A stretch of 64,000 nt of DNA, taken from positions 86,001-150,000 of the forward strand of contig NZ_CP139482.1 of assembly GCF_041222825.1 (NCBI RefSeq), read 5' to 3'. The notes beneath the pieces are model-generated. The model saw only the letters and a program-made list of their open reading frames with translations, searched no databases and was not told the DNA's origin. The DNA is from Candidatus Thalassolituus haligoni. Its GTDB lineage: Bacteria > Pseudomonadota > Gammaproteobacteria > Pseudomonadales > Oceanobacteraceae. Of this stretch, positions 1 through 64,000 are shown in pieces (position 1 is the stretch's first letter; every line of letters starts with the position of its first letter). The translations under genes were made by a program, and so were the position numbers.

Positions 1-708
1 ATGCTGCAACGGATGCAACCGATTGCGGATGAAATGCTGCGGTTATATTCCGGCCTGACGTCATTTGAGGCATCGCCGTCCGGCACGCTGCGGATTTCGA
101 CGGTGTCTGATTTTTCGCTGTTTTTTGCTCCCTTGTTACATACCTTTCGGGAGCAGTATCCGCACATCCGGGTGCAGGTGGTAGCCACCGATGACCGGAT
201 GTCGCTGGTCAGTGGTGATGTGCATGTGGCCATCCGCATGGGCAGCCAACCGCAGGAGCCGGATCTGATTGCACGCCGGTTGCTGCCTGCCACTATGGAG
301 TACTATGCCGCCAAACGTTATATCCAGCGTTATGGTACGCCGAGGTCGCTGGCGGATGTGAATCGTCATCAGTGGGTGCTGCCGTCGGGTAACAAGCGTC
401 AGATTTCCGGTATCTGGCAATTGCTGGAACGCCTTGACCCTCATCAGATCGTATTTGAGAGCAACAGCTTTACCGATATTTATTCAGCAGTCTCTGCGGG
501 AATGGGCATTGGTCCGATCGGCATGTTACAGCGCTCGGGCAATAGTCATGAAGCGCTGCAGTTGGTTGAGTTTGGTCTCCATGCGGAGCCTTCTTATATG
601 TGGTTTGTGTATCACAAGGACATGCGAGGCAGCGGCAGAATCAAGGCTCTGCAGAGTTTTGTGCTGGAGCATGTGTCAGCCATGATGCCGGGCGTAGTGG
701 GTCAGTAG
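1..708 (+). CDS. LysR-type transcriptional regulator, C-terminal part (5' end outside window)
   Basis: Reading frame open from the first base to TAG at 706-708, so the true start lies upstream. What remains is the effector-binding half of a LysR-type regulator: the opening helix (LQRMQPIADEML) is the end of the linker, followed by the typical first strand of the periplasmic-binding-like fold (GTLRIST), the HTFREQYPHIRVQV segment and the second subdomain with a YSAVSAGMGIGPIG stretch. The N-terminal winged helix-turn-helix is not visible here. Effector and targets cannot be told from this fragment. The gene downstream is on the opposite strand and convergent. The family call is firm; the regulon is unknown. 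Confidence 0.85.
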   Translation: MLQRMQPIADEMLRLYSGLTSFEASPSGTLRISTVSDFSLFFAPLLHTFREQYPHIRVQVVATDDRMSLVSGDVHVAIRMGSQPQEPDLIARRLLPATMEYYAAKRYIQRYGTPRSLADVNRHQWVLPSGNKRQISGIWQLLERLDPHQIVFESNSFTDIYSAVSAGMGIGPIGMLQRSGNSHEALQLVEFGLHAEPSYMWFVYHKDMRGSGRIKALQSFVLEHVSAMMPGVVGQ

Positions 709-909
709 TCGGTCCGAGGCTACAGGGCATCTGAAAATGCAGCGAACGCTGAAAGGACAAGGCAAAAATCGGCGAAAAAGCGCACGCCTGCACGGATGCC
801 GGCGTTAGAGCGACACAGGAAGCCAACGCCGAGTTGATGAGTGATAAATGAGCATTTTGAGTCGATATTTAACACTGTCATTTCGAGTGCAGTCATTTAT
901 AGATGTGCC
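709..909. other. Intergenic stretch between convergent genes, possible dispersed repeat
   Basis: About 200 bases separate the LysR-type gene from a convergent hypothetical gene. The segment at about 735-870 is purine-rich with a repeated GCGAA/GGCGAAAAAGCGC character and ends with an AT-rich tail. It looks like the intergenic repeats common in marine gammaproteobacteria, but only one copy is in this window, so this is a suspicion only. The short minus-strand frame through it is not a convincing gene. Confidence 0.3.
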
Positions 910-1494
910 CTACAGTAACTGGCTCGACAGTCCCAGGCTGGCCGACAGACAGGGCCATGGCTGACAGATCCGGGTCACTGTGGTTGCGCTCGCGCCGGAA
1001 GGATAATGATTGATCAGGGCATCCGGGTTGTGGATCAGGGCTTCAATCTGCTCGTCAATACGTATTGCATCGTCACCCAGCAGTGTCTGTATAACGATGT
1101 TAGCGGTGGCGGGGTCATGATCGATCAATGGTTGGCCATAACGGCTAATAAAGGCGTCATTGCAGGTTTCCAAGATCCTCAGGGTGAAATAGGCCTGCCG
1201 CAAGGCGATCAGGCTGCCAGAGGCACCGGCAGGTATCGAAAGTTCGAGCAGTGGCAGAGTGTTTTCAATGCGCCGGTGCAGACGCGGCGCACTGTTCTTG
1301 AGCGGTGGCAGAACCAGACGCTGATAGACGCAATAGGCCAGGGTGTACTGACAAAGCTGGCTGACGGCGGCTTCACTGGCCAAATGAACGATACGGCTCA
1401 GGCTGTTGAGGCTCGCGGTGATGCGCGCTTCCAGATCAGATCCTTGTTGCAGATCGTTCTGTACACGCGGGCTGGTTACGGCCATAGGCGTCAT
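910..1494 (-). CDS. Hypothetical protein, 194 aa
   Basis: The ATG at 1494 is preceded by an AGAGG ribosome-binding site at good spacing and an AT-rich upstream region. The product is a mostly helical soluble protein with no signal peptide or membrane segment. Leu/Ala-rich helices occupy about residues 20-70 and 85-125; the C-terminal third is less regular and contains two Cys. I do not recognise a family and assign no function. It lies between a convergent LysR-type regulator and a MATE exporter on the same strand, with about 100 bases to the latter, so it probably has its own promoter. The antisense frame covering the same DNA is taken as a shadow. Confidence 0.55.
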   Translation of the reverse strand: MTPMAVTSPRVQNDLQQGSDLEARITASLNSLSRIVHLASEAAVSQLCQYTLAYCVYQRLVLPPLKNSAPRLHRRIENTLPLLELSIPAGASGSLIALRQAYFTLRILETCNDAFISRYGQPLIDHDPATANIVIQTLLGDDAIRIDEQIEALIHNPDALINHYPSGASATTVTRICQPWPCLSASLGLSSQLL

Positions 1495-1599
1495 TATTAC
1501 CTCTGTATTTTTAGTTATTGTAGTAAAATCAATGATTTACTAATAGATGTAGGTGCTGATCAAAAAAGTATAGTAAATATTGACGGACTGGCCAGTCGA

Positions 1600-3024
1600 T
1601 TAGTGCTCTGGTGCAAAAGAGACAGGTTCGCGATAAAGCTGAAGTGTGAAGCGCATCACAAATACCGCCCTGGCCAATAAAAACGCATAAAAACTCAGCC
1701 ATAAACCGGTGTTGCCCAGCTCGCTGGTGAGCCACCAAAGCGGCATGAAGACCAGTAATGCGGCAGTTAACATGGCATTACGCATGGTACTGGCGGCACC
1801 GGCACCGATACACAACCCATCCAGCCAGTAGCTCCAGAAGCCCACCAGAGGCAAACCAATCAGCCAGATTTGATACTCATCCAATAGTGGTAACAGCGCC
1901 GGGTTGTTCGTAAACAGTGGCCATAACCAGTTGCCCGCAGCGGTAAAGGTCAGGCTCAGCAGGATTGCCAATGTCAGAGAATTGACGCCAGTAATAATAA
2001 CGATGCGTTGAACGTTAACAGACAGGCGTTCGATAGCATCGCGGCTGCGTCGCTGGTGTGCGGTTTGACCGGTCTGCGCCAGTGCTTGTCCAGTCAGACT
2101 TTCTGCCGCATGGGCAATGCCGTCCAGGGCGTTGGAAATCAGCAACAGCAAGGTGATCATCAGGCTGTTGGCCGCCAGAATCAGCTCGCCTTGACGTGCA
2201 CCCTGGGCGTTAAAAAAGGCAAACACCAAGAGCAGCGTCAGCGTTCTTACAAACAGCTGGCGGTTGATGCGGATCATGGGCTGTAGTTGCTGCCAGGACG
2301 GGCGGCGGTGCCAACGCTGTAGGACTTTGTGAATCAGGCAGTGCTGGTCAGCGAGAGCCTCAACGCCACTCTGTTGCCGCCAGACAAACCACAACCCGGT
2401 GACGAGACCGAGGTAGTCGGCAATAACGCTGCCGAGGGCAACCCCGTCAGTGGTCATGTCCATACCATAGACAAACAAGGCATCCAGGCCACCATTCGCC
2501 AGGTTGGTGACGGTCATAATGATCAGTGGTACACGGGTTTGGCCACGGCCGATAAACCAGCCCAACAGCGCATACTGGGCGAAGACTGCCGGCACCGAAA
2601 TGACTCGAATACTGAGGTACAGTTGGGCACCGTCAGAGACCGCTTGCGTCGCCCCCATCCAGGGGATTACCTGAGGTAACAGCAGCCAGCCACAGCAGCC
2701 AATAATGGCGCTCAGGGGAAGAGCCAGCCAGAATGCATGGCCCAATACCCCGGTCTGTTCGGCGGTCGAGCGGCTGCGCGCAGTCAGCGCGGTTGTACCC
2801 ATCCGTAAAAAGCCGAAGCTCCAGCACAGCAGGGTAAACAGCTGGGCACCAATTGAGACGGCGCCGAGGTAGGCGGCGTCGGGCAGATGGCCGAGAATCG
2901 CGCTGTCGACCAGACCCAGCAGTGGAACGGTGATATTGCTCAGCATCACCGGCCAGGCAATGGCGAGGATGCGACCTTGTGTCGCGGCCCAGCCGGGGGC
3001 TGGCACAGCGGATGTAAACGACAT
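1600..3024 (-). CDS. MATE family efflux transporter (DinF-like)
   Basis: A 474-residue inner-membrane protein with about twelve hydrophobic segments. MATE exporters move cationic drugs or metabolites out of the cell using a Na+ or H+ gradient. The N-terminus shows the family pattern: a first helix with AWPVMLSNITVPLLGLVD, then the DSAILGHL motif typical of the DinF branch and a GFLRMGTTALTAR loop. The two six-helix halves are separated near residue 240. ATG 3024 is taken as start; an in-frame GTG at 3039 would add five residues, and neither has a strong ribosome-binding site. The SCO1-like gene starts divergently only about 40 bases away, so the promoters must overlap coding DNA. The substrate is unknown. 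Confidence 0.88.
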   Translation of the reverse strand: MSFTSAVPAPGWAATQGRILAIAWPVMLSNITVPLLGLVDSAILGHLPDAAYLGAVSIGAQLFTLLCWSFGFLRMGTTALTARSRSTAEQTGVLGHAFWLALPLSAIIGCCGWLLLPQVIPWMGATQAVSDGAQLYLSIRVISVPAVFAQYALLGWFIGRGQTRVPLIIMTVTNLANGGLDALFVYGMDMTTDGVALGSVIADYLGLVTGLWFVWRQQSGVEALADQHCLIHKVLQRWHRRPSWQQLQPMIRINRQLFVRTLTLLLVFAFFNAQGARQGELILAANSLMITLLLLISNALDGIAHAAESLTGQALAQTGQTAHQRRSRDAIERLSVNVQRIVIITGVNSLTLAILLSLTFTAAGNWLWPLFTNNPALLPLLDEYQIWLIGLPLVGFWSYWLDGLCIGAGAASTMRNAMLTAALLVFMPLWWLTSELGNTGLWLSFYAFLLARAVFVMRFTLQLYREPVSFAPEH

Positions 3025-3062
3025 GGCTGGTATACTCACGAATCAGCAACAGGAGAACGTAA

Positions 3063-3701
3063 ATGAACAATCGGGTGTCTGCAGCGTCCCGCGTCGGCGC
3101 TATCTTACTCTTCGTGGTGCTGGCTGTATCGGCTGCCGTGGGGATGTTGATGGCTCATCTGGCCGATCCGGCAGCGCGACTGGGCTCCACCAGTGGGGTG
3201 ATGTTGTTTAATCACAGCAGTCCGGTCAGTGACTTCAAATTTATTGACCAGCATGGCGAACACCGTGATCAGGCCAGTTTCTCCTCGGGCTGGAAGCTGG
3301 TGTTTTTTGGCTATACCTTTTGCCCGGATATCTGCCCAACCACGCTGGCGGATCTGAACCGGGTCTGGAAAGCGCTGCCGGATGAGGCTCGTCAACGTCT
3401 GGACGTGGTGTTTGTGTCGGTGGATCCACAACGGGATCGACCCGCCAGCCTGGCGCCTTATCTACAATATTTTAACCCGGCGTTTGTCGGTCTGACCGGC
3501 AATCCCCAGGCGCTGGCGCAGCTGGCGCAGGAGATCAATGGCTTCTACGCCAGGGTTGATCGCGGCGAGGCGCCATATTTGATGGATCATTCGGCCAACT
3601 TGATGTTGGTGGATGCACAGTGGCAATTCAGAGGTTATATCGAGCCTCCGTTTCGTCCTGGGCGTTTGACGCCTATTCTGGCCGCGCTGGCCGGAATGTA
3701 A
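3063..3701 (+). CDS. SCO1/SenC family copper chaperone
   Basis: A 212-residue thioredoxin-fold protein with one N-terminal membrane anchor (about residues 11-32), the rest facing the periplasm. SCO proteins deliver copper to, or reduce, the CuA site of cytochrome c oxidase. The metal-binding CxxxC motif is present in FCPDICPTT (about residues 84-92), and the third ligand His is in LMDHSANLML near residue 177. Length and motif spacing are normal. The start ATG has a good AGGAG site 8 bases upstream. No oxidase subunit is adjacent, so the partner oxidase must be elsewhere. Confidence 0.92.
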   Translation: MNNRVSAASRVGAILLFVVLAVSAAVGMLMAHLADPAARLGSTSGVMLFNHSSPVSDFKFIDQHGEHRDQASFSSGWKLVFFGYTFCPDICPTTLADLNRVWKALPDEARQRLDVVFVSVDPQRDRPASLAPYLQYFNPAFVGLTGNPQALAQLAQEINGFYARVDRGEAPYLMDHSANLMLVDAQWQFRGYIEPPFRPGRLTPILAALAGM

Positions 3702-3753
3702 CCAATGGATTGCACGGGCATACATTAACCCCAACAGGGAAGGCAGGGATTGC

Positions 3754-4072
3754 ATGGCAGCGCTCCGCCGCTTCCGTTTGATACCCGCCTGGCAGTACTG
3801 CCTGTTTCACTCCTGGCGTTGGGGTCTCGACGACAACCCCTGTAGTAGCGATGACAGCAGCCAGTGCAGCACGGCGATTGTGCTGACCCGGGAGGAGTGG
3901 CGCTTGACGGAGATAACCTGTTTGTCTGTTATGCGGGTGGCTTGAAACGTTTTGATGTCTCCGGTAGCTGGTCTGCGGTTGAAACCGGTGATTTTACCGA
4001 TCTGGCGTGTTGCTGGTGAACCTGTCGGATGACACACCGGTGCTGCTGTCGACGATCAGTGAGGGTCAGTAA
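3754..4072 (+). pseudogene. Decayed beta-propeller-like gene remnant
   Basis: No intact gene fits the 400 bases between the SCO1-like gene and znuB. Three consecutive frames give a protein-like reading. Frame 1 (to about 3890) ends in CSSDDSSQCSTAIV. Frame 3 (3855-4019) reads GVALDGDNLFVCYAGG followed by LKRFDVSGSW. Frame 2 ends VLLVNLSDDTPVLLSTISEG with TAA at 4070-4072. The middle piece is like an LVIVD/WD40-type propeller blade (xVALDGDxLFVxxxGGLxxFDVS). Two successive frame changes in the same direction would join them. I read this as the 3' end of a secreted propeller gene lost by indels and truncation. The upstream part is not recognisable. Confidence 0.4.
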
Positions 4073-4105
4073 GCACGCCCAGTACCGCAGTTGCCCCGAA
4101 CCTGA

Positions 4106-4903
4106 TCAGCGTCTGGTAACCGCCATGCTGGCGACAAACAGCAGTGTGGCGGCGACCACCACACTTGGCCCGGCCGGGGTATCCCACCAGAACGAAGCCG
4201 TCATGCCCATCAGTACCGACAGAATGCCGACCAGGCTGGCGAACAGGGCCATCTGCTCGGGGGTGCGTGACAGGCTACGGGCTGCCGCCGGGGGAATAAT
4301 CAGCATGGCGCTGACCAGCAGGATGCCGACAATTTTCATCGCCAGGGCAATCACCAACGCCAACATCAGAATCAGCAATAACTGCAATCGTGCCACCGGA
4401 TAGCCGTCAATAGTGGCCAATTCCGGGCTGACGGTGGTCGCCAGCAAACCGCGCCATTGCCAGATAATCAGGCCGATACAGACCACCGCCGCTAGCGCGA
4501 CCAGCAAGGTATCGTTACTGGTCACCGCCAGCAAATCGCCAAACAGGTAACCCATCAGATCAACCCGCACATCCTGCGCCAGGCTCAGTACCACCAGCCC
4601 GACAGCCAGCATGCTGTGGGAAATAATCCCCAGCAAGGTATCGGAAGAGAGCGACGCGACACGTTGCATCGGATACAGCAATAGCGCCAGTACCAGCGAG
4701 CTGAGCAGCAGCGCCAGGGTTGGGTGAATATCGGAAATTACCCCCAGGGTAATCCCCAGCAGCGCTCCGTGTGCCAGCGTATCGCCAAAAAACGCCATCC
4801 GTCGCCATACAACAAAGCTGCCCAGTGGCCCGGTGACGCAAGCCAGCAGCAAACCACTGAAGAGTGGCATCAGCCACCAGTAAGACATCATCAGAGCGTT
4901 CAT
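4106..4903 (-). CDS. znuB: Zinc ABC transporter permease ZnuB
   Basis: A 265-residue membrane protein with seven to eight hydrophobic segments, of the ABC-3 family (Zn/Mn permeases). It forms the inner-membrane channel of the ZnuABC uptake system. Family signatures include the N-terminal segment with GPLGSFVVWRRMAFFGDTLAH and the later AMKIVGILLVSAMLIIPPAAA. Its start codon overlaps the znuC stop by four bases (ATGA), showing translational coupling. It is the last gene of the zur-znuC-znuB operon; the downstream neighbour is a decayed gene. Confidence 0.95.
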   Translation of the reverse strand: MNALMMSYWWLMPLFSGLLLACVTGPLGSFVVWRRMAFFGDTLAHGALLGITLGVISDIHPTLALLLSSLVLALLLYPMQRVASLSSDTLLGIISHSMLAVGLVVLSLAQDVRVDLMGYLFGDLLAVTSNDTLLVALAAVVCIGLIIWQWRGLLATTVSPELATIDGYPVARLQLLLILMLALVIALAMKIVGILLVSAMLIIPPAAARSLSRTPEQMALFASLVGILSVLMGMTASFWWDTPAGPSVVVAATLLFVASMAVTRR

Positions 4904-5676
4904 GGCTGGCCGGTTTCCGCAGTCTGGTCGTGATCGATATGGCCATCCAGACAGTGCTGGTGGTCGTGATGGTGGGTGTAGTGGGCAATCGGCGCGGTAC
5001 GTTGGCCAAACAGTTGTTGGTACGCCTCACTGCCGGAGACATGATCCGGGTGACCAGAACAGCAGATATGGCCATTCATGCAGATCACTTCGTCGGTGGC
5101 CGCCATCACCAGATGCAGATCGTGAGAGACCATTAATACGCCGCAACCGAGTTCGTCACGCAGGGTAGGGATCAGCTGGTAAAGTTCGTGCTGACCCTGA
5201 ACATCGACACCCTGGACGGGTTCATCCAGCACCAGCAGGTCGGGCTTGAGTAACAGCGCCCTGGCCAGTAACACCCGTTGCCATTCGCCACCGGATAAAT
5301 CCTGAATATCCTGATCGGTCAGTCGTTGGATGCCCAGTCGCTGGATCCAGCCGTGGATGGCGCTGTCACGCGCTCCCCGAGCCAGCCGCAAAAATCCGAG
5401 CACGGTCAGGGGCAGTCGTGGTTCCAGTTGTAATTGTTGCGGCATATAACCGACGGTGAGGGGTTTGCGGCGCCAGACCGAGCCGGAATCGATGCTTTCC
5501 AGTCCCAGCAAGACGCGGATCAGCGTCGACTTGCCACAGCCGTTGGGGCCAATCAGCGTCAGGATCTGACCAGCATGCAACTCCAGGTCAATATCGGTTA
5601 ATACTTGTTTGTGGCGGCGTTTGAGGTTTAGTCCGGTTGCTTTTAACAGCAGGGTCGCTTCAGGCATGAGGGGCAT
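4900..5676 (-). CDS. znuC: Zinc ABC transporter ATP-binding protein ZnuC
   Basis: A 258-residue ABC ATPase that powers zinc import through ZnuB. Walker A is GPNGCGKST (about residues 43-51), the signature is LSGGEWQRV (about 137-145), Walker B is LLVLDEP, and the switch His is in MVSHDLHLVM. A C-terminal tail is rich in His and Asp (HYTHHHDHQHCLDGHIDHD, near residues 230-250), a common ZnuC feature that may sense or bind zinc. The start overlaps the end of zur by 17 bases, and the stop overlaps znuB, so the three genes are coupled. Confidence 0.96.
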   Translation of the reverse strand: MPLMPEATLLLKATGLNLKRRHKQVLTDIDLELHAGQILTLIGPNGCGKSTLIRVLLGLESIDSGSVWRRKPLTVGYMPQQLQLEPRLPLTVLGFLRLARGARDSAIHGWIQRLGIQRLTDQDIQDLSGGEWQRVLLARALLLKPDLLVLDEPVQGVDVQGQHELYQLIPTLRDELGCGVLMVSHDLHLVMAATDEVICMNGHICCSGHPDHVSGSEAYQQLFGQRTAPIAHYTHHHDHQHCLDGHIDHDQTAETGQP

Positions 5677-6160
5677 CCGCCTGTCCGGATTCGGCCTGGC
5701 AGCCGGGGCAGAGGCCGGTCAGCTCGGTCAGCTGGTGGCGGACCTGCACTCCGAGGACTTGCTCCACCTGTCGGGTCAGAGCCTGCAGTTTGTCGTCCGG
5801 TAATTCCTGCGCCCGGCCGCAGCGTTCGCAAATAAAAAAACAAACGGGATGGCTTGAACCCGGATGGCTGCAACCGACATAGGCATTGAGTGAATGCAGG
5901 CGATGCACCAACCCCAGATCGAGCAGGAAATCCAGTGCCCGATAGACAGTGGGTGGCGCGGAATTAAAGCCATCACTGGCCAGTGCGGGCAACAATTCAT
6001 AAGCGCCAACCGGTTTGTGGCTTTGCCAGATCAGTTCCAGTACCCGTTGCCGTACTCGGGTCAGGCGCGCCCCTTTGTCGTCGCACAGTGCCTGGGCCTG
6101 ACTCAGTGCCTTTGTGACGCAGTGCGTATGATTGTGGGGTTGGTACACATTCTGGCTCAT
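5660..6160 (-). CDS. zur: Zinc uptake regulator Zur (Fur family)
   Basis: A 166-residue Fur-family repressor. The N-terminal winged helix (residues about 20-90) includes RLTRVRQRVLELIW and PPTVYRALDFLLDLGLVHR. The dimerisation domain holds the structural zinc site made by CERC (near residue 113) and CPGC (near residue 151), with His residues in SHPGSSHP. An extra His-rich head (PHNHTHC) precedes the DNA-binding domain. Zur with zinc represses znuA and znuCB. It is the first gene of the minus-strand operon and lies 57 bases from the divergent znuA start, the usual arrangement for shared control. Distinguished from Fur by context. Confidence 0.93.
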   Translation of the reverse strand: MSQNVYQPHNHTHCVTKALSQAQALCDDKGARLTRVRQRVLELIWQSHKPVGAYELLPALASDGFNSAPPTVYRALDFLLDLGLVHRLHSLNAYVGCSHPGSSHPVCFFICERCGRAQELPDDKLQALTRQVEQVLGVQVRHQLTELTGLCPGCQAESGQADAPHA

Positions 6161-6174
6161 GGACGGGCAACCTT

Positions 6175-6196
6175 AGGTTATAATGTTGCAATTTTA
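6175..6196. promoter_or_regulatory. Candidate Zur box in the zur/znuA divergent promoter
   Basis: The 57 bases between zur and znuA contain GGTTATAATGTTGCAATTTT. The left half matches the gammaproteobacterial Zur half-site (GTTATA..) well; the right half is weaker. The same bases contain TATAAT, which could be the -10 element of znuA, so a bound repressor would block it. Position and context support the call more than the sequence does. Confidence 0.5.
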
Positions 6197-6217
6197 CGAA
6201 AGACTGAACGAGACACA

Positions 6218-7192
6218 ATGAAGAAAGTGATATTTTTGCTGTTATTGGTACTTCTTGGTGCCACTACGCCAGCGTTTGCCGATACCGTCATAGCCAGCTC
6301 ATCCGGGCAAACTGCCAAACCGGTGCCGATGGTACTGGCCAGTGTGCATCCGTTGGCGCTGGTCGCCGCCTCGGTGATTCCGGCTGAGCGGCTGCGGGTA
6401 CTGGTGCCACCCGGTATGACACCGCACGATTTTGCCCTGCGTCCTTCCGACATTGATCTGATCCAGAGCGCCGATATCATTCTCTGGGCCGGGCCAGTGA
6501 CCGAGCCTTATCTGAAAGGCTTTGCCACCCGCTGGCCTGATAAAGTGTGGATTAATGTTGCCGAGCTGGGCCAGCAGAGTCCGATTCAAGATCCACACTG
6601 GTGGCTGTCGCCCGACATCATGAAGCAGGCTCAGCAGCAGTTGGCGCAGCGGGTGGGTCGTGATCCTGCGGTGTTTGCCAACGCGGTGGATCTGGCGGTA
6701 GCGGCGGCGCGGCAATTACTGCAGCCGGTGCAGCAGCGAGGCTTTTTTGTCTTTCACCGCGCCTACGACCACTGGGTCGCCGCCATGGGCCTGAATCAGG
6801 TGGGTTCCTTTACTCTCAGCCCAGAACAAAAGCCGGGCATCCGCACACTGCAGACCATGCGTTCACAGTTATTGAGCGGTGAAGTGGTGTGTGTTTTCAG
6901 TGAGCCGGAATTCTCCCCGGCGCTGGTAGATCGGATTGTTGAGGGGATTAACGTTGGTCGTGGTGAGCTGGATCCGATGGCGTTGCAAATTGATATTGCC
7001 AGCGATGCCTATCCGGCGCTGATTGCTGATATGGCCCAACGCGCCAAAACCTGTCTGGAAGCCGTAGCGGTGAATGCTGCTGGCTTACCGGACACCGAAC
7101 TCGACAAGGCGTCACTGATCTTGCAAGAGCAGGATGACAGTATCGATTTGCCACTTCACAGCCATACCCATGAAGCTGGCCACAGCCATTAA
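6218..7192 (+). CDS. znuA: Zinc ABC transporter substrate-binding protein ZnuA
   Basis: A 324-residue periplasmic zinc-binding protein with a signal peptide (MKKVIFLLLLVLLGATTPAFA). Zinc-ligand histidines appear at the expected places: SVHPLALVAA near residue 45, DPHWWLSPD near residue 127 and FHRAYDHWVA near residue 182. The His-rich central loop of enteric ZnuA is absent; instead the protein ends in a His-rich tail (LPLHSHTHEAGHSH). The frame is open upstream through zur, but ATG 6218 starts the signal peptide and is the only sensible start. It is transcribed divergently from zur-znuC-znuB. Confidence 0.94.
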   Translation: MKKVIFLLLLVLLGATTPAFADTVIASSSGQTAKPVPMVLASVHPLALVAASVIPAERLRVLVPPGMTPHDFALRPSDIDLIQSADIILWAGPVTEPYLKGFATRWPDKVWINVAELGQQSPIQDPHWWLSPDIMKQAQQQLAQRVGRDPAVFANAVDLAVAAARQLLQPVQQRGFFVFHRAYDHWVAAMGLNQVGSFTLSPEQKPGIRTLQTMRSQLLSGEVVCVFSEPEFSPALVDRIVEGINVGRGELDPMALQIDIASDAYPALIADMAQRAKTCLEAVAVNAAGLPDTELDKASLILQEQDDSIDLPLHSHTHEAGHSH

Positions 7193-7317
7193 CGAACAGC
7201 CATTAACAGATCGGCCAGTATAATCTAGCGAAGCGGGACACCCAGGCTGGCTGCAAGATGCCAGCCTGTTAGAATGACGCCCAATTCAGGCAGCTATCCG
7301 GTAAGCGAGCACCCTTC

Positions 7318-8721
7318 ATGTCTCAGCCATCTCCTTCCTTCGATCTCCCGTTAGCGATTATCACTCTGGCCGCAGGCAAAGGTTCGCGGATGCGATCCGA
7401 CTTGCCCAAAGTGCTGCACACGCTGGCTGGCAAGCCCATGCTGCAACACGTGCTGGACAGCGCCAGTCAGCTCGCCGGTGCTCGTCAGTATGTGGTTATT
7501 GGTCACGGTGCCGAACAGGTGCAAGCGGCCATTGCGCAGGACGTTTGCTGGGCCATACAGCAACAACAACAAGGGACTGGCCACGCGGTTGCCCAAGCGC
7601 TGCCGGAGGTGCCGGACGATGCGCTGGTGCTGGTGTTATACGGTGACGTCCCCTTGATCACCCCCGCAACGTTGTCGGCGCTGCTGCAACAAACCCATGC
7701 CTCCAAAGGACAGGACGGCGGCTTGGCATTACTGACGATTGAGCTGGTTGATGCCACCGGGTATGGCCGTATTGTGCGCGACGAAAGCGGCAACATTCAG
7801 GCGATCGTGGAACATAAAGAGGCGACCCCGGAGCAGCGTATTATTCGGGAGGTGAACACCGGTATTCTGGCGGTGGCAGCCAGGCATCTGCGACGCTGGC
7901 TGCCGTTGTTGTCGGCCAACAATGTGCAGGGCGAATATTACCTGACCGATATTGTGGCGCTGGCCGTGGCAGAAGGTATTGCGGTGCGGGCAATCCATCC
8001 ACAGCATGAGCACGAGGTTCAGGGTGTGAATGACCGACTGCAATTGGCCGGACTGGAACGGGTGTTTCAACGGCAGCAGGCGGATGATCTGCTGCGACTC
8101 GGCGTCGCATTGGCAGATCCAGCCCGGCTGGATATTCGGGGTTCACTGACGGTGGGGCACGATGTGGCGATAGATGTAGGCTGTATCTTTGAAGGCGATG
8201 TCATCCTGGGCGATGGGGTGACGATTGGTCCTTACTGTGTGATACGCAATAGCCAGCTGGCAGCAGCAACACGAGTTGAAGCCTATTGCCATATTGATGA
8301 AGCCGCCGTGGCGCAAGCCTGTGTGGTTGGCCCTTATGCCCGCTTGCGGCCAGGGGCAGATCTGGCTAATGGCGCAAGGGTCGGTAATTTCTGCGAAGTA
8401 AAAAAAGCCCACATCGGGGCGGGCTCGAAGGTGAATCACCTTAGCTATATTGGTGATGCCGAGGTTGGTACCAACGTCAATATTGGCGCTGGCACCATCA
8501 CTTGTAACTACGATGGCGTGAACAAGGCATTAACCCGTATTGGTGACAACGCCTTTATTGGTTCCAACTCGGCGCTGGTGGCGCCGGTTGCTATTGGAGC
8601 CAATGTCACCATCGGCGCGGGATCTGTGATTGTCAGCCCGGTCGCTGATCACCAACTGGCGATTGCGCGCGGCAAGCAACGAAATATCGATGGCTGGCAG
8701 CGGCCGGTGAAAAAGTGCTGA
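7318..8721 (+). CDS. glmU: Bifunctional N-acetylglucosamine-1-phosphate uridyltransferase / glucosamine-1-phosphate acetyltransferase GlmU
   Basis: A 467-residue enzyme that makes UDP-GlcNAc, the precursor of peptidoglycan and lipid A. The N-terminal pyrophosphorylase domain has the nucleotide motif LAAGKGSRMRSDLPK (residues 17-31) and the metal Asp in LYGDVPLI. The C-terminal half is a left-handed parallel beta helix of hexapeptide repeats; the catalytic His of the acetyltransferase is in KVNHLSYIGDAEVG (H374). It is full length and starts with ATG. Unlike in Pseudomonas and E. coli it is not next to an atp operon here; it stands alone after znuA with a hairpin downstream. Confidence 0.97.
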   Translation: MSQPSPSFDLPLAIITLAAGKGSRMRSDLPKVLHTLAGKPMLQHVLDSASQLAGARQYVVIGHGAEQVQAAIAQDVCWAIQQQQQGTGHAVAQALPEVPDDALVLVLYGDVPLITPATLSALLQQTHASKGQDGGLALLTIELVDATGYGRIVRDESGNIQAIVEHKEATPEQRIIREVNTGILAVAARHLRRWLPLLSANNVQGEYYLTDIVALAVAEGIAVRAIHPQHEHEVQGVNDRLQLAGLERVFQRQQADDLLRLGVALADPARLDIRGSLTVGHDVAIDVGCIFEGDVILGDGVTIGPYCVIRNSQLAAATRVEAYCHIDEAAVAQACVVGPYARLRPGADLANGARVGNFCEVKKAHIGAGSKVNHLSYIGDAEVGTNVNIGAGTITCNYDGVNKALTRIGDNAFIGSNSALVAPVAIGANVTIGAGSVIVSPVADHQLAIARGKQRNIDGWQRPVKKC

Positions 8722-8767
8722 AAACACTGAACTGATGGAAATCAGACTACGGATCCGCGTAGGCGTA

Positions 8768-8789
8768 GGGCGGGCTTTATTCCCCGCCC
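8768..8789. terminator. GC-rich hairpin between convergent glmU and tolC
   Basis: A perfect 7-bp stem GGGCGGG (8768-8774) / CCCGCCC (8783-8789) with an 8-base loop lies between the ends of two convergent genes. There is no good U-run on either side, so it is a weak intrinsic terminator or an mRNA 3'-end stabiliser. Confidence 0.45.
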
Positions 8790-8806
8790 ACCTTGCCTTG
8801 CGCTGT

Positions 8807-10159
8807 TTAGACCTTCAGCCAGCTGTTTAACACATCAATATCCTGTTCACTCAGGGTTCCGGCGTAAAACTTCAGATTGAGCAAGTTAATGATGTAGTCA
8901 TAACGGGCATTGGCGTAATCACGTTGGGCACTGAACAGGTTTTTCTGTGCGTTCAGTACCTCGACGATGTTACGGGTGCCGACCTGATAGCCGGTTTCAG
9001 TGGCTTTCAGGGCACTTTGTGCTGAGGTGATGACTTGCTTGCGGGCGTTGATGTTCTGGACGCTGGTTTGCAATTGGCGGAACAGGCTGCGGATGTTCTG
9101 TTTTACGCCGCGACGCTGTTGTTCCAGTTGGTAGTCGGCGGTAGCCAGGTTGCTGGCGGACTGTTTACTCTGCGCGTACAGGGAACCACCGGTAAACAAT
9201 GGCATGGAAACCGTCAGGCCAATGGTGCTGACCGTTGAATCGGTCGGGTCAGGCGTATAGGCTGGTGCTGGTGCACTGTCGCCAGTAGTATAGCTGGCGC
9301 TGAGATTGACGGTTGGCAGCCGATTGGAGCGGGTTGCATTACGCTGCAGACGTACGCCTTCTTTTTGTGCGATCGCCATGCGAATACCGGCGTATTTCTC
9401 CAGACCTGATTCGACCCAGGAGGAGACATCCGCAGGAGCAGGCATCTGCATTTTGACATCGCTCTGCAAGCTGGCAATGTCGTCGTAACGCTGGCCAGTC
9501 AGGACTTCCAGAGCTTCATAGCTGACGTCCAGGGCCGCCTGCAGGCTCAGCAGGTTGACGGCAGACAGGTCGTAGCTGGCCTGTGCTTCATGAACGTCGG
9601 TAATGGCAATCAGGCCGACATCAAAACGCTGGCGGGTTTGTTCCAGTGAGCGCTTGACAGCACGTTCTTCGGCTTTGCCGGTTTCAAGGTTGTCGGCCGC
9701 CCGCAGGATATCAAAATAGGCTTGGGCAGTACGTACCAGCAGTTGTTGCTCCGCCAGTTGCAGCTGTGATTCGTAGCTGTTATCCACGGTTTTGGCAGCT
9801 TGATAGGTATACCAGCTGTTGAGGTTAAACAGCGTTTGGGAGGCTGACAGTTGGAGTGAACCGAGCTCGTAATCGGCCTTGTTGGTCGATACTGAATAGT
9901 CGTTATTCTGGATGATATTAACGATGCTGGCACTATCGGCTTCAACGTCATAGTGGGTGTAACTATAAGACGCCTGTGCTTGGGGCAAGATAGCACCGCG
10001 AGCAATCATCACGTTATAGCTATTTGCTTCCCGCGTTGCTCTGGCGGCGGCAATTTCCGCGTCGTTGCTGGCCGCCTGGCGGTAAATGGTGCTAAGGTCA
10101 CTCGCTGTAGCGACACTGGATGCCAGTACCAGGGCTGAGATGGAAAGCAGTTTTTTCAT
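8807..10159 (-). CDS. tolC: TolC family outer-membrane channel protein
   Basis: A 450-residue outer-membrane efflux protein with a signal peptide (MKKLLSISALVLASSVATA). It forms the trimeric exit duct of tripartite drug pumps and type I secretion. Two homologous outer-membrane efflux repeats are visible, each with long heptad-rich helices; the ends of the repeats carry the TETGYQVGTRNIVEVLNAQ and TRQRFDVGLIAITDVHEAQ type motifs that flank the beta strands. It is divergent from nudF, exactly as in E. coli (tolC / nudF-yqiB-cpdA-yqiA-parE), which supports the specific name. Confidence 0.92.
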   Translation of the reverse strand: MKKLLSISALVLASSVATASDLSTIYRQAASNDAEIAAARATREANSYNVMIARGAILPQAQASYSYTHYDVEADSASIVNIIQNNDYSVSTNKADYELGSLQLSASQTLFNLNSWYTYQAAKTVDNSYESQLQLAEQQLLVRTAQAYFDILRAADNLETGKAEERAVKRSLEQTRQRFDVGLIAITDVHEAQASYDLSAVNLLSLQAALDVSYEALEVLTGQRYDDIASLQSDVKMQMPAPADVSSWVESGLEKYAGIRMAIAQKEGVRLQRNATRSNRLPTVNLSASYTTGDSAPAPAYTPDPTDSTVSTIGLTVSMPLFTGGSLYAQSKQSASNLATADYQLEQQRRGVKQNIRSLFRQLQTSVQNINARKQVITSAQSALKATETGYQVGTRNIVEVLNAQKNLFSAQRDYANARYDYIINLLNLKFYAGTLSEQDIDVLNSWLKV

Positions 10160-10314
10160 GGCAAAACCTTTGCTGAATCCTGGAAAGTAGACGTGCCAAC
10201 GAGTCTATCAGAAAAAAACCGGTGGCCCGCAGTGGCATTGTGCACGCGTTCAGAACAGTGCGTGCATGTGGCTAATTACAAATATTCTTGTCCAGTAATA
10301 TAGTCAGGTCAAGT

Positions 10315-10929
10315 ATGGATTACGAAGATACGACGCCAGGTCATGAAGATTGGGTACTAACACGCAAGGATGTGGCTTATCAGGGCTTCTTTCGTATCGA
10401 ACGCCTGTGGCTGCGTCACAAGACCTTTGCGGGTGGCTGGACCGACACTTTTTGCCGCGAGTTATTTGAACGTGGAGAAGTGGTGTGCGTGCTGTTGTAT
10501 GACCCCAAACAGGATTTACTGGTATTAACCGAACAGTTTCGGGTTGGTGCCCTCGCTGATGATGAGACACCCTGGTTGACTGAGCTGGTAGCAGGGATGA
10601 TCGAACCCGGAGAGTCGGTGGAGCAAGTGGCTGCCCGCGAGACGATGGAAGAGGCCGGTTGTCAGTTTGATCAGTTACTGCCGATCTGCCGTTATTGGTC
10701 TTCTCCTGGGGGAACGAGCGAAAGGGTCCATCTCTATTGCGGGTTACTGGATAGCAGTGGCGTTGGCGGTATTCATGGTTTGCCAGACGAGCATGAAGAT
10801 ATCCGTTTGCGCCTGATGAGTTTTGAAGCCGCCTGGCAGGCGTTTGAAACAGGCAAAATTAACAATGCAGCCACTATTATTGCGCTGCAGTGGATGAAAA
10901 TTCATCACAGTGAATTACGCCAGTGCTGA
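10315..10929 (+). CDS. nudF: ADP-ribose pyrophosphatase NudF (Nudix hydrolase)
   Basis: A 204-residue Nudix hydrolase that splits ADP-ribose to AMP and ribose 5-phosphate. The Nudix box is intact: GMIEPGESVEQVAARETMEEAG around residues 98-119 (GX5EX7REXXEEXG). The SSPGGTSERVHLYCG segment downstream is typical of the ADP-ribose subfamily. ATG 10315 is chosen; a TTG at 10288 would add nine residues without support. First gene of the nudF-DUF1249-cpdA-yqiA-parE run, 155 bases from divergent tolC. Confidence 0.94.
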   Translation: MDYEDTTPGHEDWVLTRKDVAYQGFFRIERLWLRHKTFAGGWTDTFCRELFERGEVVCVLLYDPKQDLLVLTEQFRVGALADDETPWLTELVAGMIEPGESVEQVAARETMEEAGCQFDQLLPICRYWSSPGGTSERVHLYCGLLDSSGVGGIHGLPDEHEDIRLRLMSFEAAWQAFETGKINNAATIIALQWMKIHHSELRQC

Positions 10930-10974
10930 GCGACTGCTGCAGTGCTGATTCATTGTGCAACCTTGATTGTGATT

Positions 10975-11460
10975 ATGAGCAACCGCACACGACAACGTTA
11001 TGTTCCTGACCTGTCTGTCTTATCCTCTCTTGGACAGGCCAATTATGCACGTCTGCAAAAACTGGTGCCAGATCACACTGTCGGTGTACAACATACGTAC
11101 AGCATGAGTAATGGCTCGCAACCCGCGCTCAGAATATCCGTTAAAATTGAGGCAAGTCACCGATACACCACTATGCTGAAAGTTGCCCAGTTTGATGAAA
11201 CGGCCAATTGGGTGGCTCCGCCGGTTATGAGTGTGCGCATGTACCACGATGTGCGCCTCGCGGAAGTGATTGGGTTTCAGAACGAGCGTGTCCGTGAAGG
11301 ACGCTACGACTATCCGAATGACAGGATGCGTTTGCCGGATGAAAAAACCCAGTTAAATCGCTTTCTGGCTGACTGGCTGGAACATTGTATTAAATTCGGA
11401 CATATTGATCAGGAAGTCGTATTGAGTCCTGGCAGGCATTCGCCAGCTGACGGCGTATAA
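10975..11460 (+). CDS. DUF1249 family protein (YqiB-like)
   Basis: A 161-residue soluble protein of the YqiB/DUF1249 family, recognised by the opening RYVPDLSVLSSLGQANYARL and the later VRMYHDVRLAEVI and YPNDRMRLPDEKTQLNRFLADWL stretches. Its biochemical role is unknown. It sits between nudF and cpdA, the same place as yqiB in E. coli. ATG 10975 is chosen because the family starts just before this point; the in-frame GTG at 10942 would add an unlikely hydrophobic head. Conserved linkage to cpdA and nudF suggests nucleotide-related work, but that is only a guess. Confidence 0.88.
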   Translation: MSNRTRQRYVPDLSVLSSLGQANYARLQKLVPDHTVGVQHTYSMSNGSQPALRISVKIEASHRYTTMLKVAQFDETANWVAPPVMSVRMYHDVRLAEVIGFQNERVREGRYDYPNDRMRLPDEKTQLNRFLADWLEHCIKFGHIDQEVVLSPGRHSPADGV

Positions 11461-11507
11461 GGAAATTTCCGGCTGGCAGGTAGCCTGGTATTTGATGGGA
11501 GTGGCGT

Positions 11508-12314
11508 TTGGTCTTTTTTGATAGAACATCAACCTTCCGGTTGATCCAGATTACAGATACCCACCTGAGTGCGACGAAGGATGGACACTTGCTGGGTATG
11601 AATACGCTGGACAGCTTGCGTTGTGTGCTGGATATCATTCGTGCTGATCATCAGGATATGGATGCCATGCTGGTGACCGGTGACCTTTCCCAGGATGGGA
11701 GCAGCGAGTCTTACCGTTATTTGAAAGCTGAACTGGAGCCCTTCGCAGCCCCCAGTTTCTGGATCCCCGGCAATCACGATGACCTGGACAATATGGCGGC
11801 AGTGACTGATGGCACTGGCCTGCAGGATCGAATATTGCGCACCCCTCATTGGCAGGTGGTGATGCTTGACAGCCGTGTTGCGGGCAAGGTGTACGGTGAA
11901 TTACCTGATACGGAGCTCGCCCGGCTCGAATCCGCGCTGTCCGAAGCCCCCGAATTGCACACGCTTGTGTGCTTTCATCATCATCCGGTTTCCATGCAGT
12001 GTCGCTGGATTGATAATATCGGCCTCCGTAATTCAGCTGAACTGATGTCTGTTGTCTCCCGGTTTGCTAATGTACGAGGTCTGCTTTGGGGCCACGTACA
12101 TCAGCAGAGCGATCAGATGGTCGGCGATCTGCGCCTGCTGTCGACGCCTTCAACCTGCGTTCAGTTTGCACCCACTACCGATGAATTTACGATTGATCGT
12201 CTCAGTCCCGGATTTCGCTGGTTGAATCTGCTGCCCGATGGCCGTATCGAAACCGATATCAAGCGGGTTGAGCATATTGAATTTGAAGTTGATTATTCCG
12301 TTAAGGGATACTGA
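11508..12314 (+). CDS. cpdA: 3',5'-cyclic-AMP phosphodiesterase CpdA (Icc)
   Basis: A 268-residue calcineurin-like phosphoesterase that hydrolyses cAMP and so lowers cAMP-CRP signalling. All class III metal motifs are present in order: ITDTHL (about 14-19), VTGDLSQD (about 62-69), PGNHDD (about 85-90), HHHPVSMQ and GHVHQQSD. The start is a TTG at 11508, supported by a GGGAG site six bases upstream and by the family's short N-terminal extension; no in-frame ATG or GTG fits. It lies in the nudF to parE operon. Confidence 0.93.
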   Translation: MVFFDRTSTFRLIQITDTHLSATKDGHLLGMNTLDSLRCVLDIIRADHQDMDAMLVTGDLSQDGSSESYRYLKAELEPFAAPSFWIPGNHDDLDNMAAVTDGTGLQDRILRTPHWQVVMLDSRVAGKVYGELPDTELARLESALSEAPELHTLVCFHHHPVSMQCRWIDNIGLRNSAELMSVVSRFANVRGLLWGHVHQQSDQMVGDLRLLSTPSTCVQFAPTTDEFTIDRLSPGFRWLNLLPDGRIETDIKRVEHIEFEVDYSVKGY

Positions 12315-12334
12315 TTTAAGGAACCTACCTGACG

Positions 12335-12943
12335 GTGACTCACCTCGACGGCCTCGGCTGCTTGTACTTGCATGGATTTCTCAGCTCCCCCCAGTCGCTC
12401 AAGGCTCAGGAAACTCTGGCCTATTTCCGTCGGCAAGGACTGGAGTCGGCGTTGCGTCTACCCGAATTACCCTTCGCTCCGGCTGATGCCATTACGCTGG
12501 CAGCGGATCAATTACAACAATTACAGCAGCGTTATGAGCGTGTATGTGTCATTGGCAGCTCGCTCGGGGGCTTTTATGCGACCTGGCTGGCTGAGGCCTA
12601 TCGGGTTCCGGCCGTGCTGGTTAATCCTGCGGTTCAGCCACATAAACTGTTCCGTCATTATGTTGGTCCTAACCGGCACTATTATTCTGGCCAGTCATTT
12701 GAGCTGACGGATATCCACCTGGATCAATTGGCGGCATTGGATGTTACCTCCGTCGCCCGCCCGGAGGATCTGCTGGTACTGCTGCAAACGGCGGATGAGA
12801 CGCTGGACTATCGTCATGCTGCGCAACTGTATCGTCATTGCCCTGGCTGGAGCCAGGCTGGTGGAACGCATAGCTTTGAAGGCTATGGCCAGTTTTTGCC
12901 ACGCATCATGGCATTTGTTGCCAGTCGCCAGCTATTTCACTGA
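12335..12943 (+). CDS. yqiA: YqiA-type alpha/beta hydrolase (esterase)
   Basis: A 202-residue UPF0227/YqiA family esterase. The oxyanion segment is YLHGFLSSPQS near residue 11 and the nucleophile elbow is GSSLGGFYA near residue 73; the late Asp (LLLQTADETLDY) and His (GGTHSFEGY) complete the triad. The E. coli protein hydrolyses short-chain esters; its natural substrate is not known. The start is GTG 12335, with an AAGGA site upstream. Gene order cpdA-yqiA-parE is as in E. coli. Confidence 0.9.
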   Translation: MTHLDGLGCLYLHGFLSSPQSLKAQETLAYFRRQGLESALRLPELPFAPADAITLAADQLQQLQQRYERVCVIGSSLGGFYATWLAEAYRVPAVLVNPAVQPHKLFRHYVGPNRHYYSGQSFELTDIHLDQLAALDVTSVARPEDLLVLLQTADETLDYRHAAQLYRHCPGWSQAGGTHSFEGYGQFLPRIMAFVASRQLFH

Positions 12944-13024
12944 CGAGAGAGCACACCATCCGGATGCTGTTGGCCTGCTGGCTGGGTATACTCCGTGCCT
13001 GCCGTATCGTTCACAGAGGTCATC

Positions 13025-14959
13025 ATGTCCGACACCCGCAAAACACCTGGTCAATACACCGCAGCGTCAATTGAAGTTCTTAGTGGACTTGACCCGGTGC
13101 GCAAACGTCCGGGTATGTACACGGATACAACCCGCCCTAACCATCTTGCCCAGGAAGTAATTGATAACTCGGTGGATGAGGCTCTGGCTGGCCATGCTTC
13201 CCGTATTGATGTCACGTTGCATGCGGATGGCTCCATGACCGTGCTGGATGATGGCCGTGGTATGCCAACGGATATTCACCCGGAGCATGGCGTCTCTGGC
13301 GTCGAGCTGATTCTTAGCCAACTGCATGCGGGTGGCAAATTTTCTAATGACAGTTACCAGTTTTCTGGTGGTTTACACGGCGTTGGGGTATCTGTTGTTA
13401 ACGCTTTGTCCAAGGCGCTGGAGGTGACTATCTGGCGTGATGGCCAGGTGCACCGTATCGGTTTCAAGGATGGCTACAAGGTTGCCGACCTGCAGATTAT
13501 TGATAGTTGTGGCAAGAAAAAAACCGGCAGCAGTGTACGGTTTTTGCCGGATGAATCGTATTTCGATAGCCCGCGCTTTTCCGTGGTTCGCCTGAAACAC
13601 GTGTTGCGTGCCAAAGCGGTGCTTTGTCCTGGGCTGCGGATTGTTTTTGTTGCGCCTGACAGCGCCGATAGTGATGAGTGGTATTACGAAGACGGCCTCA
13701 AGGATTATCTGGTTAATGCTGCCAGTGGTTATGAAGTCGTGCCTGCAACGCCATTTACCGGTTCGATGTCCGGGCCCAGTGAGGGTGTGGATTGGGCGGT
13801 GCACTGGTTACCGGATGGCGGCGAGCTGTTGCAGGAGAGTTACGTTAACCTGATTCCTACGGCCCAGGGTGGGACGCATGTGAATGGTTTCCGATCCGGG
13901 TTGCTGGATGCGTTGCGGGAGTTTTGTGAGTTTCGTAATTTGCTGCCTAGAGGCATCAAACTGACACCGGACGACCTCTGGGAGCGATGTTCTTACGTCG
14001 TCTCCGCCAAGCTCTCCGACCCCCAGTTTGCTGGCCAGACAAAAGAACGGTTGTCGTCACGAGAAGCATCGGCCTTTATCTCCGGTGTTGTAAAAGATGC
14101 TTTTGCATTGTGGCTGAATGATCATATTTCCGCTGCAGAACAACTTGCTGAATTGGCGATAACGAGTGCCCAGACCCGCTTGCGCAAATCGAAAAAAGTG
14201 GCCCGCAAGAAAATCACCCAGGGGCCGGCGCTGCCTGGAAAACTGGCTGATTGTACCGGCCAGGATGGTGAGCGGACGGAATTGTTCCTGGTCGAGGGAG
14301 ACTCGGCTGGCGGTTCCGCCAAACAAGCGCGTGATCGTGAGTTTCAGGCGATCATGCCGCTACGGGGCAAAATCCTCAACACCTGGGAAATCGATTCAGA
14401 TCAGATCCTGGCGTCGCAGGAAGTCCACCATATTGCCATTGCCCTGGGGATTGATCCTGGCTCGGATGATCTCTCCGGATTACGTTACGGCAAGGTGTGT
14501 ATTCTTGCCGATGCAGATTCTGATGGATTGCACATCGCTACCTTGTTGTGCGCACTGTTCCTCCGTCACTTCCCGGCGCTGGTAGCAAACGGTCACGTGT
14601 ATGTTGCCATGCCACCCCTGTACCGGATCGATATCGGCAAGGATGTTTATTATGCACTGGACGAAGCGGAGCGCAGCGGGATTGTTGAACGTATCGAAGC
14701 GGAGAAAAAGCGTGGCAAAATTAACGTGCAGCGTTTCAAGGGGCTGGGCGAGATGAATCCGATGCAGTTGCGTGAAACCACCATGGATCCGAATACTCGC
14801 CGTCTGGTGCAACTGGTGCTGGAAGCTGACGATCCTGGATCTGAGATCCAGCAAACTTCGGAGACGCTGGAGTTGATGGATATGCTGCTGGCCAAAAAAC
14901 GTTCAGGGGATCGTAAGTTATGGCTTGAACGGCGTGGTAATGAGGCTGAACTGGCTTGA
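13025..14959 (+). CDS. parE: DNA topoisomerase IV subunit B ParE
   Basis: A 644-residue GHKL-type ATPase subunit of topoisomerase IV, which unlinks daughter chromosomes. The ATP-binding motifs DNSVDEALAG (residues about 40-49), DDGRGMPTDIHPEHG and GGLHGVGVSVVNALS are present; the TOPRIM metal site shows EGDSAGGSAKQARDR and DADSDGLHI. The IMPLRGKILN motif is ParE-like. ATG 13025 has an AGAGG site; an upstream in-frame TTG is not needed. Its partner parC is in this window at 29714, separated by the large envelope operon and a GGDEF-EAL gene. Confidence 0.97.
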   Translation: MSDTRKTPGQYTAASIEVLSGLDPVRKRPGMYTDTTRPNHLAQEVIDNSVDEALAGHASRIDVTLHADGSMTVLDDGRGMPTDIHPEHGVSGVELILSQLHAGGKFSNDSYQFSGGLHGVGVSVVNALSKALEVTIWRDGQVHRIGFKDGYKVADLQIIDSCGKKKTGSSVRFLPDESYFDSPRFSVVRLKHVLRAKAVLCPGLRIVFVAPDSADSDEWYYEDGLKDYLVNAASGYEVVPATPFTGSMSGPSEGVDWAVHWLPDGGELLQESYVNLIPTAQGGTHVNGFRSGLLDALREFCEFRNLLPRGIKLTPDDLWERCSYVVSAKLSDPQFAGQTKERLSSREASAFISGVVKDAFALWLNDHISAAEQLAELAITSAQTRLRKSKKVARKKITQGPALPGKLADCTGQDGERTELFLVEGDSAGGSAKQARDREFQAIMPLRGKILNTWEIDSDQILASQEVHHIAIALGIDPGSDDLSGLRYGKVCILADADSDGLHIATLLCALFLRHFPALVANGHVYVAMPPLYRIDIGKDVYYALDEAERSGIVERIEAEKKRGKINVQRFKGLGEMNPMQLRETTMDPNTRRLVQLVLEADDPGSEIQQTSETLELMDMLLAKKRSGDRKLWLERRGNEAELA

Positions 14960-14960
14960 A

Positions 14961-15398
14961 TCAGCTGGCGTGCTCTGGCAATGGGACGAGCAACCAGTGA
15001 ATATCCTGCTGGCTGATATCTTCCAGGCAGTACTGCTCTAGCACCTGCATGAAGGCCGCCGCTGCATCGGCCAGAACGCCTTGTAAGCGGCAGTGACCTG
15101 TCATAGGACAGTCAATGCCGCCACAATCAATAGGATCCAGCTGGAGTTCCAGCTCCCTGACAATATCGGCAATACTTAATTGTCGGGTAGTCGCCGCCAG
15201 AGTAATGCCGCCCATCTTGCCTCTTGTGCTGTGTATCCAGCCAAGCCCGGCCAGCTTTTGGCTGACCTTGTTGACGTGGTTATGATTCATGTTAAATCGA
15301 TGCGCAAGGATGGAGAGCGATACTTTTTCATTCGCCGGTGTTTGGCATAAATACACCAAAATACGAAGGCCGTAGTCAGTAAATCGGGTTAACTGCAT
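14961..15398 (-). CDS. nsrR: Rrf2 family regulator, NsrR-type
   Basis: A 145-residue Rrf2-family [Fe-S] transcription factor. The winged helix begins MQLTRFTDYGLRILVYL and has the recognition region HNHVNKVSQKLAGLGW and TRGKMGGITLA. The cluster Cys are spaced C-x4-C-x5-C (CGGIDCPMTGHC, near residues 92-103), exactly the NsrR pattern; IscR spacing differs. NsrR senses nitric oxide and represses NO-detoxification genes. It is convergent with parE, only one base after its stop. No NO-response gene is in the window, so the targets are elsewhere. Confidence 0.85.
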   Translation of the reverse strand: MQLTRFTDYGLRILVYLCQTPANEKVSLSILAHRFNMNHNHVNKVSQKLAGLGWIHSTRGKMGGITLAATTRQLSIADIVRELELQLDPIDCGGIDCPMTGHCRLQGVLADAAAAFMQVLEQYCLEDISQQDIHWLLVPLPEHAS

Positions 15399-15656
15399 AG
15401 TGTAACGTCAATATTCAGCACATTTACTGCAATATACCGCGTGTTCAGCGGGTGTAAATACAAGGATCTCAGTAAAAAGGCATTTCATGACTTCAGATGC
15501 CGATAATTGAGCTGCTTTCGTCTCTGGGGTAGATGATGCCATGACGGGATATACAGAGCTGACTCGTTTAAGTTGTCCAGTCAGGGTTTTTGGAGGGGTG
15601 GGGGAGCTGGACGTTAGCCATGGTTTGCCGTGCTGTTGTCATAATCTCCGTAAAGA
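15399..15656. other. Noncoding stretch upstream of the NsrR-type gene
   Basis: About 260 bases between the nsrR start and the terminator of the minus-strand motor operon. Just upstream of nsrR it is AT-rich and should hold the nsrR promoter. It contains a G-rich patch (about 15588-15610). I see no convincing gene: the short plus-strand frame here has no ribosome-binding site and runs across the terminator. Confidence 0.5.
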
Positions 15657-15684
15657 AATAAGGGCTGCTAATGCAGCCCTTATT
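15657..15684 (-). terminator. Intrinsic terminator of the envelope-motor operon
   Basis: A perfect 12-bp inverted repeat AATAAGGGCTGC / GCAGCCCTTATT with a 4-base loop lies 24 bases after the TonB-like stop codon. Read on the minus strand it is followed by a T-rich stretch (TTATTTCTTT), as in intrinsic terminators; on the plus strand the tail TTATTCTTA is weaker. Confidence 0.85.
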
Positions 15685-15707
15685 CTTATGCCTCAATCAG
15701 TATCAGG

Positions 15708-16637
15708 TTACGGTACAAAGTTGATGGGGAACTCAACACTGGCCGTATCCACTTCTGGACGATCTTTGAATCGCATGCGACGGCATTGTGACAGCAGGCG
15801 CTTGTGAAGATCATCATCGTTCAGCTCACTGCGACCAATCTCGCAAGACTCAACCGCACCGGTTGGCGCAATTTTCAAAGCCAGTACCACTGTACCTGCC
15901 AGAGTCGGGTTTTTCTGCTGGGCGCGGCGATAGGCATTGAAGAAGCTTTGCTTGCTGGTTTCGAACACCAGACGCATTTCTTCCTGAGTCCGTTTGGTGG
16001 CGGCTTCCTCGGTCTTGCGAATTTCTTCGCTGGAGACTTCGACGGCCGTTGTCGCACGTTCACCCAATTGCTCGCCACTGGTGGCTGCTGTCAGGGTTGA
16101 CTCATCAATACCGTTCAAGGCAACTACTGCATTTGGATCCACAACGCTGCCAGCACCGACCGAGGCTTTACCATTATTGCTCAGTGCTGCACTGTTGGTA
16201 TCCAACTTGACGTTCGGGATCGCCGCAGCCAAGGCTGCCAACGAGTTCAGAGCGTCTGCTCCCAAAGCTTCCTTGACCTTATCCTGAGCTTTTTTACGCT
16301 CTTCTGGCTTCGCTTCTACCTTGGGTTTCGGTTTTGGCTTCGGTTTTTCTTCCGGTTTTGGAACTTCCGGTTTGGGTTCCTCTTTTTTCTCTTCCTTTGG
16401 CGGAGGAGGTGGCGGAGGTGGCGGAACCGGTTTTTTCTGTTCCAGCAGCTTGGCCAGGGTGGGCGGAATTTTTTCCAACTCACTCCGATCCGGCTCGGGT
16501 ACATCCATCATCGGGATCAAAACTCCGAGGATTGCGGTTAGCAACAGGGCTCCAATCAGGATGGGGATGTAACGCTTTTCACCTGTATCAACCCAGGGCA
16601 AGACAGGGATATGTCGATTTATGAGTGCTTCGCTCAT
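15708..16637 (-). CDS. TonB-like protein with AgmX/PglI-type C-terminal domain
   Basis: A 309-residue inner-membrane protein. One transmembrane helix (about residues 22-44) is followed by a long Pro/Lys/Glu-rich periplasm-spanning stretch (70-125, starting with a run of nine prolines), an Ala/Asn-rich linker and a C-terminal domain (about 210-309) of the AgmX/PglI type seen in Myxococcus gliding proteins: YRRAQQKNPTLAGTVVLALK, then VESCEIGRSEL and QCRRMRF. It would carry force from the ExbB/ExbD motor to the outer envelope. The two Cys in the C-terminal domain could form a disulfide. Last gene of the operon; its start overlaps the upstream exbD stop by four bases. No TonB-dependent receptor lies nearby, so classical siderophore uptake is unlikely. 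Confidence 0.85.
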   Translation of the reverse strand: MSEALINRHIPVLPWVDTGEKRYIPILIGALLLTAILGVLIPMMDVPEPDRSELEKIPPTLAKLLEQKKPVPPPPPPPPPKEEKKEEPKPEVPKPEEKPKPKPKPKVEAKPEERKKAQDKVKEALGADALNSLAALAAAIPNVKLDTNSAALSNNGKASVGAGSVVDPNAVVALNGIDESTLTAATSGEQLGERATTAVEVSSEEIRKTEEAATKRTQEEMRLVFETSKQSFFNAYRRAQQKNPTLAGTVVLALKIAPTGAVESCEIGRSELNDDDLHKRLLSQCRRMRFKDRPEVDTASVEFPINFVP

Positions 16638-17140
16638 GGCGTACCTCCCTCATCGACTTTGTTAACCGCCAGTGAAATATTACTGAACGTCGCTTTTGAA
16701 CAGGTGTTCATCACTTTTTTCAGCAGCTGGTAGGGGGTGTCTTTATCACCGACGATGGTAATAAAACGACCCAACTCCAACATTTCTGGCGACAGTGGTG
16801 AGCGCTCAGCCATGTATTGCAGTTCGGTAAGAAGTGCATCAATGGTTTCGCCTTCTGTCGCTTCAGCCTGCGGTATGCCTATAACGGCACGACCCTGAAC
16901 CAGAATTTCCTGCTTGTTGACCATCACGACCAGATTTTCTTCTGGCATGTTTTCGGCAATCGAAGCGGGTAACTCGATTTGTTCACTGTCTTCAACTTTC
17001 ACATCGTTCTGGTTAACCATAAGGAAAAACACCAGGATGGTGAAAATATCCATCAATGCGGTCAGGTTCAGCGTGCTGCCACCTTTGTTACGCTTGTGGC
17101 TGCGAGCCATGCGCTTGGCGCGGCGGGACGTTTTTTTCAT
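16634..17140 (-). CDS. ExbD/TolR-type motor protein (proton-site Asp present)
   Basis: A 168-residue ExbD/TolR family protein: a very basic cytoplasmic head (KKTSRRAKRMARSHKRNKGG), one transmembrane helix starting LTALMDIFTILVFFLM with the conserved Asp (D31) that carries protons in ExbD, TolR and MotB-like motors, then a periplasmic domain. The final segment (FITIVGDKDTPYQLLKKVMNTC) fits the family's ExbD fold. It overlaps the second ExbD gene upstream by four bases (ATGA). It forms a motor with the ExbB-type protein two genes upstream. Confidence 0.9.
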   Translation of the reverse strand: MKKTSRRAKRMARSHKRNKGGSTLNLTALMDIFTILVFFLMVNQNDVKVEDSEQIELPASIAENMPEENLVVMVNKQEILVQGRAVIGIPQAEATEGETIDALLTELQYMAERSPLSPEMLELGRFITIVGDKDTPYQLLKKVMNTCSKATFSNISLAVNKVDEGGTP

Positions 17141-17655
17141 GGTGTCACCTCCGTTGCGGTCGCCAGATCAGGCGCTGCTCCGAGGGAAATGTCCGGAAAC
17201 AGGGCTGCATCAACCACTGACGTCACAACAACGGCAGGGTATATACGAACCGTATCCATCACTGATACCAGGGTCTGGTAATCAATACCTGGCTCTGGGA
17301 GCAGATTGATGTCGGTTTTCTCAGCAAATACGGGATCTTTTTTGATCTCTTGCAGGATGGTCGACAGTCCTTCGAAGTCGTAGCTTTCGCCTTCCTTCGG
17401 GAACGTCGCATGCACCACCGTTTGCAACAGATAGCTATGAGAAACTTGTATGCTGTCTGAGCGGATGATGACCTCGAGCGTCACATCTTTTGGGTCTACA
17501 ACACTAGGCTGATCGCCCGCCGGCAACTTGAGATCGATTACGGACAGCTGTGAGAACACCATGTTCATCAGCAGTACTGGTACCAGTACGATCATCAGGT
17601 TCATAAAAGATGTAACGTTGAGCTCCGCCTGTTCTTGATTGCGTTGGCGTCTCAT
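17137..17655 (-). CDS. ExbD/TolR-type motor protein with Asn in place of the proton-site Asp
   Basis: A 172-residue ExbD/TolR paralogue with a short head, one transmembrane helix (about residues 12-34) and a periplasmic domain ending in DYQTLVSVMDTVRIYPAVVV. Aligning LNVTSFMNLMIVLVPVLL with LNLTALMDIFTILVFFLM of its neighbour puts Asn19 where the essential Asp should be. I checked the codon (AAC). The protein may be a non-conducting partner in an uneven ExbD pair. It lies 13 bases after the ExbB-type gene and overlaps the next exbD gene. Confidence 0.88.
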   Translation of the reverse strand: MRRQRNQEQAELNVTSFMNLMIVLVPVLLMNMVFSQLSVIDLKLPAGDQPSVVDPKDVTLEVIIRSDSIQVSHSYLLQTVVHATFPKEGESYDFEGLSTILQEIKKDPVFAEKTDINLLPEPGIDYQTLVSVMDTVRIYPAVVVTSVVDAALFPDISLGAAPDLATATEVTP

Positions 17656-17668
17656 TGGAAATTACATC

Positions 17669-18319
17669 TCACTTGTTGCCGGGAGTGGATTGGCCTTGCT
17701 TGCGCTCGGTAATGATGTTCAAAAACTTCACTCCGGCCATTTCAATGCTGTCGACAATCTCATTGGTTTTGGTCTGCAGATAAGTATGCAGTAACAACAG
17801 TGGAATCGCTGCCATCAAACCAAATGCGGTGGTGTTCATCGCAACCGAAATACTCTGCGACAGCAGGGTGGCTTTTTCTGCTGGTGCGGCGTTGGCAACA
17901 GCGGTAAAAGCAGCAATAAGACCCATGATAGTTCCAAGCAGCCCCATCAGGGTGGCAATGTTCGCCAAAGTGGCGACGTACTGGGTGCGTTTTTCAAGCT
18001 GGGGTACCGCTTCCATCAGACCTTCTTCAAGAGCGTATTCAATTTCTTCGCGACGCTGGCTGCCTGGAATTCGGGCAATGGCGGCAGAGAAAATATCGCC
18101 CAGTTTGGTACTGGATTCGTTGGCATAGTTCAGGGCTGCGCGCATATCACGGCTTTCCAGCATTGGCAGGATTTCGTCAAAAGCCTTGCGGTTACTCGAC
18201 TTTTCCTTGGTCAGGTAGAGCAAACGCTCCAGCGCAATGGCAATACCCACAGCCATGATAATGGCAATCGGGTACATAAATACGCCGCCTTCTTGAAAAA
18301 AACGTACGATGGAATCCAT
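17669..18319 (-). CDS. MotA/TolQ/ExbB-type proton channel protein
   Basis: A 216-residue inner-membrane protein with three transmembrane helices (about 15-33, 115-145 and 158-180). The family region LANIATLMGLLGTIMGLIAAF and the following AMNTTAFGLMAAIPLLLLH carry the small and Thr residues lining the ion path. With the two ExbD-type proteins it forms a motor driven by the proton-motive force. GGGGGA precedes the ATG. About 160 bases separate it from the upstream secreted-protein gene, the largest gap in the operon, and this gap holds promoter-like and hairpin signals. Confidence 0.92.
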   Translation of the reverse strand: MDSIVRFFQEGGVFMYPIAIIMAVGIAIALERLLYLTKEKSSNRKAFDEILPMLESRDMRAALNYANESSTKLGDIFSAAIARIPGSQRREEIEYALEEGLMEAVPQLEKRTQYVATLANIATLMGLLGTIMGLIAAFTAVANAAPAEKATLLSQSISVAMNTTAFGLMAAIPLLLLHTYLQTKTNEIVDSIEMAGVKFLNIITERKQGQSTPGNK

Positions 18320-18346
18320 AGAATTTCCCCCAGATTTATTACGTGG

Positions 18347-18374
18347 TAGATAGTATTTTACTGTTAGCTTTCAA
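18347..18374 (-). promoter_or_regulatory. Candidate internal promoter for the motor genes
   Basis: On the minus strand TTGAAA (18374-18369) and TATCTA (18352-18347) are separated by 16 bases, a fair sigma70 match, about 28 bases before the ExbB-type start codon. It would let the motor and TonB-like genes be made independently of the eight upstream genes. Confidence 0.4.
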
Positions 18375-18396
18375 GCTGTTGTTGGTATTCAACAGC
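18375..18396 (-). other. Hairpin in the gap before the motor genes
   Basis: GCTGTTG (18375-18381) pairs with CAACAGC (18390-18396) across an 8-base loop. It lies immediately upstream of the candidate internal promoter. It may act as an mRNA processing or stability element or a partial terminator; there is no U-run. Confidence 0.4.
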
Positions 18397-18480
18397 AGGA
18401 AAATTGCATTTAATCGACAACCGGCCATGCAAATACAGCTAATTTCACTGATTTGTCAGCCTACGCGATCCTTGTGTGAA

Positions 18481-18777
18481 CTAATTCGCTTTCCTTTCCG
18501 TTGCCTGATTTCCGAAACCGTCTCTGAAACGTTTGGCATATTCAACTTCTAGCTGAAATTGTTTCGGTTGCAGCGGCTCGAAGCGTTCTTCCTCATAGCC
18601 ATTAATAGGTTCGAACGGTATTTCCACGTCGGGTGGGCTTTTCCATGAAGTAATTGTCATGATGCCGGCGTCTTCCGTACTGCCAAGGATGGAGATCCCT
18701 TCCAGTTGAATAACATCTGCTGCAATAGCGGTTACCGGAGAAAGCAAGGCCAGCAGTGCGAATAACCATGTTTTCAT
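18481..18777 (-). CDS. Small secreted protein of the envelope-motor operon, 98 aa
   Basis: A 98-residue protein with a clear signal peptide (MKTWLFALLALLSPVTAIAA), leaving a mature periplasmic protein of about 78 residues. It has an early strand-forming stretch (VIQLEGISILGS), a Pro-rich middle (SPPDVEIPFEPINGYEEERF) and a helical, charged C-terminus. No family is recognised. The start ATG overlaps the stop of the upstream TPR lipoprotein gene by one base (TGATG), so the two are translationally coupled and probably act together. Its position beside the motor genes suggests it belongs to the periplasmic part of the machine. Confidence 0.75.
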   Translation of the reverse strand: MKTWLFALLALLSPVTAIAADVIQLEGISILGSTEDAGIMTITSWKSPPDVEIPFEPINGYEEERFEPLQPKQFQLEVEYAKRFRDGFGNQATERKAN

Positions 18778-19523
18778 CAGGAGTCTCCTTCCGAATCTGC
18801 AGCAGCCGCAGGCTGCTGGGTTGGCGCTTCACTAGGCTGGCTGGCTGCTTCGGCGGCAGCGGCAGCTTCTTGTGCCTGGGTGTTTTTGATGCGTTTGTCG
18901 AGATCCTGTATCCAGATTGTCAGTAGTGGATCTTCTTTCTTGTTCAGCTGCTGTGCTGTGCGGTACTGGAGCAATGCTTTCCCGTACTGCCTCATATACA
19001 GATCGTACAATATGCCCAGGTTATAGTGCAGATCGGGGTTGGGCACTGAGCACTGAATGGCTTTGGAATAGCTTTGTTCTGCCAGGGTAAAATCACCAAG
19101 TTCCCGTGCTACTGGCCCCATAGCCTGAAACGCAGGACAAAATTCGCTATTCAATACCAAGGCCTGATCAATGCTGGATTTACTGCCTTCAAAATCCCCG
19201 GTCTGGTATTGGGATAAACCCAGATTGACCCAGACGCCCGGATATTCCGGAAAACGCTCAGACATGATGATCCAGTGCTTCAAAGCCTGGTCATAGCGTT
19301 TTGATTTGAGCAAAATCAGGCCATGCTTGAACAGCCCCTTGGTTTCTGCATCAAGGTCAGCATCAGCAGAGTCATCCGGCCCGGTTTCTGCTTCTGTCTC
19401 TGCAGCTACTTGTTGTTGTGTTTCTTCTGGTTGGTCGGCGTTATCCTCGCCGTCGCTCTTCATCAACGAGCTACAGCCTGCCAGCACCATCACCAAGAGA
19501 AAACTAGCGAATCTCACTAACAT
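18777..19523 (-). CDS. TPR-repeat lipoprotein (GltE-like in position and design)
   Basis: A 248-residue lipoprotein: signal peptide with lipobox VLAGC (Cys17) followed by Ser-Ser, which predicts outer-membrane sorting. An acidic Gln/Glu-rich linker runs to about residue 60. Three to four TPR units follow (about 65-200), for example GLILLKSKRYDQALKHWI, GLSQYQTGDFEGSKSSIDQA and NLGILYDLYMRQYGKALLQY. An Ala/Gln-rich tail ends the protein. TPR lipoproteins of this sort occur in the Myxococcus Glt complex and its relatives. The start overlaps the end of the upstream gene by 20 bases. Confidence 0.82.
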   Translation of the reverse strand: MLVRFASFLLVMVLAGCSSLMKSDGEDNADQPEETQQQVAAETEAETGPDDSADADLDAETKGLFKHGLILLKSKRYDQALKHWIIMSERFPEYPGVWVNLGLSQYQTGDFEGSKSSIDQALVLNSEFCPAFQAMGPVARELGDFTLAEQSYSKAIQCSVPNPDLHYNLGILYDLYMRQYGKALLQYRTAQQLNKKEDPLLTIWIQDLDKRIKNTQAQEAAAAAEAASQPSEAPTQQPAAAADSEGDS

Positions 19524-22335
19524 AGCTCAATTCCTTTTCGTCCTTACGGTATTGGGTCGGTGCCAGGTCAGCCATGACATCGAAGCTCTTTTTGATCCAT
19601 TCATCGTAAATGCCGTCGTAGGTACGATTGATGTTTTTCATCTGCACGTCCATCGCGGCCTGCTCAAACGGGTAGGCCTGGTCTTCAAGCAGGAATTGGT
19701 ATTCCTCGAGTTCCAGCTCATCCAGTCCTTTTGGTCGTTCTGAGTCCAATAGCGCCTTGCTCAGTTGGGTATAGAGCTGACCAATACGATAGGTCGAGGA
19801 GGTGGTAAATTCGAGCACGCCCATCTCGACGGATTGGGTATACAACTCCTGAGCTTCTTGCATGGCCTTGTTCTTGATCGGAATACTCTTGTTGAGTGGC
19901 AAGGTCAGCGGCAGACTCTCGTATTTCAGTCGTGAAAACTCTGCCAACTCGTAGGAGGCACCAGCAGCCAAGTACTTCGAGCGTTCGGTTTGCTTGTCCC
20001 CGGCATTGGCATTCAGGGTAATGATTTTATCAAGCCAGAAACGACGCTTGTCTTCGTCCTTTTCATTGCCTTCCATGCCATACAGTTGCTCCAGCTTGTA
20101 GTGGGCTTCGATGGCGGGATCGAAAGGTTCCGAGTAGTTGTTGGCATAGCGCTTGAACATGACGATGGCGCTGCCAATGTCACCGGCTTTTTCATAATAT
20201 TCACCGGATTGGAAACAGGCGATGCGCTGTTCTTTCTTGTCTTTGGATGTACGCCATACATCCGCCAGAGCATTGGCTGCCGTCGCCCATTTTTCCTGCT
20301 TTTCATAGGTGAAAATCAGCTTGGTGGGAATATCCTGACTGAGTTTATGGTTGGGATATTTACGCTGGAATGCTTTTAGCGCTTTCTCTGCCCCGGCATA
20401 GTCCTCTATTTCAAACAGCATGGTGGCGGCATCGTATTCGGCAATGATGGAGTTTTCGCTGCCAGGAGTGACATCACCAATGCGATTCCAGCTGGCGGCT
20501 GCCAACTCGTAATCACCGGCTTCGCGGGCCTGCTCACCTTGTTTGTAGATCGCCGCCGCGAGTTTTTCGCGAATATCCTTGCGGGTTTTGCCATCAATCT
20601 TGTTGTACTTCAGTGCTTGCTGAAACGCTTCTTCTGCTTCGGTGTAATATCCCAGCTCAAATGCCGAGTGTCCTCGAACCAGTGCAGCACCATAGCGATG
20701 TTTGTCTGACAGATTATCCTGAATGCCCCAGGCCATGCGGGAAACAGACAGTGCCTCTTCATAGTTTTTGTCAGCCAGGAACAGCTCGGAAGTACTTACC
20801 AGAACCTTGCCACGCTCTTCATGCTCGGGGAAGGTATTGATAAAGCGCATGGAGTTTTCAGCACTTTGCTGACGCCATTCTGCTGCTTCATCTTCGTTGG
20901 TTGGTTTGTATTTGTTATAAGCCAATACCGTTGCATAGGCAGCCTCCGAGGCTCGCGGATGATCGGGGTATTGATAGGCTACGATTTCGTAATGATCACG
21001 GGCTTGCTTGTAGTTGCCGAGCTCGTAGGCGATCTCTGCCAGCAAGAAATGCGCTTCGGCGGCATCGGCGGCATCCGGGACACTACGTAAATAAATGTCG
21101 TACCACTTCGCCGCTTCGGCATAACGTGCTGCTTTTTCCGCACTGTCTTTGGTCTGTTGTGCCCAGCCGTGATTAAACTTGGCTAAATCCATAATATAGC
21201 CAGCGAGGGGTTCGCGAATCGTGGCGTGTACTTCTTCACCATGGTTAGCCCAATACTCACTGTCGATACCGAAACGGTCTATATAGTCTGCTTCGCTTTG
21301 ACGTTGCAGTACGGGGTAGCCTGCAGCAGCGTACTGGTCAACCATGTGCTGGTAATAAACCGGTGCCCGGTCACTATCGGGGTAGCGCTCGACATAGGCG
21401 GCCAGCGTCGACGCGCCACTCTGGTAGTATTTTTGCTCGTAGTAGAAGTCAGCCAGGCGATCATAAATCAGGTATTCGTAGTGGCGACGACCGTAGTGAT
21501 CAAAGAATTCGCCGACCTCTTCCCATTCACCACGGTAACTGAAAGCGACTGCCATGGTGTAAACGCTGTCCTTGAGGATTTCAAGGTCGGCACCACTGGC
21601 GTTATCAATCGCACTCTGGGTTGGGTAGTCTTCGTCAATCAGCCGAGCAAACGCCAGCAGGCTGTCATCGTAACGGCTTTGTTTAAACAGCGACCAGCCC
21701 AGCATGTAGCCAGCATTGCTGTAGTATTTATTGCCAATACGACCATGTTTTACCAGGCGCTGGAACGATTGTTCTGCTGCGACATAGTCGCTCATGGCAT
21801 AGCGCAGTTCACCAAGGCGGAATTCGGCATCAAGATAATAGAGGGAGTCCGGGTAGCGTTCGACCAGCTGTTCAAGAACCCTGGCGGTTTCTTCCGGCTC
21901 AGCTGCGATGTTGTAAGCTTTGGCTAGCTGATAGAGTATTTCATCATTGCTGGCGTTGTCTGGATGATCGGCCAGTAATGATTCGAAATCACGAATGGAG
22001 GCGGCAAGCACCTCCGGATCAACGGCTTCTTCTTCATCGGAAGTAAAGCTGTCGCCGGTCCAAGCTGCTTCTTGCTCGTTCAGGCGCAGCGCAGCAATAC
22101 GGCGGGAAGCCAGCATTGCGTATTGGTGGTGATCTGCGACTTCAATGTAAGCCCGATAACGTGCCACGACGTCTTCATTGGTGACAATCAGTGGCTCATT
22201 GGAAGGCGCTTTCAGTCCGTAATATGTGAGATCCGATATGGTGCCAGCCTGGTGTGGTTGTACCTGGGCGCAGCCAGCAGTTACAAGCAGACAGGACACG
22301 ACAGAGGACCATATCAGTGAGCGCCGGTCATTCAT
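19504..22335 (-). CDS. Large TPR-repeat lipoprotein, 943 aa
   Basis: A 943-residue envelope protein almost entirely built of TPR-like helical hairpins. ATG 22335 is chosen because it starts a signal peptide with lipobox VTAGC (about residues 18-22); a longer in-frame start would bury this signal. At least ten repeat units are visible, such as YYLDAEFRLGELRYAMSDYV, HFLLAEIAYELGNYKQARDHY and EFGY-like SAFELGYYTEAEEAFQQAL. The protein resembles the large periplasmic TPR scaffolds of gliding and outer-membrane assembly machines. It overlaps both neighbours by 8 and 20 bases. Likely a periplasmic scaffold between the barrel proteins and the motor. Confidence 0.8.
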   Translation of the reverse strand: MNDRRSLIWSSVVSCLLVTAGCAQVQPHQAGTISDLTYYGLKAPSNEPLIVTNEDVVARYRAYIEVADHHQYAMLASRRIAALRLNEQEAAWTGDSFTSDEEEAVDPEVLAASIRDFESLLADHPDNASNDEILYQLAKAYNIAAEPEETARVLEQLVERYPDSLYYLDAEFRLGELRYAMSDYVAAEQSFQRLVKHGRIGNKYYSNAGYMLGWSLFKQSRYDDSLLAFARLIDEDYPTQSAIDNASGADLEILKDSVYTMAVAFSYRGEWEEVGEFFDHYGRRHYEYLIYDRLADFYYEQKYYQSGASTLAAYVERYPDSDRAPVYYQHMVDQYAAAGYPVLQRQSEADYIDRFGIDSEYWANHGEEVHATIREPLAGYIMDLAKFNHGWAQQTKDSAEKAARYAEAAKWYDIYLRSVPDAADAAEAHFLLAEIAYELGNYKQARDHYEIVAYQYPDHPRASEAAYATVLAYNKYKPTNEDEAAEWRQQSAENSMRFINTFPEHEERGKVLVSTSELFLADKNYEEALSVSRMAWGIQDNLSDKHRYGAALVRGHSAFELGYYTEAEEAFQQALKYNKIDGKTRKDIREKLAAAIYKQGEQAREAGDYELAAASWNRIGDVTPGSENSIIAEYDAATMLFEIEDYAGAEKALKAFQRKYPNHKLSQDIPTKLIFTYEKQEKWATAANALADVWRTSKDKKEQRIACFQSGEYYEKAGDIGSAIVMFKRYANNYSEPFDPAIEAHYKLEQLYGMEGNEKDEDKRRFWLDKIITLNANAGDKQTERSKYLAAGASYELAEFSRLKYESLPLTLPLNKSIPIKNKAMQEAQELYTQSVEMGVLEFTTSSTYRIGQLYTQLSKALLDSERPKGLDELELEEYQFLLEDQAYPFEQAAMDVQMKNINRTYDGIYDEWIKKSFDVMADLAPTQYRKDEKELSYVSEIR

Positions 22336-24262
22336 ATTCACCCAGGCCTCCGCTGTTGGTGTTGCGACGCAGCTCGTTGTCGTAAAGTCGGGCAATAGAC
22401 AGGCGAGTGGTCGCGAGGTAATCCTTGAGTCGGTCTTTCAACATGCCGATATGGCTCTGAGCAACGGTGACAATTTGCTGCTGCTGTTTGGTGTGGAGTG
22501 CTGTCAGTGTTTGTTCCAGCTGGCTGAGTTTGCTGGCGGCGGCTTCGATGGTTGCCAGGTGCGCTTCAGAGTGGGCGTGAAAGGTACCCACCTGTTCCCG
22601 TAGTCCATTGACATTGGTCAGCTGGGTATTTAAATCCTGATATTGCTGCTGCAATAGAAGTTGCTGTTTTTTGAGTGTCCATGCCCTTTGTGGTAAAGAC
22701 TTGCTCAGCTGCCACTGGGAAATGCCTTGCAGGAGCGCGGCCTGCTCACGGATATCTTGTTCCATGGGCGTTTCGCCACTGGATTCCTTGGCAATAGCGA
22801 CCAGCTTATTCAGCTGCTGTAACTCTGATTCATTGGCAAAACCAAACGCTTGGCGCCGCTGTTCCTGAATGCGCTGGTCGATCAGTGCGATCTGTTGTTG
22901 CAGCTGCCTGGAGCTGCTTTCTACCTGCTCCAGTCTGCCGGACTGTGCGACCTGAACATAAGCCGCCAGATTGGCGAGCTTCTCAGCCTGTGCAAGAGAC
23001 AGCTGTTGTTGTTGCCGTTGAACCCAGTCCAGCATGCTGCGAATGTCCAGCAGACGCTGCTGCTCCTGGATGAAGGCGCTGGTACTGAGCAATCCTTCAA
23101 GGTTGCGGCTAGTGGGTGATTCGGTGACGCCCTGAGGGTCAGCACTGAGTATATTGTCAGAGGTTGCCGACTGGCGAGCTTCCCAGCGCGCTACCCACTG
23201 AAGTAAGGTTGCCGGATTGTTGAGATTATTGAGCTGCTCAAGTGCCAACGTCATACGGTTTTCTGTGTATTCGTAGACGGGCAGGGAGGGCACCCCACCA
23301 TTCATTAGTTCGGCAAGGTAGGATGTTGCCATCAATGATTCGAGTGCATGAATGTCCAGCAGGGGGAAGTGCTCCTGCAATACCCGCCATGGCTGTAATG
23401 CCTGGTCGTATTGCCAGCGCTTTGACAATGCCCAGCCATATTGCAGCAATGCATCGGAGGTGTAGGGGCCATCCTTGGATACCTGACGCAAATAACCAAT
23501 GGCTTCGTCATAATGTTTGTTGCGTAACTCGTATTTTCCCGCCGTTAAACGGAAGCGATCATTCAGCGCAGTTTGCTGTTCATTTTCCGGATCATTGACC
23601 AGAAAATCGGACACCCACTGCTGCAAGTCGTCAGCAGATATTCCCTGGCGCATTTTTGTCAGCATCAGGTTATAACCGGCAAACCGGTACCAGTGGCTAT
23701 CCTCATCAATCTGACTAAAAGCCTCTTCAGCTTGCGGGGTCTGATCTCGATTGGCGTATGAGGTGGTGGCTATAAAGGCTGCTTCGGCTTCATCTGCCGG
23801 GTTCAGCAAAGCGTCGCCGGCCATCGCCTTACTGACCAGTTGGCCAGCTTGCAGCCAGTTACTTCGGTCGGAGGCGTTACGGGCCAGCATGAACCAGGTA
23901 TTTCCCATTCCTGGAGAGTGACTGAGTGACGGATCACGGAGCAACGCACTGGCGTAGGAATCCATGCCCAAGTCTGACAACCCGGCGGGTAGTGTGTACA
24001 TGATGTCCATATCGGCGAGCGTTGGTTCTGCGTCACTGTCTGACATGGCAACCAGAGGGTTGCTGGTCAGATAGTGGAAGAAATACACACGCTTGCCCAG
24101 CTCGTGATTCAGCACATCGATTGGGGTTTTCAGTACCGGAGCTGTGGCACTTAGCGCAGATACAATGCTGTTATCTGACGCCGTAGGCTGCGCTGCACAG
24201 GTAGTACTGCTTACCCAAGCGGTAGCCGCTACGGCCAGAGCGAGTAATCCTGACTTTTGCAT
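22328..24262 (-). CDS. Periplasmic helical/coiled-coil protein, 644 aa
   Basis: A 644-residue protein with a signal peptide (about residues 1-24, ending CAAQ). The first 340 residues are helical repeats with TPR character, for example YNLMLTKMRQGISADDLQQW and ALLQYGWALSKRWQYDQALQ. The last 250 residues, rich in Gln, Leu and Glu (LQQQIALIDQRIQEQRRQ and neighbours), are strongly predicted coiled coil. No named family is recognised. It overlaps the large TPR gene by eight bases and starts three bases after the preceding gene. The signal peptide has a Cys near the cleavage region, so a lipoprotein is possible but the lipobox is poor. Confidence 0.75.
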   Translation of the reverse strand: MQKSGLLALAVAATAWVSSTTCAAQPTASDNSIVSALSATAPVLKTPIDVLNHELGKRVYFFHYLTSNPLVAMSDSDAEPTLADMDIMYTLPAGLSDLGMDSYASALLRDPSLSHSPGMGNTWFMLARNASDRSNWLQAGQLVSKAMAGDALLNPADEAEAAFIATTSYANRDQTPQAEEAFSQIDEDSHWYRFAGYNLMLTKMRQGISADDLQQWVSDFLVNDPENEQQTALNDRFRLTAGKYELRNKHYDEAIGYLRQVSKDGPYTSDALLQYGWALSKRWQYDQALQPWRVLQEHFPLLDIHALESLMATSYLAELMNGGVPSLPVYEYTENRMTLALEQLNNLNNPATLLQWVARWEARQSATSDNILSADPQGVTESPTSRNLEGLLSTSAFIQEQQRLLDIRSMLDWVQRQQQQLSLAQAEKLANLAAYVQVAQSGRLEQVESSSRQLQQQIALIDQRIQEQRRQAFGFANESELQQLNKLVAIAKESSGETPMEQDIREQAALLQGISQWQLSKSLPQRAWTLKKQQLLLQQQYQDLNTQLTNVNGLREQVGTFHAHSEAHLATIEAAASKLSQLEQTLTALHTKQQQQIVTVAQSHIGMLKDRLKDYLATTRLSIARLYDNELRRNTNSGGLGEYE

Positions 24263-24265
24263 GAC

Positions 24266-24772
24266 TTACCAAGCCTTCAGAGTAGCAACTGCGCTGCGTT
24301 GGGCGGTGTTGTCCGTAATAGAAAGCAAGAGTTTGAGATGGTCGCCGTTTTTACGGAAAACCCCCTCATAGACCAGATCACGAACACGCTTGTTTTCGTC
24401 ACGTCCACGCACGACAACTTTCAACAGGTGATTGCCGGGTGCCACTTCAAGGTCGGCCAGCGGCTGGACAGCACCAAACTGAAGGGCCTGGATTTCTTTT
24501 TCCGTATAAAGATAGTTAACGGGAGTAATACCATTGCCAGACACTGTGATTGACATGGGGGTAAAGAATTTACCGTTACTGAGTGCCAAATACAGTGACG
24601 CCTTGGTACTAATCGGGCTGATCAGTTGCTTTTCGATGGCCGAGAGCTCGCTGCTCAACTCAATCACCGAGCGTTTGGCTGAATCGATTTCAAGCTGAAT
24701 GTCTTCTGGGGTCGCTGCCACGGCTTGGAAAATACCGAAGAACCATAGCATCCCTGCAACTAAAAACTTCAT
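24266..24772 (-). CDS. Small secreted protein of the envelope-motor operon, 168 aa
   Basis: A 168-residue protein with a signal peptide (MKFLVAGMLWFFGIFQAVAA), a helical stretch of about 30 residues with heptad spacing (SAKRSVIELSSELSAIEKQL) and a beta-rich C-terminal domain (for example NHLLKVVVRGRDENKRV and LVYEGVFRKNGDHLKLLLS). No family is recognised. ATG 24772 has a GAGG ribosome-binding site at proper distance; the GTG six bases upstream does not. It is sandwiched between the thioredoxin-like and coiled-coil genes with gaps of ten and three bases. Confidence 0.75.
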   Translation of the reverse strand: MKFLVAGMLWFFGIFQAVAATPEDIQLEIDSAKRSVIELSSELSAIEKQLISPISTKASLYLALSNGKFFTPMSITVSGNGITPVNYLYTEKEIQALQFGAVQPLADLEVAPGNHLLKVVVRGRDENKRVRDLVYEGVFRKNGDHLKLLLSITDNTAQRSAVATLKAW

Positions 24773-24782
24773 AACCACCTCA

Positions 24783-25301
24783 TCAACGTTGATGTACTAC
24801 GCCGTCCCCGGATAACCAGTGACTCAGGGCGCGGCGAGTGAATTCCATATTTCTGAAAAGGCTACCTGCGTACAGGTAATCCAGTGTTCCGTCAGGGCTA
24901 ACCAGCATTACGGCGGGCAATGGGTTGATTTGCCATGCCCTGGTCAGTTTCTGGTTGTATGCCAGTAACGGCAGACTTGTATGGGGAGCATCCTTGACCA
25001 ACTGATCATCGGTATCCCATATCACCCAGGTAACCAGGCCGTTTTTGCTGTACTGACGTGCCAGTTGCTCATACTGCTCCAGTGCTTCCCGGCATTGGTG
25101 ACATGGGCCGACCCAAATCAGCATTACCGGCTTGCCGCGCTGCTCATTCAAGCTTTTTGCGTAGCCGCCCATGACCGGAGGAAGCGCCAGCTCGGCCAGC
25201 GTGTCTCCAATCGACAGTTTGCTCGAGGCTGTGTCAGCAACGGAAAAACTGGCGATCAGAGCGGCCAGGACTAGTAGTAAAATCCGACTGCTATGCTCCA
25301 T
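24783..25301 (-). CDS. Periplasmic TlpA-like thioredoxin protein
   Basis: A 172-residue thioredoxin-fold protein with an N-terminal signal peptide or anchor (about residues 5-23). The redox site is CHQC in WVGPCHQCREALEQY (near residue 65), and the cis-Pro loop is INPLPAVMLVSPDG. The sequence around the active site departs from the usual WCPPC/WCGPC, so its redox partner may be special. It overlaps the upstream barrel gene by 31 bases. Inference: it keeps Cys of co-encoded envelope proteins, such as the two in the TonB-like C-terminal domain, in the right state. Confidence 0.82.
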   Translation of the reverse strand: MEHSSRILLLVLAALIASFSVADTASSKLSIGDTLAELALPPVMGGYAKSLNEQRGKPVMLIWVGPCHQCREALEQYEQLARQYSKNGLVTWVIWDTDDQLVKDAPHTSLPLLAYNQKLTRAWQINPLPAVMLVSPDGTLDYLYAGSLFRNMEFTRRALSHWLSGDGVVHQR

Positions 25302-26248
25302 TGCAGACCTCGGTGCGAACCTTCTTGGTTAAGTACTTCGTCATCGACGTGGTAGTAGCGGGTATCGGTACCAATCCAGTAGTCGCCCATCATCACCTGA
25401 AGAGATGTCCCTACGCCGAGGTACATGCCATGGCTGCTGCCAGTGAACTGTTCACCGATAACGCCATCTACGTTCAACTGCCATGGCAGAAACGTTTCGC
25501 CATCAACACTGGTAATACCTTTGAGCAGTGAATAGCCGATTCCGGCGGTAATGACACGGAAGGCTGCATGCTCCTTCAACTCGGTATTACCGTTATCATC
25601 CTTGATGGTCTGGTTGCCAAACGAGGTCAGGCCCAAATCGATACTGGCCAGGGCATCCATACGGTCGGTCAGGTGATAACGGACAGAGCCGCCAAACAAC
25701 AGGCTGTCGCCATATTCCGCAGACGTTTGCTGACCCAGTGACATGCCAATCAGAGCTTTCTGTTCCGGAATACCATCGGAAAAATCAAATGTGCGGGGGA
25801 TCGGTTCAAAGATCTCTGCCGTTCGGGGAACCGCAGATACGCCAACGAGGGGCAGCAACCCTTGCATCACGCTGGCTCCGTCCAGAGCCGAGCTGGTATT
25901 GACGGCTACTTCGTCTGCCATATAGCTCTTTTCTGTGCCCATTTGCGCCATTCGGGACAACAGTTTTTCCATCATCGCCGGGTTGTCAAAGGCAGACGAT
26001 GCCGGAGGCGTTTCCTTTTGAACCATGTGCAACAGCTTTTCGAGCACTTTCGGATCGTTCAGAGCCTCGGCATTGCCCGGAGCCAGTTTGGCGTCAGATT
26101 TGGCCTTGTCGGCGACCATACCCAGCAGCTTTTGCAATACGGCAGGGTCGTCAAAGGTCGATGGAGAAGTCTCGGCAGCTGCAATTGACGACGCTGCCAG
26201 GAGGAAACCCAGTGCAAGACTGGATCTTTTCAGAAACGAATTTTCCAT
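25271..26248 (-). CDS. Outer-membrane beta-barrel protein with four N-terminal repeats
   Basis: A 325-residue secreted protein (signal peptide about residues 1-25). Residues 30-140 hold four degenerate repeats: FDDPAVLQKLLGMV, LNDPKVLEKLLHMV, FDNPAMMEKLLSRM and LDGASVMQGLLPLV, each separated by about 30 residues. From about residue 150 the sequence alternates in the manner of an eight- to ten-strand barrel and ends SIAVGFYY, an aromatic C-terminus suited to BAM-mediated insertion. It overlaps the preceding gene by 19 bases and the thioredoxin-like gene by 31. It resembles GltA/GltB-type barrels in place and size, not provably in sequence. Confidence 0.8.
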   Translation of the reverse strand: MENSFLKRSSLALGFLLAASSIAAAETSPSTFDDPAVLQKLLGMVADKAKSDAKLAPGNAEALNDPKVLEKLLHMVQKETPPASSAFDNPAMMEKLLSRMAQMGTEKSYMADEVAVNTSSALDGASVMQGLLPLVGVSAVPRTAEIFEPIPRTFDFSDGIPEQKALIGMSLGQQTSAEYGDSLLFGGSVRYHLTDRMDALASIDLGLTSFGNQTIKDDNGNTELKEHAAFRVITAGIGYSLLKGITSVDGETFLPWQLNVDGVIGEQFTGSSHGMYLGVGTSLQVMMGDYWIGTDTRYYHVDDEVLNQEGSHRGLQWSIAVGFYY

Positions 26249-26964
26249 ACTAGGGCCAACGCTCCATGATTTGCACTATTGCCAGACAAGGCTTGCTGGA
26301 CTTGAACCCGGCCGCCGATACTGACGTTGTAAGCTATATTCCAGTTGATATCGGTTGTGGCTGAAAGCAGCGGCACGGTTGTGTCGTCACCCTCGTCGTC
26401 CCAGCGGGTTGAACCGCCTGAACTCTTGCCAACACCAACTCCCAAATATCCATCCCATGACCAGCGACCGTTCTCGGCGAAAGGAAAGCGCTTTCCTGCC
26501 TCCAGAGAGTACCAGTCATCATTCGTGTCGGTAGAACGGGTAATGCGTACAGCCGCTGCCTGATCAAACAAAATAAAGTTGGCACCGAGTGTCAGAGCGG
26601 TTTCAGAGGTTGCAGCCAGTTCAAACTGGGGATTGTTTTCGTCACTATTGTCACGAAACTGCAGTGGCTCCAGGCGCTTGATGTTTTCTGGCAACGCTTC
26701 GAGCGAGTCGATACTGATCCAGCCCTGATACTCTCCAGCCTGTACATACAACCAGTCGAGCTGGCGTTTCAGGGGGATAAGCGCCGTATCAGACGGTATG
26801 TCCGTCGAAACCGGATAGGTATCTGCTGGACCCATTCTTAACTGAATGGGTGCTGCGGTCGCAACAGAAACGAGGCCGACACTCAGTGCCAGAGCCTTGG
26901 TCAGCATGAGCAGTCTGCCGAGATGGAACATCGGACGCTGCTTTGTTTCTGGATTCGCCTGCAT
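26230..26964 (-). CDS. Outer-membrane beta-barrel protein with SH3-like domain
   Basis: A 244-residue protein, first gene of the operon. After a signal peptide (about residues 20-38) comes a bacterial SH3-like domain (about 40-92: LRMGPADTYPVSTDIPSDTA, then WLYVQAGEYQGWISIDSL), a fold that often binds peptidoglycan. The C-terminal part (about 112-244) has alternating strands and ends ALVWKIRF, typical of outer-membrane barrels. ATG 26964 is used; the Met at residue 12 or 20 would also give a shorter signal peptide. It would join outer membrane to cell wall. A good sigma70 promoter lies 60 bases upstream. Confidence 0.78.
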   Translation of the reverse strand: MQANPETKQRPMFHLGRLLMLTKALALSVGLVSVATAAPIQLRMGPADTYPVSTDIPSDTALIPLKRQLDWLYVQAGEYQGWISIDSLEALPENIKRLEPLQFRDNSDENNPQFELAATSETALTLGANFILFDQAAAVRITRSTDTNDDWYSLEAGKRFPFAENGRWSWDGYLGVGVGKSSGGSTRWDDEGDDTTVPLLSATTDINWNIAYNVSIGGRVQVQQALSGNSANHGALALVWKIRF

Positions 26965-27023
26965 ATCGGCACTAGTTCCTTGTGTGAGTTACCAGTATTC
27001 GTGGCGGTGGCACAACGGCGGGC

Positions 27024-27052
27024 AGTATGCTTAGCCAGTTAGTGCTCGTCAA
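27024..27052 (-). promoter_or_regulatory. Sigma70-type promoter of the envelope-motor operon
   Basis: On the minus strand TTGACG (27052-27047) and CATACT (27029-27024) are separated by exactly 17 bases. Predicted transcription begins near 27017, about 50 bases before ATG 26964. An AAGGA element follows at about 26980. Confidence 0.6.
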
Positions 27053-27741
27053 CACAGTGTATCAATTATGTTACATCACGTTAATTCAGACACGTTTTGT
27101 GCACTTCGTCGACCAAAATAAAAATAATGGGCAGATGACGAGGTGGCGAGCCTAGCAGCCTAATTGGACGGTTTTATGTCAGTTGGAATACAAATAGAAG
27201 GGGCAGCGGTGATTGTCCGACATGGCGATTCAGAGCAAATTTCCTGACAAATGCTCATTTTATGGCACCGTTGCTGCCCTGAAGGCAGGCAAGCGCGTTC
27301 GCACCCCAATAATATTAATCCCTGCGGTGATCAGAGCTGCTGGTCATTTGCTTGTATTCAACAAAGACAACTAAATATGAGTTGAGGCTGGAATATTGGG
27401 CGTTGCTATCTGTTTTTGAGCTAACAAAAGCGATTATCTGAACGGATTAATTTCACAAAATGTGAATTGATTCCGGTTCAGTGGGCATGCCTTTGCTCTC
27501 TTGAGTCGTCAGAATATAGATAAATTGTCGGATTGCTTGCCGATCCAAAAAGCCGCGTTGGCGGCGTGATAGCGCGCTATCTGGCTGAAACACGGTTAGC
27601 GGCAATGGCAATAAGGACAGTCGCGGCCGATATCCAATCAATCTGAAAAAGTTGTTACATAAATTTACATAAACGGGGATATTATGCGGTAACAGGGTTC
27701 CGAGCGGGATCGGTTCATGTGCTTCTGTGGCGGGAAAATGG
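27053..27741. other. Long intergenic region between the envelope-motor operon and the GGDEF-EAL gene
   Basis: About 690 bases, more AT-rich than the surroundings. It holds a candidate structured RNA (27201-27279), a small palindrome TTCACA-AAA-TGTGAA (27452-27466) and a near-tandem TTACATAAA pair (27655-27673), probably part of the control region of the downstream gene. I looked for a GEMM-type c-di-GMP riboswitch and did not find one. A 99-codon minus-strand frame at 27453-27752 lacks gene-like features. Confidence 0.5.
27201..27279 (+). ncRNA. Candidate structured RNA element
   Basis: An outer stem joins GGGCAGCGGTG (27201-27211) to CACC plus GCTGCCC (27266-27279) with a 3-base bulge. Inside it GAGCA (27233-27237) pairs with TGCTC (27252-27256), closing a smaller stem TTT/AAA around CCTGAC. 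Nested pairing of eleven plus five to eight base pairs in a noncoding stretch is more than expected by chance, but no known RNA family is recognised and no U-run follows. The strand is not certain. Confidence 0.35.
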
Positions 27742-29640
27742 ATGTCTTTCACCTCATCGCGTATTACTGATAATTATGGTTGGCTGGAAAACTACAGCCA
27801 GCTGATTTTACTGCTAATGGTCGGAATTATCTTGGCTATGCCCTTGATGAGTGGGGCAGGTGTGCGGTATTGGCTGATGTTCTGGGGGCTGACGACAGCG
27901 CTGCTAGTGACTTATCGTGCCCGGCTGTTACAGCGTACCCAGAGTCATTTGCAGCAGCAAAGCGAGTTGTTGCAGGCCATTTGTGATGGCCTGCCCGATG
28001 GGGTGTTTTTCAAGGATCGTCGCGGGGTGTACTGCTACGTTAATGAACAAATATCTCAAGGAATTGGCCGCGACCCTGTGGGTAAAACAGACTTTGAGCT
28101 GTTTGATGCCGATGTTGCCCGGCGGCACCAGAGTGTTGATGAGGAAACGATTCATCAAGGTGCTCGTTACCGTAATGAGGAATGGGTAACGTCGGCAAAT
28201 GGTGAGCGTATTCTGATGGAAATCAGCAAGTCGCCACTTTTTGACCGTCAGGGGCAATGTCTGGGGGTGCTCGGTGTAAGTCGTGATGTGACCGAGTTAC
28301 GCAAGATTCAGAACAACCTTGAATTTATTGCTCATCATGATGCCCTCACTGGGTTGGCCAATCGTACCCTGTTGTCGAAAAAATTCGATTATGCGTTACG
28401 TCTGGCACGACGACAGGGAGGAAATCTGGCGGTGCTGTTTTTTGATCTCGATCAGTTCAAGGGGATCAATGACACCTTTGGCCACGATGTCGGGGATCTG
28501 CTGCTACAGGACGTTGCCCGTCGTTTCTGCAGTAATCTGAGAGATTCTGATCTGTGCGCCCGTCTTGGCGGCGATGAATTTATTCTTGTGCTACCGGAGT
28601 CAGGAACGCGTGCCAGCCTGACTTCCAAGGCTGAACAGCTGTTATCAGTTATTTCCGAACCGTACCAACTGAATGGTCATCTGCTTTCCCTTAGTAGTAG
28701 TGTTGGCATCAGCCAATTTCCTCAAGATGGCGACAATTTTACGATGCTGGTTCGTCATGCCGACGCCGCCTTGCACCAAGCCAAGCAAAATGGCCGCAAT
28801 GGATTTTGCTTCTATGAACCGTCGATGCTTGAAACTCTAAACGATCGATCGACCCTGGATCATGATTTGCGTGATGCGGTCAGCCTCAGTCAGCTGGCGA
28901 TGATGTATCAGCCACAATTTCGTTTTGGTGACAACCAGCCGCGACGGGTCGAGGCGCTGATGCGATGGTTGCATCCGCAGCTGGGTAATGTGTCACCGGT
29001 GGAATTTATTCCTATCGCAGAAACGACTGGCCAGATTCACAGCATGGGCCAGTGGGCACTGGAGCAGGCTTGTAAGCAGTTTTTGGCCTGGCGTGAACAG
29101 GGGTTATTGCTGGAAAAAATCGCCATTAACGTGTCGGCGATTCAGATCAACGCCGGATTTGCCTCACGGCTGATGGCGTCGCTGGCAGACATGGCATTTG
29201 ATCCGGCCTGGTTGGAGTTGGAAATTACTGAGACGGCGATGATGAGTGGTATTACGGAAGTCACCCGTCAGATCAGCTTGCTGCGTAATCAGGGGGTCGA
29301 ATTCTCGATTGATGACTTTGGCACCGGCTACTCATCTTTAAGCAAACTCAAATCCATGCCGGTGACGGTGCTGAAGATAGATCAGTCGTTTGTGCGGGAT
29401 ATCAACGACGATATCAGTGATTATGAAATCGCCCGGGCCATTATTCTGATGGCCAAAAGCCTTGGCTTAACGGTGGTGGCTGAAGGGGTGGAATCGCGTG
29501 CGCAAGCTGCGATTCTTCAGCGGCTGGGATGTGACTGGGGGCAGGGGTTTCTGTTCAGTCCACCCTTAACGGGCGACGATTTTTTAAATCGATACGCCGA
29601 CAGTGCACTCCGTCGACCCTCTGTGGTCGGGATCGAATAG
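27742..29640 (+). CDS. PAS-GGDEF-EAL cyclic-di-GMP turnover protein
   Basis: A 632-residue membrane-anchored protein. Two hydrophobic segments (about residues 20-60) precede a PAS domain (about 80-195, with DGLPDGVFFKDRRGVYCYVN and LGVSRDVTE). The GGDEF domain (about 200-360) has an intact RLGGDEF active site; the EAL domain (about 375-625) has VEALMRW, DDFGTGYSS, LKIDQSFV and EGVES, all the usual catalytic residues. Either diguanylate cyclase or phosphodiesterase activity, or both, is possible. ATG 27742 is preferred; GTG 27727 would add five residues. It lies next to the envelope-motor operon in the opposite direction, across a 690-base regulatory gap. Confidence 0.93.
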   Translation: MSFTSSRITDNYGWLENYSQLILLLMVGIILAMPLMSGAGVRYWLMFWGLTTALLVTYRARLLQRTQSHLQQQSELLQAICDGLPDGVFFKDRRGVYCYVNEQISQGIGRDPVGKTDFELFDADVARRHQSVDEETIHQGARYRNEEWVTSANGERILMEISKSPLFDRQGQCLGVLGVSRDVTELRKIQNNLEFIAHHDALTGLANRTLLSKKFDYALRLARRQGGNLAVLFFDLDQFKGINDTFGHDVGDLLLQDVARRFCSNLRDSDLCARLGGDEFILVLPESGTRASLTSKAEQLLSVISEPYQLNGHLLSLSSSVGISQFPQDGDNFTMLVRHADAALHQAKQNGRNGFCFYEPSMLETLNDRSTLDHDLRDAVSLSQLAMMYQPQFRFGDNQPRRVEALMRWLHPQLGNVSPVEFIPIAETTGQIHSMGQWALEQACKQFLAWREQGLLLEKIAINVSAIQINAGFASRLMASLADMAFDPAWLELEITETAMMSGITEVTRQISLLRNQGVEFSIDDFGTGYSSLSKLKSMPVTVLKIDQSFVRDINDDISDYEIARAIILMAKSLGLTVVAEGVESRAQAAILQRLGCDWGQGFLFSPPLTGDDFLNRYADSALRRPSVVGIE

Positions 29641-29713
29641 CTGCAGAGTGATTGCCCATCTTGCAGGCCTCAGTCACAATCGCCCTACCTGAACTCAGTC
29701 GTATCCAATTCCA

Positions 29714-31966
29714 ATGACGCAAACCAGCTATACCGATGATGGCGTAGAACGCCAGTCGCTGCGACAGTACACCGAGAATGCCTACCTCAACTACTCCATG
29801 TACGTCATTCTTGATCGTGCCTTGCCCCATGTAGGAGACGGACTCAAACCGGTACAGCGTCGTATTATTTATGCAATGAGCGAGCTGGGCCTGAAAGCAA
29901 CGGCCAAGTACAAAAAATCCGCCAGAACCGTGGGGGATGTGCTGGGCAAATACCACCCGCATGGTGATAGCGCCTGCTACGAAGCGATGGTGTTGATGGC
30001 GCAGCCGTTTTCCTATCGTTACCCGCTGATTGATGGCCAGGGTAACTGGGGTGCACCCGACGATCCGAAATCCTTTGCGGCGATGCGTTATACCGAGGCC
30101 AAATTGTCCCCCTTTGCGGACGTATTGTTATCCGAACTTGGTCAGGGGACGGTGAATTGGCAGCCCAACTTTGATGGCACCATGGACGAGCCGACCACCC
30201 TGCCGGCGCGTTTGCCCCATGTGCTGTTGAATGGAACAACCGGCATTGCCGTTGGTATGGCAACGGATATTCCTCCGCACAACATTCGCGAAGTGGCCAG
30301 TGCCTGCATTCACCTGCTGGATAATCCGGGCGCCAGCAGTGACGATTTGTGCCAGCTGGTACAAGGGCCTGATTTTCCCACCGAGGCGGAAATCATTACC
30401 CCGCGTGACGAGTTGCGCAAACTTTACCAATCGGGCCGTGGCAGTATCAGAATGCGAGCGGTCTACACCCGTGAAGACGGTGATATTGTGATTACCGCCC
30501 TGCCACATCAGGCTTCCGGTTCCAAAATCATGGAGCAGATCGCCGCCCAGATGCAGGCGAAAAAGCTGCCGATGGTGGCTGATCTGCGGGATGAATCCGA
30601 TCATGAAAATCCGACCCGGCTGGTGATTGTGCCGCGTACTCGCAAAGTGGATGCGGAAGCCGTGATGGCGCACTTGTTTGCGACCACCGATCTGGAGCGT
30701 AACTACCGTGTCAATATGAACGTTATCGGTCTGGATGGTCGACCGCAGGTAAAAAACCTGCTCACCATGCTGAACGAATGGCTGACCTATCGAACAGCAA
30801 CCGTCCGTCGTCGGCTCCAGTTTCGTCTCGACAAGGTACTTGCCCGGCTGCATATCCTCGAAGGTTTGCTGGTTGCCTTCCTTAATATCGATGAAGTGAT
30901 CGAGATTATTCGTCAAGAAGAGCAGCCCAAGCCGGCGCTGATGCAACGTTTTGGCATTTCGGACATACAGGCCGAAGCGATTCTGGAATTAAAACTGCGA
31001 CACCTGGCCAAGCTCGAAGAGATGAACATTCGTGGTGAGCAGGATGAACTGGAAAAGGAACGCCAGCAGTTGGAGAAGACGCTTGGCTCCGAGCGGCGGT
31101 TGAAAACCCTGATTAAAAAAGAGATCAGTGCCGATGCCGAGAAATACGGCGATGATCGTCGCTCCCCGCTGGTGCTGCGCTCGGAAGCCAGAGCGCTGAC
31201 GGAAGCTGAGCTACTGAGCTCTGACCCCATCGTGGTGGTACTGTCTCAAAAAGGCTGGATACGGGCGGCGAAAGGCCATGATGTGGATCCAGAAAAGCTG
31301 AGTTACAAGTCAGGGGATGCGTTTCTTCAAGCCATTCCGGGCAAGAGTAATGAGCCCGTTGTGTTACTGGACGACACTGGCCGCAGCTATAGCCTGATTG
31401 CCCATACGTTGCCGAGTGCTCGTGGCCAGGGAGAACCCTTGACTGGGCATTTGAACCCTCCGGCGGGTGCGGTATTTGAGCACATGCTCATGGGGCAGGA
31501 CAGTGACGAATACCTGTTATGCAGTGATGCGGGCTACGGATTCATTACCCGCTTTGCCGATATGCAAAGCAAGAACAAGGCTGGCAAGGCATTGATCACA
31601 TTGCCTCCGAATGCCCGTGTGCTGGCACCAGGTCTGCTGCCTGCGGGTAGTGATGTATGGATCGCGACGGTGACGAATGAAGGCCGATTACTGGTCTTCC
31701 CGGCTGCCGATTTACCTCGGCTGGGCAAGGGCAAGGGCAATCGACTGATCAATATCAGTGCTGCTCGCGCCTCTGCGGCAGAAGAGCTGATGGTATCGGT
31801 GCGGGCATTCCACACGACAGATATCCTGCTGGTGTATTCCGGCAAGCGCCATCTGAAATTGAAGTTCAGCGATCTGGAGCATTATCTGGGTGAACGCGGG
31901 CGGCGAGGCAACAAGCTGCCACGGGGTTTCCAGAGCGTTGACCGGCTGGATATTGTGCAACCATAA
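29714..31966 (+). CDS. parC: DNA topoisomerase IV subunit A ParC
   Basis: A 750-residue DNA-cleaving subunit of topoisomerase IV, partner of ParE at 13025. The winged-helix and tower region is closely like E. coli Par[21 protein letters not shown], with Ser86 and Glu90 (quinolone-determining positions) in the susceptible form, and catalytic Tyr126 in [11 protein letters not shown]. The C-terminal domain is a degenerate propeller typical of ParC, with blade motifs such as [11 protein letters not shown] and [10 protein letters not shown]. No clear ribosome-binding site precedes the ATG. parC follows the GGDEF-EAL gene by 70 bases and may share its transcript. Confidence 0.97.
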
Positions 31967-32047
31967 GGCTGATTCGAGCGGACAATGTGAAGTGTTGTAA
32001 GGCCACGCAGGTGCAGGGTGGCCGTGCTGTATCCGTATCTGAAACAA

Positions 32048-32611
32048 TCAGTCAGTTACCACAAACAGCCGGAAACAGAACTCTTTGGTGGTTTTGCTTT
32101 TACGCTCTTGCCAGTTGGCGGGCCAGGCTGGCGCTAGCACCGTCTCGTATTCGGTGTAGATCAAGGCGCCAGGGAGGAGCGTAAGAGCGTCAATGGCGGG
32201 CTGCAGCAGGTTTTTGCCGAACGGTGGATCCAAAAAAACCAGATCAAAAGGTTGTGGATTCTGCTGCAACCAGAGTAAGGCATCACCAGCCCACACCTGG
32301 GCATGGGTTGCGTTCAGCGTCCCAAGGTTATCTTTCAGTTGAATAGCAGCCTTCGGGTGCTTTTCCAGAAAAACGACATCTTTGGCACCTCGGGACAGCG
32401 CCTCGATACCGAGCGCACCACTCCCGGCAAAAGCGTCCAGTACGCGTGCGCCTGCCACGTCAAACTGCAACCAGTTAAAGATGGTTTCACGCACTCTGTC
32501 CATGGTTGGGCGCAGGCCATCCACTGCCGGAAAACGCAGCCGACGGGAACGCCATTCGCCGCCAATAATTCTCAGTTGTTGGGTGGGTGACTTGCTCACG
32601 CGGAATCTCAT
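32048..32611 (-). CDS. rsmD: 16S rRNA (guanine966-N2)-methyltransferase RsmD
   Basis: A 187-residue class I methyltransferase that modifies G966 of 16S rRNA. The opening RIIGGEWRSRRLRFPAVDGL and RPTMDRVRETIFNWL are RsmD signatures; the SAM-binding loop is VLDAFAGSGALGIEALSRGA, and the catalytic motif is VFLDPPFGK (near residue 126). ATG 32611 is chosen over the TTG one codon upstream. It is divergent from ftsY (about 160 bases between starts), the standard rsmD/ftsY arrangement of Gammaproteobacteria, and convergent with parC. Confidence 0.95.
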   Translation of the reverse strand: MRFRVSKSPTQQLRIIGGEWRSRRLRFPAVDGLRPTMDRVRETIFNWLQFDVAGARVLDAFAGSGALGIEALSRGAKDVVFLEKHPKAAIQLKDNLGTLNATHAQVWAGDALLWLQQNPQPFDLVFLDPPFGKNLLQPAIDALTLLPGALIYTEYETVLAPAWPANWQERKSKTTKEFCFRLFVVTD

Positions 32612-32768
32612 CAATGACTACGGATATCGGCGGATGGTATCAAGCACAGCCTGAATGTCGACATCCATATTGCAACCAGACACATCAAAAACGCTGGAAT
32701 AGTGGTAGCATAGCCGCCAATTTCAGCCGTTTCCGGCTCCTCCCCCAGCCACGCTGACAGTGAACGCC

Positions 32769-34112
32769 ATGTTTGATTTTTTTAAGCGCAAAAAGAAAAA
32801 CCCGCAAGTCACCGAATCATCGGCAGAGGCCGAGCAGATCACCAGCCCGGACGTTGTTGCTGATCCGGAATTGACCGGGATAGATAGTGAAGCCGACGTT
32901 GTCGACAGCGCCCCAGCGCCAGAACCGGCTGCTGCCGATGCAAAAGCGACGATTGGAAAGGCAATGGATGTTGAGTCGCCTGCCAATGCCACCGAAAATG
33001 ACAGCAGCACTGAATCAGTGCTTGCAAGCCATGACGAAAGCCCCGAAGAGGTTATGCCTGAACCGGTTGCTGCCGGCACGAAAGCGGCCCTCGCACCGGA
33101 TGCTGATGAGCCGGAGAGCGACCCGATCGATACGGGCAGTCAGCCCAGTTCTGTTGTTGAAGTAGAGGTGGCACCTAAACAGGGCTTTTTTGCCCGTATC
33201 AAGGCTGGCCTGAGTCGCACTCGCAGCAACCTGACCGATGGTCTGGCTAACTTGCTGTTGGGTAAAAAGGCCATCGACGATGATTTGCTGGAAGAGCTGG
33301 AAACCCAGTTGATCATGGCGGATGTCGGTGTGGAAGCGACGGCCGATATTATGGCCCGCCTGACGGAGCGCGTTAGCCGCAAGGAACTGAAAGACTCTGA
33401 TGCCCTGTACGATGCCCTGATCGATGAATTGAAAGGCGCACTGTCACCGGTCGAAGCACCGCTGACCGTGACGACCAGTAAGGCTCCCTTTGTGATTCTG
33501 ATGGTGGGTATTAATGGTGTCGGTAAAACCACCACCATTGGCAAGTTGGCCCGTCAATTCCAGAGTGAAGGCAAAAGTGTGATGCTGGCCGCCGGCGATA
33601 CCTTTCGGGCTGCTGCGGTGGAACAATTACAGGTCTGGGGTGAACGCAACCAGGTGCCGGTGATTGCCCAACATACCGGGGCTGATTCTGCCTCGGTGAT
33701 TTTTGATGCCCTGCAAGCTGCTCAAAGCCGCAAGGTAGATGTACTGATTGCGGATACAGCGGGGCGACTGCACAACAAAGACAACCTGATGCAGGAGCTG
33801 GAAAAGGTCGTTCGGGTGATGAAAAAACTGGATCCGGCAGCCCCTCATGAAGTCATGTTGGTACTGGATGCCGGTACCGGCCAGAATGCGATTAACCAGA
33901 CCCGGCAATTCCTCCAGACGGTCGGTGTAACGGGGCTGACCCTGACCAAACTGGACGGTACCGCCAAGGGCGGGGTTATCTTCGCGTTGGCGAAGCAGTT
34001 TGGGATACCGGTGCGCTTTATTGGTGTCGGTGAAGGCATTGAGGATCTGCGTCCGTTTCATGCGGGCCAGTTTATCGACGCCCTGTTTCAGCGCGACAGC
34101 AGCGGAGACTGA
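32769..34112 (+). CDS. ftsY: Signal recognition particle receptor FtsY
   Basis: A 447-residue SRP receptor GTPase that docks translating ribosomes at the inner membrane. The acidic N-terminal A domain spans about residues 10-140 (rich in Glu, Asp, Ala and Ser, after the basic FFKRKKKN head). The N domain follows, with LLGKKAIDDDLLEELETQLI. The G domain has GINGVGKTTTIGKLA (near residue 245), DTAGRLHN and TKLDGTAKGGVIF. ATG 32769 is used; the GTG at 32760 would add three residues. First gene of ftsY-ftsE-ftsX, three bases before ftsE. Confidence 0.96.
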   Translation: MFDFFKRKKKNPQVTESSAEAEQITSPDVVADPELTGIDSEADVVDSAPAPEPAAADAKATIGKAMDVESPANATENDSSTESVLASHDESPEEVMPEPVAAGTKAALAPDADEPESDPIDTGSQPSSVVEVEVAPKQGFFARIKAGLSRTRSNLTDGLANLLLGKKAIDDDLLEELETQLIMADVGVEATADIMARLTERVSRKELKDSDALYDALIDELKGALSPVEAPLTVTTSKAPFVILMVGINGVGKTTTIGKLARQFQSEGKSVMLAAGDTFRAAAVEQLQVWGERNQVPVIAQHTGADSASVIFDALQAAQSRKVDVLIADTAGRLHNKDNLMQELEKVVRVMKKLDPAAPHEVMLVLDAGTGQNAINQTRQFLQTVGVTGLTLTKLDGTAKGGVIFALAKQFGIPVRFIGVGEGIEDLRPFHAGQFIDALFQRDSSGD

Positions 34113-34115
34113 TCG

Positions 34116-34799
34116 ATGAGCATGGTTCGCTTTGATCAGGTGAGCAAACGCTACGCTGGGGGAAAGGAAGCGCTCAGTGGTGTCAGTTTTGAACTGGAAC
34201 GCGGTGAGCTGGCTTTTCTTACTGGCCACAGCGGGGCCGGTAAAAGCACCTTACTGAAGCTGATGATGTTGATGGAACGTCCGTCTCGTGGTCAGGTGTT
34301 TGTTGATGGCCAGAATCTCAATCGATTGCGCCAGGGGCAGGTACCCTATCATCGTCGCAAGGTTGGTGTGGTCTTCCAGAACCATCAGTTGCTGTTTGAT
34401 CGACCGGTTTACGACAACGTTGCATTACCCTTGCAGATTGCGGGCTATTCACCACTCGACTGCGCCAGGCGAGTACGTGCCGCGCTGGATTCCGTTGGAC
34501 TGTTGCATCTGGAGCAGCGTAATCCCATTGAATTATCTGGTGGTGAGCAGCAGCGCGTCGGTATCGCCCGTGCGGTTGTCAATAAACCATCGTTATTACT
34601 GGCCGATGAGCCGACAGGTAACCTCGACCCGGAGTTATCAGCAGAAATCATGAATCTGTTTGTACGCTTCCAGCAAGTCGGCGTGACGGTATTGATAGCG
34701 ACTCACGATATCGCCCTGATCGAGCGTATGGGCAAGCGCCGCCTGATTCTTGATCACGGTCAGATGGGAGGTGATCTCCATGTCGGCAACGCCGGATAA
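34116..34799 (+). CDS. ftsE: Cell division ATP-binding protein FtsE
   Basis: A 227-residue ABC ATPase that with FtsX controls septal peptidoglycan hydrolysis. Walker A is GHSGAGKST (about residues 36-44), the Q-loop VVFQNHQLL, the signature LSGGEQQRVGIARA, Walker B LLLADEPTGNLD, and the switch His in ATHDIALI. A GGAG ribosome-binding site lies in the end of ftsY. The gene end overlaps ftsX by 20 bases. Confidence 0.96.
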   Translation: MSMVRFDQVSKRYAGGKEALSGVSFELERGELAFLTGHSGAGKSTLLKLMMLMERPSRGQVFVDGQNLNRLRQGQVPYHRRKVGVVFQNHQLLFDRPVYDNVALPLQIAGYSPLDCARRVRAALDSVGLLHLEQRNPIELSGGEQQRVGIARAVVNKPSLLLADEPTGNLDPELSAEIMNLFVRFQQVGVTVLIATHDIALIERMGKRRLILDHGQMGGDLHVGNAG

Positions 34800-35820
34800 A
34801 AAGCGCGGAGCGGTAGCCTCTTCCCGTCGAACCGCAGTTGGCAATCAAACAGCCCGATCGGCCGGTACCTCCTCGGGGGCATCGGCACAGAAAATCGGCA
34901 TCGGACATCGTGTTGTTGCCTGGCTGGCCCATAACCAGCTGGTGGCAGTGGAGACGCTGCTGACATTACTGGCCCGTCCTGCCTCCAGTCTACTCACTTG
35001 GCTGGTTGTTGCCATCGCCTTGACGTTGCCCGGAGCGTTGTGGATGTCGTTAACCAATGTTGAACAGTTAAGCGGCAATTTTCAGCAGTCTGGGCGCATC
35101 ACCTTGTATTTACAGTCGGGCACAACCACCGCAGACGGGCTGGCATTGGAGCAACGGATCCAGCAGTTGGGGTCTGTTGTTGAGACTGAATATGTCAGTG
35201 CCGATCAGGCCCTGGCACAATTCAGCGAAGCCAGCGGACTGTCGAATGCCCTGGATATGCTCTCAGAAAATCCCTTGCCAGCGACCATTCTGGTCGAGCC
35301 ACCACTAGGGCTGCCAGCCGAGCAGTTGCAACGCTTGCTGGAACAGCTGGAATCGTTCCAAATTGTAGCAAGAGCACAGCTGGATATGGCCTGGTTGGAG
35401 CGACTGCGTTCCATTCTGGCGTTAGGGCAAAGATTGATCTGGGTGTTGGGTATTATGCTGGCGCTGGCTATTTTGCTGGTGGTGGGCAATACCATCCGTT
35501 TATCTATTGCTGCACGAGTAGATGAAATTCGAGTGATCAAGCTGGTGGGGGGAACCGATGCCTATGTGCGCCGTCCCTTCCTTTATACCGGTTTGTGGTA
35601 TGGCATGGTTGGAGGGCTGCTGGCCTGGTTGATGTTGATTGGTTGCTGGCTACTGCTCAGAAATCCGGTGGCGGAGCTGTCATCCTTATACGGTTCCGGA
35701 TTTGAGTTACAACCCTTGTCTGCCAGTGCCGCTCTGACACTGTTGCTCGGGGCCATGTTACTGGGCTGGTTAGGCGCGTGGTGGTCGGTCAGTCGCCATT
35801 TACATGAGATAGAACCCTGA
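34780..35820 (+). CDS. ftsX: Cell division permease FtsX
   Basis: A 346-residue membrane protein with an unusually long basic cytoplasmic head (residues 1-70, rich in Ser, Ala, Arg), four transmembrane helices (about 80-100, 225-245, 275-297 and 315-335) and a large periplasmic loop between the first two, which in other bacteria recruits the amidase activator EnvC. ATG 34780 is set by a GGGAGG site eight bases before it inside ftsE. Family signatures: RVDEIRVIKLVGGTDAYVRR and WWSVSRHLHEIEP. Completes the ftsY-ftsE-ftsX operon upstream of rpoH. Confidence 0.95.
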   Translation: MSATPDKKRGAVASSRRTAVGNQTARSAGTSSGASAQKIGIGHRVVAWLAHNQLVAVETLLTLLARPASSLLTWLVVAIALTLPGALWMSLTNVEQLSGNFQQSGRITLYLQSGTTTADGLALEQRIQQLGSVVETEYVSADQALAQFSEASGLSNALDMLSENPLPATILVEPPLGLPAEQLQRLLEQLESFQIVARAQLDMAWLERLRSILALGQRLIWVLGIMLALAILLVVGNTIRLSIAARVDEIRVIKLVGGTDAYVRRPFLYTGLWYGMVGGLLAWLMLIGCWLLLRNPVAELSSLYGSGFELQPLSASAALTLLLGAMLLGWLGAWWSVSRHLHEIEP

Positions 35821-35984
35821 TGTACGGGTTTGTGGTGAGATTGTTCCTGCAATGGAACTCAGTGCTGGCTTGGATGTCGGAGAAACCGGGTGCTACACTG
35901 CCCTGTAAATTCAGATTTTGTAGCGACCCCACTGCAGTTTGCGTGGTCAATTGATTCGCTACCTTGTCGCTTATGGAGTATGTA

Positions 35985-36857
35985 ATGAACAAAGGCTTGC
36001 AAGCCGTCGATGCGCTGTCTCCGGGAGCCAATCTCGAGGCTTACATCTCAACGGTTAATGCGATTCCTATTCTGAGTATTGAAGAAGAACGTGAGTTGGC
36101 CAATCGCCTGCACTATCAGGAAGATCTGGAAGCTGCGCGCCGTCTGGTTATGGCTCATCTGCGCTTCGTTGTTCATATTGCCCGCAGTTATTCCGGTTAC
36201 GGACTGAACCAGTCTGATCTGATCCAGGAAGGTAACGTTGGCTTGATGAAAGCGGTTAAGCGTTTTAATCCGGAAGTTGGTGTTCGACTTGTGTCGTTTG
36301 CTGTGCACTGGATCAAGGCCGAGATTCACGAGTTTATCTTGCGCAACTGGCGCATTGTTAAAGTGGCAACCACCAAGTCACAGCGCAAACTGTTCTTTAA
36401 CCTGCGTAGCCAGAAAAAGCGTCTGGGCTGGTTGAGTCAGGATGAAGCCAAATCCATAGCAGCCGATCTGGGTGTTGAAACCCGTACAGTTTTCGAAATG
36501 GAAGGTCGTTTGAATGCTTATGACGCTGCGTTTGACGCTGGCGTTGATGACGACGACGAATCGGCCTATCAGGCTCCAGCTTATTATCTGGAAGACAAAA
36601 GTGCTGACCCGGCACTGACGGTAGAAACCGAGAATTTTGAGCAGGATGCCAGTGAGCGTCTGGCCTCGGCACTGAGTGACCTGGACGACCGGAGCCGGGC
36701 TATTCTTCAACAACGCTGGCTGAGTGACGATAAAGCCACACTGCACGAGCTGGCTGCCATGTACAACGTATCTGCTGAACGTATTCGTCAGCTGGAAAAG
36801 AATGCGATGAAAAAACTTAAAAATGCGATGGGTGGGGCCTTGGTTCCGGCCGTATGA
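35985..36857 (+). CDS. rpoH: Heat-shock sigma factor RpoH (sigma32)
   Basis: A 290-residue sigma70-family factor. Region 2 shows [40 protein letters not shown] and [20 protein letters not shown]; the RpoH box (about 132-145) includes [13 protein letters not shown], the stretch that binds core enzyme and chaperone-linked control. Region 4 ends with [23 protein letters not shown] 35985 has a GGAG site six bases away. It follows ftsX by 164 bases, the usual gammaproteobacterial order. The promoter and any heat-responsive leader should lie in this gap; I see no clear thermosensor hairpin. Confidence 0.96.
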
Positions 36858-37226
36858 TTCCGTTACATAAAAACTGAGACATCAAAAGAGTCATCTCGGA
36901 TTGGCGTGAAACAAGGAACGCGGCAGTAAAAACGGCTCAACGTTGAGCGGACTGCCGCCTTATATACATTAATCCTCCCGCTCTGGACGGGATTCGCCAG
37001 CTTGATGCAACGCCATTCTCATCATGCGTAGCCATCTGCCTGCATTTGATGCTGTTGTGTTGTGAGGCATTGTGACGAGGCAACAAACCATTGCCGAATT
37101 CTGGTGGTTGATGGTACTGTTTATACCCCCTAGGTGTTGCTGACCGGCATATTCCCCCATGATTTCCTGCTTAAAAGCGTTTCTGAAAAAACAATTTATC
37201 CTCTCCATCTGTTCAGGAACCTGCCC
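36858..37226. other. Intergenic region between rpoH and lrgA
   Basis: About 370 bases. The first part has a large composite hairpin (separate entry). The rest is AT-rich and probably holds the lrgAB promoter. A 103-codon minus-strand frame at 36969-37280 covers it, but it overlaps the lrgA start and has no gene-like composition, so I do not call it. Confidence 0.5.
36920..36958 (+). terminator. Composite hairpin after rpoH
   Basis: GCGGCAGT (36920-36927) pairs with ACTGCCGC (36951-36958); inside the loop GCTCAA and TTGAGC form a second stem (36935-36948). It follows the rpoH stop by about 60 bases and is followed by an AT-rich but not T-run tail, so it may terminate rpoH transcription or protect its mRNA. 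Confidence 0.5.
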
Positions 37227-37559
37227 ATGTCCGGCTTGCTGATCCTGCTTGCCTTTCTGATGGGTGGCACTCTTATTCAATATTGGACGTCAGCTCCGAT
37301 TCCCGCTGCGATTATTGGCATGCTGTTGTTGCTGGTTTTTCTGATGATCCGGCGCAAGGTTCCTGCCGCGCTGGAAGGTATCACCAAAGTACTTGCCCCT
37401 ATTTTGCCGCTGTTTTTAATCCCGGTGAGCGTCGGCATTGTCACCCATGAACAGTTGGTTAAGGAGCACGGCCTGGTGCTGTTGCTCATTCTAGCGATCA
37501 GTCTGATACCTGGTACGCTGGTGTGTGGTTGGATCATGTCGCAAGGCAAGCGCTCATGA
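37227..37559 (+). CDS. lrgA: CidA/LrgA family holin-like protein
   Basis: A 110-residue protein with four hydrophobic segments, of the CidA/LrgA family. These proteins resemble holins and with LrgB modulate murein hydrolase export or act in pyruvate-related small-molecule transport. Family features include the opening MSGLLILLAFLMGGTLIQYW, then PIPAAIIGMLLLLVFL and ILPLFLIPVSVGIVTH. ATG 37227 is preceded by AGGA; the longer upstream frame is rejected. The stop overlaps the lrgB start (ATGA). Confidence 0.9.
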   Translation: MSGLLILLAFLMGGTLIQYWTSAPIPAAIIGMLLLLVFLMIRRKVPAALEGITKVLAPILPLFLIPVSVGIVTHEQLVKEHGLVLLLILAISLIPGTLVCGWIMSQGKRS

Positions 37560-38248
37560 CGGTGTTGCTGCATACTCCGTTGTTCTGGACGGCATTAACC
37601 ATTGGCTGTTTTTTACTGGGCCAGCATGTGTACCGGCTGACCGGTAACCTGGTGCTGCTGCCTCCGATTCTGACTGGCTTTGGTCTGGTGATTATGACCT
37701 TGAAGCTGACCGACACGCCGTACTCTGTATATATGGAAGGTGGACGGTATCTGCACGATATGCTGGGGCCAGTTATCGTGATGCTTGCGGTGCCGCTATT
37801 CCAGCAATTAAAAGCGCTGCGCCAGGATGCTATCCGTATTGCTCTGGCGGTCACGCTGGGCAGTGCTACGACGTTGGCCTGTGCTTGGGGGCTGACGATC
37901 TGGTGGATTGGTGATCCGATGCTGGCGCAGACGATTCTGACCAAGTCTATTACGACCCCGGTTGCGGTTGCTATTACCAGTCAGCTGGGTGGTGATCCGT
38001 CGCTGGCGGCTGCCTTCGTTATTCTGACGGGGTTGCTGGGAGTGATTTTGATATTGCCGACTATGACCTTGCTACGCATACGCCAGCCCGAGGCCATCGG
38101 GATAACACTGGGAGTCTGTGCTCATGCGATTGGCACCAGCCGGGCACTGGAGCTGGGTGAGCGGGAAGCGGCCTACGCGGTAACCGCCATGACCCTGACT
38201 GCCACGCTGCATGCGATTGTATTACCCCTGGTGGCCGGTCTGCTCTAG
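37556..38248 (+). CDS. lrgB: LrgB/CidB family membrane protein
   Basis: A 230-residue LrgB-family membrane protein with about eight hydrophobic segments. Recognised by YMEGGRYLHDMLGPVIVMLA, LTKSITTPVAVAITSQLGG and the end ALELGEREAAYAVTAMTLTA. It is translationally coupled to lrgA by a four-base overlap, as usual. Roles proposed for the pair are control of autolysis and, in some bacteria, glycolate or pyruvate transport; which applies here cannot be told. Confidence 0.92.
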   Translation: MTVLLHTPLFWTALTIGCFLLGQHVYRLTGNLVLLPPILTGFGLVIMTLKLTDTPYSVYMEGGRYLHDMLGPVIVMLAVPLFQQLKALRQDAIRIALAVTLGSATTLACAWGLTIWWIGDPMLAQTILTKSITTPVAVAITSQLGGDPSLAAAFVILTGLLGVILILPTMTLLRIRQPEAIGITLGVCAHAIGTSRALELGEREAAYAVTAMTLTATLHAIVLPLVAGLL

Positions 38249-38445
38249 CCAGAGGGCGCATTTATCAATGACGGCGCTCGAAATGACGAGGATACCTTTC
38301 TTCGCTCGCGACATGTTTCGATGCACCCTATACTGGGCGAATGGGTGTACTGCGACCAGGTGCTCCCGATTCTGTCGGCCTGACGCTTGGCGTTTGAACC
38401 TACGTCATTGCTACTCGCGGGCGCATGATCGCTCAAGGAATATCG
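38249..38445. other. Intergenic region upstream of the hybrid kinase
   Basis: Nearly 200 bases with no gene-like frame. The hybrid kinase promoter is expected here. No terminator after lrgB was recognised. Confidence 0.4.
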
Positions 38446-40614
38446 ATGTCGTTTAGCTCTCGCCAACAGCTGATTCTGACTGCCACCGCCCTGATTGTGG
38501 GAGCCGGCGGCATCATGGGTGTAACGGCTTTCTTGCTTGCCAGGGGTGCTCCGGACGTCAGCGCGCTGAAAATACTGGCAGGCGTGGCCATTCTGGCATT
38601 GGTGTTTGTCGGTGCCTTGGTGAGTGTTATCAGCTACCACCTGACCCGCCCGGTTACCGATCACTATAAACAGCAGCTACTGCAGCAGGGTTTTACCTGG
38701 GAACACGTCAGCGGCATTGTGCTGCGCGTCAATGTGCAGCAGCTGATTCTGGATGCCAATCCGAACTTCCAGCAGCTGTTCGATCTTCGCCCTGGCTCTT
38801 ACCTTCCCAGCATTCAGCGGCGTAATGAGCGAGAGTTAATTCAACAAAGGATCAATCAGTCTCTGAGCAGCCAGTCGATGGTTGATTTCGAGGCCAGCCT
38901 GCTTGACCGTTACGGCGAATGGGGCCGCTGGGCGCTGCAGGTTCGTCCCTGGCAACAAGACGACAATCATCAGATATGGCTACTGGTGACCGGTGATGAC
39001 ATTACCCAGCGTTATTTTATGGAAGCTCAGTTGCGCGAAGAGCAGCAACGGCTGTCGACTTATCTCAACACCATGCAAACCCTGCTGATCATTTGTGATG
39101 AAAATGGTCACGTGACGCGTATTAACCCGCAAGCACAGCAACTGCTACAAATACCGGATGAACAGATTAATGGCTATCCGCTTAGCTACCTGATCCCGAG
39201 GCAAGCCACTCTTGCTGTTGAACGCGAATGGCAAAATCTGCTCAGCCGTCACAATGGCAGTTTGTCGCTGGAGTTTCCGGTACTGTCCTCGACGGGTAAA
39301 GAGCACACTATCAGCTGGCGTATGACGCGTCTGACCAGCGCCAATGCCATTCAGGGAGAGGTCTTGCTGGCAGGCCTGGACATCACCGAATCCGTAGCCA
39401 ACCGCCTCGCCCTCGAAACGGCCAATAGCCGAATCCGCGAAGCGCTGACCCAGGCAGAGCAGGCGAACCACTCAAAGTCCATTTTTCTCGCTAACATGAG
39501 CCACGAAATTCGCACGCCCATGAACGGTATTCTGGGTGCGACCGAATTAATTCTTGATTCCAGCCTGAGCACAGAGCAACGCCACTATCTCGACATTATC
39601 TATAACTCATCGCAAACCCTGCTGGAAATCCTCAATGATATTCTGGATCTGTCAAAAATCGAATCGGGCAATCTGGAACTGGAACATATTGATTTTGACC
39701 TGAACCAGCAACTCAGTGATCTCAAACAACTGTTTGATGAACCCATCCGACGCAAGGGACTGGCGTTTATCTATTATTACGACGGTGATATTCCTCAGTA
39801 CTGGAATGGCGACCCCAAGCGTATTCGCCAGATCATCACCAACCTGATCAGTAATGCGATGAAATTTACCGAACATGGCCAGATTGAGGTGCGGGTTACC
39901 GGCAGCCAAGCGGAAGGCCCTCGCTACGATATCCATATTGCCGTCGCGGATACCGGTATCGGCATTGCCAAAAGCAAGCAGGAACAGGTCTTTTCGGCCT
40001 TCCGCCAGGCAGACAGCAGTACCAGTCGACGTTATGGAGGCACCGGCCTCGGTCTCACTATTTGTCGGCACCTGGCATCTGCGATGCAGGGAGAGGTGGC
40101 ATTACAATCCAGTCCAGGGGTGGGTAGCACATTTACCCTGCAGCTGCCGCTGCGAGCCGCCAGCCAGCCAGCGGTTAAACAACGTCCTTTGTTACAGAGC
40201 ACCGCGCTGGTGGGCCGAATATTGCTGGCCGAAGACAACGAGGTCAATCAGCGTGTTGCTTCCCGCATGCTGGAAAAGCTCGGCCTTGAATGCACTGTCG
40301 TCAGTGATGGCCGCGAGGCGTTGCAGGCGCTGCAGCAGGACACTTTCGATCTGATTCTGATGGACATCAACATGCCGGTATTGGACGGAATTCAGGCCAC
40401 TCGGGAAATACGACAGCTGTCGGCAGATATCAGTCAGATTCCCATTCTGGCTCTGACGGCCAATGCCATGATGGAAGACCGACAGCGCTGCCTGTCAGCG
40501 GGCATGAACGGTTTTGTCAGTAAACCCATTCGCATGGAAACTCTGCGCACCGCTTTGGTAGAACTGCTCCCCACCCAGGCGTCGCCTCAGCCAGGTAGTA
40601 CCTCACCCTTGTAA
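38446..40614 (+). CDS. Hybrid sensor histidine kinase/response regulator
   Basis: A 722-residue inner-membrane signalling protein. Two transmembrane helices (about 9-30 and 40-60) enclose only a very short periplasmic loop, so sensing is likely intramembrane or cytoplasmic. Two PAS-like regions follow (about 85-195 and 205-325). The HisKA domain has FLANMSHEIRTPMNGILGA (phospho-His near 358); the ATPase domain has NLISNAMKFTEHG, ADTGIGI and RRYGGTGLGLTICRHLA. A C-terminal receiver domain (about 590-705) carries the phosphoacceptor Asp in LILMDINMPVLDGIQ. No Hpt domain is fused, so a separate phosphotransfer protein is expected. ATG 38446 has AAGGA. Its last 28 bases overlap convergent nudE. 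Confidence 0.94.
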   Translation: MSFSSRQQLILTATALIVGAGGIMGVTAFLLARGAPDVSALKILAGVAILALVFVGALVSVISYHLTRPVTDHYKQQLLQQGFTWEHVSGIVLRVNVQQLILDANPNFQQLFDLRPGSYLPSIQRRNERELIQQRINQSLSSQSMVDFEASLLDRYGEWGRWALQVRPWQQDDNHQIWLLVTGDDITQRYFMEAQLREEQQRLSTYLNTMQTLLIICDENGHVTRINPQAQQLLQIPDEQINGYPLSYLIPRQATLAVEREWQNLLSRHNGSLSLEFPVLSSTGKEHTISWRMTRLTSANAIQGEVLLAGLDITESVANRLALETANSRIREALTQAEQANHSKSIFLANMSHEIRTPMNGILGATELILDSSLSTEQRHYLDIIYNSSQTLLEILNDILDLSKIESGNLELEHIDFDLNQQLSDLKQLFDEPIRRKGLAFIYYYDGDIPQYWNGDPKRIRQIITNLISNAMKFTEHGQIEVRVTGSQAEGPRYDIHIAVADTGIGIAKSKQEQVFSAFRQADSSTSRRYGGTGLGLTICRHLASAMQGEVALQSSPGVGSTFTLQLPLRAASQPAVKQRPLLQSTALVGRILLAEDNEVNQRVASRMLEKLGLECTVVSDGREALQALQQDTFDLILMDINMPVLDGIQATREIRQLSADISQIPILALTANAMMEDRQRCLSAGMNGFVSKPIRMETLRTALVELLPTQASPQPGSTSPL

Positions 40615-41156
40615 TGCCCGGCCAGATACGCCTGCGCCAGTGCCAGTGCAGCCACTGCTCGGCCTTCTGAAAAATCGGCACGCTGATACAGCGACAACAG
40701 ATCGTTTAATTTCCAGGGAATCAACTCCAACGGCTCCGGCTCATCACCTTCAAGGCGAGAAGGAAACAGGTCACGGGCAAGCACCACGTCAATACCACCA
40801 CTCATATAGCTGGGTGACAGACTCAAGCGTTTGAGAAATACAAACTCGCGGGCGCCATAACCAATCTCTTCCTGTAACTCCCGGTGGCAGGCATCACGCA
40901 TCGATTCGCCCAGATCGACGGCCCCTTTGGGCAGCGTCAGCGTATAATCCTCAATACCGCCACCGTACTCCCGAATCAACGCTACCGTATCGTCATCCAG
41001 CAACGCCACCATCATGACGGCACCAGGGCCGCCCGGCATCAAGCGCTCATAAGTGCGCTCCACGCCGTTACTGAAGCGTAGCTCCAACGACTCGACACGG
41101 AACAAACGACTCTGGGCGACGATGGAGCGATGCAGGATCTGAGGTTTTTTATCCAT
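40587..41156 (-). CDS. nudE: ADP compounds hydrolase NudE
   Basis: A 189-residue Nudix hydrolase acting on ADP-ribose, NADH and Ap3A-type substrates in E. coli. The Nudix box is GAVDLGESMRDACHRELQEE (about residues 76-95) with the family pattern, followed by IGYGAREFVFLKRLSLSPSY. It is divergent from yrfG (45 bases apart) and upstream of hslR-hslO, as in E. coli (nudE, yrfG, hslR, hslO), which supports the specific name. Its end overlaps the convergent kinase gene by 28 bases, so the two genes share coding DNA. Confidence 0.92.
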   Translation of the reverse strand: MDKKPQILHRSIVAQSRLFRVESLELRFSNGVERTYERLMPGGPGAVMMVALLDDDTVALIREYGGGIEDYTLTLPKGAVDLGESMRDACHRELQEEIGYGAREFVFLKRLSLSPSYMSGGIDVVLARDLFPSRLEGDEPEPLELIPWKLNDLLSLYQRADFSEGRAVAALALAQAYLAGHYKGEVLPG

Positions 41157-41200
41157 GTCAGGCCTGTTTAAATAGCTGAAAACCTGTTGAGTATAACCCT

Positions 41201-41887
41201 ATGCGCCCGATCGACTGGCAACAAATCGACACTGTGCTGCTGGATATGGACGGCACCCTGCTGGATCTGCATTTTGACAATTACTTCTGGCTAGAGCACC
41301 TGCCAGAGCAATACGCCCGTCACAAAGGACTCAACAAGGCCGACGCACTGGCCGAGCTGAGCAGCAGTTTTGTTGGCCTGCGTGGCACCCTGAACTGGTA
41401 CTGCCTGGATTTCTGGAGCGAGCTGACCGGCTTGCCTATTGTCGAACTGAAAAAAGATGTTGCCGACAAAATCGGTTTTCGGCCTTATGTGCGCGAATTT
41501 CTCAACACTCTGGCGCAACTCGGCAAACGTCGGGTAATCGTCACCAACGCCCATCGTGACAGCGTTGATCTCAAGCTGCATCACACCGGCCTGGATCAAT
41601 ACGTTGATCGCATCATCAGTTCCCACGACTACCGTGAACCGAAAGAGCAACAAGCGTTCTGGAACCATCTGTTACAGGACGAACCCTTCGACCGGCAACG
41701 CACCTTGCTGATAGATGACAGTCTCGCTGTGCTAGAATCTGCCCAACGCTGGGGCATTCACTACCTGTTGGCAATTCACCACCCAGACAGTGAACGCGAG
41801 CCAATCAGCCAGGATCAGTTTCCCGGCATCCATCATTTTGACGAACTGATATTTGACTCACAGGACGCTGCTGACCGTGATGACTGA
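41201..41887 (+). CDS. yrfG: GMP/IMP nucleotidase YrfG (HAD superfamily)
   Basis: A 228-residue HAD-type phosphatase that dephosphorylates purine nucleotides. Motif I is LLDMDGTLLDLHFDN (residues about 14-28), motif II the Thr in VIVTNAHRDSVDLK, motif III Lys in EPKEQQAFW, and motif IV LLIDDSLAVLESA. The order yrfG-hslR-hslO is conserved. It overlaps hslR by eight bases. ATG 41201 is close behind the divergent nudE start, so the promoter must be compact. Confidence 0.92.
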   Translation: MRPIDWQQIDTVLLDMDGTLLDLHFDNYFWLEHLPEQYARHKGLNKADALAELSSSFVGLRGTLNWYCLDFWSELTGLPIVELKKDVADKIGFRPYVREFLNTLAQLGKRRVIVTNAHRDSVDLKLHHTGLDQYVDRIISSHDYREPKEQQAFWNHLLQDEPFDRQRTLLIDDSLAVLESAQRWGIHYLLAIHHPDSEREPISQDQFPGIHHFDELIFDSQDAADRDD

Positions 41888-42284
41888 TAACTCCATCAAA
41901 ATCCGCCTCGACAAGTGGCTCTGGGCGGCGCGCTTTTTCAAAACCAGAGCGCTAGCCAAACACGCGATTGAAGGCGGCAAGGTGCACTACGACGGTCAAC
42001 GCTGCAAAGTCAGCAAGTTAGCCGATGTTGGCGCCAAACTGACCATCCGGCAGGGTTTTGATGAAAAGGAAATCATCATCACCGCACTGTCTGATCAGCG
42101 CCGTGGTGCCCCCGAAGCACGGCTGCTCTATGAAGAAACCCCTGCCAGTATCAAGCAACGGATGGACAATTCAGAACAACGTCGGGTACTGAATGCCTCA
42201 ATGCCTATGCCCGACCACAAACCCAACAAAAAAGAACGTCGCGATATGCGTCGTTTTGAACAGGTCCATCAGGATCTCGGCTGA
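41880..42284 (+). CDS. hslR: Ribosome-associated heat shock protein Hsp15
   Basis: A 134-residue S4-domain RNA-binding protein which recycles stalled 50S subunits carrying nascent chains. The S4 motif is IRLDKWLWAARFFKTRALAK (residues about 7-26), followed by HYDGQRCKVSKLADVGAKL, and the basic tail KPNKKERRDMRRFEQ is typical. ATG 41880 overlaps the end of yrfG, which fits translational coupling. Confidence 0.95.
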   Translation: MTDNSIKIRLDKWLWAARFFKTRALAKHAIEGGKVHYDGQRCKVSKLADVGAKLTIRQGFDEKEIIITALSDQRRGAPEARLLYEETPASIKQRMDNSEQRRVLNASMPMPDHKPNKKERRDMRRFEQVHQDLG

Positions 42285-42303
42285 ACGTTACAGGTACACC
42301 GAT

Positions 42304-43179
42304 ATGTCATACCGCAGCGCTGACCAACTGCAGCGATTTTCCTTTGATGCCGCTCCGATCCGCGGAGAAGTTGCCCACGTCAACACCACCTACCAGGATA
42401 TTCTGAGCCGCCAGTCGTATCCGCTACCCATTCGGATCGCCCTGGGGCAGTTACTGGCTGCGACCGCATTGATGAGTGCCAGTCTAAAATTCAAGGGACG
42501 ACTGACCTTGCAAATGCGCCTGAGCGGTAACATCTCGTTGCTGCAAGCCGAAACCAATGAGCAAGGCCAGCTACGGGCGATTGCCCGCTACGATACCGAA
42601 CAGTCGTCAGATGCATTGGGCTTTGACCACGAAGGACAATTGGTGATTACCCTTGAACCTGACCAAGGACAGCGTTACCAAGGCATCACCTCGATAACAG
42701 AAGGCAATATCGCCACCGCCCTGGAAGATTATTTTAACCAGTCTGAACAACTACCCAGCCGCTTCTGGCTCACCAGCGATGGCAATCAGGCCGCCGGATT
42801 CATGCTGCAAAAACTACCGGCCAGCCAACACAACAGTGATAACCAGCAAGAGATCGATCAGGACGCCTGGGATCGGGTGGCGCATCTTGCCGCCACGATC
42901 AAGGATGAGGAGTTGCTGACGCTGGAAAATGACCAGTTACTGCAACGCCTGTATCACGAAGAAGACGTCCGCGTATATCCTGCCACTGTGCTGTCATTTG
43001 CCTGTACTTGCTCGCGTGCCCGGCTGGCCAATGCCCTGCATCAGGTCGGTTACCAGGCATTGACCGAGATGCTGGAAGAATCTGGCAGTATTTCCATCAA
43101 CTGCGAGTTTTGCCAACAACACTACGAATTCGGCCAACATGACCTGACGGAGCTGTTCCCTGAGAACAATTTGCATTAG
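42304..43179 (+). CDS. hslO: Redox-regulated chaperone Hsp33
   Basis: A 291-residue chaperone that is switched on by oxidation. The C-terminal zinc-Cys switch is intact: CTC in SFACTCSRARLANAL and CEFC in SINCEFCQQHYEF, 29 residues later. The N-terminal core has LGQLLAATALMSASLKFKGR and LQMRLSGNISLLQAETNEQG. ATG 42304 is set by the family start; the longer frame runs into hslR. Third gene of yrfG-hslR-hslO. Confidence 0.95.
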   Translation: MSYRSADQLQRFSFDAAPIRGEVAHVNTTYQDILSRQSYPLPIRIALGQLLAATALMSASLKFKGRLTLQMRLSGNISLLQAETNEQGQLRAIARYDTEQSSDALGFDHEGQLVITLEPDQGQRYQGITSITEGNIATALEDYFNQSEQLPSRFWLTSDGNQAAGFMLQKLPASQHNSDNQQEIDQDAWDRVAHLAATIKDEELLTLENDQLLQRLYHEEDVRVYPATVLSFACTCSRARLANALHQVGYQALTEMLEESGSISINCEFCQQHYEFGQHDLTELFPENNLH

Positions 43180-43199
43180 GTTACTTCCGCCCCGGTCGC

Positions 43200-43217
43200 T
43201 GTTACAATTGTTACAAT
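43200..43217. repeat. Tandem 9-bp repeat upstream of pckA
   Basis: TGTTACAAT occurs twice in perfect tandem (43200-43208 and 43209-43217), about 230 bases before pckA and 20 bases after the hslO stop. It may be a regulator site in the pckA promoter region or a coincidence. Confidence 0.4.
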
Positions 43218-43442
43218 AATCAGAAAGCGCACCATCAGTATAAAAAATCAGCGAATATAGCGCCGGGTTATCCGGGTTATTGATCTGACCAATAGCAGGA
43301 GACTTAGCGCACACAGCATTTTCTGGCATACTTGCGCGTCTCATTGATCGAGTATCGTCTGCAGCACACAGACGGGTGTACGAATTTTTGGTAACGGCTC
43401 ATATGGCCGTCCACAACTGCGAGGACCCTCCAGGGTATCGAT

Positions 43443-44981
43443 ATGACCACTGTATTCACGGATTTATCTACGCCATTTCTGGTAGAACAAGCCATTGCCC
43501 GCGGTGAGGGCCAACTGCAAGATAACGGCGCCCTGGTAGTGGAAACCGGTGTCCGTACTGGCCGCTCTCCAATGGACAAGTACATTGTAGAAGAGCCTAG
43601 CAGCAAAGACGCCATTGACTGGGGCAATATCAACCGTCCTTTTGATGCCGACAAATTCGATGCCTTGTGGGACCGCGTGGAAGAGTACCTGGCCCAACAC
43701 GACAGCTTTGTTTCCCACGTCCACGTTGGCTCCGACCCGCAACATTATTTGCCGGTCAAGATGTCCACACAGACTGCCTGGCAGAACCTGTTTGGCCGCA
43801 ACCTGTTTATTCTGCCTGAAAGCTACAACCCTTCTTCCAAGGAAGAATGGCAGATACTTAACGTTGCTGGCTTTGAATGCGTGCCTGAACGCGACGGTAC
43901 CAACTCCGATGGTTGTGTCATTGTCAACTTCGCTCAACGAAAAGTACTCATCGCTGGCATGCGTTACGCCGGTGAAATGAAGAAAGGCATGTTTGGTGTG
44001 CAGAACTTCCTGCTGCCAGAAAAAGATGTACTGCCCATGCACTGCTCCGCCAACGTCGGTGACGACGGCGACGTCTGCTTGTTCTTCGGTCTGTCCGGTA
44101 CTGGTAAAACGACTTTGTCTGCCGACCCTGAACGTTTCCTGATTGGTGACGACGAACACGGTTGGGGCAAGGGCACAGTGTTCAACATCGAAGGTGGCTG
44201 TTACGCCAAGACCATCGATCTGTCACAGAAAAACGAACCAATTATCTGGGACGCCATTCGCTTTGGTGCCATCGTTGAAAACGTTGTTATCGACAAGCAA
44301 ACCCGCATTGCCGATTACACCGACACCAGCCTGACCGAAAACGGCCGCTGTGCGTACCCGCTGACCCATGTTGAAAAACGCGTTGAAGAGAACATGGCGG
44401 GCGAACCCAAAGCCGTTATCTTCCTGACCTGTGATATGACTGGCGTCCTGCCTCCGGTGTCGATCCTGACCAAGGAACAGGCTGCCTACCACTTCCTCAG
44501 TGGCTATACCGCACTGGTTGGTTCGACTGAAATGGGCGGTGTCAAAGGTCTCAAGTCGACCTTCTCTACCTGCTTTGGCGCACCTTTCTTCCCACGTCCA
44601 GCAGGCGAATACGCTGAACTGCTGATCAAGCGTGTAACGGAATTCGACTCCCAGGTTTACCTGGTTAACACTGGCTGGACTGGCGGTCCGAACGGTGCCG
44701 GTGGCGAACGCTTCAGCATTCCAACCACCCGTGCCGTCATCGCGGCGATCCAGACTGGTACTCTGCGCGACGTTGAAACTGAAGAATTGCCGGTATTTGG
44801 TCTGCGCGTTCCAACCGAACTGCCAGGTGTAGAAACCAAATTGCTGAATCCAACCAAAGCCTGGGCGGATGCAGACAAGTTTGATGCAGCAGCACGCCAA
44901 TTGGCGGCTCAGTTTGTTGAAAACTTCAAGAAGTACGATGTATCGGATGCCATTCTGGCGGCAGGTCCGAAGCTGGATTAA
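43443..44981 (+). CDS. pckA: Phosphoenolpyruvate carboxykinase (ATP)
   Basis: A 512-residue gluconeogenic enzyme converting oxaloacetate and ATP to phosphoenolpyruvate and CO2. The kinase-1a P-loop is [15 protein letters not shown] (near residue 219), followed by the metal motif [10 protein letters not shown] and the substrate loop [18 protein letters not shown]. Late Arg/Thr motifs ([22 protein letters not shown]) fit. The gene follows hslO with a 260-base regulatory gap, the order seen in E. coli. The antisense frames here are shadows. Confidence 0.97.
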
Positions 44982-45013
44982 TACTGAGCTGCTATCGTAT
45001 CAAAACCGCAGTC

Positions 45014-45039
45014 GCCGATCAGTTAAGCCTATGATCGGC
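45014..45039 (+). terminator. Hairpin downstream of pckA
   Basis: GCCGATCA (45014-45021) and TGATCGGC (45032-45039) form an 8-bp stem with a 10-base loop 33 bases after the pckA stop. The tail is CT-rich with little U, so termination strength is uncertain. Confidence 0.45.
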
Positions 45040-45190
45040 TCCCCGTATTCTTACAGGATATTTCTGGGGGCGGTATTTGATCTTCTAAAAGATTTGCTGC
45101 AAGCCGACCTGAAAATAAAGCAGGTTATAAGGCAGCAGCGTCTGTCTTAACAATCTCCCCAATAGCACATTCATATCCTGGAAGATCATT

Positions 45191-46009
45191 TCAGGACATG
45201 CTTTCTGGCGTTCTGTCGTGAGAGTTTCCCGGCACTTCCACCTTGCCAGCGACAATCACTTCTCCCAGCTGCCACAGTTTCCATTCGCCTTGCTCGTACA
45301 CATCCCAGTCTTCATCGGCAGTCAACGGCTCAGTGGCAATCACGCTCACCACGTCATTGGGGGTAGTTTCTGCCGCAAAGTCGACGGTGACATCCGCATC
45401 GGCTAGTTGCGCCGGGCCAAAGGGGGCACGGCGAGTAATACTGGCCATTTTGGTGGTGCAGAAAGTAAACAGCCAGTCGCCGTTGCTCAGCAAGCAGTTG
45501 AACACCCCCTGTTGGGCGTATTCTTCGGCCAGACTAACGAGTGTGCGAGCGAGTTGCTCAGGCATGGCATCACGGGGCAGGTTCTGGCGCAGCTGGTTCA
45601 TCAGGTCGCAGAAGATTTCTTCGCTGTCGGTATCCCCAACCGCTTCGTACATTCCCACCCGACGTACGAAATGGGGAATCTGGCCGTTGTGGGCGAACAC
45701 CCAGTAGCGGCCCCACAGTTCGCGGGTAAAGGGATGGGTGTTAGACAGATTGATGTGACCGACATTGGCCTGGCGAATATGGCAAATAGCGGTTTTGCTT
45801 TTGATCGGCAGCTGCGAGACAAACTCGGCAATTGGTGAGGTGGCCGATGGTTCCGGGTCGTGGAAGGTTCTTACGCCCTTGCCTTCATAAAATGCCACCC
45901 CCCAGCCATCTTTGTGGGGGCCGGTTTCTCCGCCACGACGGGTCAGGCCTGTAAAACTGAAACACAGATCAGTGGGGGTATTGGCGCTCATGCCAAGCAG
46001 TTCGCACAT
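45191..46009 (-). CDS. Class II glutamine amidotransferase (YafJ-like)
   Basis: A 272-residue Ntn-hydrolase glutamine amidotransferase. The catalytic Cys is residue 2 (MCELLGMSANTP), which fixes ATG 46009 as start; the frame continues 75 bases upstream but would bury the Cys. Other active-site parts are GGETGPHKDGWGVAFY, the Arg in CHIRQANVGHI, and the Asn/Gly pair in FAHNGQIPHF. This is the stand-alone YafJ type without a synthase domain; its acceptor is unknown. It lies between two hairpins, so it is likely monocistronic. Confidence 0.9.
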   Translation of the reverse strand: MCELLGMSANTPTDLCFSFTGLTRRGGETGPHKDGWGVAFYEGKGVRTFHDPEPSATSPIAEFVSQLPIKSKTAICHIRQANVGHINLSNTHPFTRELWGRYWVFAHNGQIPHFVRRVGMYEAVGDTDSEEIFCDLMNQLRQNLPRDAMPEQLARTLVSLAEEYAQQGVFNCLLSNGDWLFTFCTTKMASITRRAPFGPAQLADADVTVDFAAETTPNDVVSVIATEPLTADEDWDVYEQGEWKLWQLGEVIVAGKVEVPGNSHDRTPESMS

Positions 46010-46148
46010 AACGGTCGCCTGTTTTGGATCAGGGGAAGATGGGTAACAAGGATAACCTGTCTGGTGTCTGTTAAGCGCGATCAACCGTTCATCAATTGGA
46101 AGCTGCCCTCAGATCTTTTCTGGTCAGAACCGTCTACGTCTACCGCGT

Positions 46149-46187
46149 AAAAAAACCCCGCAGGATGAGACTCCGACGGGGTTTTTT
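46149..46187 (-). terminator. Strong intrinsic terminator after ilvE (bidirectional)
   Basis: AAAAAACCCCG and CGGGGTTTTTT flank a loop of about 16 bases that can itself pair, giving a typical rho-independent terminator. It lies 43 bases after the ilvE stop on the minus strand; with A- and T-runs on both sides it could also work on the plus strand. Confidence 0.85.
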
Positions 46188-46229
46188 ATTGGCTTGTTTG
46201 CCCGCATTGGTCGGCGGGCCTGGGCCGGG

Positions 46230-47159
46230 TTATTTTACTGGTGTTTGCCACTCTGGTTTGTAGTCGCGTTTGCCGGTGACCTGTTCAAAGTACATGCTTT
46301 GCAGCTGTTCGGTAACCGGGCCTCGGTGGCCTGCTCCTATCACGCGGCCATCCAGGCTCTGGATGGGCAGTACTTCGGCGGCGGTGCCGGTAAAGAAGGC
46401 TTCGTCGGCGATGTATACTTCGTCGCGGGTGATGCGTTTCTCGCGCACTTCATAACCCAGGTTGCGGGAGAATTCCATAATGGTGCGGCGGGTAATGCCG
46501 TCCAGGCAGGACGTCAGTTCCGGGGTGTAGATGATGCCATCTTTCACCAGAAAGAAGTTCTCGCCGGAACCTTCGGCAACGTAGCCTTCGTTGTCCAGCA
46601 GCAGGGCTTCTTCACAACCGCTGTCGAGTGCTTCACGCAGCGCCAGCATGGAGTTCATGTAGTTGCCGTTGGCTTTCGCCTTGCACATGGTGATGTTGAC
46701 GTGGTGGCGGGTATAACTGGAGGTGCGGATTTTAATACCTTGGGTTTTGGCGTCTTCGCCCATGTAGGCGGGCCATTCCCAGGCGGCAACCATCAGGTGT
46801 ACTTTCAGGTTGTCGGCACGCAAGCCCATGCCTTCAGAGCCGAGAAACGCCATCGGGCGAATATAGGCGCTGTCGAGGTTGTTTTCGCGTACGGCGGCTC
46901 GTTGGGCTTCGTTTACTTCTGCTTTGCTGTAGGGCAGCTTCATACCCAGAATGTGGGCGGAGTTAAACAGTCGGTCTGTGTGCTCCTGCAGGCGGAAAAT
47001 CGCAGCACCTTCGTCTGTATTATAAGCCCGCACACCTTCGAAAACGCCCATGCCGTAGTGCAGGGTATGAGTCAGTACGTGGACTTTGGCGTCACGCCAG
47101 TTTACCAACTCGCCGTCTAGCCAGATCAGACCGTCGCGGTCAGACATGGAAGGTTGCAT
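46230..47159 (-). CDS. ilvE: Branched-chain amino acid aminotransferase IlvE
   Basis: A 309-residue class IV PLP aminotransferase, last step of Leu, Ile and Val synthesis. Signatures are LTHTLHYGMGVFEGVRAY (about 30-47), the PLP-Lys region in HHVNITMCKAKANGNYMNSM, EALLLDNEGYVAEGSGENFF, and the late FFTGTAAEVLPI. ATG 47159 has a GAGG site five bases away; a TTG 15 bases upstream would lengthen the head slightly. It follows glnE by 24 bases on the same strand, so the two are likely cotranscribed and end at the terminator near 46150. Confidence 0.96.
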   Translation of the reverse strand: MQPSMSDRDGLIWLDGELVNWRDAKVHVLTHTLHYGMGVFEGVRAYNTDEGAAIFRLQEHTDRLFNSAHILGMKLPYSKAEVNEAQRAAVRENNLDSAYIRPMAFLGSEGMGLRADNLKVHLMVAAWEWPAYMGEDAKTQGIKIRTSSYTRHHVNITMCKAKANGNYMNSMLALREALDSGCEEALLLDNEGYVAEGSGENFFLVKDGIIYTPELTSCLDGITRRTIMEFSRNLGYEVREKRITRDEVYIADEAFFTGTAAEVLPIQSLDGRVIGAGHRGPVTEQLQSMYFEQVTGKRDYKPEWQTPVK

Positions 47160-47183
47160 AAAGACCTCACTCAAAAAATGTAA

Positions 47184-50123
47184 TTAGTTTTCTATCCAGA
47201 GTTTCCACAGTCGGGTCACACCCTCGCGGCGCACGTCGAAGCCAAGCTGATGGCTCTGCGTTTGGTCCAGAATCAGGTTTGTATTCTGTAGCGCGCGCCG
47301 GTGGGTTTCGGCTCGGTAGGTCAGGTAGGTTTCCTGCAGGGTCTGACGATCTTGTGAATCGAGCAGGCCGACTGTTTCAAACGAATCCAACAAGCGCATG
47401 TTGTCGGTTACCGCTAACAGATCTGGGTATTGGTGTGACCAGGCCAGAACTCCGTATTGAACCAGAAACTCGATGTCAACAATACCCCCGGCATCCTGTT
47501 TAAGGTGGAATTTCTGTGCGGATTTTTCTTCTGTGCCCAGGTTTTCACGCATTTTCTGACGCATGGAACGGACTTCTTCCTTGAGCACGGGCAATTCACG
47601 TGGTTGAGCCAGAGTCTGGCACCGGATGATGTTGTAGGCGGATGCCAGTTCCGGATTGCCACACAGTACGCGGGCGCGTACCAGTGCCTGCTGCTCCCAG
47701 GTCCAGGCGTGGCGGGTCTGATACTCTTCGAAGGCTTTGAAGGAGGCGACGATCATGCCGGAATTACCGGAGGGTCGCAGGCGCATGTCCACTTCGTAGA
47801 GATCACCGGAGCGGGTCTGAGCGGTGAGTATGTGGATCATGCGTTGGCCCATACGGGTGTAAAAAACGCTGTTGTCGATGCTGCGCTGTGCGGCAGTCTG
47901 GTCGGTTTGTTGGTTGGCCAGTGTGCTACCCATATTCCAGCTGTTGTGCAGAAATACCAGGTCGAGGTCGGAGCGGTAACTCATTTCCAGGCCGCCGACC
48001 TTGCCGTAGCCGATCACGACAAATTCCGGTTCGGTCACTGCATCGCCCTGACGGTTGGCAGGGTAACCATATTTGCTCACCATTTGTTGCCAGGCCAGTT
48101 GCATCACATTTTGCAACGCCACTTCGGCGACCCAGGTGAGGTAGTCGGAGATGCGCATCAGTGGCAGGGCGTCCATTATTTCGCAGGCGGCAGCACGGAG
48201 TTTGTGGGCGTGAACAAACTGGCGCAGGGCTTCCATTTGCTGTTCGAGGTCGTCGGCGTCGATGCGGAGCAGACGTAATTGCAGTTCTTCCTCTAGTTCG
48301 CGGCGTTCGGGGCGACGGTAGAGGGTGGCGGGATCAAGCAGTTCGTCCAGCAACAGTGGTGTGTGGGTAATGTAATGGGCGACCCATTCCGAGGCCCCGC
48401 ACAGTTGTATCAGCTGGGTGCGGGCCTGGGGGTTTTCTTGCAGTAATACCAGGTAGGCGGTACGCCGCAGCACGGCCTCCAGCAACGGGATCAGTCGTTG
48501 CAAGGTGTTCAGTGGCGTGCTGCTGTGGCTGATATCGTGCAGCAATAGCGGCATCAGGGTGTCCAGCCGTTCGTGGCCGATGGCCTGCATGCTGCTCACC
48601 GCGCGGGAATGACGGAAGTTGGCCAGGCATTGGCTGAAGTCTGTCGCCAACATGTCTGCGCAGTGGCTGGCCAGGTAGTTATGGGCTTCGGCCGCCAAGT
48701 CGCCGTGCCAGACGTCGATCCAGATAAGGTCTGCCGTGTCGGTGTGCTGTTCGGCGCTGTCGCTGCGGACGATTTCGGCAAAGTGGTATCTGACATGTTC
48801 ACGATGCTGGTCAAGCTGGTGCTCAAGGCTGGCCCAGTTGTCGTAATTCATGGCCAGCGCAATCCGTGCTCTGGCTTCCGGTTCTGTCGGGAGCTGTTGG
48901 GTTTGTTCGTCGTTGAGTGCTTGCAGGGTGTGTTCGAGATCGCGCAGAAACAGGTAGGCATTACGCAGTTCGCTGGCGGCGTCGGCTGGCAGGTAGCCGT
49001 CATTCACGAGCAGGCCAAGCAGCGGTACCAATTGGCGTTGCTGCAGCTGTTTTTCCTGACCGCCGCGAATCAGTTGAAACGCCTGTACGGTAAATTCCAC
49101 TTCGCGAATGCCGCCCGGCCCCAGTTTGACGTTGTTGTCGAGGTGGCGGCGACGTACTTCGGCGTTGATCATGGCTTTCATGTTGCGCAGGGATTCAAAG
49201 GCGCTGTAGTCGATGTACACCCGATAGGTAAATGGCCGCAGAATATTGAGCAATTGCTGTGCTGCCGGGGTGTTTTCACCGGTCAGGATGCGGGCCTTGA
49301 CCATGGCGTAGCGTTCCCAATCGCGGCCTTGGTTCTGGTAATACTCTTCCATCGAATCGAAGTTCATCACCAGTGGGCCGCTTTGGCCATAGGGACGCAA
49401 GCGCATATCAGTGCGGAAGACAAAGCCGTCGATGGTGTGTTTATCCAGCGCGCCGATCAGTTTCTGGCCCAGTTTGACGAAGTATTCCTGGTTGCTGATG
49501 GATTTTTTGCCGTTGGTGTTACCGGATTCCGGGTAGCTGAAGATCAGGTCAATATCCGAGCTGAGGTTGAGTTCGTAAGCCCCAAGCTTACCCATGCCCA
49601 GTACCAGCAACGACTGTGGTTGCCCGGATTCTTTGCCCATCGGGGTACCGTAGCGTTGCTGCAGCTGCTGGTCAAAATAGTGAATGCTTTGGCAGATCAC
49701 TTCATCGGCCAGGTCGGACACGGTGCGGGTAGTGGTCAGTGTATCGGCCTGCCGCAGCAGGTCGCGCCAGATGGTTTGCACCATGACCCGGCGGCGTAAT
49801 ACGCGCAGCCGATGTAACCACTGTTCTTCGCTGGTCGGATCTGTAGTGGTGTGTTCGTTGAGGGCATTCAGCCAATGACGGATATCAGCCCGGCCAAGGG
49901 GTTGGCTGATGTTGTCGGTTTGCAGCTGGCGGGTGAAGTAGTCACCGTCTTTGGGTAATGCATCGACGACGTACTGGCTGATCAGTAATACCGTACGCAG
50001 CTGGTACTGCTGTTTTGCTGTCAGTGATTGCCACAGGCCGGGCCAGTCGAAGCTGAATCGGGCACCGGTATCCGTCAGTTGATGGTTAATCTGTTGCCAG
50101 CGGTGTTCGAGCAGTGCCGTCAT
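47184..50123 (-). CDS. glnE: Glutamine synthetase adenylyltransferase/deadenylase GlnE
   Basis: A 979-residue two-headed enzyme that adenylylates and deadenylylates glutamine synthetase in response to PII and glutamine. Two nucleotidyltransferase domains are visible, each with the metal Asp pair: LGMGKLGAYELNLSSDIDLI in the first half and IGYGKVGGLEMSYRSDLDLV in the second. Each is followed by its GlnD-PII-type helical domain. ATG 50123 is used; an in-frame GTG at 50156 would add eleven residues. The 408-codon plus-strand frame inside it is a shadow. Lies upstream of ilvE. Confidence 0.96.
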   Translation of the reverse strand: MTALLEHRWQQINHQLTDTGARFSFDWPGLWQSLTAKQQYQLRTVLLISQYVVDALPKDGDYFTRQLQTDNISQPLGRADIRHWLNALNEHTTTDPTSEEQWLHRLRVLRRRVMVQTIWRDLLRQADTLTTTRTVSDLADEVICQSIHYFDQQLQQRYGTPMGKESGQPQSLLVLGMGKLGAYELNLSSDIDLIFSYPESGNTNGKKSISNQEYFVKLGQKLIGALDKHTIDGFVFRTDMRLRPYGQSGPLVMNFDSMEEYYQNQGRDWERYAMVKARILTGENTPAAQQLLNILRPFTYRVYIDYSAFESLRNMKAMINAEVRRRHLDNNVKLGPGGIREVEFTVQAFQLIRGGQEKQLQQRQLVPLLGLLVNDGYLPADAASELRNAYLFLRDLEHTLQALNDEQTQQLPTEPEARARIALAMNYDNWASLEHQLDQHREHVRYHFAEIVRSDSAEQHTDTADLIWIDVWHGDLAAEAHNYLASHCADMLATDFSQCLANFRHSRAVSSMQAIGHERLDTLMPLLLHDISHSSTPLNTLQRLIPLLEAVLRRTAYLVLLQENPQARTQLIQLCGASEWVAHYITHTPLLLDELLDPATLYRRPERRELEEELQLRLLRIDADDLEQQMEALRQFVHAHKLRAAACEIMDALPLMRISDYLTWVAEVALQNVMQLAWQQMVSKYGYPANRQGDAVTEPEFVVIGYGKVGGLEMSYRSDLDLVFLHNSWNMGSTLANQQTDQTAAQRSIDNSVFYTRMGQRMIHILTAQTRSGDLYEVDMRLRPSGNSGMIVASFKAFEEYQTRHAWTWEQQALVRARVLCGNPELASAYNIIRCQTLAQPRELPVLKEEVRSMRQKMRENLGTEEKSAQKFHLKQDAGGIVDIEFLVQYGVLAWSHQYPDLLAVTDNMRLLDSFETVGLLDSQDRQTLQETYLTYRAETHRRALQNTNLILDQTQSHQLGFDVRREGVTRLWKLWIEN

Positions 50124-50351
50124 GGTTGTGTTGTCCGTTGTTTGTTCAGGTGTCACGTTGTGAGTGTAAGCGCTGTCGACTGGGTATGCATGATTCCGGT
50201 CTGCATCGTCGCCCGGATGTGATCCTGAGCATAGACAACCGATATATCGGCCAATGACGGGCACTGACTGCTAGACTTCCGGTCGTATTTTTCAGACTGC
50301 GCCATGGCGTGGTCGTTTTTTGTTTTTATAGCGCGGATTATTGTCATCATT

Positions 50352-52892
50352 ATGGCTGGTAAAACTCCCAACAATACACCTTCACGCACACCCAAACCTG
50401 ACGGGGTCAAACCCAAGCGGTCGAAACCGGCTGCTGCCAACCCCCGCTCCAGACCGACGTCAAAGTCGTCATCAAAGCCGTCATCAAAGCCGTCATCAAA
50501 GCCGTCATCAAAGCCGTCATCAAAGCCCTCTGCCAAACCAAAATCGGGTAGCAGCGCTAAACCCAAGTCTGCTGCCAGCTCGGGATCCACCTCGGGTTCG
50601 GCGTCGAGCGGTAAAACGGCGGCCGGCGGTGCCAAGCTATCACGTTGGTTAATCGCCTGGCGTATTAGCTGGCAGCTTGGTCTTGCTGGCTTGTTGGTGT
50701 TGGGGGTCTGGATGGTGTTTCTTGATGCTCAAGTACAACGGCAGTTCGACGGCAAAAAGTGGACGCTGCCTGCACGGGTGTATGCGCGCCCGCTGTTGCT
50801 GTATCCCGGCCGTTTGTTGCCCGCTGAGCAACTGCGGGCGGAGCTGGAATGGACCGATTATCAGCCGGGCTCGGTGGCGGGGCCGGGGCATTACCAGCAT
50901 AACGGCGCAATCTGGCGTATTCATCGTCGCCAGGTGAATTTCTGGGATGGCCCACAGCCGCATGCATTGATCGACTTGACCTTGAGCAACCAGCGTATCA
51001 AACGGCTGTCCGTCAATGGTGAAGAGGTGCCACTGGTGCGGCTGGAGCCACAATACGTTGGCGGTATCTTCCCGGCCCATAACGAAGACCGCGAACTGGT
51101 GACGCTGGATCAGGTGCCCAGCGAACTGCTGGCTGCGCTGGTGGTGACGGAAGACAACGGTTTTTTTGAGCATCATGGCATTTCGTTGCGGGGGATTGCC
51201 CGTGCCATGGTGGCTAATATTCAGGCGGGCGGTGTGGTGCAGGGCGGATCGACCCTTACCCAGCAGTTGGTAAAAAACTTCTTTCTGACCCAGGAGCGCA
51301 CCTTAACGCGCAAGGTGCAGGAAGCATTGATGGCCATTTTGCTGGAGTTGCACTACAGCAAGGCTGAGATTTTGCAGGCGTATCTGAATGAAGTGTATCT
51401 GGGCCAGGCTGGTCGCCGGGCCATTCATGGGGTGGGGTTGGCGTCACGATTTTATTTCGGCAAGCCGGTGCAGGAGTTGGATCTGGCTGAAATCGCCACG
51501 CTGGTGGGGTTGGTTAAGGGGGCGTCGTTTTATAATCCGAAACGGCATCCGCAACGGGCGCTGGAGCGTCGCAACCTGATTCTGACATTGATGGCGGAGC
51601 AAGGGCTGATTTCGCAACCTCGCTATTTGCAGGCCAGTCAGCAGCCGATGCAGACGGCCGACAGCCAGCGGGTTAGCCAGCGCGAGTATCCGGCGTTTCT
51701 TGAACTGGTACGCAAGCAACTGCGAGAAGATTACCGCAGTGAGGATCTGGAAACCGAAGGGCTGAATATTTTCACCACTCTGGATCCCTGGATTCAGCAT
51801 GCGCTGGAAGTGTCTGCGACCACTCAATTGGACAGGCTGGAAACCCGCTACCCGGCACTAACCGGCAAGCTGGAAACCGCAGCCTTGGTCACCAGTGTTG
51901 ATGGGGCCGAAATCCGTGCCATGATTGGTGGTCGGCAGGCGGGTTATTTTGGCTTTAATCGGGCATTGGATGCGCATCGTTCGATCGGTTCGCTGGCGAA
52001 GCCGGTGGTTTATCTGGCCGCTCTGCGCAGTGGTCGCTACCACTGGGGGACGCCGGTGGATGACAGTCCGGTGCAGGTTGCCGGTCAGGATGGCCAGCTC
52101 TGGCAGCCACAAAACTATGACGGTAAAAACCATGGTCAGGTGGCCATGGTGGATGCCCTGAGCCATTCCTATAACCAGGCGACGGCACGTCTTGGTATGC
52201 GGGTGGGGCTGGAGCAGGTTGCGCGTACGTTTCATGATCTTGGATTGCACAGTCAGGTGCCACCGTATCCCTCGGTGCTGTTGGGTTCGCTGGAATTATC
52301 GCCTTTCGAAGTGGCCGGGGTGTATCAGACACTGGCTGCCCGTGGCTTTGTGATGCCTCTGCGGGCGGTTGAGGCGGTGACGACCGGCAGTGGCAGAACC
52401 TTGTCGTCGTACGCCATTCAAGGGCGTCAGGGAGTGTCGGCAGAACAGGTTGACTGGCTGCGCTACGGACTTGAACAGGTGGTGAACGAGGGCACGGCCA
52501 AACAGCTGCTGACGCAATTTAGTGGCCCCTTGGCGGGTAAAACCGGTACCAGTGATCAACAGCGTGACGCCTGGTTTGCCGGTTTTGATAATCGCCATCT
52601 CGGCGTGGTGTGGGTGGGTCGTGATGACAATCAGCCAATGCCACTGGCGGGCAGTTCAGCAGCCCTGCCGATCTGGCAGCAAACCTTCGCGCAGGCGGGC
52701 GTGGAACCATTGCCAGCGACCGGTTTGCAACCCGTTGTGGTGGATCCGCAAGGGCAGATTCTGGAGGACGGTTGTGAAGGCCGTTCGCTGATGATGCCTG
52801 CCAGCGCGATAAAGCAAACTCCAATACCTTGTCAGTCGGCGGGTAAAGCAAACTCAAGAGGCAAAAAGGGATGGCTGGATTGGTTGTTTTGA
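50352..52892 (+). CDS. mrcB: Class A penicillin-binding protein PBP1b
   Basis: An 846-residue bifunctional peptidoglycan synthase. The cytoplasmic head (about 1-95) is Lys/Ser/Pro-rich with an SKPS repeat; one transmembrane helix follows (about 100-123). Then a UB2H-like regulatory domain, the GT51 glycosyltransferase (catalytic Glu in VTEDNGFFEHHGIS; QGGSTLTQQLVKNFFL; LNEVYLGQ) and the transpeptidase (SxxK in SIGSLAKP, SxN in SHSYNQ, KTGT in AGKTGTSDQ). ATG 50352 is preferred because the upstream ATG 50304 would add a hydrophobic head before the cytoplasmic domain. The TPR lipoprotein gene overlaps its end by 22 bases. Confidence 0.95.
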   Translation: MAGKTPNNTPSRTPKPDGVKPKRSKPAAANPRSRPTSKSSSKPSSKPSSKPSSKPSSKPSAKPKSGSSAKPKSAASSGSTSGSASSGKTAAGGAKLSRWLIAWRISWQLGLAGLLVLGVWMVFLDAQVQRQFDGKKWTLPARVYARPLLLYPGRLLPAEQLRAELEWTDYQPGSVAGPGHYQHNGAIWRIHRRQVNFWDGPQPHALIDLTLSNQRIKRLSVNGEEVPLVRLEPQYVGGIFPAHNEDRELVTLDQVPSELLAALVVTEDNGFFEHHGISLRGIARAMVANIQAGGVVQGGSTLTQQLVKNFFLTQERTLTRKVQEALMAILLELHYSKAEILQAYLNEVYLGQAGRRAIHGVGLASRFYFGKPVQELDLAEIATLVGLVKGASFYNPKRHPQRALERRNLILTLMAEQGLISQPRYLQASQQPMQTADSQRVSQREYPAFLELVRKQLREDYRSEDLETEGLNIFTTLDPWIQHALEVSATTQLDRLETRYPALTGKLETAALVTSVDGAEIRAMIGGRQAGYFGFNRALDAHRSIGSLAKPVVYLAALRSGRYHWGTPVDDSPVQVAGQDGQLWQPQNYDGKNHGQVAMVDALSHSYNQATARLGMRVGLEQVARTFHDLGLHSQVPPYPSVLLGSLELSPFEVAGVYQTLAARGFVMPLRAVEAVTTGSGRTLSSYAIQGRQGVSAEQVDWLRYGLEQVVNEGTAKQLLTQFSGPLAGKTGTSDQQRDAWFAGFDNRHLGVVWVGRDDNQPMPLAGSSAALPIWQQTFAQAGVEPLPATGLQPVVVDPQGQILEDGCEGRSLMMPASAIKQTPIPCQSAGKANSRGKKGWLDWLF
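50469..50528 (+). repeat. Tandem 12-bp repeat in mrcB
   Basis: Four perfect copies and one copy with a single mismatch of TCATCAAAGCCG encode repeated SSKP in the cytoplasmic head of PBP1b. The unit is a multiple of three, so slippage changes tail length without breaking the frame. Repeat purity at DNA level suggests recent expansion. Confidence 0.95.
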
Positions 52893-53377
52893 ACACCCGG
52901 ATCGGGTTACTGACAGCGACACTATTGCTGGGCGTGGCCGGTGGCTTGGTCGGATGTAGCAGCACAGCGGTGATCGCTCCTGAATCGTCAACAACAGCCG
53001 GGGAGTTGCCGTATTGGCAAGCGGGTGAGTTGGCGACGCTGGATCAGGGCCAGCACCATCCGGCCGTCAATGCCTTGTTGCAGCAGGCGGAACAGGCTCG
53101 TCAAGCCGGGGAGTGGCCGAAAACCATGAGCTATCTGGATCAGGCGCGCCAGATCCAGCCTCGTAATGCGGCGATTTTTTATCGTCAGGGCTGGGTGAGT
53201 GTGCAAATGAATCAGCCTGCGGCGGCGGAACAATTACTGCGGCGGGGGTTGCTGTTCAGCCATGATGAGGGCTTGAGTCGTCGAATCCAGTGGTTGCTGG
53301 TGGATGTTTTGCAACAGCAAGGCAAACAGGCAGAAGCCACTCAACTGCGCTCCCGCCTGGAGGCGGAGCGCAGTTGA
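52871..53377 (+). CDS. TPR lipoprotein, probable PBP1b activator (LpoP-like)
   Basis: A 168-residue lipoprotein: signal peptide with lipobox LVGC (Cys29) followed by Ser-Ser (outer-membrane sorting). After a short linker come two or three TPR units, for example LLQQAEQARQAGEWPKTMSY and AIFYRQGWVSVQMNQPAAAE. Pseudomonas PBP1b is activated by LpoP, an outer-membrane TPR lipoprotein encoded beside its gene and unrelated to E. coli LpoB. Position, overlap with mrcB and architecture match; the function here is inferred. ATG 52871 has AAAAGGG upstream. Confidence 0.82.
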   Translation: MAGLVVLNTRIGLLTATLLLGVAGGLVGCSSTAVIAPESSTTAGELPYWQAGELATLDQGQHHPAVNALLQQAEQARQAGEWPKTMSYLDQARQIQPRNAAIFYRQGWVSVQMNQPAAAEQLLRRGLLFSHDEGLSRRIQWLLVDVLQQQGKQAEATQLRSRLEAERS

Positions 53378-53381
53378 GTCA

Positions 53382-54032
53382 TCAGTCCGTGACTGTATTC
53401 TGCGAGTGGTGGTTGGCCATCTGATAGGAAAGCGGTTGGGCGTAATACAGAGCAATCAATGCCAGGGTCAGCCCTGCCATCTGGGCCGCAGGGGTGATTG
53501 TTGACTGGGTTGCCTGACCAATACAGAGCAGCAGCCAGGCCGCCAGGGGGAAATAGACATTTTGCCAGCGGCGCTTGTTATTGGTGATGGTGCTAGTGCT
53601 GGTTTGATGTAACAGCCAGGGTAAAAGCAGTGTCACCAGGCCAGCGGCAAGGGTCAGTATCAGCACCCAATCGAGGGTATTGCTACGGCGGGCCAGTTCG
53701 AACACCACACACCAGCCAAGGAATATTCGCCCCCAGATTTGCCGATTCCAGTTGTGGCCCAAGCGCTCCGCCAGATGGCTGCAGACCAGCATGGGTAACG
53801 CGGCATACAGACTCAGCTGTTGCATCAGCAAGTCGGTTTGTTGCAGTGCATCGCCAGCCAGCCATGGTGTCAGCCCATAGGACAGCAGTGAGGCGATACC
53901 ATAGCCGACCAATATCAACCCGGCAGCAAAGCGTCCTGCGGCAGAGCCAGGCCACTGACGGGCAGTGGCCGGACGATTCTGCCAGCTTGATAGCAGTGCG
54001 GCAGCCAGAAGACAAAGCGCGACCAGCATCAT
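53382..54032 (-). CDS. Hypothetical inner-membrane protein, 216 aa
   Basis: A 216-residue protein with about six to seven hydrophobic segments (residues 2-16, 34-55, 72-86, 102-112, 120-140, 160-172, 182-198) and basic turns such as NNKRRWQN. No family is recognised. Its ATG (54032) overlaps the hemL stop as TGATG, so it is translationally coupled to hemL and presumably expressed with it. It is convergent with the TPR lipoprotein gene, four bases apart. No heme-ligand pattern stands out. Confidence 0.7.
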   Translation of the reverse strand: MMLVALCLLAAALLSSWQNRPATARQWPGSAAGRFAAGLILVGYGIASLLSYGLTPWLAGDALQQTDLLMQQLSLYAALPMLVCSHLAERLGHNWNRQIWGRIFLGWCVVFELARRSNTLDWVLILTLAAGLVTLLLPWLLHQTSTSTITNNKRRWQNVYFPLAAWLLLCIGQATQSTITPAAQMAGLTLALIALYYAQPLSYQMANHHSQNTVTD

Positions 54033-55327
54033 CACAGTGTTGCCATGACCTTATCGGCAGCGGCAATGGTGAACTCAATGTCAGCCTCGGTATGGGCCAG
54101 TGACATGAATCCGGCTTCAAACGCCGAGGGTGCCAGGTACACGCCTTCTTCCAGCATGCCGTGGAAGAATTTTCCGAAACGGCCGCTATCGCATTGATCC
54201 GCGACCTGACGGAAGTTCTCTACCTTGTCCAGTTCGGTAAAGAACAGGCCAAACATGGAACCTGCCTTGTTAAAAGTGAACGGAATACCGTGTTGGTCGG
54301 CGGCTGCCTGAAAACCTTCCAGTAGCTGGTCTACACGAGCGTTCAGTTGCTCATACACGCCGTCGCGCTGGATTTCTTTCAGCATCGCCAGCCCGGCGGC
54401 CATTGCCAGCGGGTTACCCGAGAGGGTGCCGGCCTGATACACCGGCCCAAGTGGTGACAGGCACTCCATGATGGCGCGTTTGCCGCCAAAGGCACCCACA
54501 GGTAAGCCGCCGCCAATCACTTTGCCCAGACAGGTCATGTCCGGGACGATGCCGTAGTAGGCTTGGGCTCCACCAAGTGCGACGCGGAAACCGCTCATCA
54601 CTTCGTCAAAAATCAGTACGATGCCGTGGACATCACACAATTCACGCAGCCCTTGCAGGAAGGATTTGCTCGGTGGAATGCAGTTCATGTTGCCAGCCAC
54701 CGGCTCGATGATCACACAGGCAATCTGGTCGCCCATCCGGGAGAAACACTCGCGCACGCTGTCGAGGTTGTTGTAATCCAGCGTGATGGTGTGTTCTGCC
54801 ACTGACGCCGGGACACCTGGGGACGTCGGTACGCCCAGCGTCATCATGCCGGAACCGGCCTTGACCAGCAGCGAGTCGGAATGGCCGTGGTAGCAGCCTT
54901 CGAATTTCACCAGCTTGTCGCGGCCGGTGTAGCCACGGGCCAGGCGAATGGCGCTCATGGTGGCTTCGGTGCCGGAGTTGACCATGCGTACCATAGCCAT
55001 CGACGGAATCAGTTTGCACACTTCGCTGGCCATATCGCTTTCAATCGCGGTAGGAGCGCCAAAACTCAGGCCCATTACCATGCGTGCAGAGATCGCATCA
55101 AGAATCTGCGGCGCACTGTGCCCCAGAATCATTGGCCCCCAGGAACCGACATAATCGACGTAGCGGTTATCATCGACGTCATAGACATAGGCACCCGCCG
55201 CGTGATCGAAAAAAATCGGCGTACCTCCGACCCCTTTGAATGCTCGTACCGGGGAGTTTACGCCACCGGGAATATGCAGCTGGGCGGATTCAAACAGGGC
55301 CTGGGATTTGGTTGTGCTATAGCTCAT
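54032..55327 (-). CDS. hemL: Glutamate-1-semialdehyde 2,1-aminomutase HemL
   Basis: A 431-residue PLP enzyme that makes 5-aminolevulinate in the C5 heme pathway. Signatures: [20 protein letters not shown] at the start, [49 protein letters not shown], and the PLP-Lys region [20 protein letters not shown] 55327 is used; an in-frame upstream start adds a polar head not typical of HemL. It follows the hemJ-like gene by 76 bases on the same strand, and heads a pair with the membrane gene downstream. Confidence 0.97.
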
Positions 55328-55402
55328 GGAGTTCTCTCTTGAATCTGTTTCGGTGCTTGCTGTTTTCGTATTTGGCACCGGAATCGAAAAATTGGCAGTG
55401 TG

Positions 55403-55825
55403 TTAAAACGGCCTCACCACCACCAGTATCACCACCGCAATCAAAATAATTACCGGCAGTTCGTTAAACCAGCGGTACCACACATGACTGCGGTGGTTTT
55501 GATCGTTGTTGAACATCTGGTTCAGTTTGCCGCAATACAGGTGATAGCCGACCAGCAGCGCGACCAGCGTCAGCTTGACGTGCATCCAGCCACTGTTCAG
55601 GTAGTAATCGGGGTTGAAGCTGATCAGCCAGGTGCCCAGTACGATGACCACCACCATGGAAGGCCACATGATGCCGCGATACAGTTTGCGCTCCATAATC
55701 TTGAAACGCTCACGGGAAGCCGTGTCCGCAGCAGCGGCATGGTAAACGTACAGCCGTGGCAAATAGAAAATACCTGCGAACCAGGTGATCACGGCAATAA
55801 TATGGAAGGCCTTGACCCAAAGCAT
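55403..55825 (-). CDS. hemJ: HemJ-like protoporphyrinogen IX oxidase (UPF0093 family)
   Basis: A 140-residue membrane protein with four hydrophobic segments of the HemJ/UPF0093 family. The family's conserved His (VKAFHIIAVITWFAGIFYLP) and Arg (FYLPRLYVYH) are at the N-terminus, and KLYRGIMWPSMVVVIVLGTW, WMHVKLTLVALLVGYHLYCG and WYRWFNELPVIILI follow. HemJ oxidises protoporphyrinogen IX in bacteria lacking HemG or HemY. Adjacent hemL strengthens the heme role. ATG 55825 has AGGA eight bases upstream; ATG 55834 is also possible. Confidence 0.88.
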   Translation of the reverse strand: MLWVKAFHIIAVITWFAGIFYLPRLYVYHAAAADTASRERFKIMERKLYRGIMWPSMVVVIVLGTWLISFNPDYYLNSGWMHVKLTLVALLVGYHLYCGKLNQMFNNDQNHRSHVWYRWFNELPVIILIAVVILVVVRPF

Positions 55826-55866
55826 AGGTAACATCCTGAATGGCGCAGCAGCACAACGGCTGTCCG

Positions 55867-57681
55867 CTAACGAATAATTTGTGGCCGGTAGCGGTAGTGG
55901 CGTTCGATCATTTCCCGCGATACCAACCCTACACAAGGGCCTTGGCCCTTGCGTGAATCCGGATCGCGACGATACACCGCCAGCCACTGTAAGTCATGGG
56001 TCTGCATCAGATCGAGGGCATCTTGCAGGTTGGCTTTTAGTGCAATACGGCCGACGCTGAAACGCTCTGCCGGAATCTTCAGCAGGTCGATAGCGGCTGA
56101 CGACGGAGCGCTGTCAGCAGTGTTGTCGGTGATGCCATGAATACATTCTGCCAGTTCGGCGGTCGGTAATATGAGTTGTTCATCTTCAACGTAGAGCCAA
56201 TCGGTGTGCTGGTCGATCAGCTGTTCGGCGGAGGTCGGGTGGAGCTGACGAGGGGTTACTGCCATCGATCGGGTCAGGGCTTCGGCCACCCAGGTGCTGC
56301 GTAACATCATTTGCACCGGATGGGGCGGCTGATATAAACCGTTATTGCCCAGTTGGGCTTGAAAGATGGACGGCTGGCGAAAAATTTCACTGGCGACCAG
56401 TGTCGCGATCACAATGGCCAACATGCTGGGCATAATAATATGCGGGTTGGCGGTTAACTCCAGCAAGGCAACCAGCGCCGCCAGCGGTGCCCGCAGCACG
56501 GCTCCCATCATGGCACCCATGCCCAGCATGACGTAAAAACCGATTTCAACCGGGTAGTCGGGCACCCACAACAGCGACAGCTTACCCAGAATTCCTCCTA
56601 CCAAGGCCCCCATAAACAGGGTTGGGCCAATCAGTCCGGCAGGAAAGCCGACCGCCGCCGCCCAGGCTGCCAGCACCAGTTTACCGACCAGTAATCCAGC
56701 AAAGAGACCGATAGCGACATTACCAGCCAGGGCAGCGTTTACGGTATCGTAACCAATCCCCAGAATACCGGGCAGCCACCAGGCGATGGCGGCAGTGGTG
56801 AGGGTCAACCCTCCCCATTTGGCCCAGAGTGGGTAGGGGTTGAGGGTCTGAAGGCGAGTGGTCAAATAAATAAACCCGGTCGCCAAGAGGCCGCAAATCA
56901 GCCCAAGGGCGATGACATAGGGCAGTTCGACCAGTGAATGCATTGCCAATGGCGGGACATCGAACGCGGTATCAGCGCCAAATACCATCTGACTGATCAC
57001 CGCCCCAGCGACGGAGGCCAGAATAATCGGAATAAAACCGCGCAGGTTGTATTCCAGTAATACCACTTCCATGGCAAAAATCACCCCGGCCATGGGGGTG
57101 TTGAAGGACGCCGCGATGGCACTGGCAACACCAGCTCCAGCGAGAATCCTGAGTCGGTGATGGGCAACGCCGGCGGCCTGACCCAATTGGCTAGCCGTAC
57201 CTGCTCCGAGGTGAATCGCCGGACCTTCACGGCCAACGCTGTGGCCACTGAGCAGCGCAATAGCGGCGGCAAACCACTGCAGCAGCAGATTGGTTTTGGG
57301 CATATAGCCCTGGTGGCGTTCCATTCGCATCAATACGTGGGTTACGCCAACACTGCGTTGTTCGGGAGTCATGGGTTGAAACAGCAAAATCAGTAACAGG
57401 CCCCCCCCCAACAGCAGGGCAACGCGGGTGACGGCACTGAGTGCTTCATAGTCATCTTCGCTCGCCATTGGCAAAAAGACTTCCAGTGGCCAGGCAATCG
57501 CGAGGCGAAACAGGGTGATCACCAGTGCGGCTGCAATACCTGCCAACAGTGCCAATACCGCGAGTCCGAGCTGGTTGTCGGATAACGCCAGATGCTGTAG
57601 CCATTGCTGGCTGCGGGCTTTTAATAGCAAACCAATCCCCTGGTGTTTGCAAGGAATGTGCAACGTGACTGGAAGGTGCAC
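55867..57681 (-). CDS. ClC-type chloride channel/antiporter with atypical filter
   Basis: A 604-residue ClC membrane protein with a C-terminal CBS-like domain (about 455-595). The gating Glu motif GREGP is intact ([17 protein letters not shown], about 146-162). But the first filter motif GSGIP is replaced by RSVGVTHVL, lacking the central Ser, and the third, GxFxP, appears as GLIGP in [12 protein letters not shown]. This points to a ClC subgroup with unusual ion preference. The start is unsure: GTG 57681 is the longest, with a TTG further on; I see no strong ribosome-binding site. It lies between hemJ and argC, divergent from argC by 80 bases. Confidence 0.88.
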
Positions 57682-57760
57682 AAAGAAGCGGTATTATAAG
57701 CGGCTTCGGGATGAACTGCCCCCGCTCATGGCAGGAAATGGTTTAAACAGAGGTAATCGC

Positions 57761-58798
57761 GTGATCAAAGTAGGTATTGTTGGTGGCACCGGCTATACAG
57801 GTGTGGAATTGCTACGCATCCTGGTCAACCATCCAGGCGTCGAACTGCGCGTGATTACCTCTCGAAGTGAAGCAGGTACACCGGTTGCAGACATGTACCC
57901 GAATTTGCGTGGCCACACCGAACTGAAATTTACCGTGCCCGATACCGCCACACTGGGCGCGTGTGACGTGGTATTTTTTGCCACACCACACGGCGTTGCC
58001 CACTCACTGGCGGCGGAGATTCTGGCTACCGGAACCCGTGTTATCGATCTGTCTGCCGATTTCCGTATACAGGACGCCGACGAATGGGAAGCCTGGTACG
58101 GCCAGCCTCATGGTGCCCGCGAGCTGTTGCCGGAAGCCGTCTATGGCTTGCCAGAAGTGAAACGCGATGACATTCGTACCGCGCGGCTGATTGCCGTACC
58201 GGGTTGTTATCCAACTTCTGTGCAGTTGGGCTATTTACCGCTGCTGGAAAACAACCTGCTGCCAGAGCAAACCCTGATTGCCGATTGCAAATCCGGTGTT
58301 TCCGGTGCGGGCCGTGGCGCCAAGGTCGGCTCGTTGTTGTGTGAAACCAGTGAATCAGTGATGGCGTATGGGGTTGCGGGTCACCGTCATTTGCCGGAAA
58401 TCCGTCAGGGCTTGGCCTGGTTTGCGGGCAAGCCGGTAAGTTTGACCTTTGTGCCGCACTTGATGCCAATGGTACGGGGCATTCATTCTACCCTGTATGC
58501 CTTTGCACCGGACCTCGATGCCAGTGTGGATCTGCAGACGCTTTATGAAGAGCGTTACGCTAACGAGCCGTTTGTGGATGTGATGCCCGCAGGCAGTCAT
58601 CCCGCCACGCGTAGTGTGAAAGGCAGTAATATGTGCCGTATCGCGGTGCACCATCATGCCGATACCGGCCAGATCGTGGTGCTGTCGGTGATCGACAACC
58701 TGGTGAAAGGCGCTTCCGGTCAGGCGGTACAAAATATGAACCTGATGTTTGGCCTGGATGAAACAGCGGGTCTGAATCATGTTGCGTTGATGCCATGA
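57761..58798 (+). CDS. argC: N-acetyl-gamma-glutamyl-phosphate reductase ArgC
   Basis: A 345-residue enzyme of arginine synthesis, reducing N-acetylglutamyl phosphate with NADPH. The N-terminal NADP fold begins [20 protein letters not shown]; the catalytic Cys is in [17 protein letters not shown] (near 148), and GKSVSG-like [14 protein letters not shown] and [11 protein letters not shown] follow. The GTG 57761 start has an AGAGG site and fits other ArgC N-termini; an in-frame ATG at 57728 would add eleven residues. First gene of a plus-strand group that runs to the DsrE-like gene. Confidence 0.95.
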
Positions 58799-58829
58799 TC
58801 TATTCAATTGCTGTTAGCAAGGAGCCATC

Positions 58830-59567
58830 ATGGCTTTGAATAAAGGGACTGCGGTGTTGGGCAGCCTGCAAGATGAGCTGGTTATTTCCCGGCGTCGTCC
58901 GGGGCGGGAACTGCGTTCCCGCTTCTGGATGCTGTTGCTGTTGTTATTGGCTGTCGGCAGCGGCTTTGCCGGAGGCTGGTTTGGCAGTCTCCGTATGCTG
59001 GAGTCATTACAGGCGCAGCGGGATCAGCTGTTGAGTGATCTCTCGCGTAATGAGCAGACCATTACGGATCTGACCCAGCACGTTGGCATTCTCGAAAAAG
59101 GCGGGGAAGTGGATCGTTACGCTGCCGATTCAGTGCGTGGTTCGATTCGTAGCCTGGAGCAACAGGTGGATGACCTGGAACAGGACGTCGCGTTTTACAA
59201 AAGCATTATGGATCCGGATGCGGTCGAGAAAGGGCTGCGAATTCATGATCTGCAGCTGGTTGGCCTCAACGATGGTCGTTATCAGTACCGACTGATGTTG
59301 ACCCAGGTGGCCGATAACGGCGATACGATTGCCGGAACCATCACGGCCAACGTCGTCGGCCTGAATGACAAAGGCGTCAGTGCGACCGTGCCTTTGGTAC
59401 AGCTGGATGCCACATTTACAGGTAAATTCCGTTTCCGCTATTTTCAGGAATTGTCTGGTGAATTGGCGTTACCGGATGGCTTTACTCCTCAAAAAGTGAA
59501 CGTTGTCGCTCAGTCGACTGGCAAAAAAGCCCGCCGTACCGAACAAACCTATGATTGGACCTTATAA
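58830..59567 (+). CDS. Membrane-anchored coiled-coil protein (DUF6776-like)
   Basis: A 245-residue protein with one transmembrane helix (about residues 31-54), a coiled coil (about 57-130, with LEQQVDDLEQDVAFYKSIM) and a beta-rich C-terminal periplasmic domain (about 140-245). It looks like the DUF6776 family found next to argC and bactofilin in Pseudomonas relatives; no activity is established. AAGGAG precedes ATG 58830. Its stop is 12 bases before the bactofilin gene, suggesting co-expression; a role as membrane partner of the bactofilin is an inference. Confidence 0.82.
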   Translation: MALNKGTAVLGSLQDELVISRRRPGRELRSRFWMLLLLLLAVGSGFAGGWFGSLRMLESLQAQRDQLLSDLSRNEQTITDLTQHVGILEKGGEVDRYAADSVRGSIRSLEQQVDDLEQDVAFYKSIMDPDAVEKGLRIHDLQLVGLNDGRYQYRLMLTQVADNGDTIAGTITANVVGLNDKGVSATVPLVQLDATFTGKFRFRYFQELSGELALPDGFTPQKVNVVAQSTGKKARRTEQTYDWTL

Positions 59568-59578
59568 GGAACCCCTGC

Positions 59579-59998
59579 ATGTTTAGCGCAAAAGACAAAA
59601 GCTCCAACGTCCAGTACGACACGCTGATTTCTTCCAAAACCGAAATTAGCGGGGATATTCATTTTTCCGGCGGCTTGCATGTTGACGGTGTCATCAAGGG
59701 TAATCTGATGGCCGACGCGGGTAGCAGCGCGGTGGTTCGAGTGAGTAACAAAGGCCGTGTTGAGGGGCAGATACACGCTCCGAATGTCATTATTAATGGC
59801 CCGGTGGTCGGTGACATACATGCGGGTGAATACATCGAGCTGGCGAAAGACGCTCAAGTAACGGGTGATGTCTATTACCAGATGATGGAAATGGTATTGG
59901 GCGCTTCGGTGAATGGCCAGCTTAAGCATCAGGCGACGGAGGCTCCGGTCAAAAAAGGCAAAGCAGCACAGACTGTCTCGCTGGATAAAGTTGACTAA
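59579..59998 (+). CDS. Bactofilin (polymer-forming cytoskeletal protein)
   Basis: A 139-residue bactofilin. The central right-handed beta-helix core (about 15-110) shows the periodic glycine/valine pattern: TEISGDIHFSGGLHVDGVIK, GRVEGQIHAPNVIINGPVVG and DAQVTGDVYYQMMEMVLGAS. Short flexible tails flank it; the C-tail is Lys-rich. Bactofilins form nucleotide-free filaments that place peptidoglycan enzymes or other proteins. ATG 59579 has AAGGA. The M23 peptidase of this window is about 2 kb further on, a pairing often seen with bactofilins. Confidence 0.92.
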   Translation: MFSAKDKSSNVQYDTLISSKTEISGDIHFSGGLHVDGVIKGNLMADAGSSAVVRVSNKGRVEGQIHAPNVIINGPVVGDIHAGEYIELAKDAQVTGDVYYQMMEMVLGASVNGQLKHQATEAPVKKGKAAQTVSLDKVD

Positions 59999-60042
59999 AA
60001 TGGTCGGGTAATCGCATAATGAAAGCATCACCAGGCTGAGCC

Positions 60043-60069
60043 AGAGTCCTACCAATAAGAGTCCTACCA
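60043..60069 (+). repeat. Direct repeat at the erpA start
   Basis: AGAGTCCTACCA occurs at 60043-60054 and again at 60058-60069, the second copy running into the erpA ATG. The ribosome-binding site region is thus duplicated. Confidence 0.7.
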
Positions 60070-60416
60070 TGAATGCTGTCGTATCTGCTGATCCCATCGA
60101 ATTGACCGCTACTGCCGAAGGCAAGGTCAGAGAGCTGCTGATTGACGAAGCCGACGACCAGCTGTGCCTGCGAGTCTTTGTTACTGGTGGGGGCTGTTCC
60201 GGATTTCAGTATGGCTTTACGTTTGATGATGAGCGGGCCGAGGATGATTGCCTGATCGAGCGGGATGGCGTTCGTGTACTGGTTGACTCTCTCAGTTACA
60301 GTTACCTGGCGGGTTCGGTTATCGACTATCAAGAAGGTCTGGAAGGCTCCCGGTTTGTTGTTAACAACCCGGCTGCAACGGCAACCTGTGGTTGCGGTTC
60401 GTCGTTTTCTGTCTGA
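60069..60416 (+). CDS. erpA: Iron-sulfur cluster insertion protein ErpA
   Basis: A 115-residue A-type carrier that hands Fe-S clusters to apoproteins. The three cluster Cys are in [17 protein letters not shown] (near residue 43) and the C-terminal [10 protein letters not shown]. Length is normal. The stop codon overlaps the start of the secreted DsrE-like gene (TGATG). Neighbours argC upstream and anmK/tyrS downstream match Pseudomonas order. Confidence 0.95.
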
Positions 60417-60904
60417 TGCTGACATTCTATCGGACGTTTTTTGTCCAACTGCTGTCGGCTGCTGGTTTACTGGCGGCACCATGGGTCTGGGCTGGCCCTG
60501 GAGCTGAAGTCCAGGAACCAGTGATGCAGTCCAATTCTCTTCTTTCCCCCCGGTATCAGGCCAATATTGAGCTTCACTCTGCTGCGGAACTTGAACGTCT
60601 GTTACAGGAGGCTGAACGGCTGGTGCTGGAAAACAAGGTCTATCCTCGACGCGAGCCAGTTGCCTTTGTATTAAAAGGGCCAGAGGTTGCGTTGTTTACT
60701 CGTGCCAATTATGAAGCTAACCGCAGTATGGTCGATCTTGCCGCACGACTGGCCGCTTTTGAAGTGGTTGATCTCAAGGTGTGTGAATCCTGGCTCAGCA
60801 GCCATCGTCTGACTCGTGCTGACTTCCCTGCCTTTATTGACTATGTCACCGATGGCCATCACGAAGTCCAGCGTCTGCAGTCGTCGGGTTACGCCTTTTT
60901 CTGA
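60416..60904 (+). CDS. Secreted DsrE-like protein
   Basis: A 162-residue protein with a signal peptide (about residues 1-25, ending WVWA). The mature part has the DsrE-type layout: VAFVLKGPEVALFTRANYEA, then LAAFEVVDLKVCESWLSSHR with one conserved-looking Cys, then a C-terminal YVTDGHHEVQRLQSSGYAFF. DsrE-fold proteins often move sulfur or sense redox in the cytoplasm; this one is exported. Its ATG overlaps the erpA stop, so the genes are coupled. The function is unknown. Confidence 0.75.
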   Translation: MLTFYRTFFVQLLSAAGLLAAPWVWAGPGAEVQEPVMQSNSLLSPRYQANIELHSAAELERLLQEAERLVLENKVYPRREPVAFVLKGPEVALFTRANYEANRSMVDLAARLAAFEVVDLKVCESWLSSHRLTRADFPAFIDYVTDGHHEVQRLQSSGYAFF

Positions 60905-60924
60905 ATGACTGTCCATCGTGCGCT

Positions 60925-62025
60925 TCAAGCCGGGTAAATGGCCCCCAGAATTCTTGGGCCACTGGCTCCGGTTACCAACGGCAGATTGCCTGGCAGCAAA
61001 TCCAGGGTCTGTTTGGCCAGCCAGGCAAAAGCTGCGGCTTCTATCCAATCCGGGTGAATACCGGCGTCTGCTGTACTGATAACGTGATGGTCTGGCAAAT
61101 GGGTTGTAATTCGTTCCATCAGACAGCGGTTGTGAATCCCCCCCCCACATACCAGCAGTTCTCCTTGCATATGGCCAAAACGCTGCACGGCGATCGCAAT
61201 GCTCCGGGCTGTCCACTCGGTCAGGGTAGCGAGTGCATCGGCAGCGGTCAGCGTGTGTAATTGGTGTTCAAGGTGCTGTAGCAGGAACAGTTCCCGACCG
61301 GTGCTTTTGGGCGGCGATAGGGCAAAGAAGGGGTGGGACAGCCATTCGGCAACTAATGTCTGGTTGATCTGGCCGATTGCGGCGATATCACCATTCTGAT
61401 CGCAGGGCTGGTTCAGGTAACGCTGGCAGTATTCATCCATCAAGGCGTTGCCTGGCCCGGTGTCAAATCCGAGGGTGTTGTTTCCGGCGAGAACGGTCAG
61501 ATTGGCAATACCACCAATATTCAGCACCATACGTCGATGCCCCGGCTGTTCAAATACCAGCTGGTGGAATGCCGGCACCAGTGGTGCGCCCTGTCCTCCT
61601 GCGGCGACGTCGCGGCGTCTGAAATCCGCAACACAGCAAATACCACTGTGTTCTGCGATCCATGACGGGTCTCCCACTTGCCAGGTGATGCCATCGGGCT
61701 GGCTCTGATGTCTCAGGGTGTGGCCATGGCTGCCAATCGCGGTTATGTCAGCGGCGAGAATATGACAGTTTTCCAGTAGTTGTTGCACGGCCGTCACGCT
61801 GGCTGCGGCGATAAAGCGGTCGAGACGCATCATCTCGTTTACCGGCAGCTGTTCAGCAACCGCACAGTGTCTGAGCCAGTATTGTTTATCGCGGGCGTAG
61901 GGCAGGGACACAAACCCGCAGGTGGTAAAGCCGCTGACGTCGCTGCGAGTCAGTACCGCGTCCATGCTGTCGGCGCTGGTGCCAGACATTAGTCCGATAA
62001 ACAAGCGCGCCGTGGTCGCTGGCAT
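60925..62025 (-). CDS. anmK: Anhydro-N-acetylmuramic acid kinase AnmK
   Basis: A 366-residue kinase of peptidoglycan recycling that phosphorylates and opens 1,6-anhydro-MurNAc. The N-terminal phosphate-binding motif is FIGLMSGTSADSMDAVLTR (about residues 9-27); IGSHGHTLRHQ, LNIGGIANLTVLAG, FDTGPGNALMDEYC and LVCGGGIHN follow. ATG 62025 overlaps the mepM-like stop (TGATG), so the two are translationally coupled. It is convergent with the DsrE-like gene. Confidence 0.96.
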   Translation of the reverse strand: MPATTARLFIGLMSGTSADSMDAVLTRSDVSGFTTCGFVSLPYARDKQYWLRHCAVAEQLPVNEMMRLDRFIAAASVTAVQQLLENCHILAADITAIGSHGHTLRHQSQPDGITWQVGDPSWIAEHSGICCVADFRRRDVAAGGQGAPLVPAFHQLVFEQPGHRRMVLNIGGIANLTVLAGNNTLGFDTGPGNALMDEYCQRYLNQPCDQNGDIAAIGQINQTLVAEWLSHPFFALSPPKSTGRELFLLQHLEHQLHTLTAADALATLTEWTARSIAIAVQRFGHMQGELLVCGGGIHNRCLMERITTHLPDHHVISTADAGIHPDWIEAAAFAWLAKQTLDLLPGNLPLVTGASGPRILGAIYPA

Positions 62026-63290
62026 CACTGCACCATCCCGACGCGATAGCCATCAAGCCAGGTCAGCATGGCACGAGATCGTTGTAGAAATGCGGGTTTC
62101 TCCACCGCAGAGATGGACTGGGCTTTGGGTAATTTGACGCGCAAGGAGTCCCGATGGACGCCATCAACCCGGAATTCGTAGTGGAGATGAGGGCCGGTAG
62201 CCAGCCCGGTACTGCCGACATAGCCAATGATTTGCCCTTGTTTGACTGAACGGCCCTTGCGAACACTGCGATGGAAACTGTTCATATGCGCGTAGAGTGT
62301 CTGGTAGCGAGTGCCATGCTGAATAATCACCACATTGCCGTAACCGCCCTTGCGCCCGGCAAAAATGATTTTGCCGTCCCCGGCCGCCTTGATCGGAGTG
62401 CCTGTGGCGGCGGCATAGTCGGTACCTTTGTGGGCCCGAATAGTGTTCAGCACCGGGTGTTTGCGGCCAAGGTTAAAGCGTGAACTGATGCGGGCAAAAT
62501 CGATGGGGTTACGCAGGAACTCCTTTCTCATGCTCAACCCTTCTGGGGTGTAATAGCTGGCGTTGCCGTCTTTATCTTCGTAGCGTATGGCGGTTATATC
62601 CCTGCCTTGATTGCTGAAACGGGCAACCAGAATATTGCCATTACCTATTTTTAGACCGTCCAGAAAGACATCCTCATAGATCAGGCTGAAAGAGTCGCCC
62701 TTGCGGATATCCAGCGCAAAGTCGATATCCCAGCCAAAAATACCTGCCAGTTCGATCAGAATTTGCTCCGGCACCCCGGCCCGTTCACCATCCAAAAAGA
62801 GCGAATTTTCGATGGTGGTGCTGGCGAAGTGAGGGATGTATTCGGCATCGCGTTCGACCAGCTGGTAGTTGACGGCACCATCTTCAGCTCTATCTATACG
62901 ATGGTGAGCCAGTGCCGACAGCGGGATTTCCAGGGACTTGACGCGACCGTCCCAGTTCCTTTCCCAGCGTATTTCTTGTCCGGGATAAAGCCGAATGGCC
63001 TCTTTCGGTACCTTGCTGGCGATATCAACCACATCGGATGCACTCAGGTTGTTACGACTGAACAAGGTCGACAGGCTGTCTCCAGACTTCACCTTGTCCT
63101 GTTCCCACTTGTCTTCCCTGTCTGCGTCGGCGGGCAGTGCTGGGGAATCTGGCAGGGCGATTTTAAGACTGGTTATCTGGCGGTTGTTACCTGAAGGCCA
63201 GAGCAGGATAGAAAGAATAAGAACAAGTGCGATAACTACTCCAGCCAGGTGGGTGGCGGGAAAATATTGAAGTCTGCTTGGCTCAGCCAT
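62025..63290 (-). CDS. M23 family peptidoglycan DD-endopeptidase (MepM-like)
   Basis: A 421-residue cell-wall hydrolase with one N-terminal membrane anchor (about 13-33). An OapA/LysM-like domain follows (about 66-113, with KSGDSLSTLFSRNNLSASDV), and the C-terminal M23 domain (about 280-390) carries the zinc site HKGTDYAAATGTPI, HMNSFHRSVRKG and HLHYEFRVDG. It opens cross-links for murein growth. It starts 144 bases from divergent tyrS and is coupled to anmK, as in Pseudomonas. The bactofilin 2 kb away may guide it. Confidence 0.94.
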   Translation of the reverse strand: MAEPSRLQYFPATHLAGVVIALVLILSILLWPSGNNRQITSLKIALPDSPALPADADREDKWEQDKVKSGDSLSTLFSRNNLSASDVVDIASKVPKEAIRLYPGQEIRWERNWDGRVKSLEIPLSALAHHRIDRAEDGAVNYQLVERDAEYIPHFASTTIENSLFLDGERAGVPEQILIELAGIFGWDIDFALDIRKGDSFSLIYEDVFLDGLKIGNGNILVARFSNQGRDITAIRYEDKDGNASYYTPEGLSMRKEFLRNPIDFARISSRFNLGRKHPVLNTIRAHKGTDYAAATGTPIKAAGDGKIIFAGRKGGYGNVVIIQHGTRYQTLYAHMNSFHRSVRKGRSVKQGQIIGYVGSTGLATGPHLHYEFRVDGVHRDSLRVKLPKAQSISAVEKPAFLQRSRAMLTWLDGYRVGMVQ

Positions 63291-63434
63291 AACGAGTAAA
63301 TGATTCCTGAAACGATAGTACGAGCGAATATCTGCATATTAGCGGCTGTGGGCATTTTAACCAGTGCGCTTGATTTTGCACATCGATCAGGTATTTTCAT
63401 TTACCCTATTTATCAGACACCTCTTGAGTACGTC

Positions 63435-64000
63435 ATGACAGCTGCATTGATCGAAGATTTGAAAGCCCGTGGGTTGCTAAACCAGGCAACCGCCGACGAA
63501 GAACTGATTCAACATCTCGAATCTGGCATGCGTACACTTTATTGTGGATTCGATCCGACCGCAGATAGTCTGCATATCGGCAGTTTGGTTCCCTTGTTGA
63601 TGCTGAAACGTTTCCAACTGGCCGGGCATCGCCCCTTTGCACTGGTTGGTGGCGCGACGGGGCTTATTGGTGACCCCAGCTTCAAGGCGCAGGAACGTAA
63701 GCTGAACGGCCCCGAAGTGGTCGCCGGATGGGTTGAAAAACTGAAATCCCAGGTGAGTCAATTTATTGATTTTGATTGTGGCGAGAACAGTGCCGAGGTG
63801 GTGAACAACCTCGACTGGGTCGGGGACATGACAGTGCTCGATTTTCTCCGCGATGTTGGCAAGCATTTTTCAGTGAACAACATGATTCAGAAGGAATCAG
63901 TCAAACAGCGGCTTGATCGAGAAGGGGCTGGCATTTCCTTCACCGAATTCACCTATATGTTGTTGCAGTCCTACGATTTTGCCGAACTGGCTGAGCGCGC
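63435..64000 (+). CDS. tyrS: Tyrosyl-tRNA synthetase, N-terminal part (3' end outside window)
   Basis: 188 codons of a class I tyrosyl-tRNA synthetase, cut by the window edge. The start ATG 63435 leads into [20 protein letters not shown], where the usual HIGH motif reads HIGS, a variant also known in other Tyr[21 protein letters not shown] and [20 protein letters not shown] are typical of the E. coli-like type. The KMSKS loop lies beyond the window. Divergent from the mepM-like gene. Confidence 0.95.

Follow-up and report, generated by a model that had tools for sequence, protein, structure and literature searches.

A twelve-gene operon of Candidatus Thalassolituus haligoni with the makeup of an extended Agl/Glt/Nfs-class machine

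We analysed a 64,000-nt stretch of the Candidatus Thalassolituus haligoni genome (NZ_CP139482.1, positions 86,001 to 150,000; hereafter the window), in which twelve ORFs on the minus strand, from 26964 to 15708, form an operon. Judged by sequence, this operon belongs to the Agl/Glt/Nfs class; it combines predicted counterparts of AglRQS and of GltC, D, E, F and G with a pair of putative outer-membrane barrels, and so goes beyond the seven-gene core described in 2011. We consider it probable (roughly 0.6) that it encodes an extended machine of this class, with the force path proposed below and, in relatives, a set of surface cargo proteins.

The twelve-gene operon is real: its gene order recurs in other genomes, and is therefore more than chance. 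Followed 5′ to 3′ along the operon, neighbouring genes are separated by −19, −31, 4, 3, −5, −20, −1, 161, 13, −4 and −4 nt (computed with a start at 22332 for the GltD-type gene; the ATG of the 943-aa protein is at 22335). Thus, the overlaps or tiny gaps reported in a preliminary description of this DNA are present between all neighbours except one pair, the ExbB gene and the gene of the 98-aa protein before it, which are 161 nt apart. This gap (18320–18480, not assigned to a strand) contains an imperfect inverted repeat (18369–18402), and is possibly an internal regulatory site. The same description placed a terminator behind the operon, and there is indeed a perfect 12-bp hairpin with a 4-nt loop on the minus strand at 15657–15684, followed by the T-rich tail ATTTCTTT. 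The promoter that it placed in front did not hold up: the promoter-like TTGACG-17-CATACT (27052–27024, minus strand) matches only 9/12 consensus positions, and a consensus scan found 9 sites of such quality in the region against 11.5 expected; hence, a promoter is not established at this position. The list produced by the consensus scan does not include the terminator hairpin. An Rfam search gave no match.

Domain searches recovered the one ExbB-type and two ExbD-type proteins that had been reported. R (216 aa; 17669–18319), a predicted AglR-type ExbB/MotA proton-channel protein, matches MotA_ExbB at 8e-28, and the ExbD-type subunits Q (17137–17655) and S (16634–17140) match ExbD at 9e-13 and 8e-16, respectively. 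The proton-carrying membrane Asp is replaced by Asn in Q (N19; Asn in 52/55 loci) and kept in S (D31; Asp in 55/55 loci). G (15708–16637) is a GltG-type, TonB-like protein with one membrane helix, a Pro/Lys-rich spacer and, as previously proposed, an AgmX/PglI C-terminal domain (NF033768; 55.3 bits, cut-off 40). It matches the GltG model at 8.4e-5, under cut-off, and its profile reaches 6e-27 at best against Myxococcota. A domain search found no FHA domain in G, whereas Myxococcus GltG has one.

An ExbB, two ExbDs and a TonB-like C-terminus, in one operon with outer-membrane barrels, could also indicate dedicated TonB-type uptake of a large or insoluble substrate, with the two barrel genes, B1 and B2, encoding an energised outer-membrane port. 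We regard this as rather unlikely. Domain searches of the twelve products found no TonB-dependent receptor family, in agreement with the preliminary description, and neither of the Tol-Pal partners TolB and Pal. The R family profile gives Enhygromyxa R 189 bits and the best other ExbB/TolQ paralogue of the window genome 133.5 bits, although the ExbB tree is poorly resolved (support 43, deep branches unsupported); the Enhygromyxa ExbB is matched by the gammaproteobacterial R profile at 1e-56. Moreover, B2 resembles barrels at the NfsA/NfsB position, and TPR proteins like C, D and E are not known to belong to ordinary TonB systems. A MotA/ExbB-type motor beside large proteins might alternatively suggest a Zorya-like motor system for defence against phages. 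This is extremely improbable, since envelope and secreted partners occur throughout the operon, and we rejected Zorya-type defence on finding no PADLOC family at E ≤ 1e-5 among the 10/12 proteins scanned.

The periplasmic and secreted products resemble Glt proteins to differing degrees. The secreted protein s4 (170 aa; 24266–24778) is a conserved core component by its recurrence across loci (57/61 after assignment), and has a homologue at the same place in Myxococcota (1.2e-7; hhalign 97%). Three TPR or helical-repeat proteins had been described; TPRs were found, with those of the 644-aa protein all under cut-off. This GltC-type secreted protein (22328–24262) has a helical-repeat character, and its profile matches Myxococcota GltC-position proteins at best at 3e-23. 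The GltD-type TPR protein (943 aa; 19504–22335) reaches 6e-103 against Myxococcota GltD types. The adjoining gene encodes a GltE-type TPR protein (248 aa; 18777–19523) that matches the GltE model at 5.4e-8, under cut-off, and whose own profile reaches 2e-74 in Myxococcota loci. Two of the repeat proteins had been called lipoproteins, and the 943-aa and 248-aa proteins do have lipoprotein-like starts (LLVTAGC and LVMVLAGC, respectively). F (98 aa; 18481–18777), a GltF-like small secreted protein, is matched by its profile in 61/61 loci; in Myxococcota, there are two weak matches between GltE and GltG (1.6e-4 and 2.5e-4), and hhalign gives 58.6% (E 1e-4) to a GltF set that holds one wrong-frame ORF (L252|86).

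At the front of the operon, the two outer-membrane barrels of the preliminary description stand for B2 directly and for B1 only through B2. B2 (325 aa; 25271–26248) is a predicted barrel of the NfsA/NfsB (GltA/B)-position type whose N-terminal part is rich in repeats. It scores 27.2 bits against OMP_myx_plus, under the cut-off of 60; its profile matches barrels at the NfsA/NfsB position (2.7e-6 and 9.1e-6) and a further barrel (L251; 5e-22), and hhalign gives 94.4% (E 9e-8), 87.3% and, for a third set, 60.8% against Myxococcota barrel sets. B1 (244 aa; 26230–26964) is secreted and has a possible SH3-like stretch (SH3_16, E 0.022, under cut-off). Given that domain searches found no above-cut-off family match for B1, its predicted barrel nature rests on its profile-profile match to B2 (98.6%). 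Against cleaned sets of Myxococcota barrels, hhalign gave nothing significant for B1 (at most 14%), such that B1 is linked to GltA/B only via B2. The third protein, Tx (24783–25301), is the thioredoxin-like protein noted earlier: a TlpA/ResA-like thioredoxin with the catalytic motif CHQC, it matches AhpC-TSA at 30.5 bits (cut-off 26; 3.9e-7) and the ResA model at 5e-9, under cut-off. The Trx profile found no match in 20 Myxococcota stretches. The B1/B2 pair is present in 20/61 stretches.

Profiles from gammaproteobacterial loci recover the GltC, GltD, GltE and GltG types and s4 in Myxococcota clusters and, more weakly, GltF and NfsA/NfsB-position barrels. We chose GltD as the probe because the barrel is too diverged, finding 2/229 genomes when used alone; in Geobacter-type genomes, the matches of the GltD profile were weak and did not go beyond the TPR level. 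In relatives, the genes are found side by side, so that the gene-neighbourhood check by which the preliminary description could have been refuted went in its favour: the exact nine-gene run s4-C-D-E-F-R-Q-S-G occurs in 37/61 loci, and the order D-E-F-R-Q-S-G in 46/61. One Enhygromyxa cluster (L257) also carries motor genes, in the order s4-C-D-E-(103-aa gene)-R-Q-S-G, the 103-aa gene having been assigned to the GltF set by eye. We conclude that s4-C-D-E-F-R-Q-S-G is a near-invariant unit, which is new here. Homology to Myxococcota proteins and conserved gene order together support the Agl/Glt-like core machine of the preliminary description; the core is present as described, but the operon exceeds its seven genes by the GltF-like protein, s4, two barrels and the thioredoxin.

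According to the available part of Luciano et al. 2011 (PMC3169522), gltC, D, E and G and aglR, Q and S are clustered in marine Gammaproteobacteria, with copies named in Marinobacter and Teredinibacter. The same text confines gltA, gltB and gltF to Myxococcales and Bdellovibrionales, with putative diverged homologues marked in Figure S1, and gives the core an additional gene without a homologue in these two groups. The window operon shares C, D, E, G, R, Q and S with that core, whereas F, s4 and the B1/B2 pair are added here.

Like the window with its predicted barrels, Nfs loci have a barrel pair ahead of GltC/D/E-type genes, and GltF and GltG positions. The Nfs system of Myxococcus functions in spore-coat assembly and uses the Agl motor; the window, in contrast, has no sporulation context. 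An Nfs-type stretch of Myxococcus sp. CA023 (L245) contains two B2-profile matches followed by C, D and E, one more gene, and G, but has no adjoining motor genes, s4 or thioredoxin match, all three of which are present in the window. Another Myxococcota cluster lies near mglA (L240, Hyalangium; L247, Myxococcus sp.), and is presumably the published G4 cluster. It resembles the window in its s4-C-D-E-F-G order (L240) and in giving the best GltD match overall, but these stretches have no adjacent R, Q and S and no B1/B2 match.

The 2011 authors speculated, in the part of their article available, that any bacterium equipped with both AglRQS and GltA-G might be able to glide (PMC3169522), and the window has predicted GltC-G types, with two putative barrels where GltA/B would be expected. 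However, a gliding machine as in Myxococcus, in which the motor complex moves along the cell body while pushing against the substrate, seems quite improbable here: the polarity GTPase MglA has no match in the window genome at E ≤ 1e-10, and it occurs in just 3/145 genomes of the order sample, all of one genus. Motility, which had been raised for this operon, is therefore unsupported, and Myxococcus-type, MglA-controlled gliding by the window machine is unlikely. The available portions of a Thalassolituus proteome study (PMC6304351) contain nothing bearing on the operon, and those of a report on the predator Venatorbacter, from related genera (PMC8560859), contain no link to it.

A further new observation is that, in relatives of the window, the front end of two barrels and a thioredoxin is found again as part of a surface module whose members are c0 (an HZS_alpha/PD40 CxxCH lipoprotein), a LamG-CxxCH lipoprotein, a PSD2 protein, the secreted family c4 and DUF3570. 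The module (c4-c3-c5 / c0-B1-B2-Tx-DUF3570) is complete in 13/20 further stretches, and, across 60 stretches, all 16 c0-bearing loci also have B2. With a c0 profile trained on loci adjoining GltD, and in counts that ignore shared ancestry, c0 was found in 38/54 GltD-positive and 0/91 GltD-negative genomes of the order sample, and in 50/88 and 1/281, that one copy broken, of the class sample. For 16/38 c0 genes in the order sample, no GltD gene was seen within 20 kb. Genomes with c4 were also GltD-positive (31/31 in the order sample, 47/49 in the class sample), and both c0 and c4 were missing from 34/88 GltD-positive genomes of the class sample. We conclude that the co-occurrence of c0 with GltD points to a dedicated surface cargo in relatives, and that the surface proteins of the module may be the machine's cargo in many of them. 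Neither c0 nor c4 was found in the window genome; hence, the cargo idea does not explain the window operon itself. An assignment of c4 to DUF1501 was rejected, since two members had no Pfam match and hhalign gave 0.9% to a true DUF1501 protein.

Alternatively, the machine might export surface lipoproteins or redox proteins through the outer membrane or assemble them on it, with no lateral movement of cargo. Such a role would also suit the co-occurrence with secreted CxxCH lipoproteins, the thioredoxin in the operon, and the PKD and fibro-slime/PA14 domains of c0 relatives. We consider this possible but doubtful, since the characterised relatives Nfs and Agl, in the portions of the literature available, transport their cargo along the cell surface. 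Flavinylation clusters of DsbD, ApbE, DUF3570, DUF4266 and thioredoxin were described by Meheust et al. 2021 (PMC8238504). The relatives' surface module resembles these in its DUF3570, DUF4266, thioredoxin and, often, ApbE, whereas the window operon has thioredoxin alone; the terms 'gliding' and 'ExbB' are absent from that article's text.

In the extended Agl/Glt/Nfs-class machine that we favour, protons passing through R-Q-S would drive G, which would pull a periplasmic scaffold of D, E, C, F and s4, and the barrels would transmit this pull to cargo on the outer surface. The usual gammaproteobacterial cargo would be surface lipoproteins with CxxCH, the haem c-type motif (c0, the LamG protein, the PSD2 protein and c4), often accompanied in relatives by a DUF3570 flavoprotein. 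In the window genome, that cargo set appears to be gone, and the machine would act on another surface substrate. We suggest, tentatively, that the gammaproteobacterial Glt core might be a proton-powered motor that pulls, displays or assembles a surface redox or adhesion complex, with gliding and spore-coat wrapping as later uses, and that Oceanobacter might have changed the cargo while keeping the motor, scaffold, barrels and thioredoxin.

What the Glt core does in bacteria other than myxobacteria has been in question since 2011, and c0 provides a concrete candidate cargo. Because c0 is almost confined to core-bearing genomes, and is often unlinked, culturable genera, Marinobacter among them, now offer a way to test this question. 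Should the cargo prove to be a surface complex for redox or adhesion, the gliding motor would represent one application of a force-driven surface machine with a broader role.

The operon runs from 26964 to 15708 on the minus strand of the window as twelve ORFs in the 5′ to 3′ order B1, B2, Tx, s4, C, D, E, F, R, Q, S, G, where B1 and B2 are barrel-type proteins, Tx is a TlpA/ResA-like thioredoxin, s4 and the GltF-like F are small secreted proteins, C, D, E and G are GltC-, GltD-, GltE- and GltG-type proteins, R is an AglR-type ExbB, and Q and S are ExbD-type subunits. The window covers bases 86001–150000 of a genome of one 4.38-Mb contig, and its GltD-type protein is 98% identical to a protein named Oceanobacter antarcticus (P0016). 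The preliminary description reported overlaps or tiny gaps between genes; this holds for most neighbours, which overlap or nearly touch throughout, with the sole exception of the 161 nt between F and R. An imperfect 13-nt inverted repeat lies inside this gap (18369–18402). The terminator that had been placed at the back was recovered as a perfectly paired 12-bp hairpin followed by a T-rich tail, but the promoter at the front was not, the promoter-like site there being no more frequent than chance. Beyond the terminator, on the operon's strand, lies an Rrf2-type regulator gene (14961–15398), and upstream, on the opposite strand, a PAS-GGDEF-EAL gene (27727–29640); ORFs at 12995–14959 and 29714–31966 look, by eye, like parE and parC. 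The PAS-GGDEF-EAL gene takes the place of the genes for a MoxR-like AAA ATPase and a VWA/CoxE protein that precede the operon in stretches L070, L071, L072 and L080 (domains checked for one member each).

For comparison with the Myxococcus gliding and spore-coat machines (Agl/Glt/Nfs), we reached Myxococcota genomes via MglA, the polarity GTPase of Myxococcus gliding, located their GltD-type genes, and took 20 stretches from nine genomes. Profiles from gammaproteobacterial loci were searched against the 2089 ORFs of these stretches. The likeness to an Agl/Glt core machine was borne out by these HMM searches: the best E-values were 6e-103 for D, 2e-74 for E, 6e-27 for G and 3e-23 for C, and those of the motor genes R (1e-56), S (6e-22) and Q (5e-20) all came from one locus. 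Weaker best matches were found for s4 (1.2e-7), F (1.6e-4) and B1 (0.0015), and Tx matched none of the 2089 ORFs. The B2 profile reached 5e-22 in a stretch from a MAG (L251), and 2.7e-6 and 9.1e-6 for two genes preceding GltC in Myxococcus sp. CA023 (L245). In profile-profile comparisons, s4 matched its Myxococcota counterpart at 97.0% (E 1e-10), B2 matched three Myxococcota barrel sets at 94.4%, 87.3% and 60.8%, and F matched its set at 58.6% (E 1e-4). B1 gave at most 14.1% against the barrel sets and matched B2 at 98.6%; DUF3570, included as a barrel decoy, gave at most 0.2%. Gene order is also shared: it is s4-C-D-E-F-G in Hyalangium (L240), and in Enhygromyxa (L257) one or two small genes separate s4-C-D-E from a following R-Q-S-G. 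On the basis of the profile matches and profile-profile comparisons, we regard the motor, C, D, E, G and s4 as firmly placed in the class; the case for B2 is good, that for F suggestive and that for B1 indirect. We conclude that the operon is a real member of the known class, in an extended form.

GltD-type proteins (E ≤ 1e-30) were found in 88/369 genomes of a class sample and 54/145 of an order sample. We compared 61 loci, a non-random set consisting of the window and 60 stretches, none longer than 20 kb, that were chosen among these matches for their position inside long contigs. After each ORF had been assigned to its best family and overlaps filtered, D was present in 61 loci, s4 in 57, F in 57, C in 56 and E in 55; the R, Q, S and G profiles each matched in 55 loci. 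The expectation that the genes travel together was upheld, since the nine-gene run s4-C-D-E-F-R-Q-S-G is uninterrupted in 37/61 loci, C-D-E-F-R-Q-S-G in 40 and D-E-F-R-Q-S-G in 46. Three loci (L088, L089, L095) have the rearranged order D-E-F-R-Q-S-G-Tx-s4-C. The front-end genes are less widespread (B2 in 20 stretches, B1 in 20, Tx in 23), and in a GltD tree the window clusters with three loci from its own family, L070, L071 and L072. Second C-D-E-F copies without motor genes immediately follow the genes for TssF, TssG and a ClpB-type ATPase in L092 (1516–12157) and L126 (810–12147), two genomes of different families; this is a Glt-type scaffold within a type VI secretion cluster.

The accessible part of Luciano et al. 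2011 (PMC3169522) describes a seven-gene core of unknown function in gammaproteobacteria, plus one additional gene, and confines gltA, gltB and gltF to Myxococcales and Bdellovibrionales. The present loci enlarge that core with F and s4 and, in some of them, the barrels. Among the matches listed for gliding terms in the open-access literature, none was a later study of the gammaproteobacterial core.

Beside B1-B2-Tx, some loci carry further surface-type genes. Members of a large family, c0, with HZS_alpha and PD40 domains and two conserved CxxCH motifs, lie near the operon in 16 stretches, all with B2; four B2 stretches lack c0, namely the window, the two closest to it (L070 and L071) and L128. 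DUF3570 occurs in 11 stretches, only together with B2. A lipoprotein-like start is present in 4/7 of the longest c0 members and 8/9 members of the LamG-CxxCH family c3; c5 matches PSD2 slightly below the cut-off, and the secreted family c4 has no Pfam family. In an additional set of 20 stretches, taken from the surroundings of c0, c4 or other copies, 13 have a complete c4-c3-c5 set beside c0-B1-B2-Tx-DUF3570, and 7 of the 20 carry ApbE. The gene order suggests that B1-B2-Tx of the window is a piece of this surface module attached directly to the core. Named c0 relatives occur in Marinobacter, Hahella, Candidatus Thiodiazotropha and Ketobacteraceae; those of Teredinibacter turnerae, Cellvibrionaceae, Kangiellaceae and Pleionea are longer and include PKD and fibro-slime/PA14-type domains. 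In proteins P0219–P0246 (up to 2369 aa) the propeller part of c0 is joined to PKD and fibro-slime/PA14 domains, a mix that would be as expected for surface adhesins.

In the order sample, c0 (E ≤ 1e-15) was found in 38/145 genomes, all within the 54 GltD-positive ones (Fisher 2e-22, a p-value that, like the others for co-occurrence, assumes independent genomes when these are not independent), using a profile that, being built from GltD-adjoining loci, favours GltD-linked copies. In the class sample, which overlaps the order sample in some genomes, 50 of 51 c0 genomes among the 369 were within the 88 GltD-positive ones. The families in which c0 occurs were 22/26 and 29/48 of the GltD-positive families in the order and class samples, respectively. 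Similarly, c4 was found in 31/145 order-sample genomes, all GltD-positive, and in 49/369 of the class sample, 47 of them GltD-positive; the other two are G034 and G001, the latter with a 298-nt piece at the end of a contig. G034 is also the sole GltD-negative c0 genome; its c0 is in two pieces with c5-c3-c4 kept alongside (L289), as if the set decayed in the absence of the machine. Of the 38 c0 genes in the order sample, 22 are no more than 20 kb from a GltD gene and 2 share its contig at a greater distance; the other 14 sit on separate contigs, in some cases perhaps because of draft-assembly breaks.

Neither c0 (at E ≤ 1e-3) nor c4 (at 1e-15) was found in the window genome, and sister genomes G468 and G496 are likewise without both. 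The one DUF3570 gene of the window genome lies far from the operon in a small cluster of consecutive genes (L300, 9211–12266) for a small cysteine-tailed lipoprotein-like protein, by eye DUF4266-like, DUF3570, a thioredoxin and ApbE. G468 has a separate row of genes (L303, 9850–15405) that encode a CxxCH lipoprotein bearing PSD1/PSCyt3 domains, a DUF1501 protein, a thioredoxin resembling Tx, and DUF3570; this set may be replacement cargo.

The membrane Asp position of the first ExbD subunit (17137–17655) is Asn in 52/55 loci, Asp in 2 and Ser in 1; in the second (16634–17140) it is Asp in 55/55, and the Enhygromyxa pair has a matching Asn/Asp asymmetry. We infer one proton site per ExbD pair. 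What the sequences show is the set of parts, their family relationships, the order of the genes and the co-occurrence. In the mechanism we propose, proton flow through R-Q-S would power G, G would act upon a D-E-C-F-s4 scaffold, and the barrels would transmit force to a surface cargo, with Tx maintaining thiols of barrels or cargo. Movement of surface cargo has precedent, since the Agl motor carries Nfs proteins and glycan around the spore (PMC3858216, accessible part). Control of the machine by an MglA-type GTPase is unlikely, because MglA has no match at E ≤ 1e-10 in the window genome and occurs in just 3/145 order-sample genomes. Stretch L131, whose record carries the title Comamonas sp. 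KCTC 72670, encodes an MglA 99% identical to Myxococcus MglA; that title is probably wrong.

No report linking the surface module to the Glt core was among the matches listed in the open-access literature. A flavinylation paper (PMC8238504) was the only one among the matches listed with DUF3570 and DUF4266, and 'gliding' and 'ExbB' are absent from the accessible part of its text. The association with the surface module is a new, testable clue to the role of this class outside myxobacteria.
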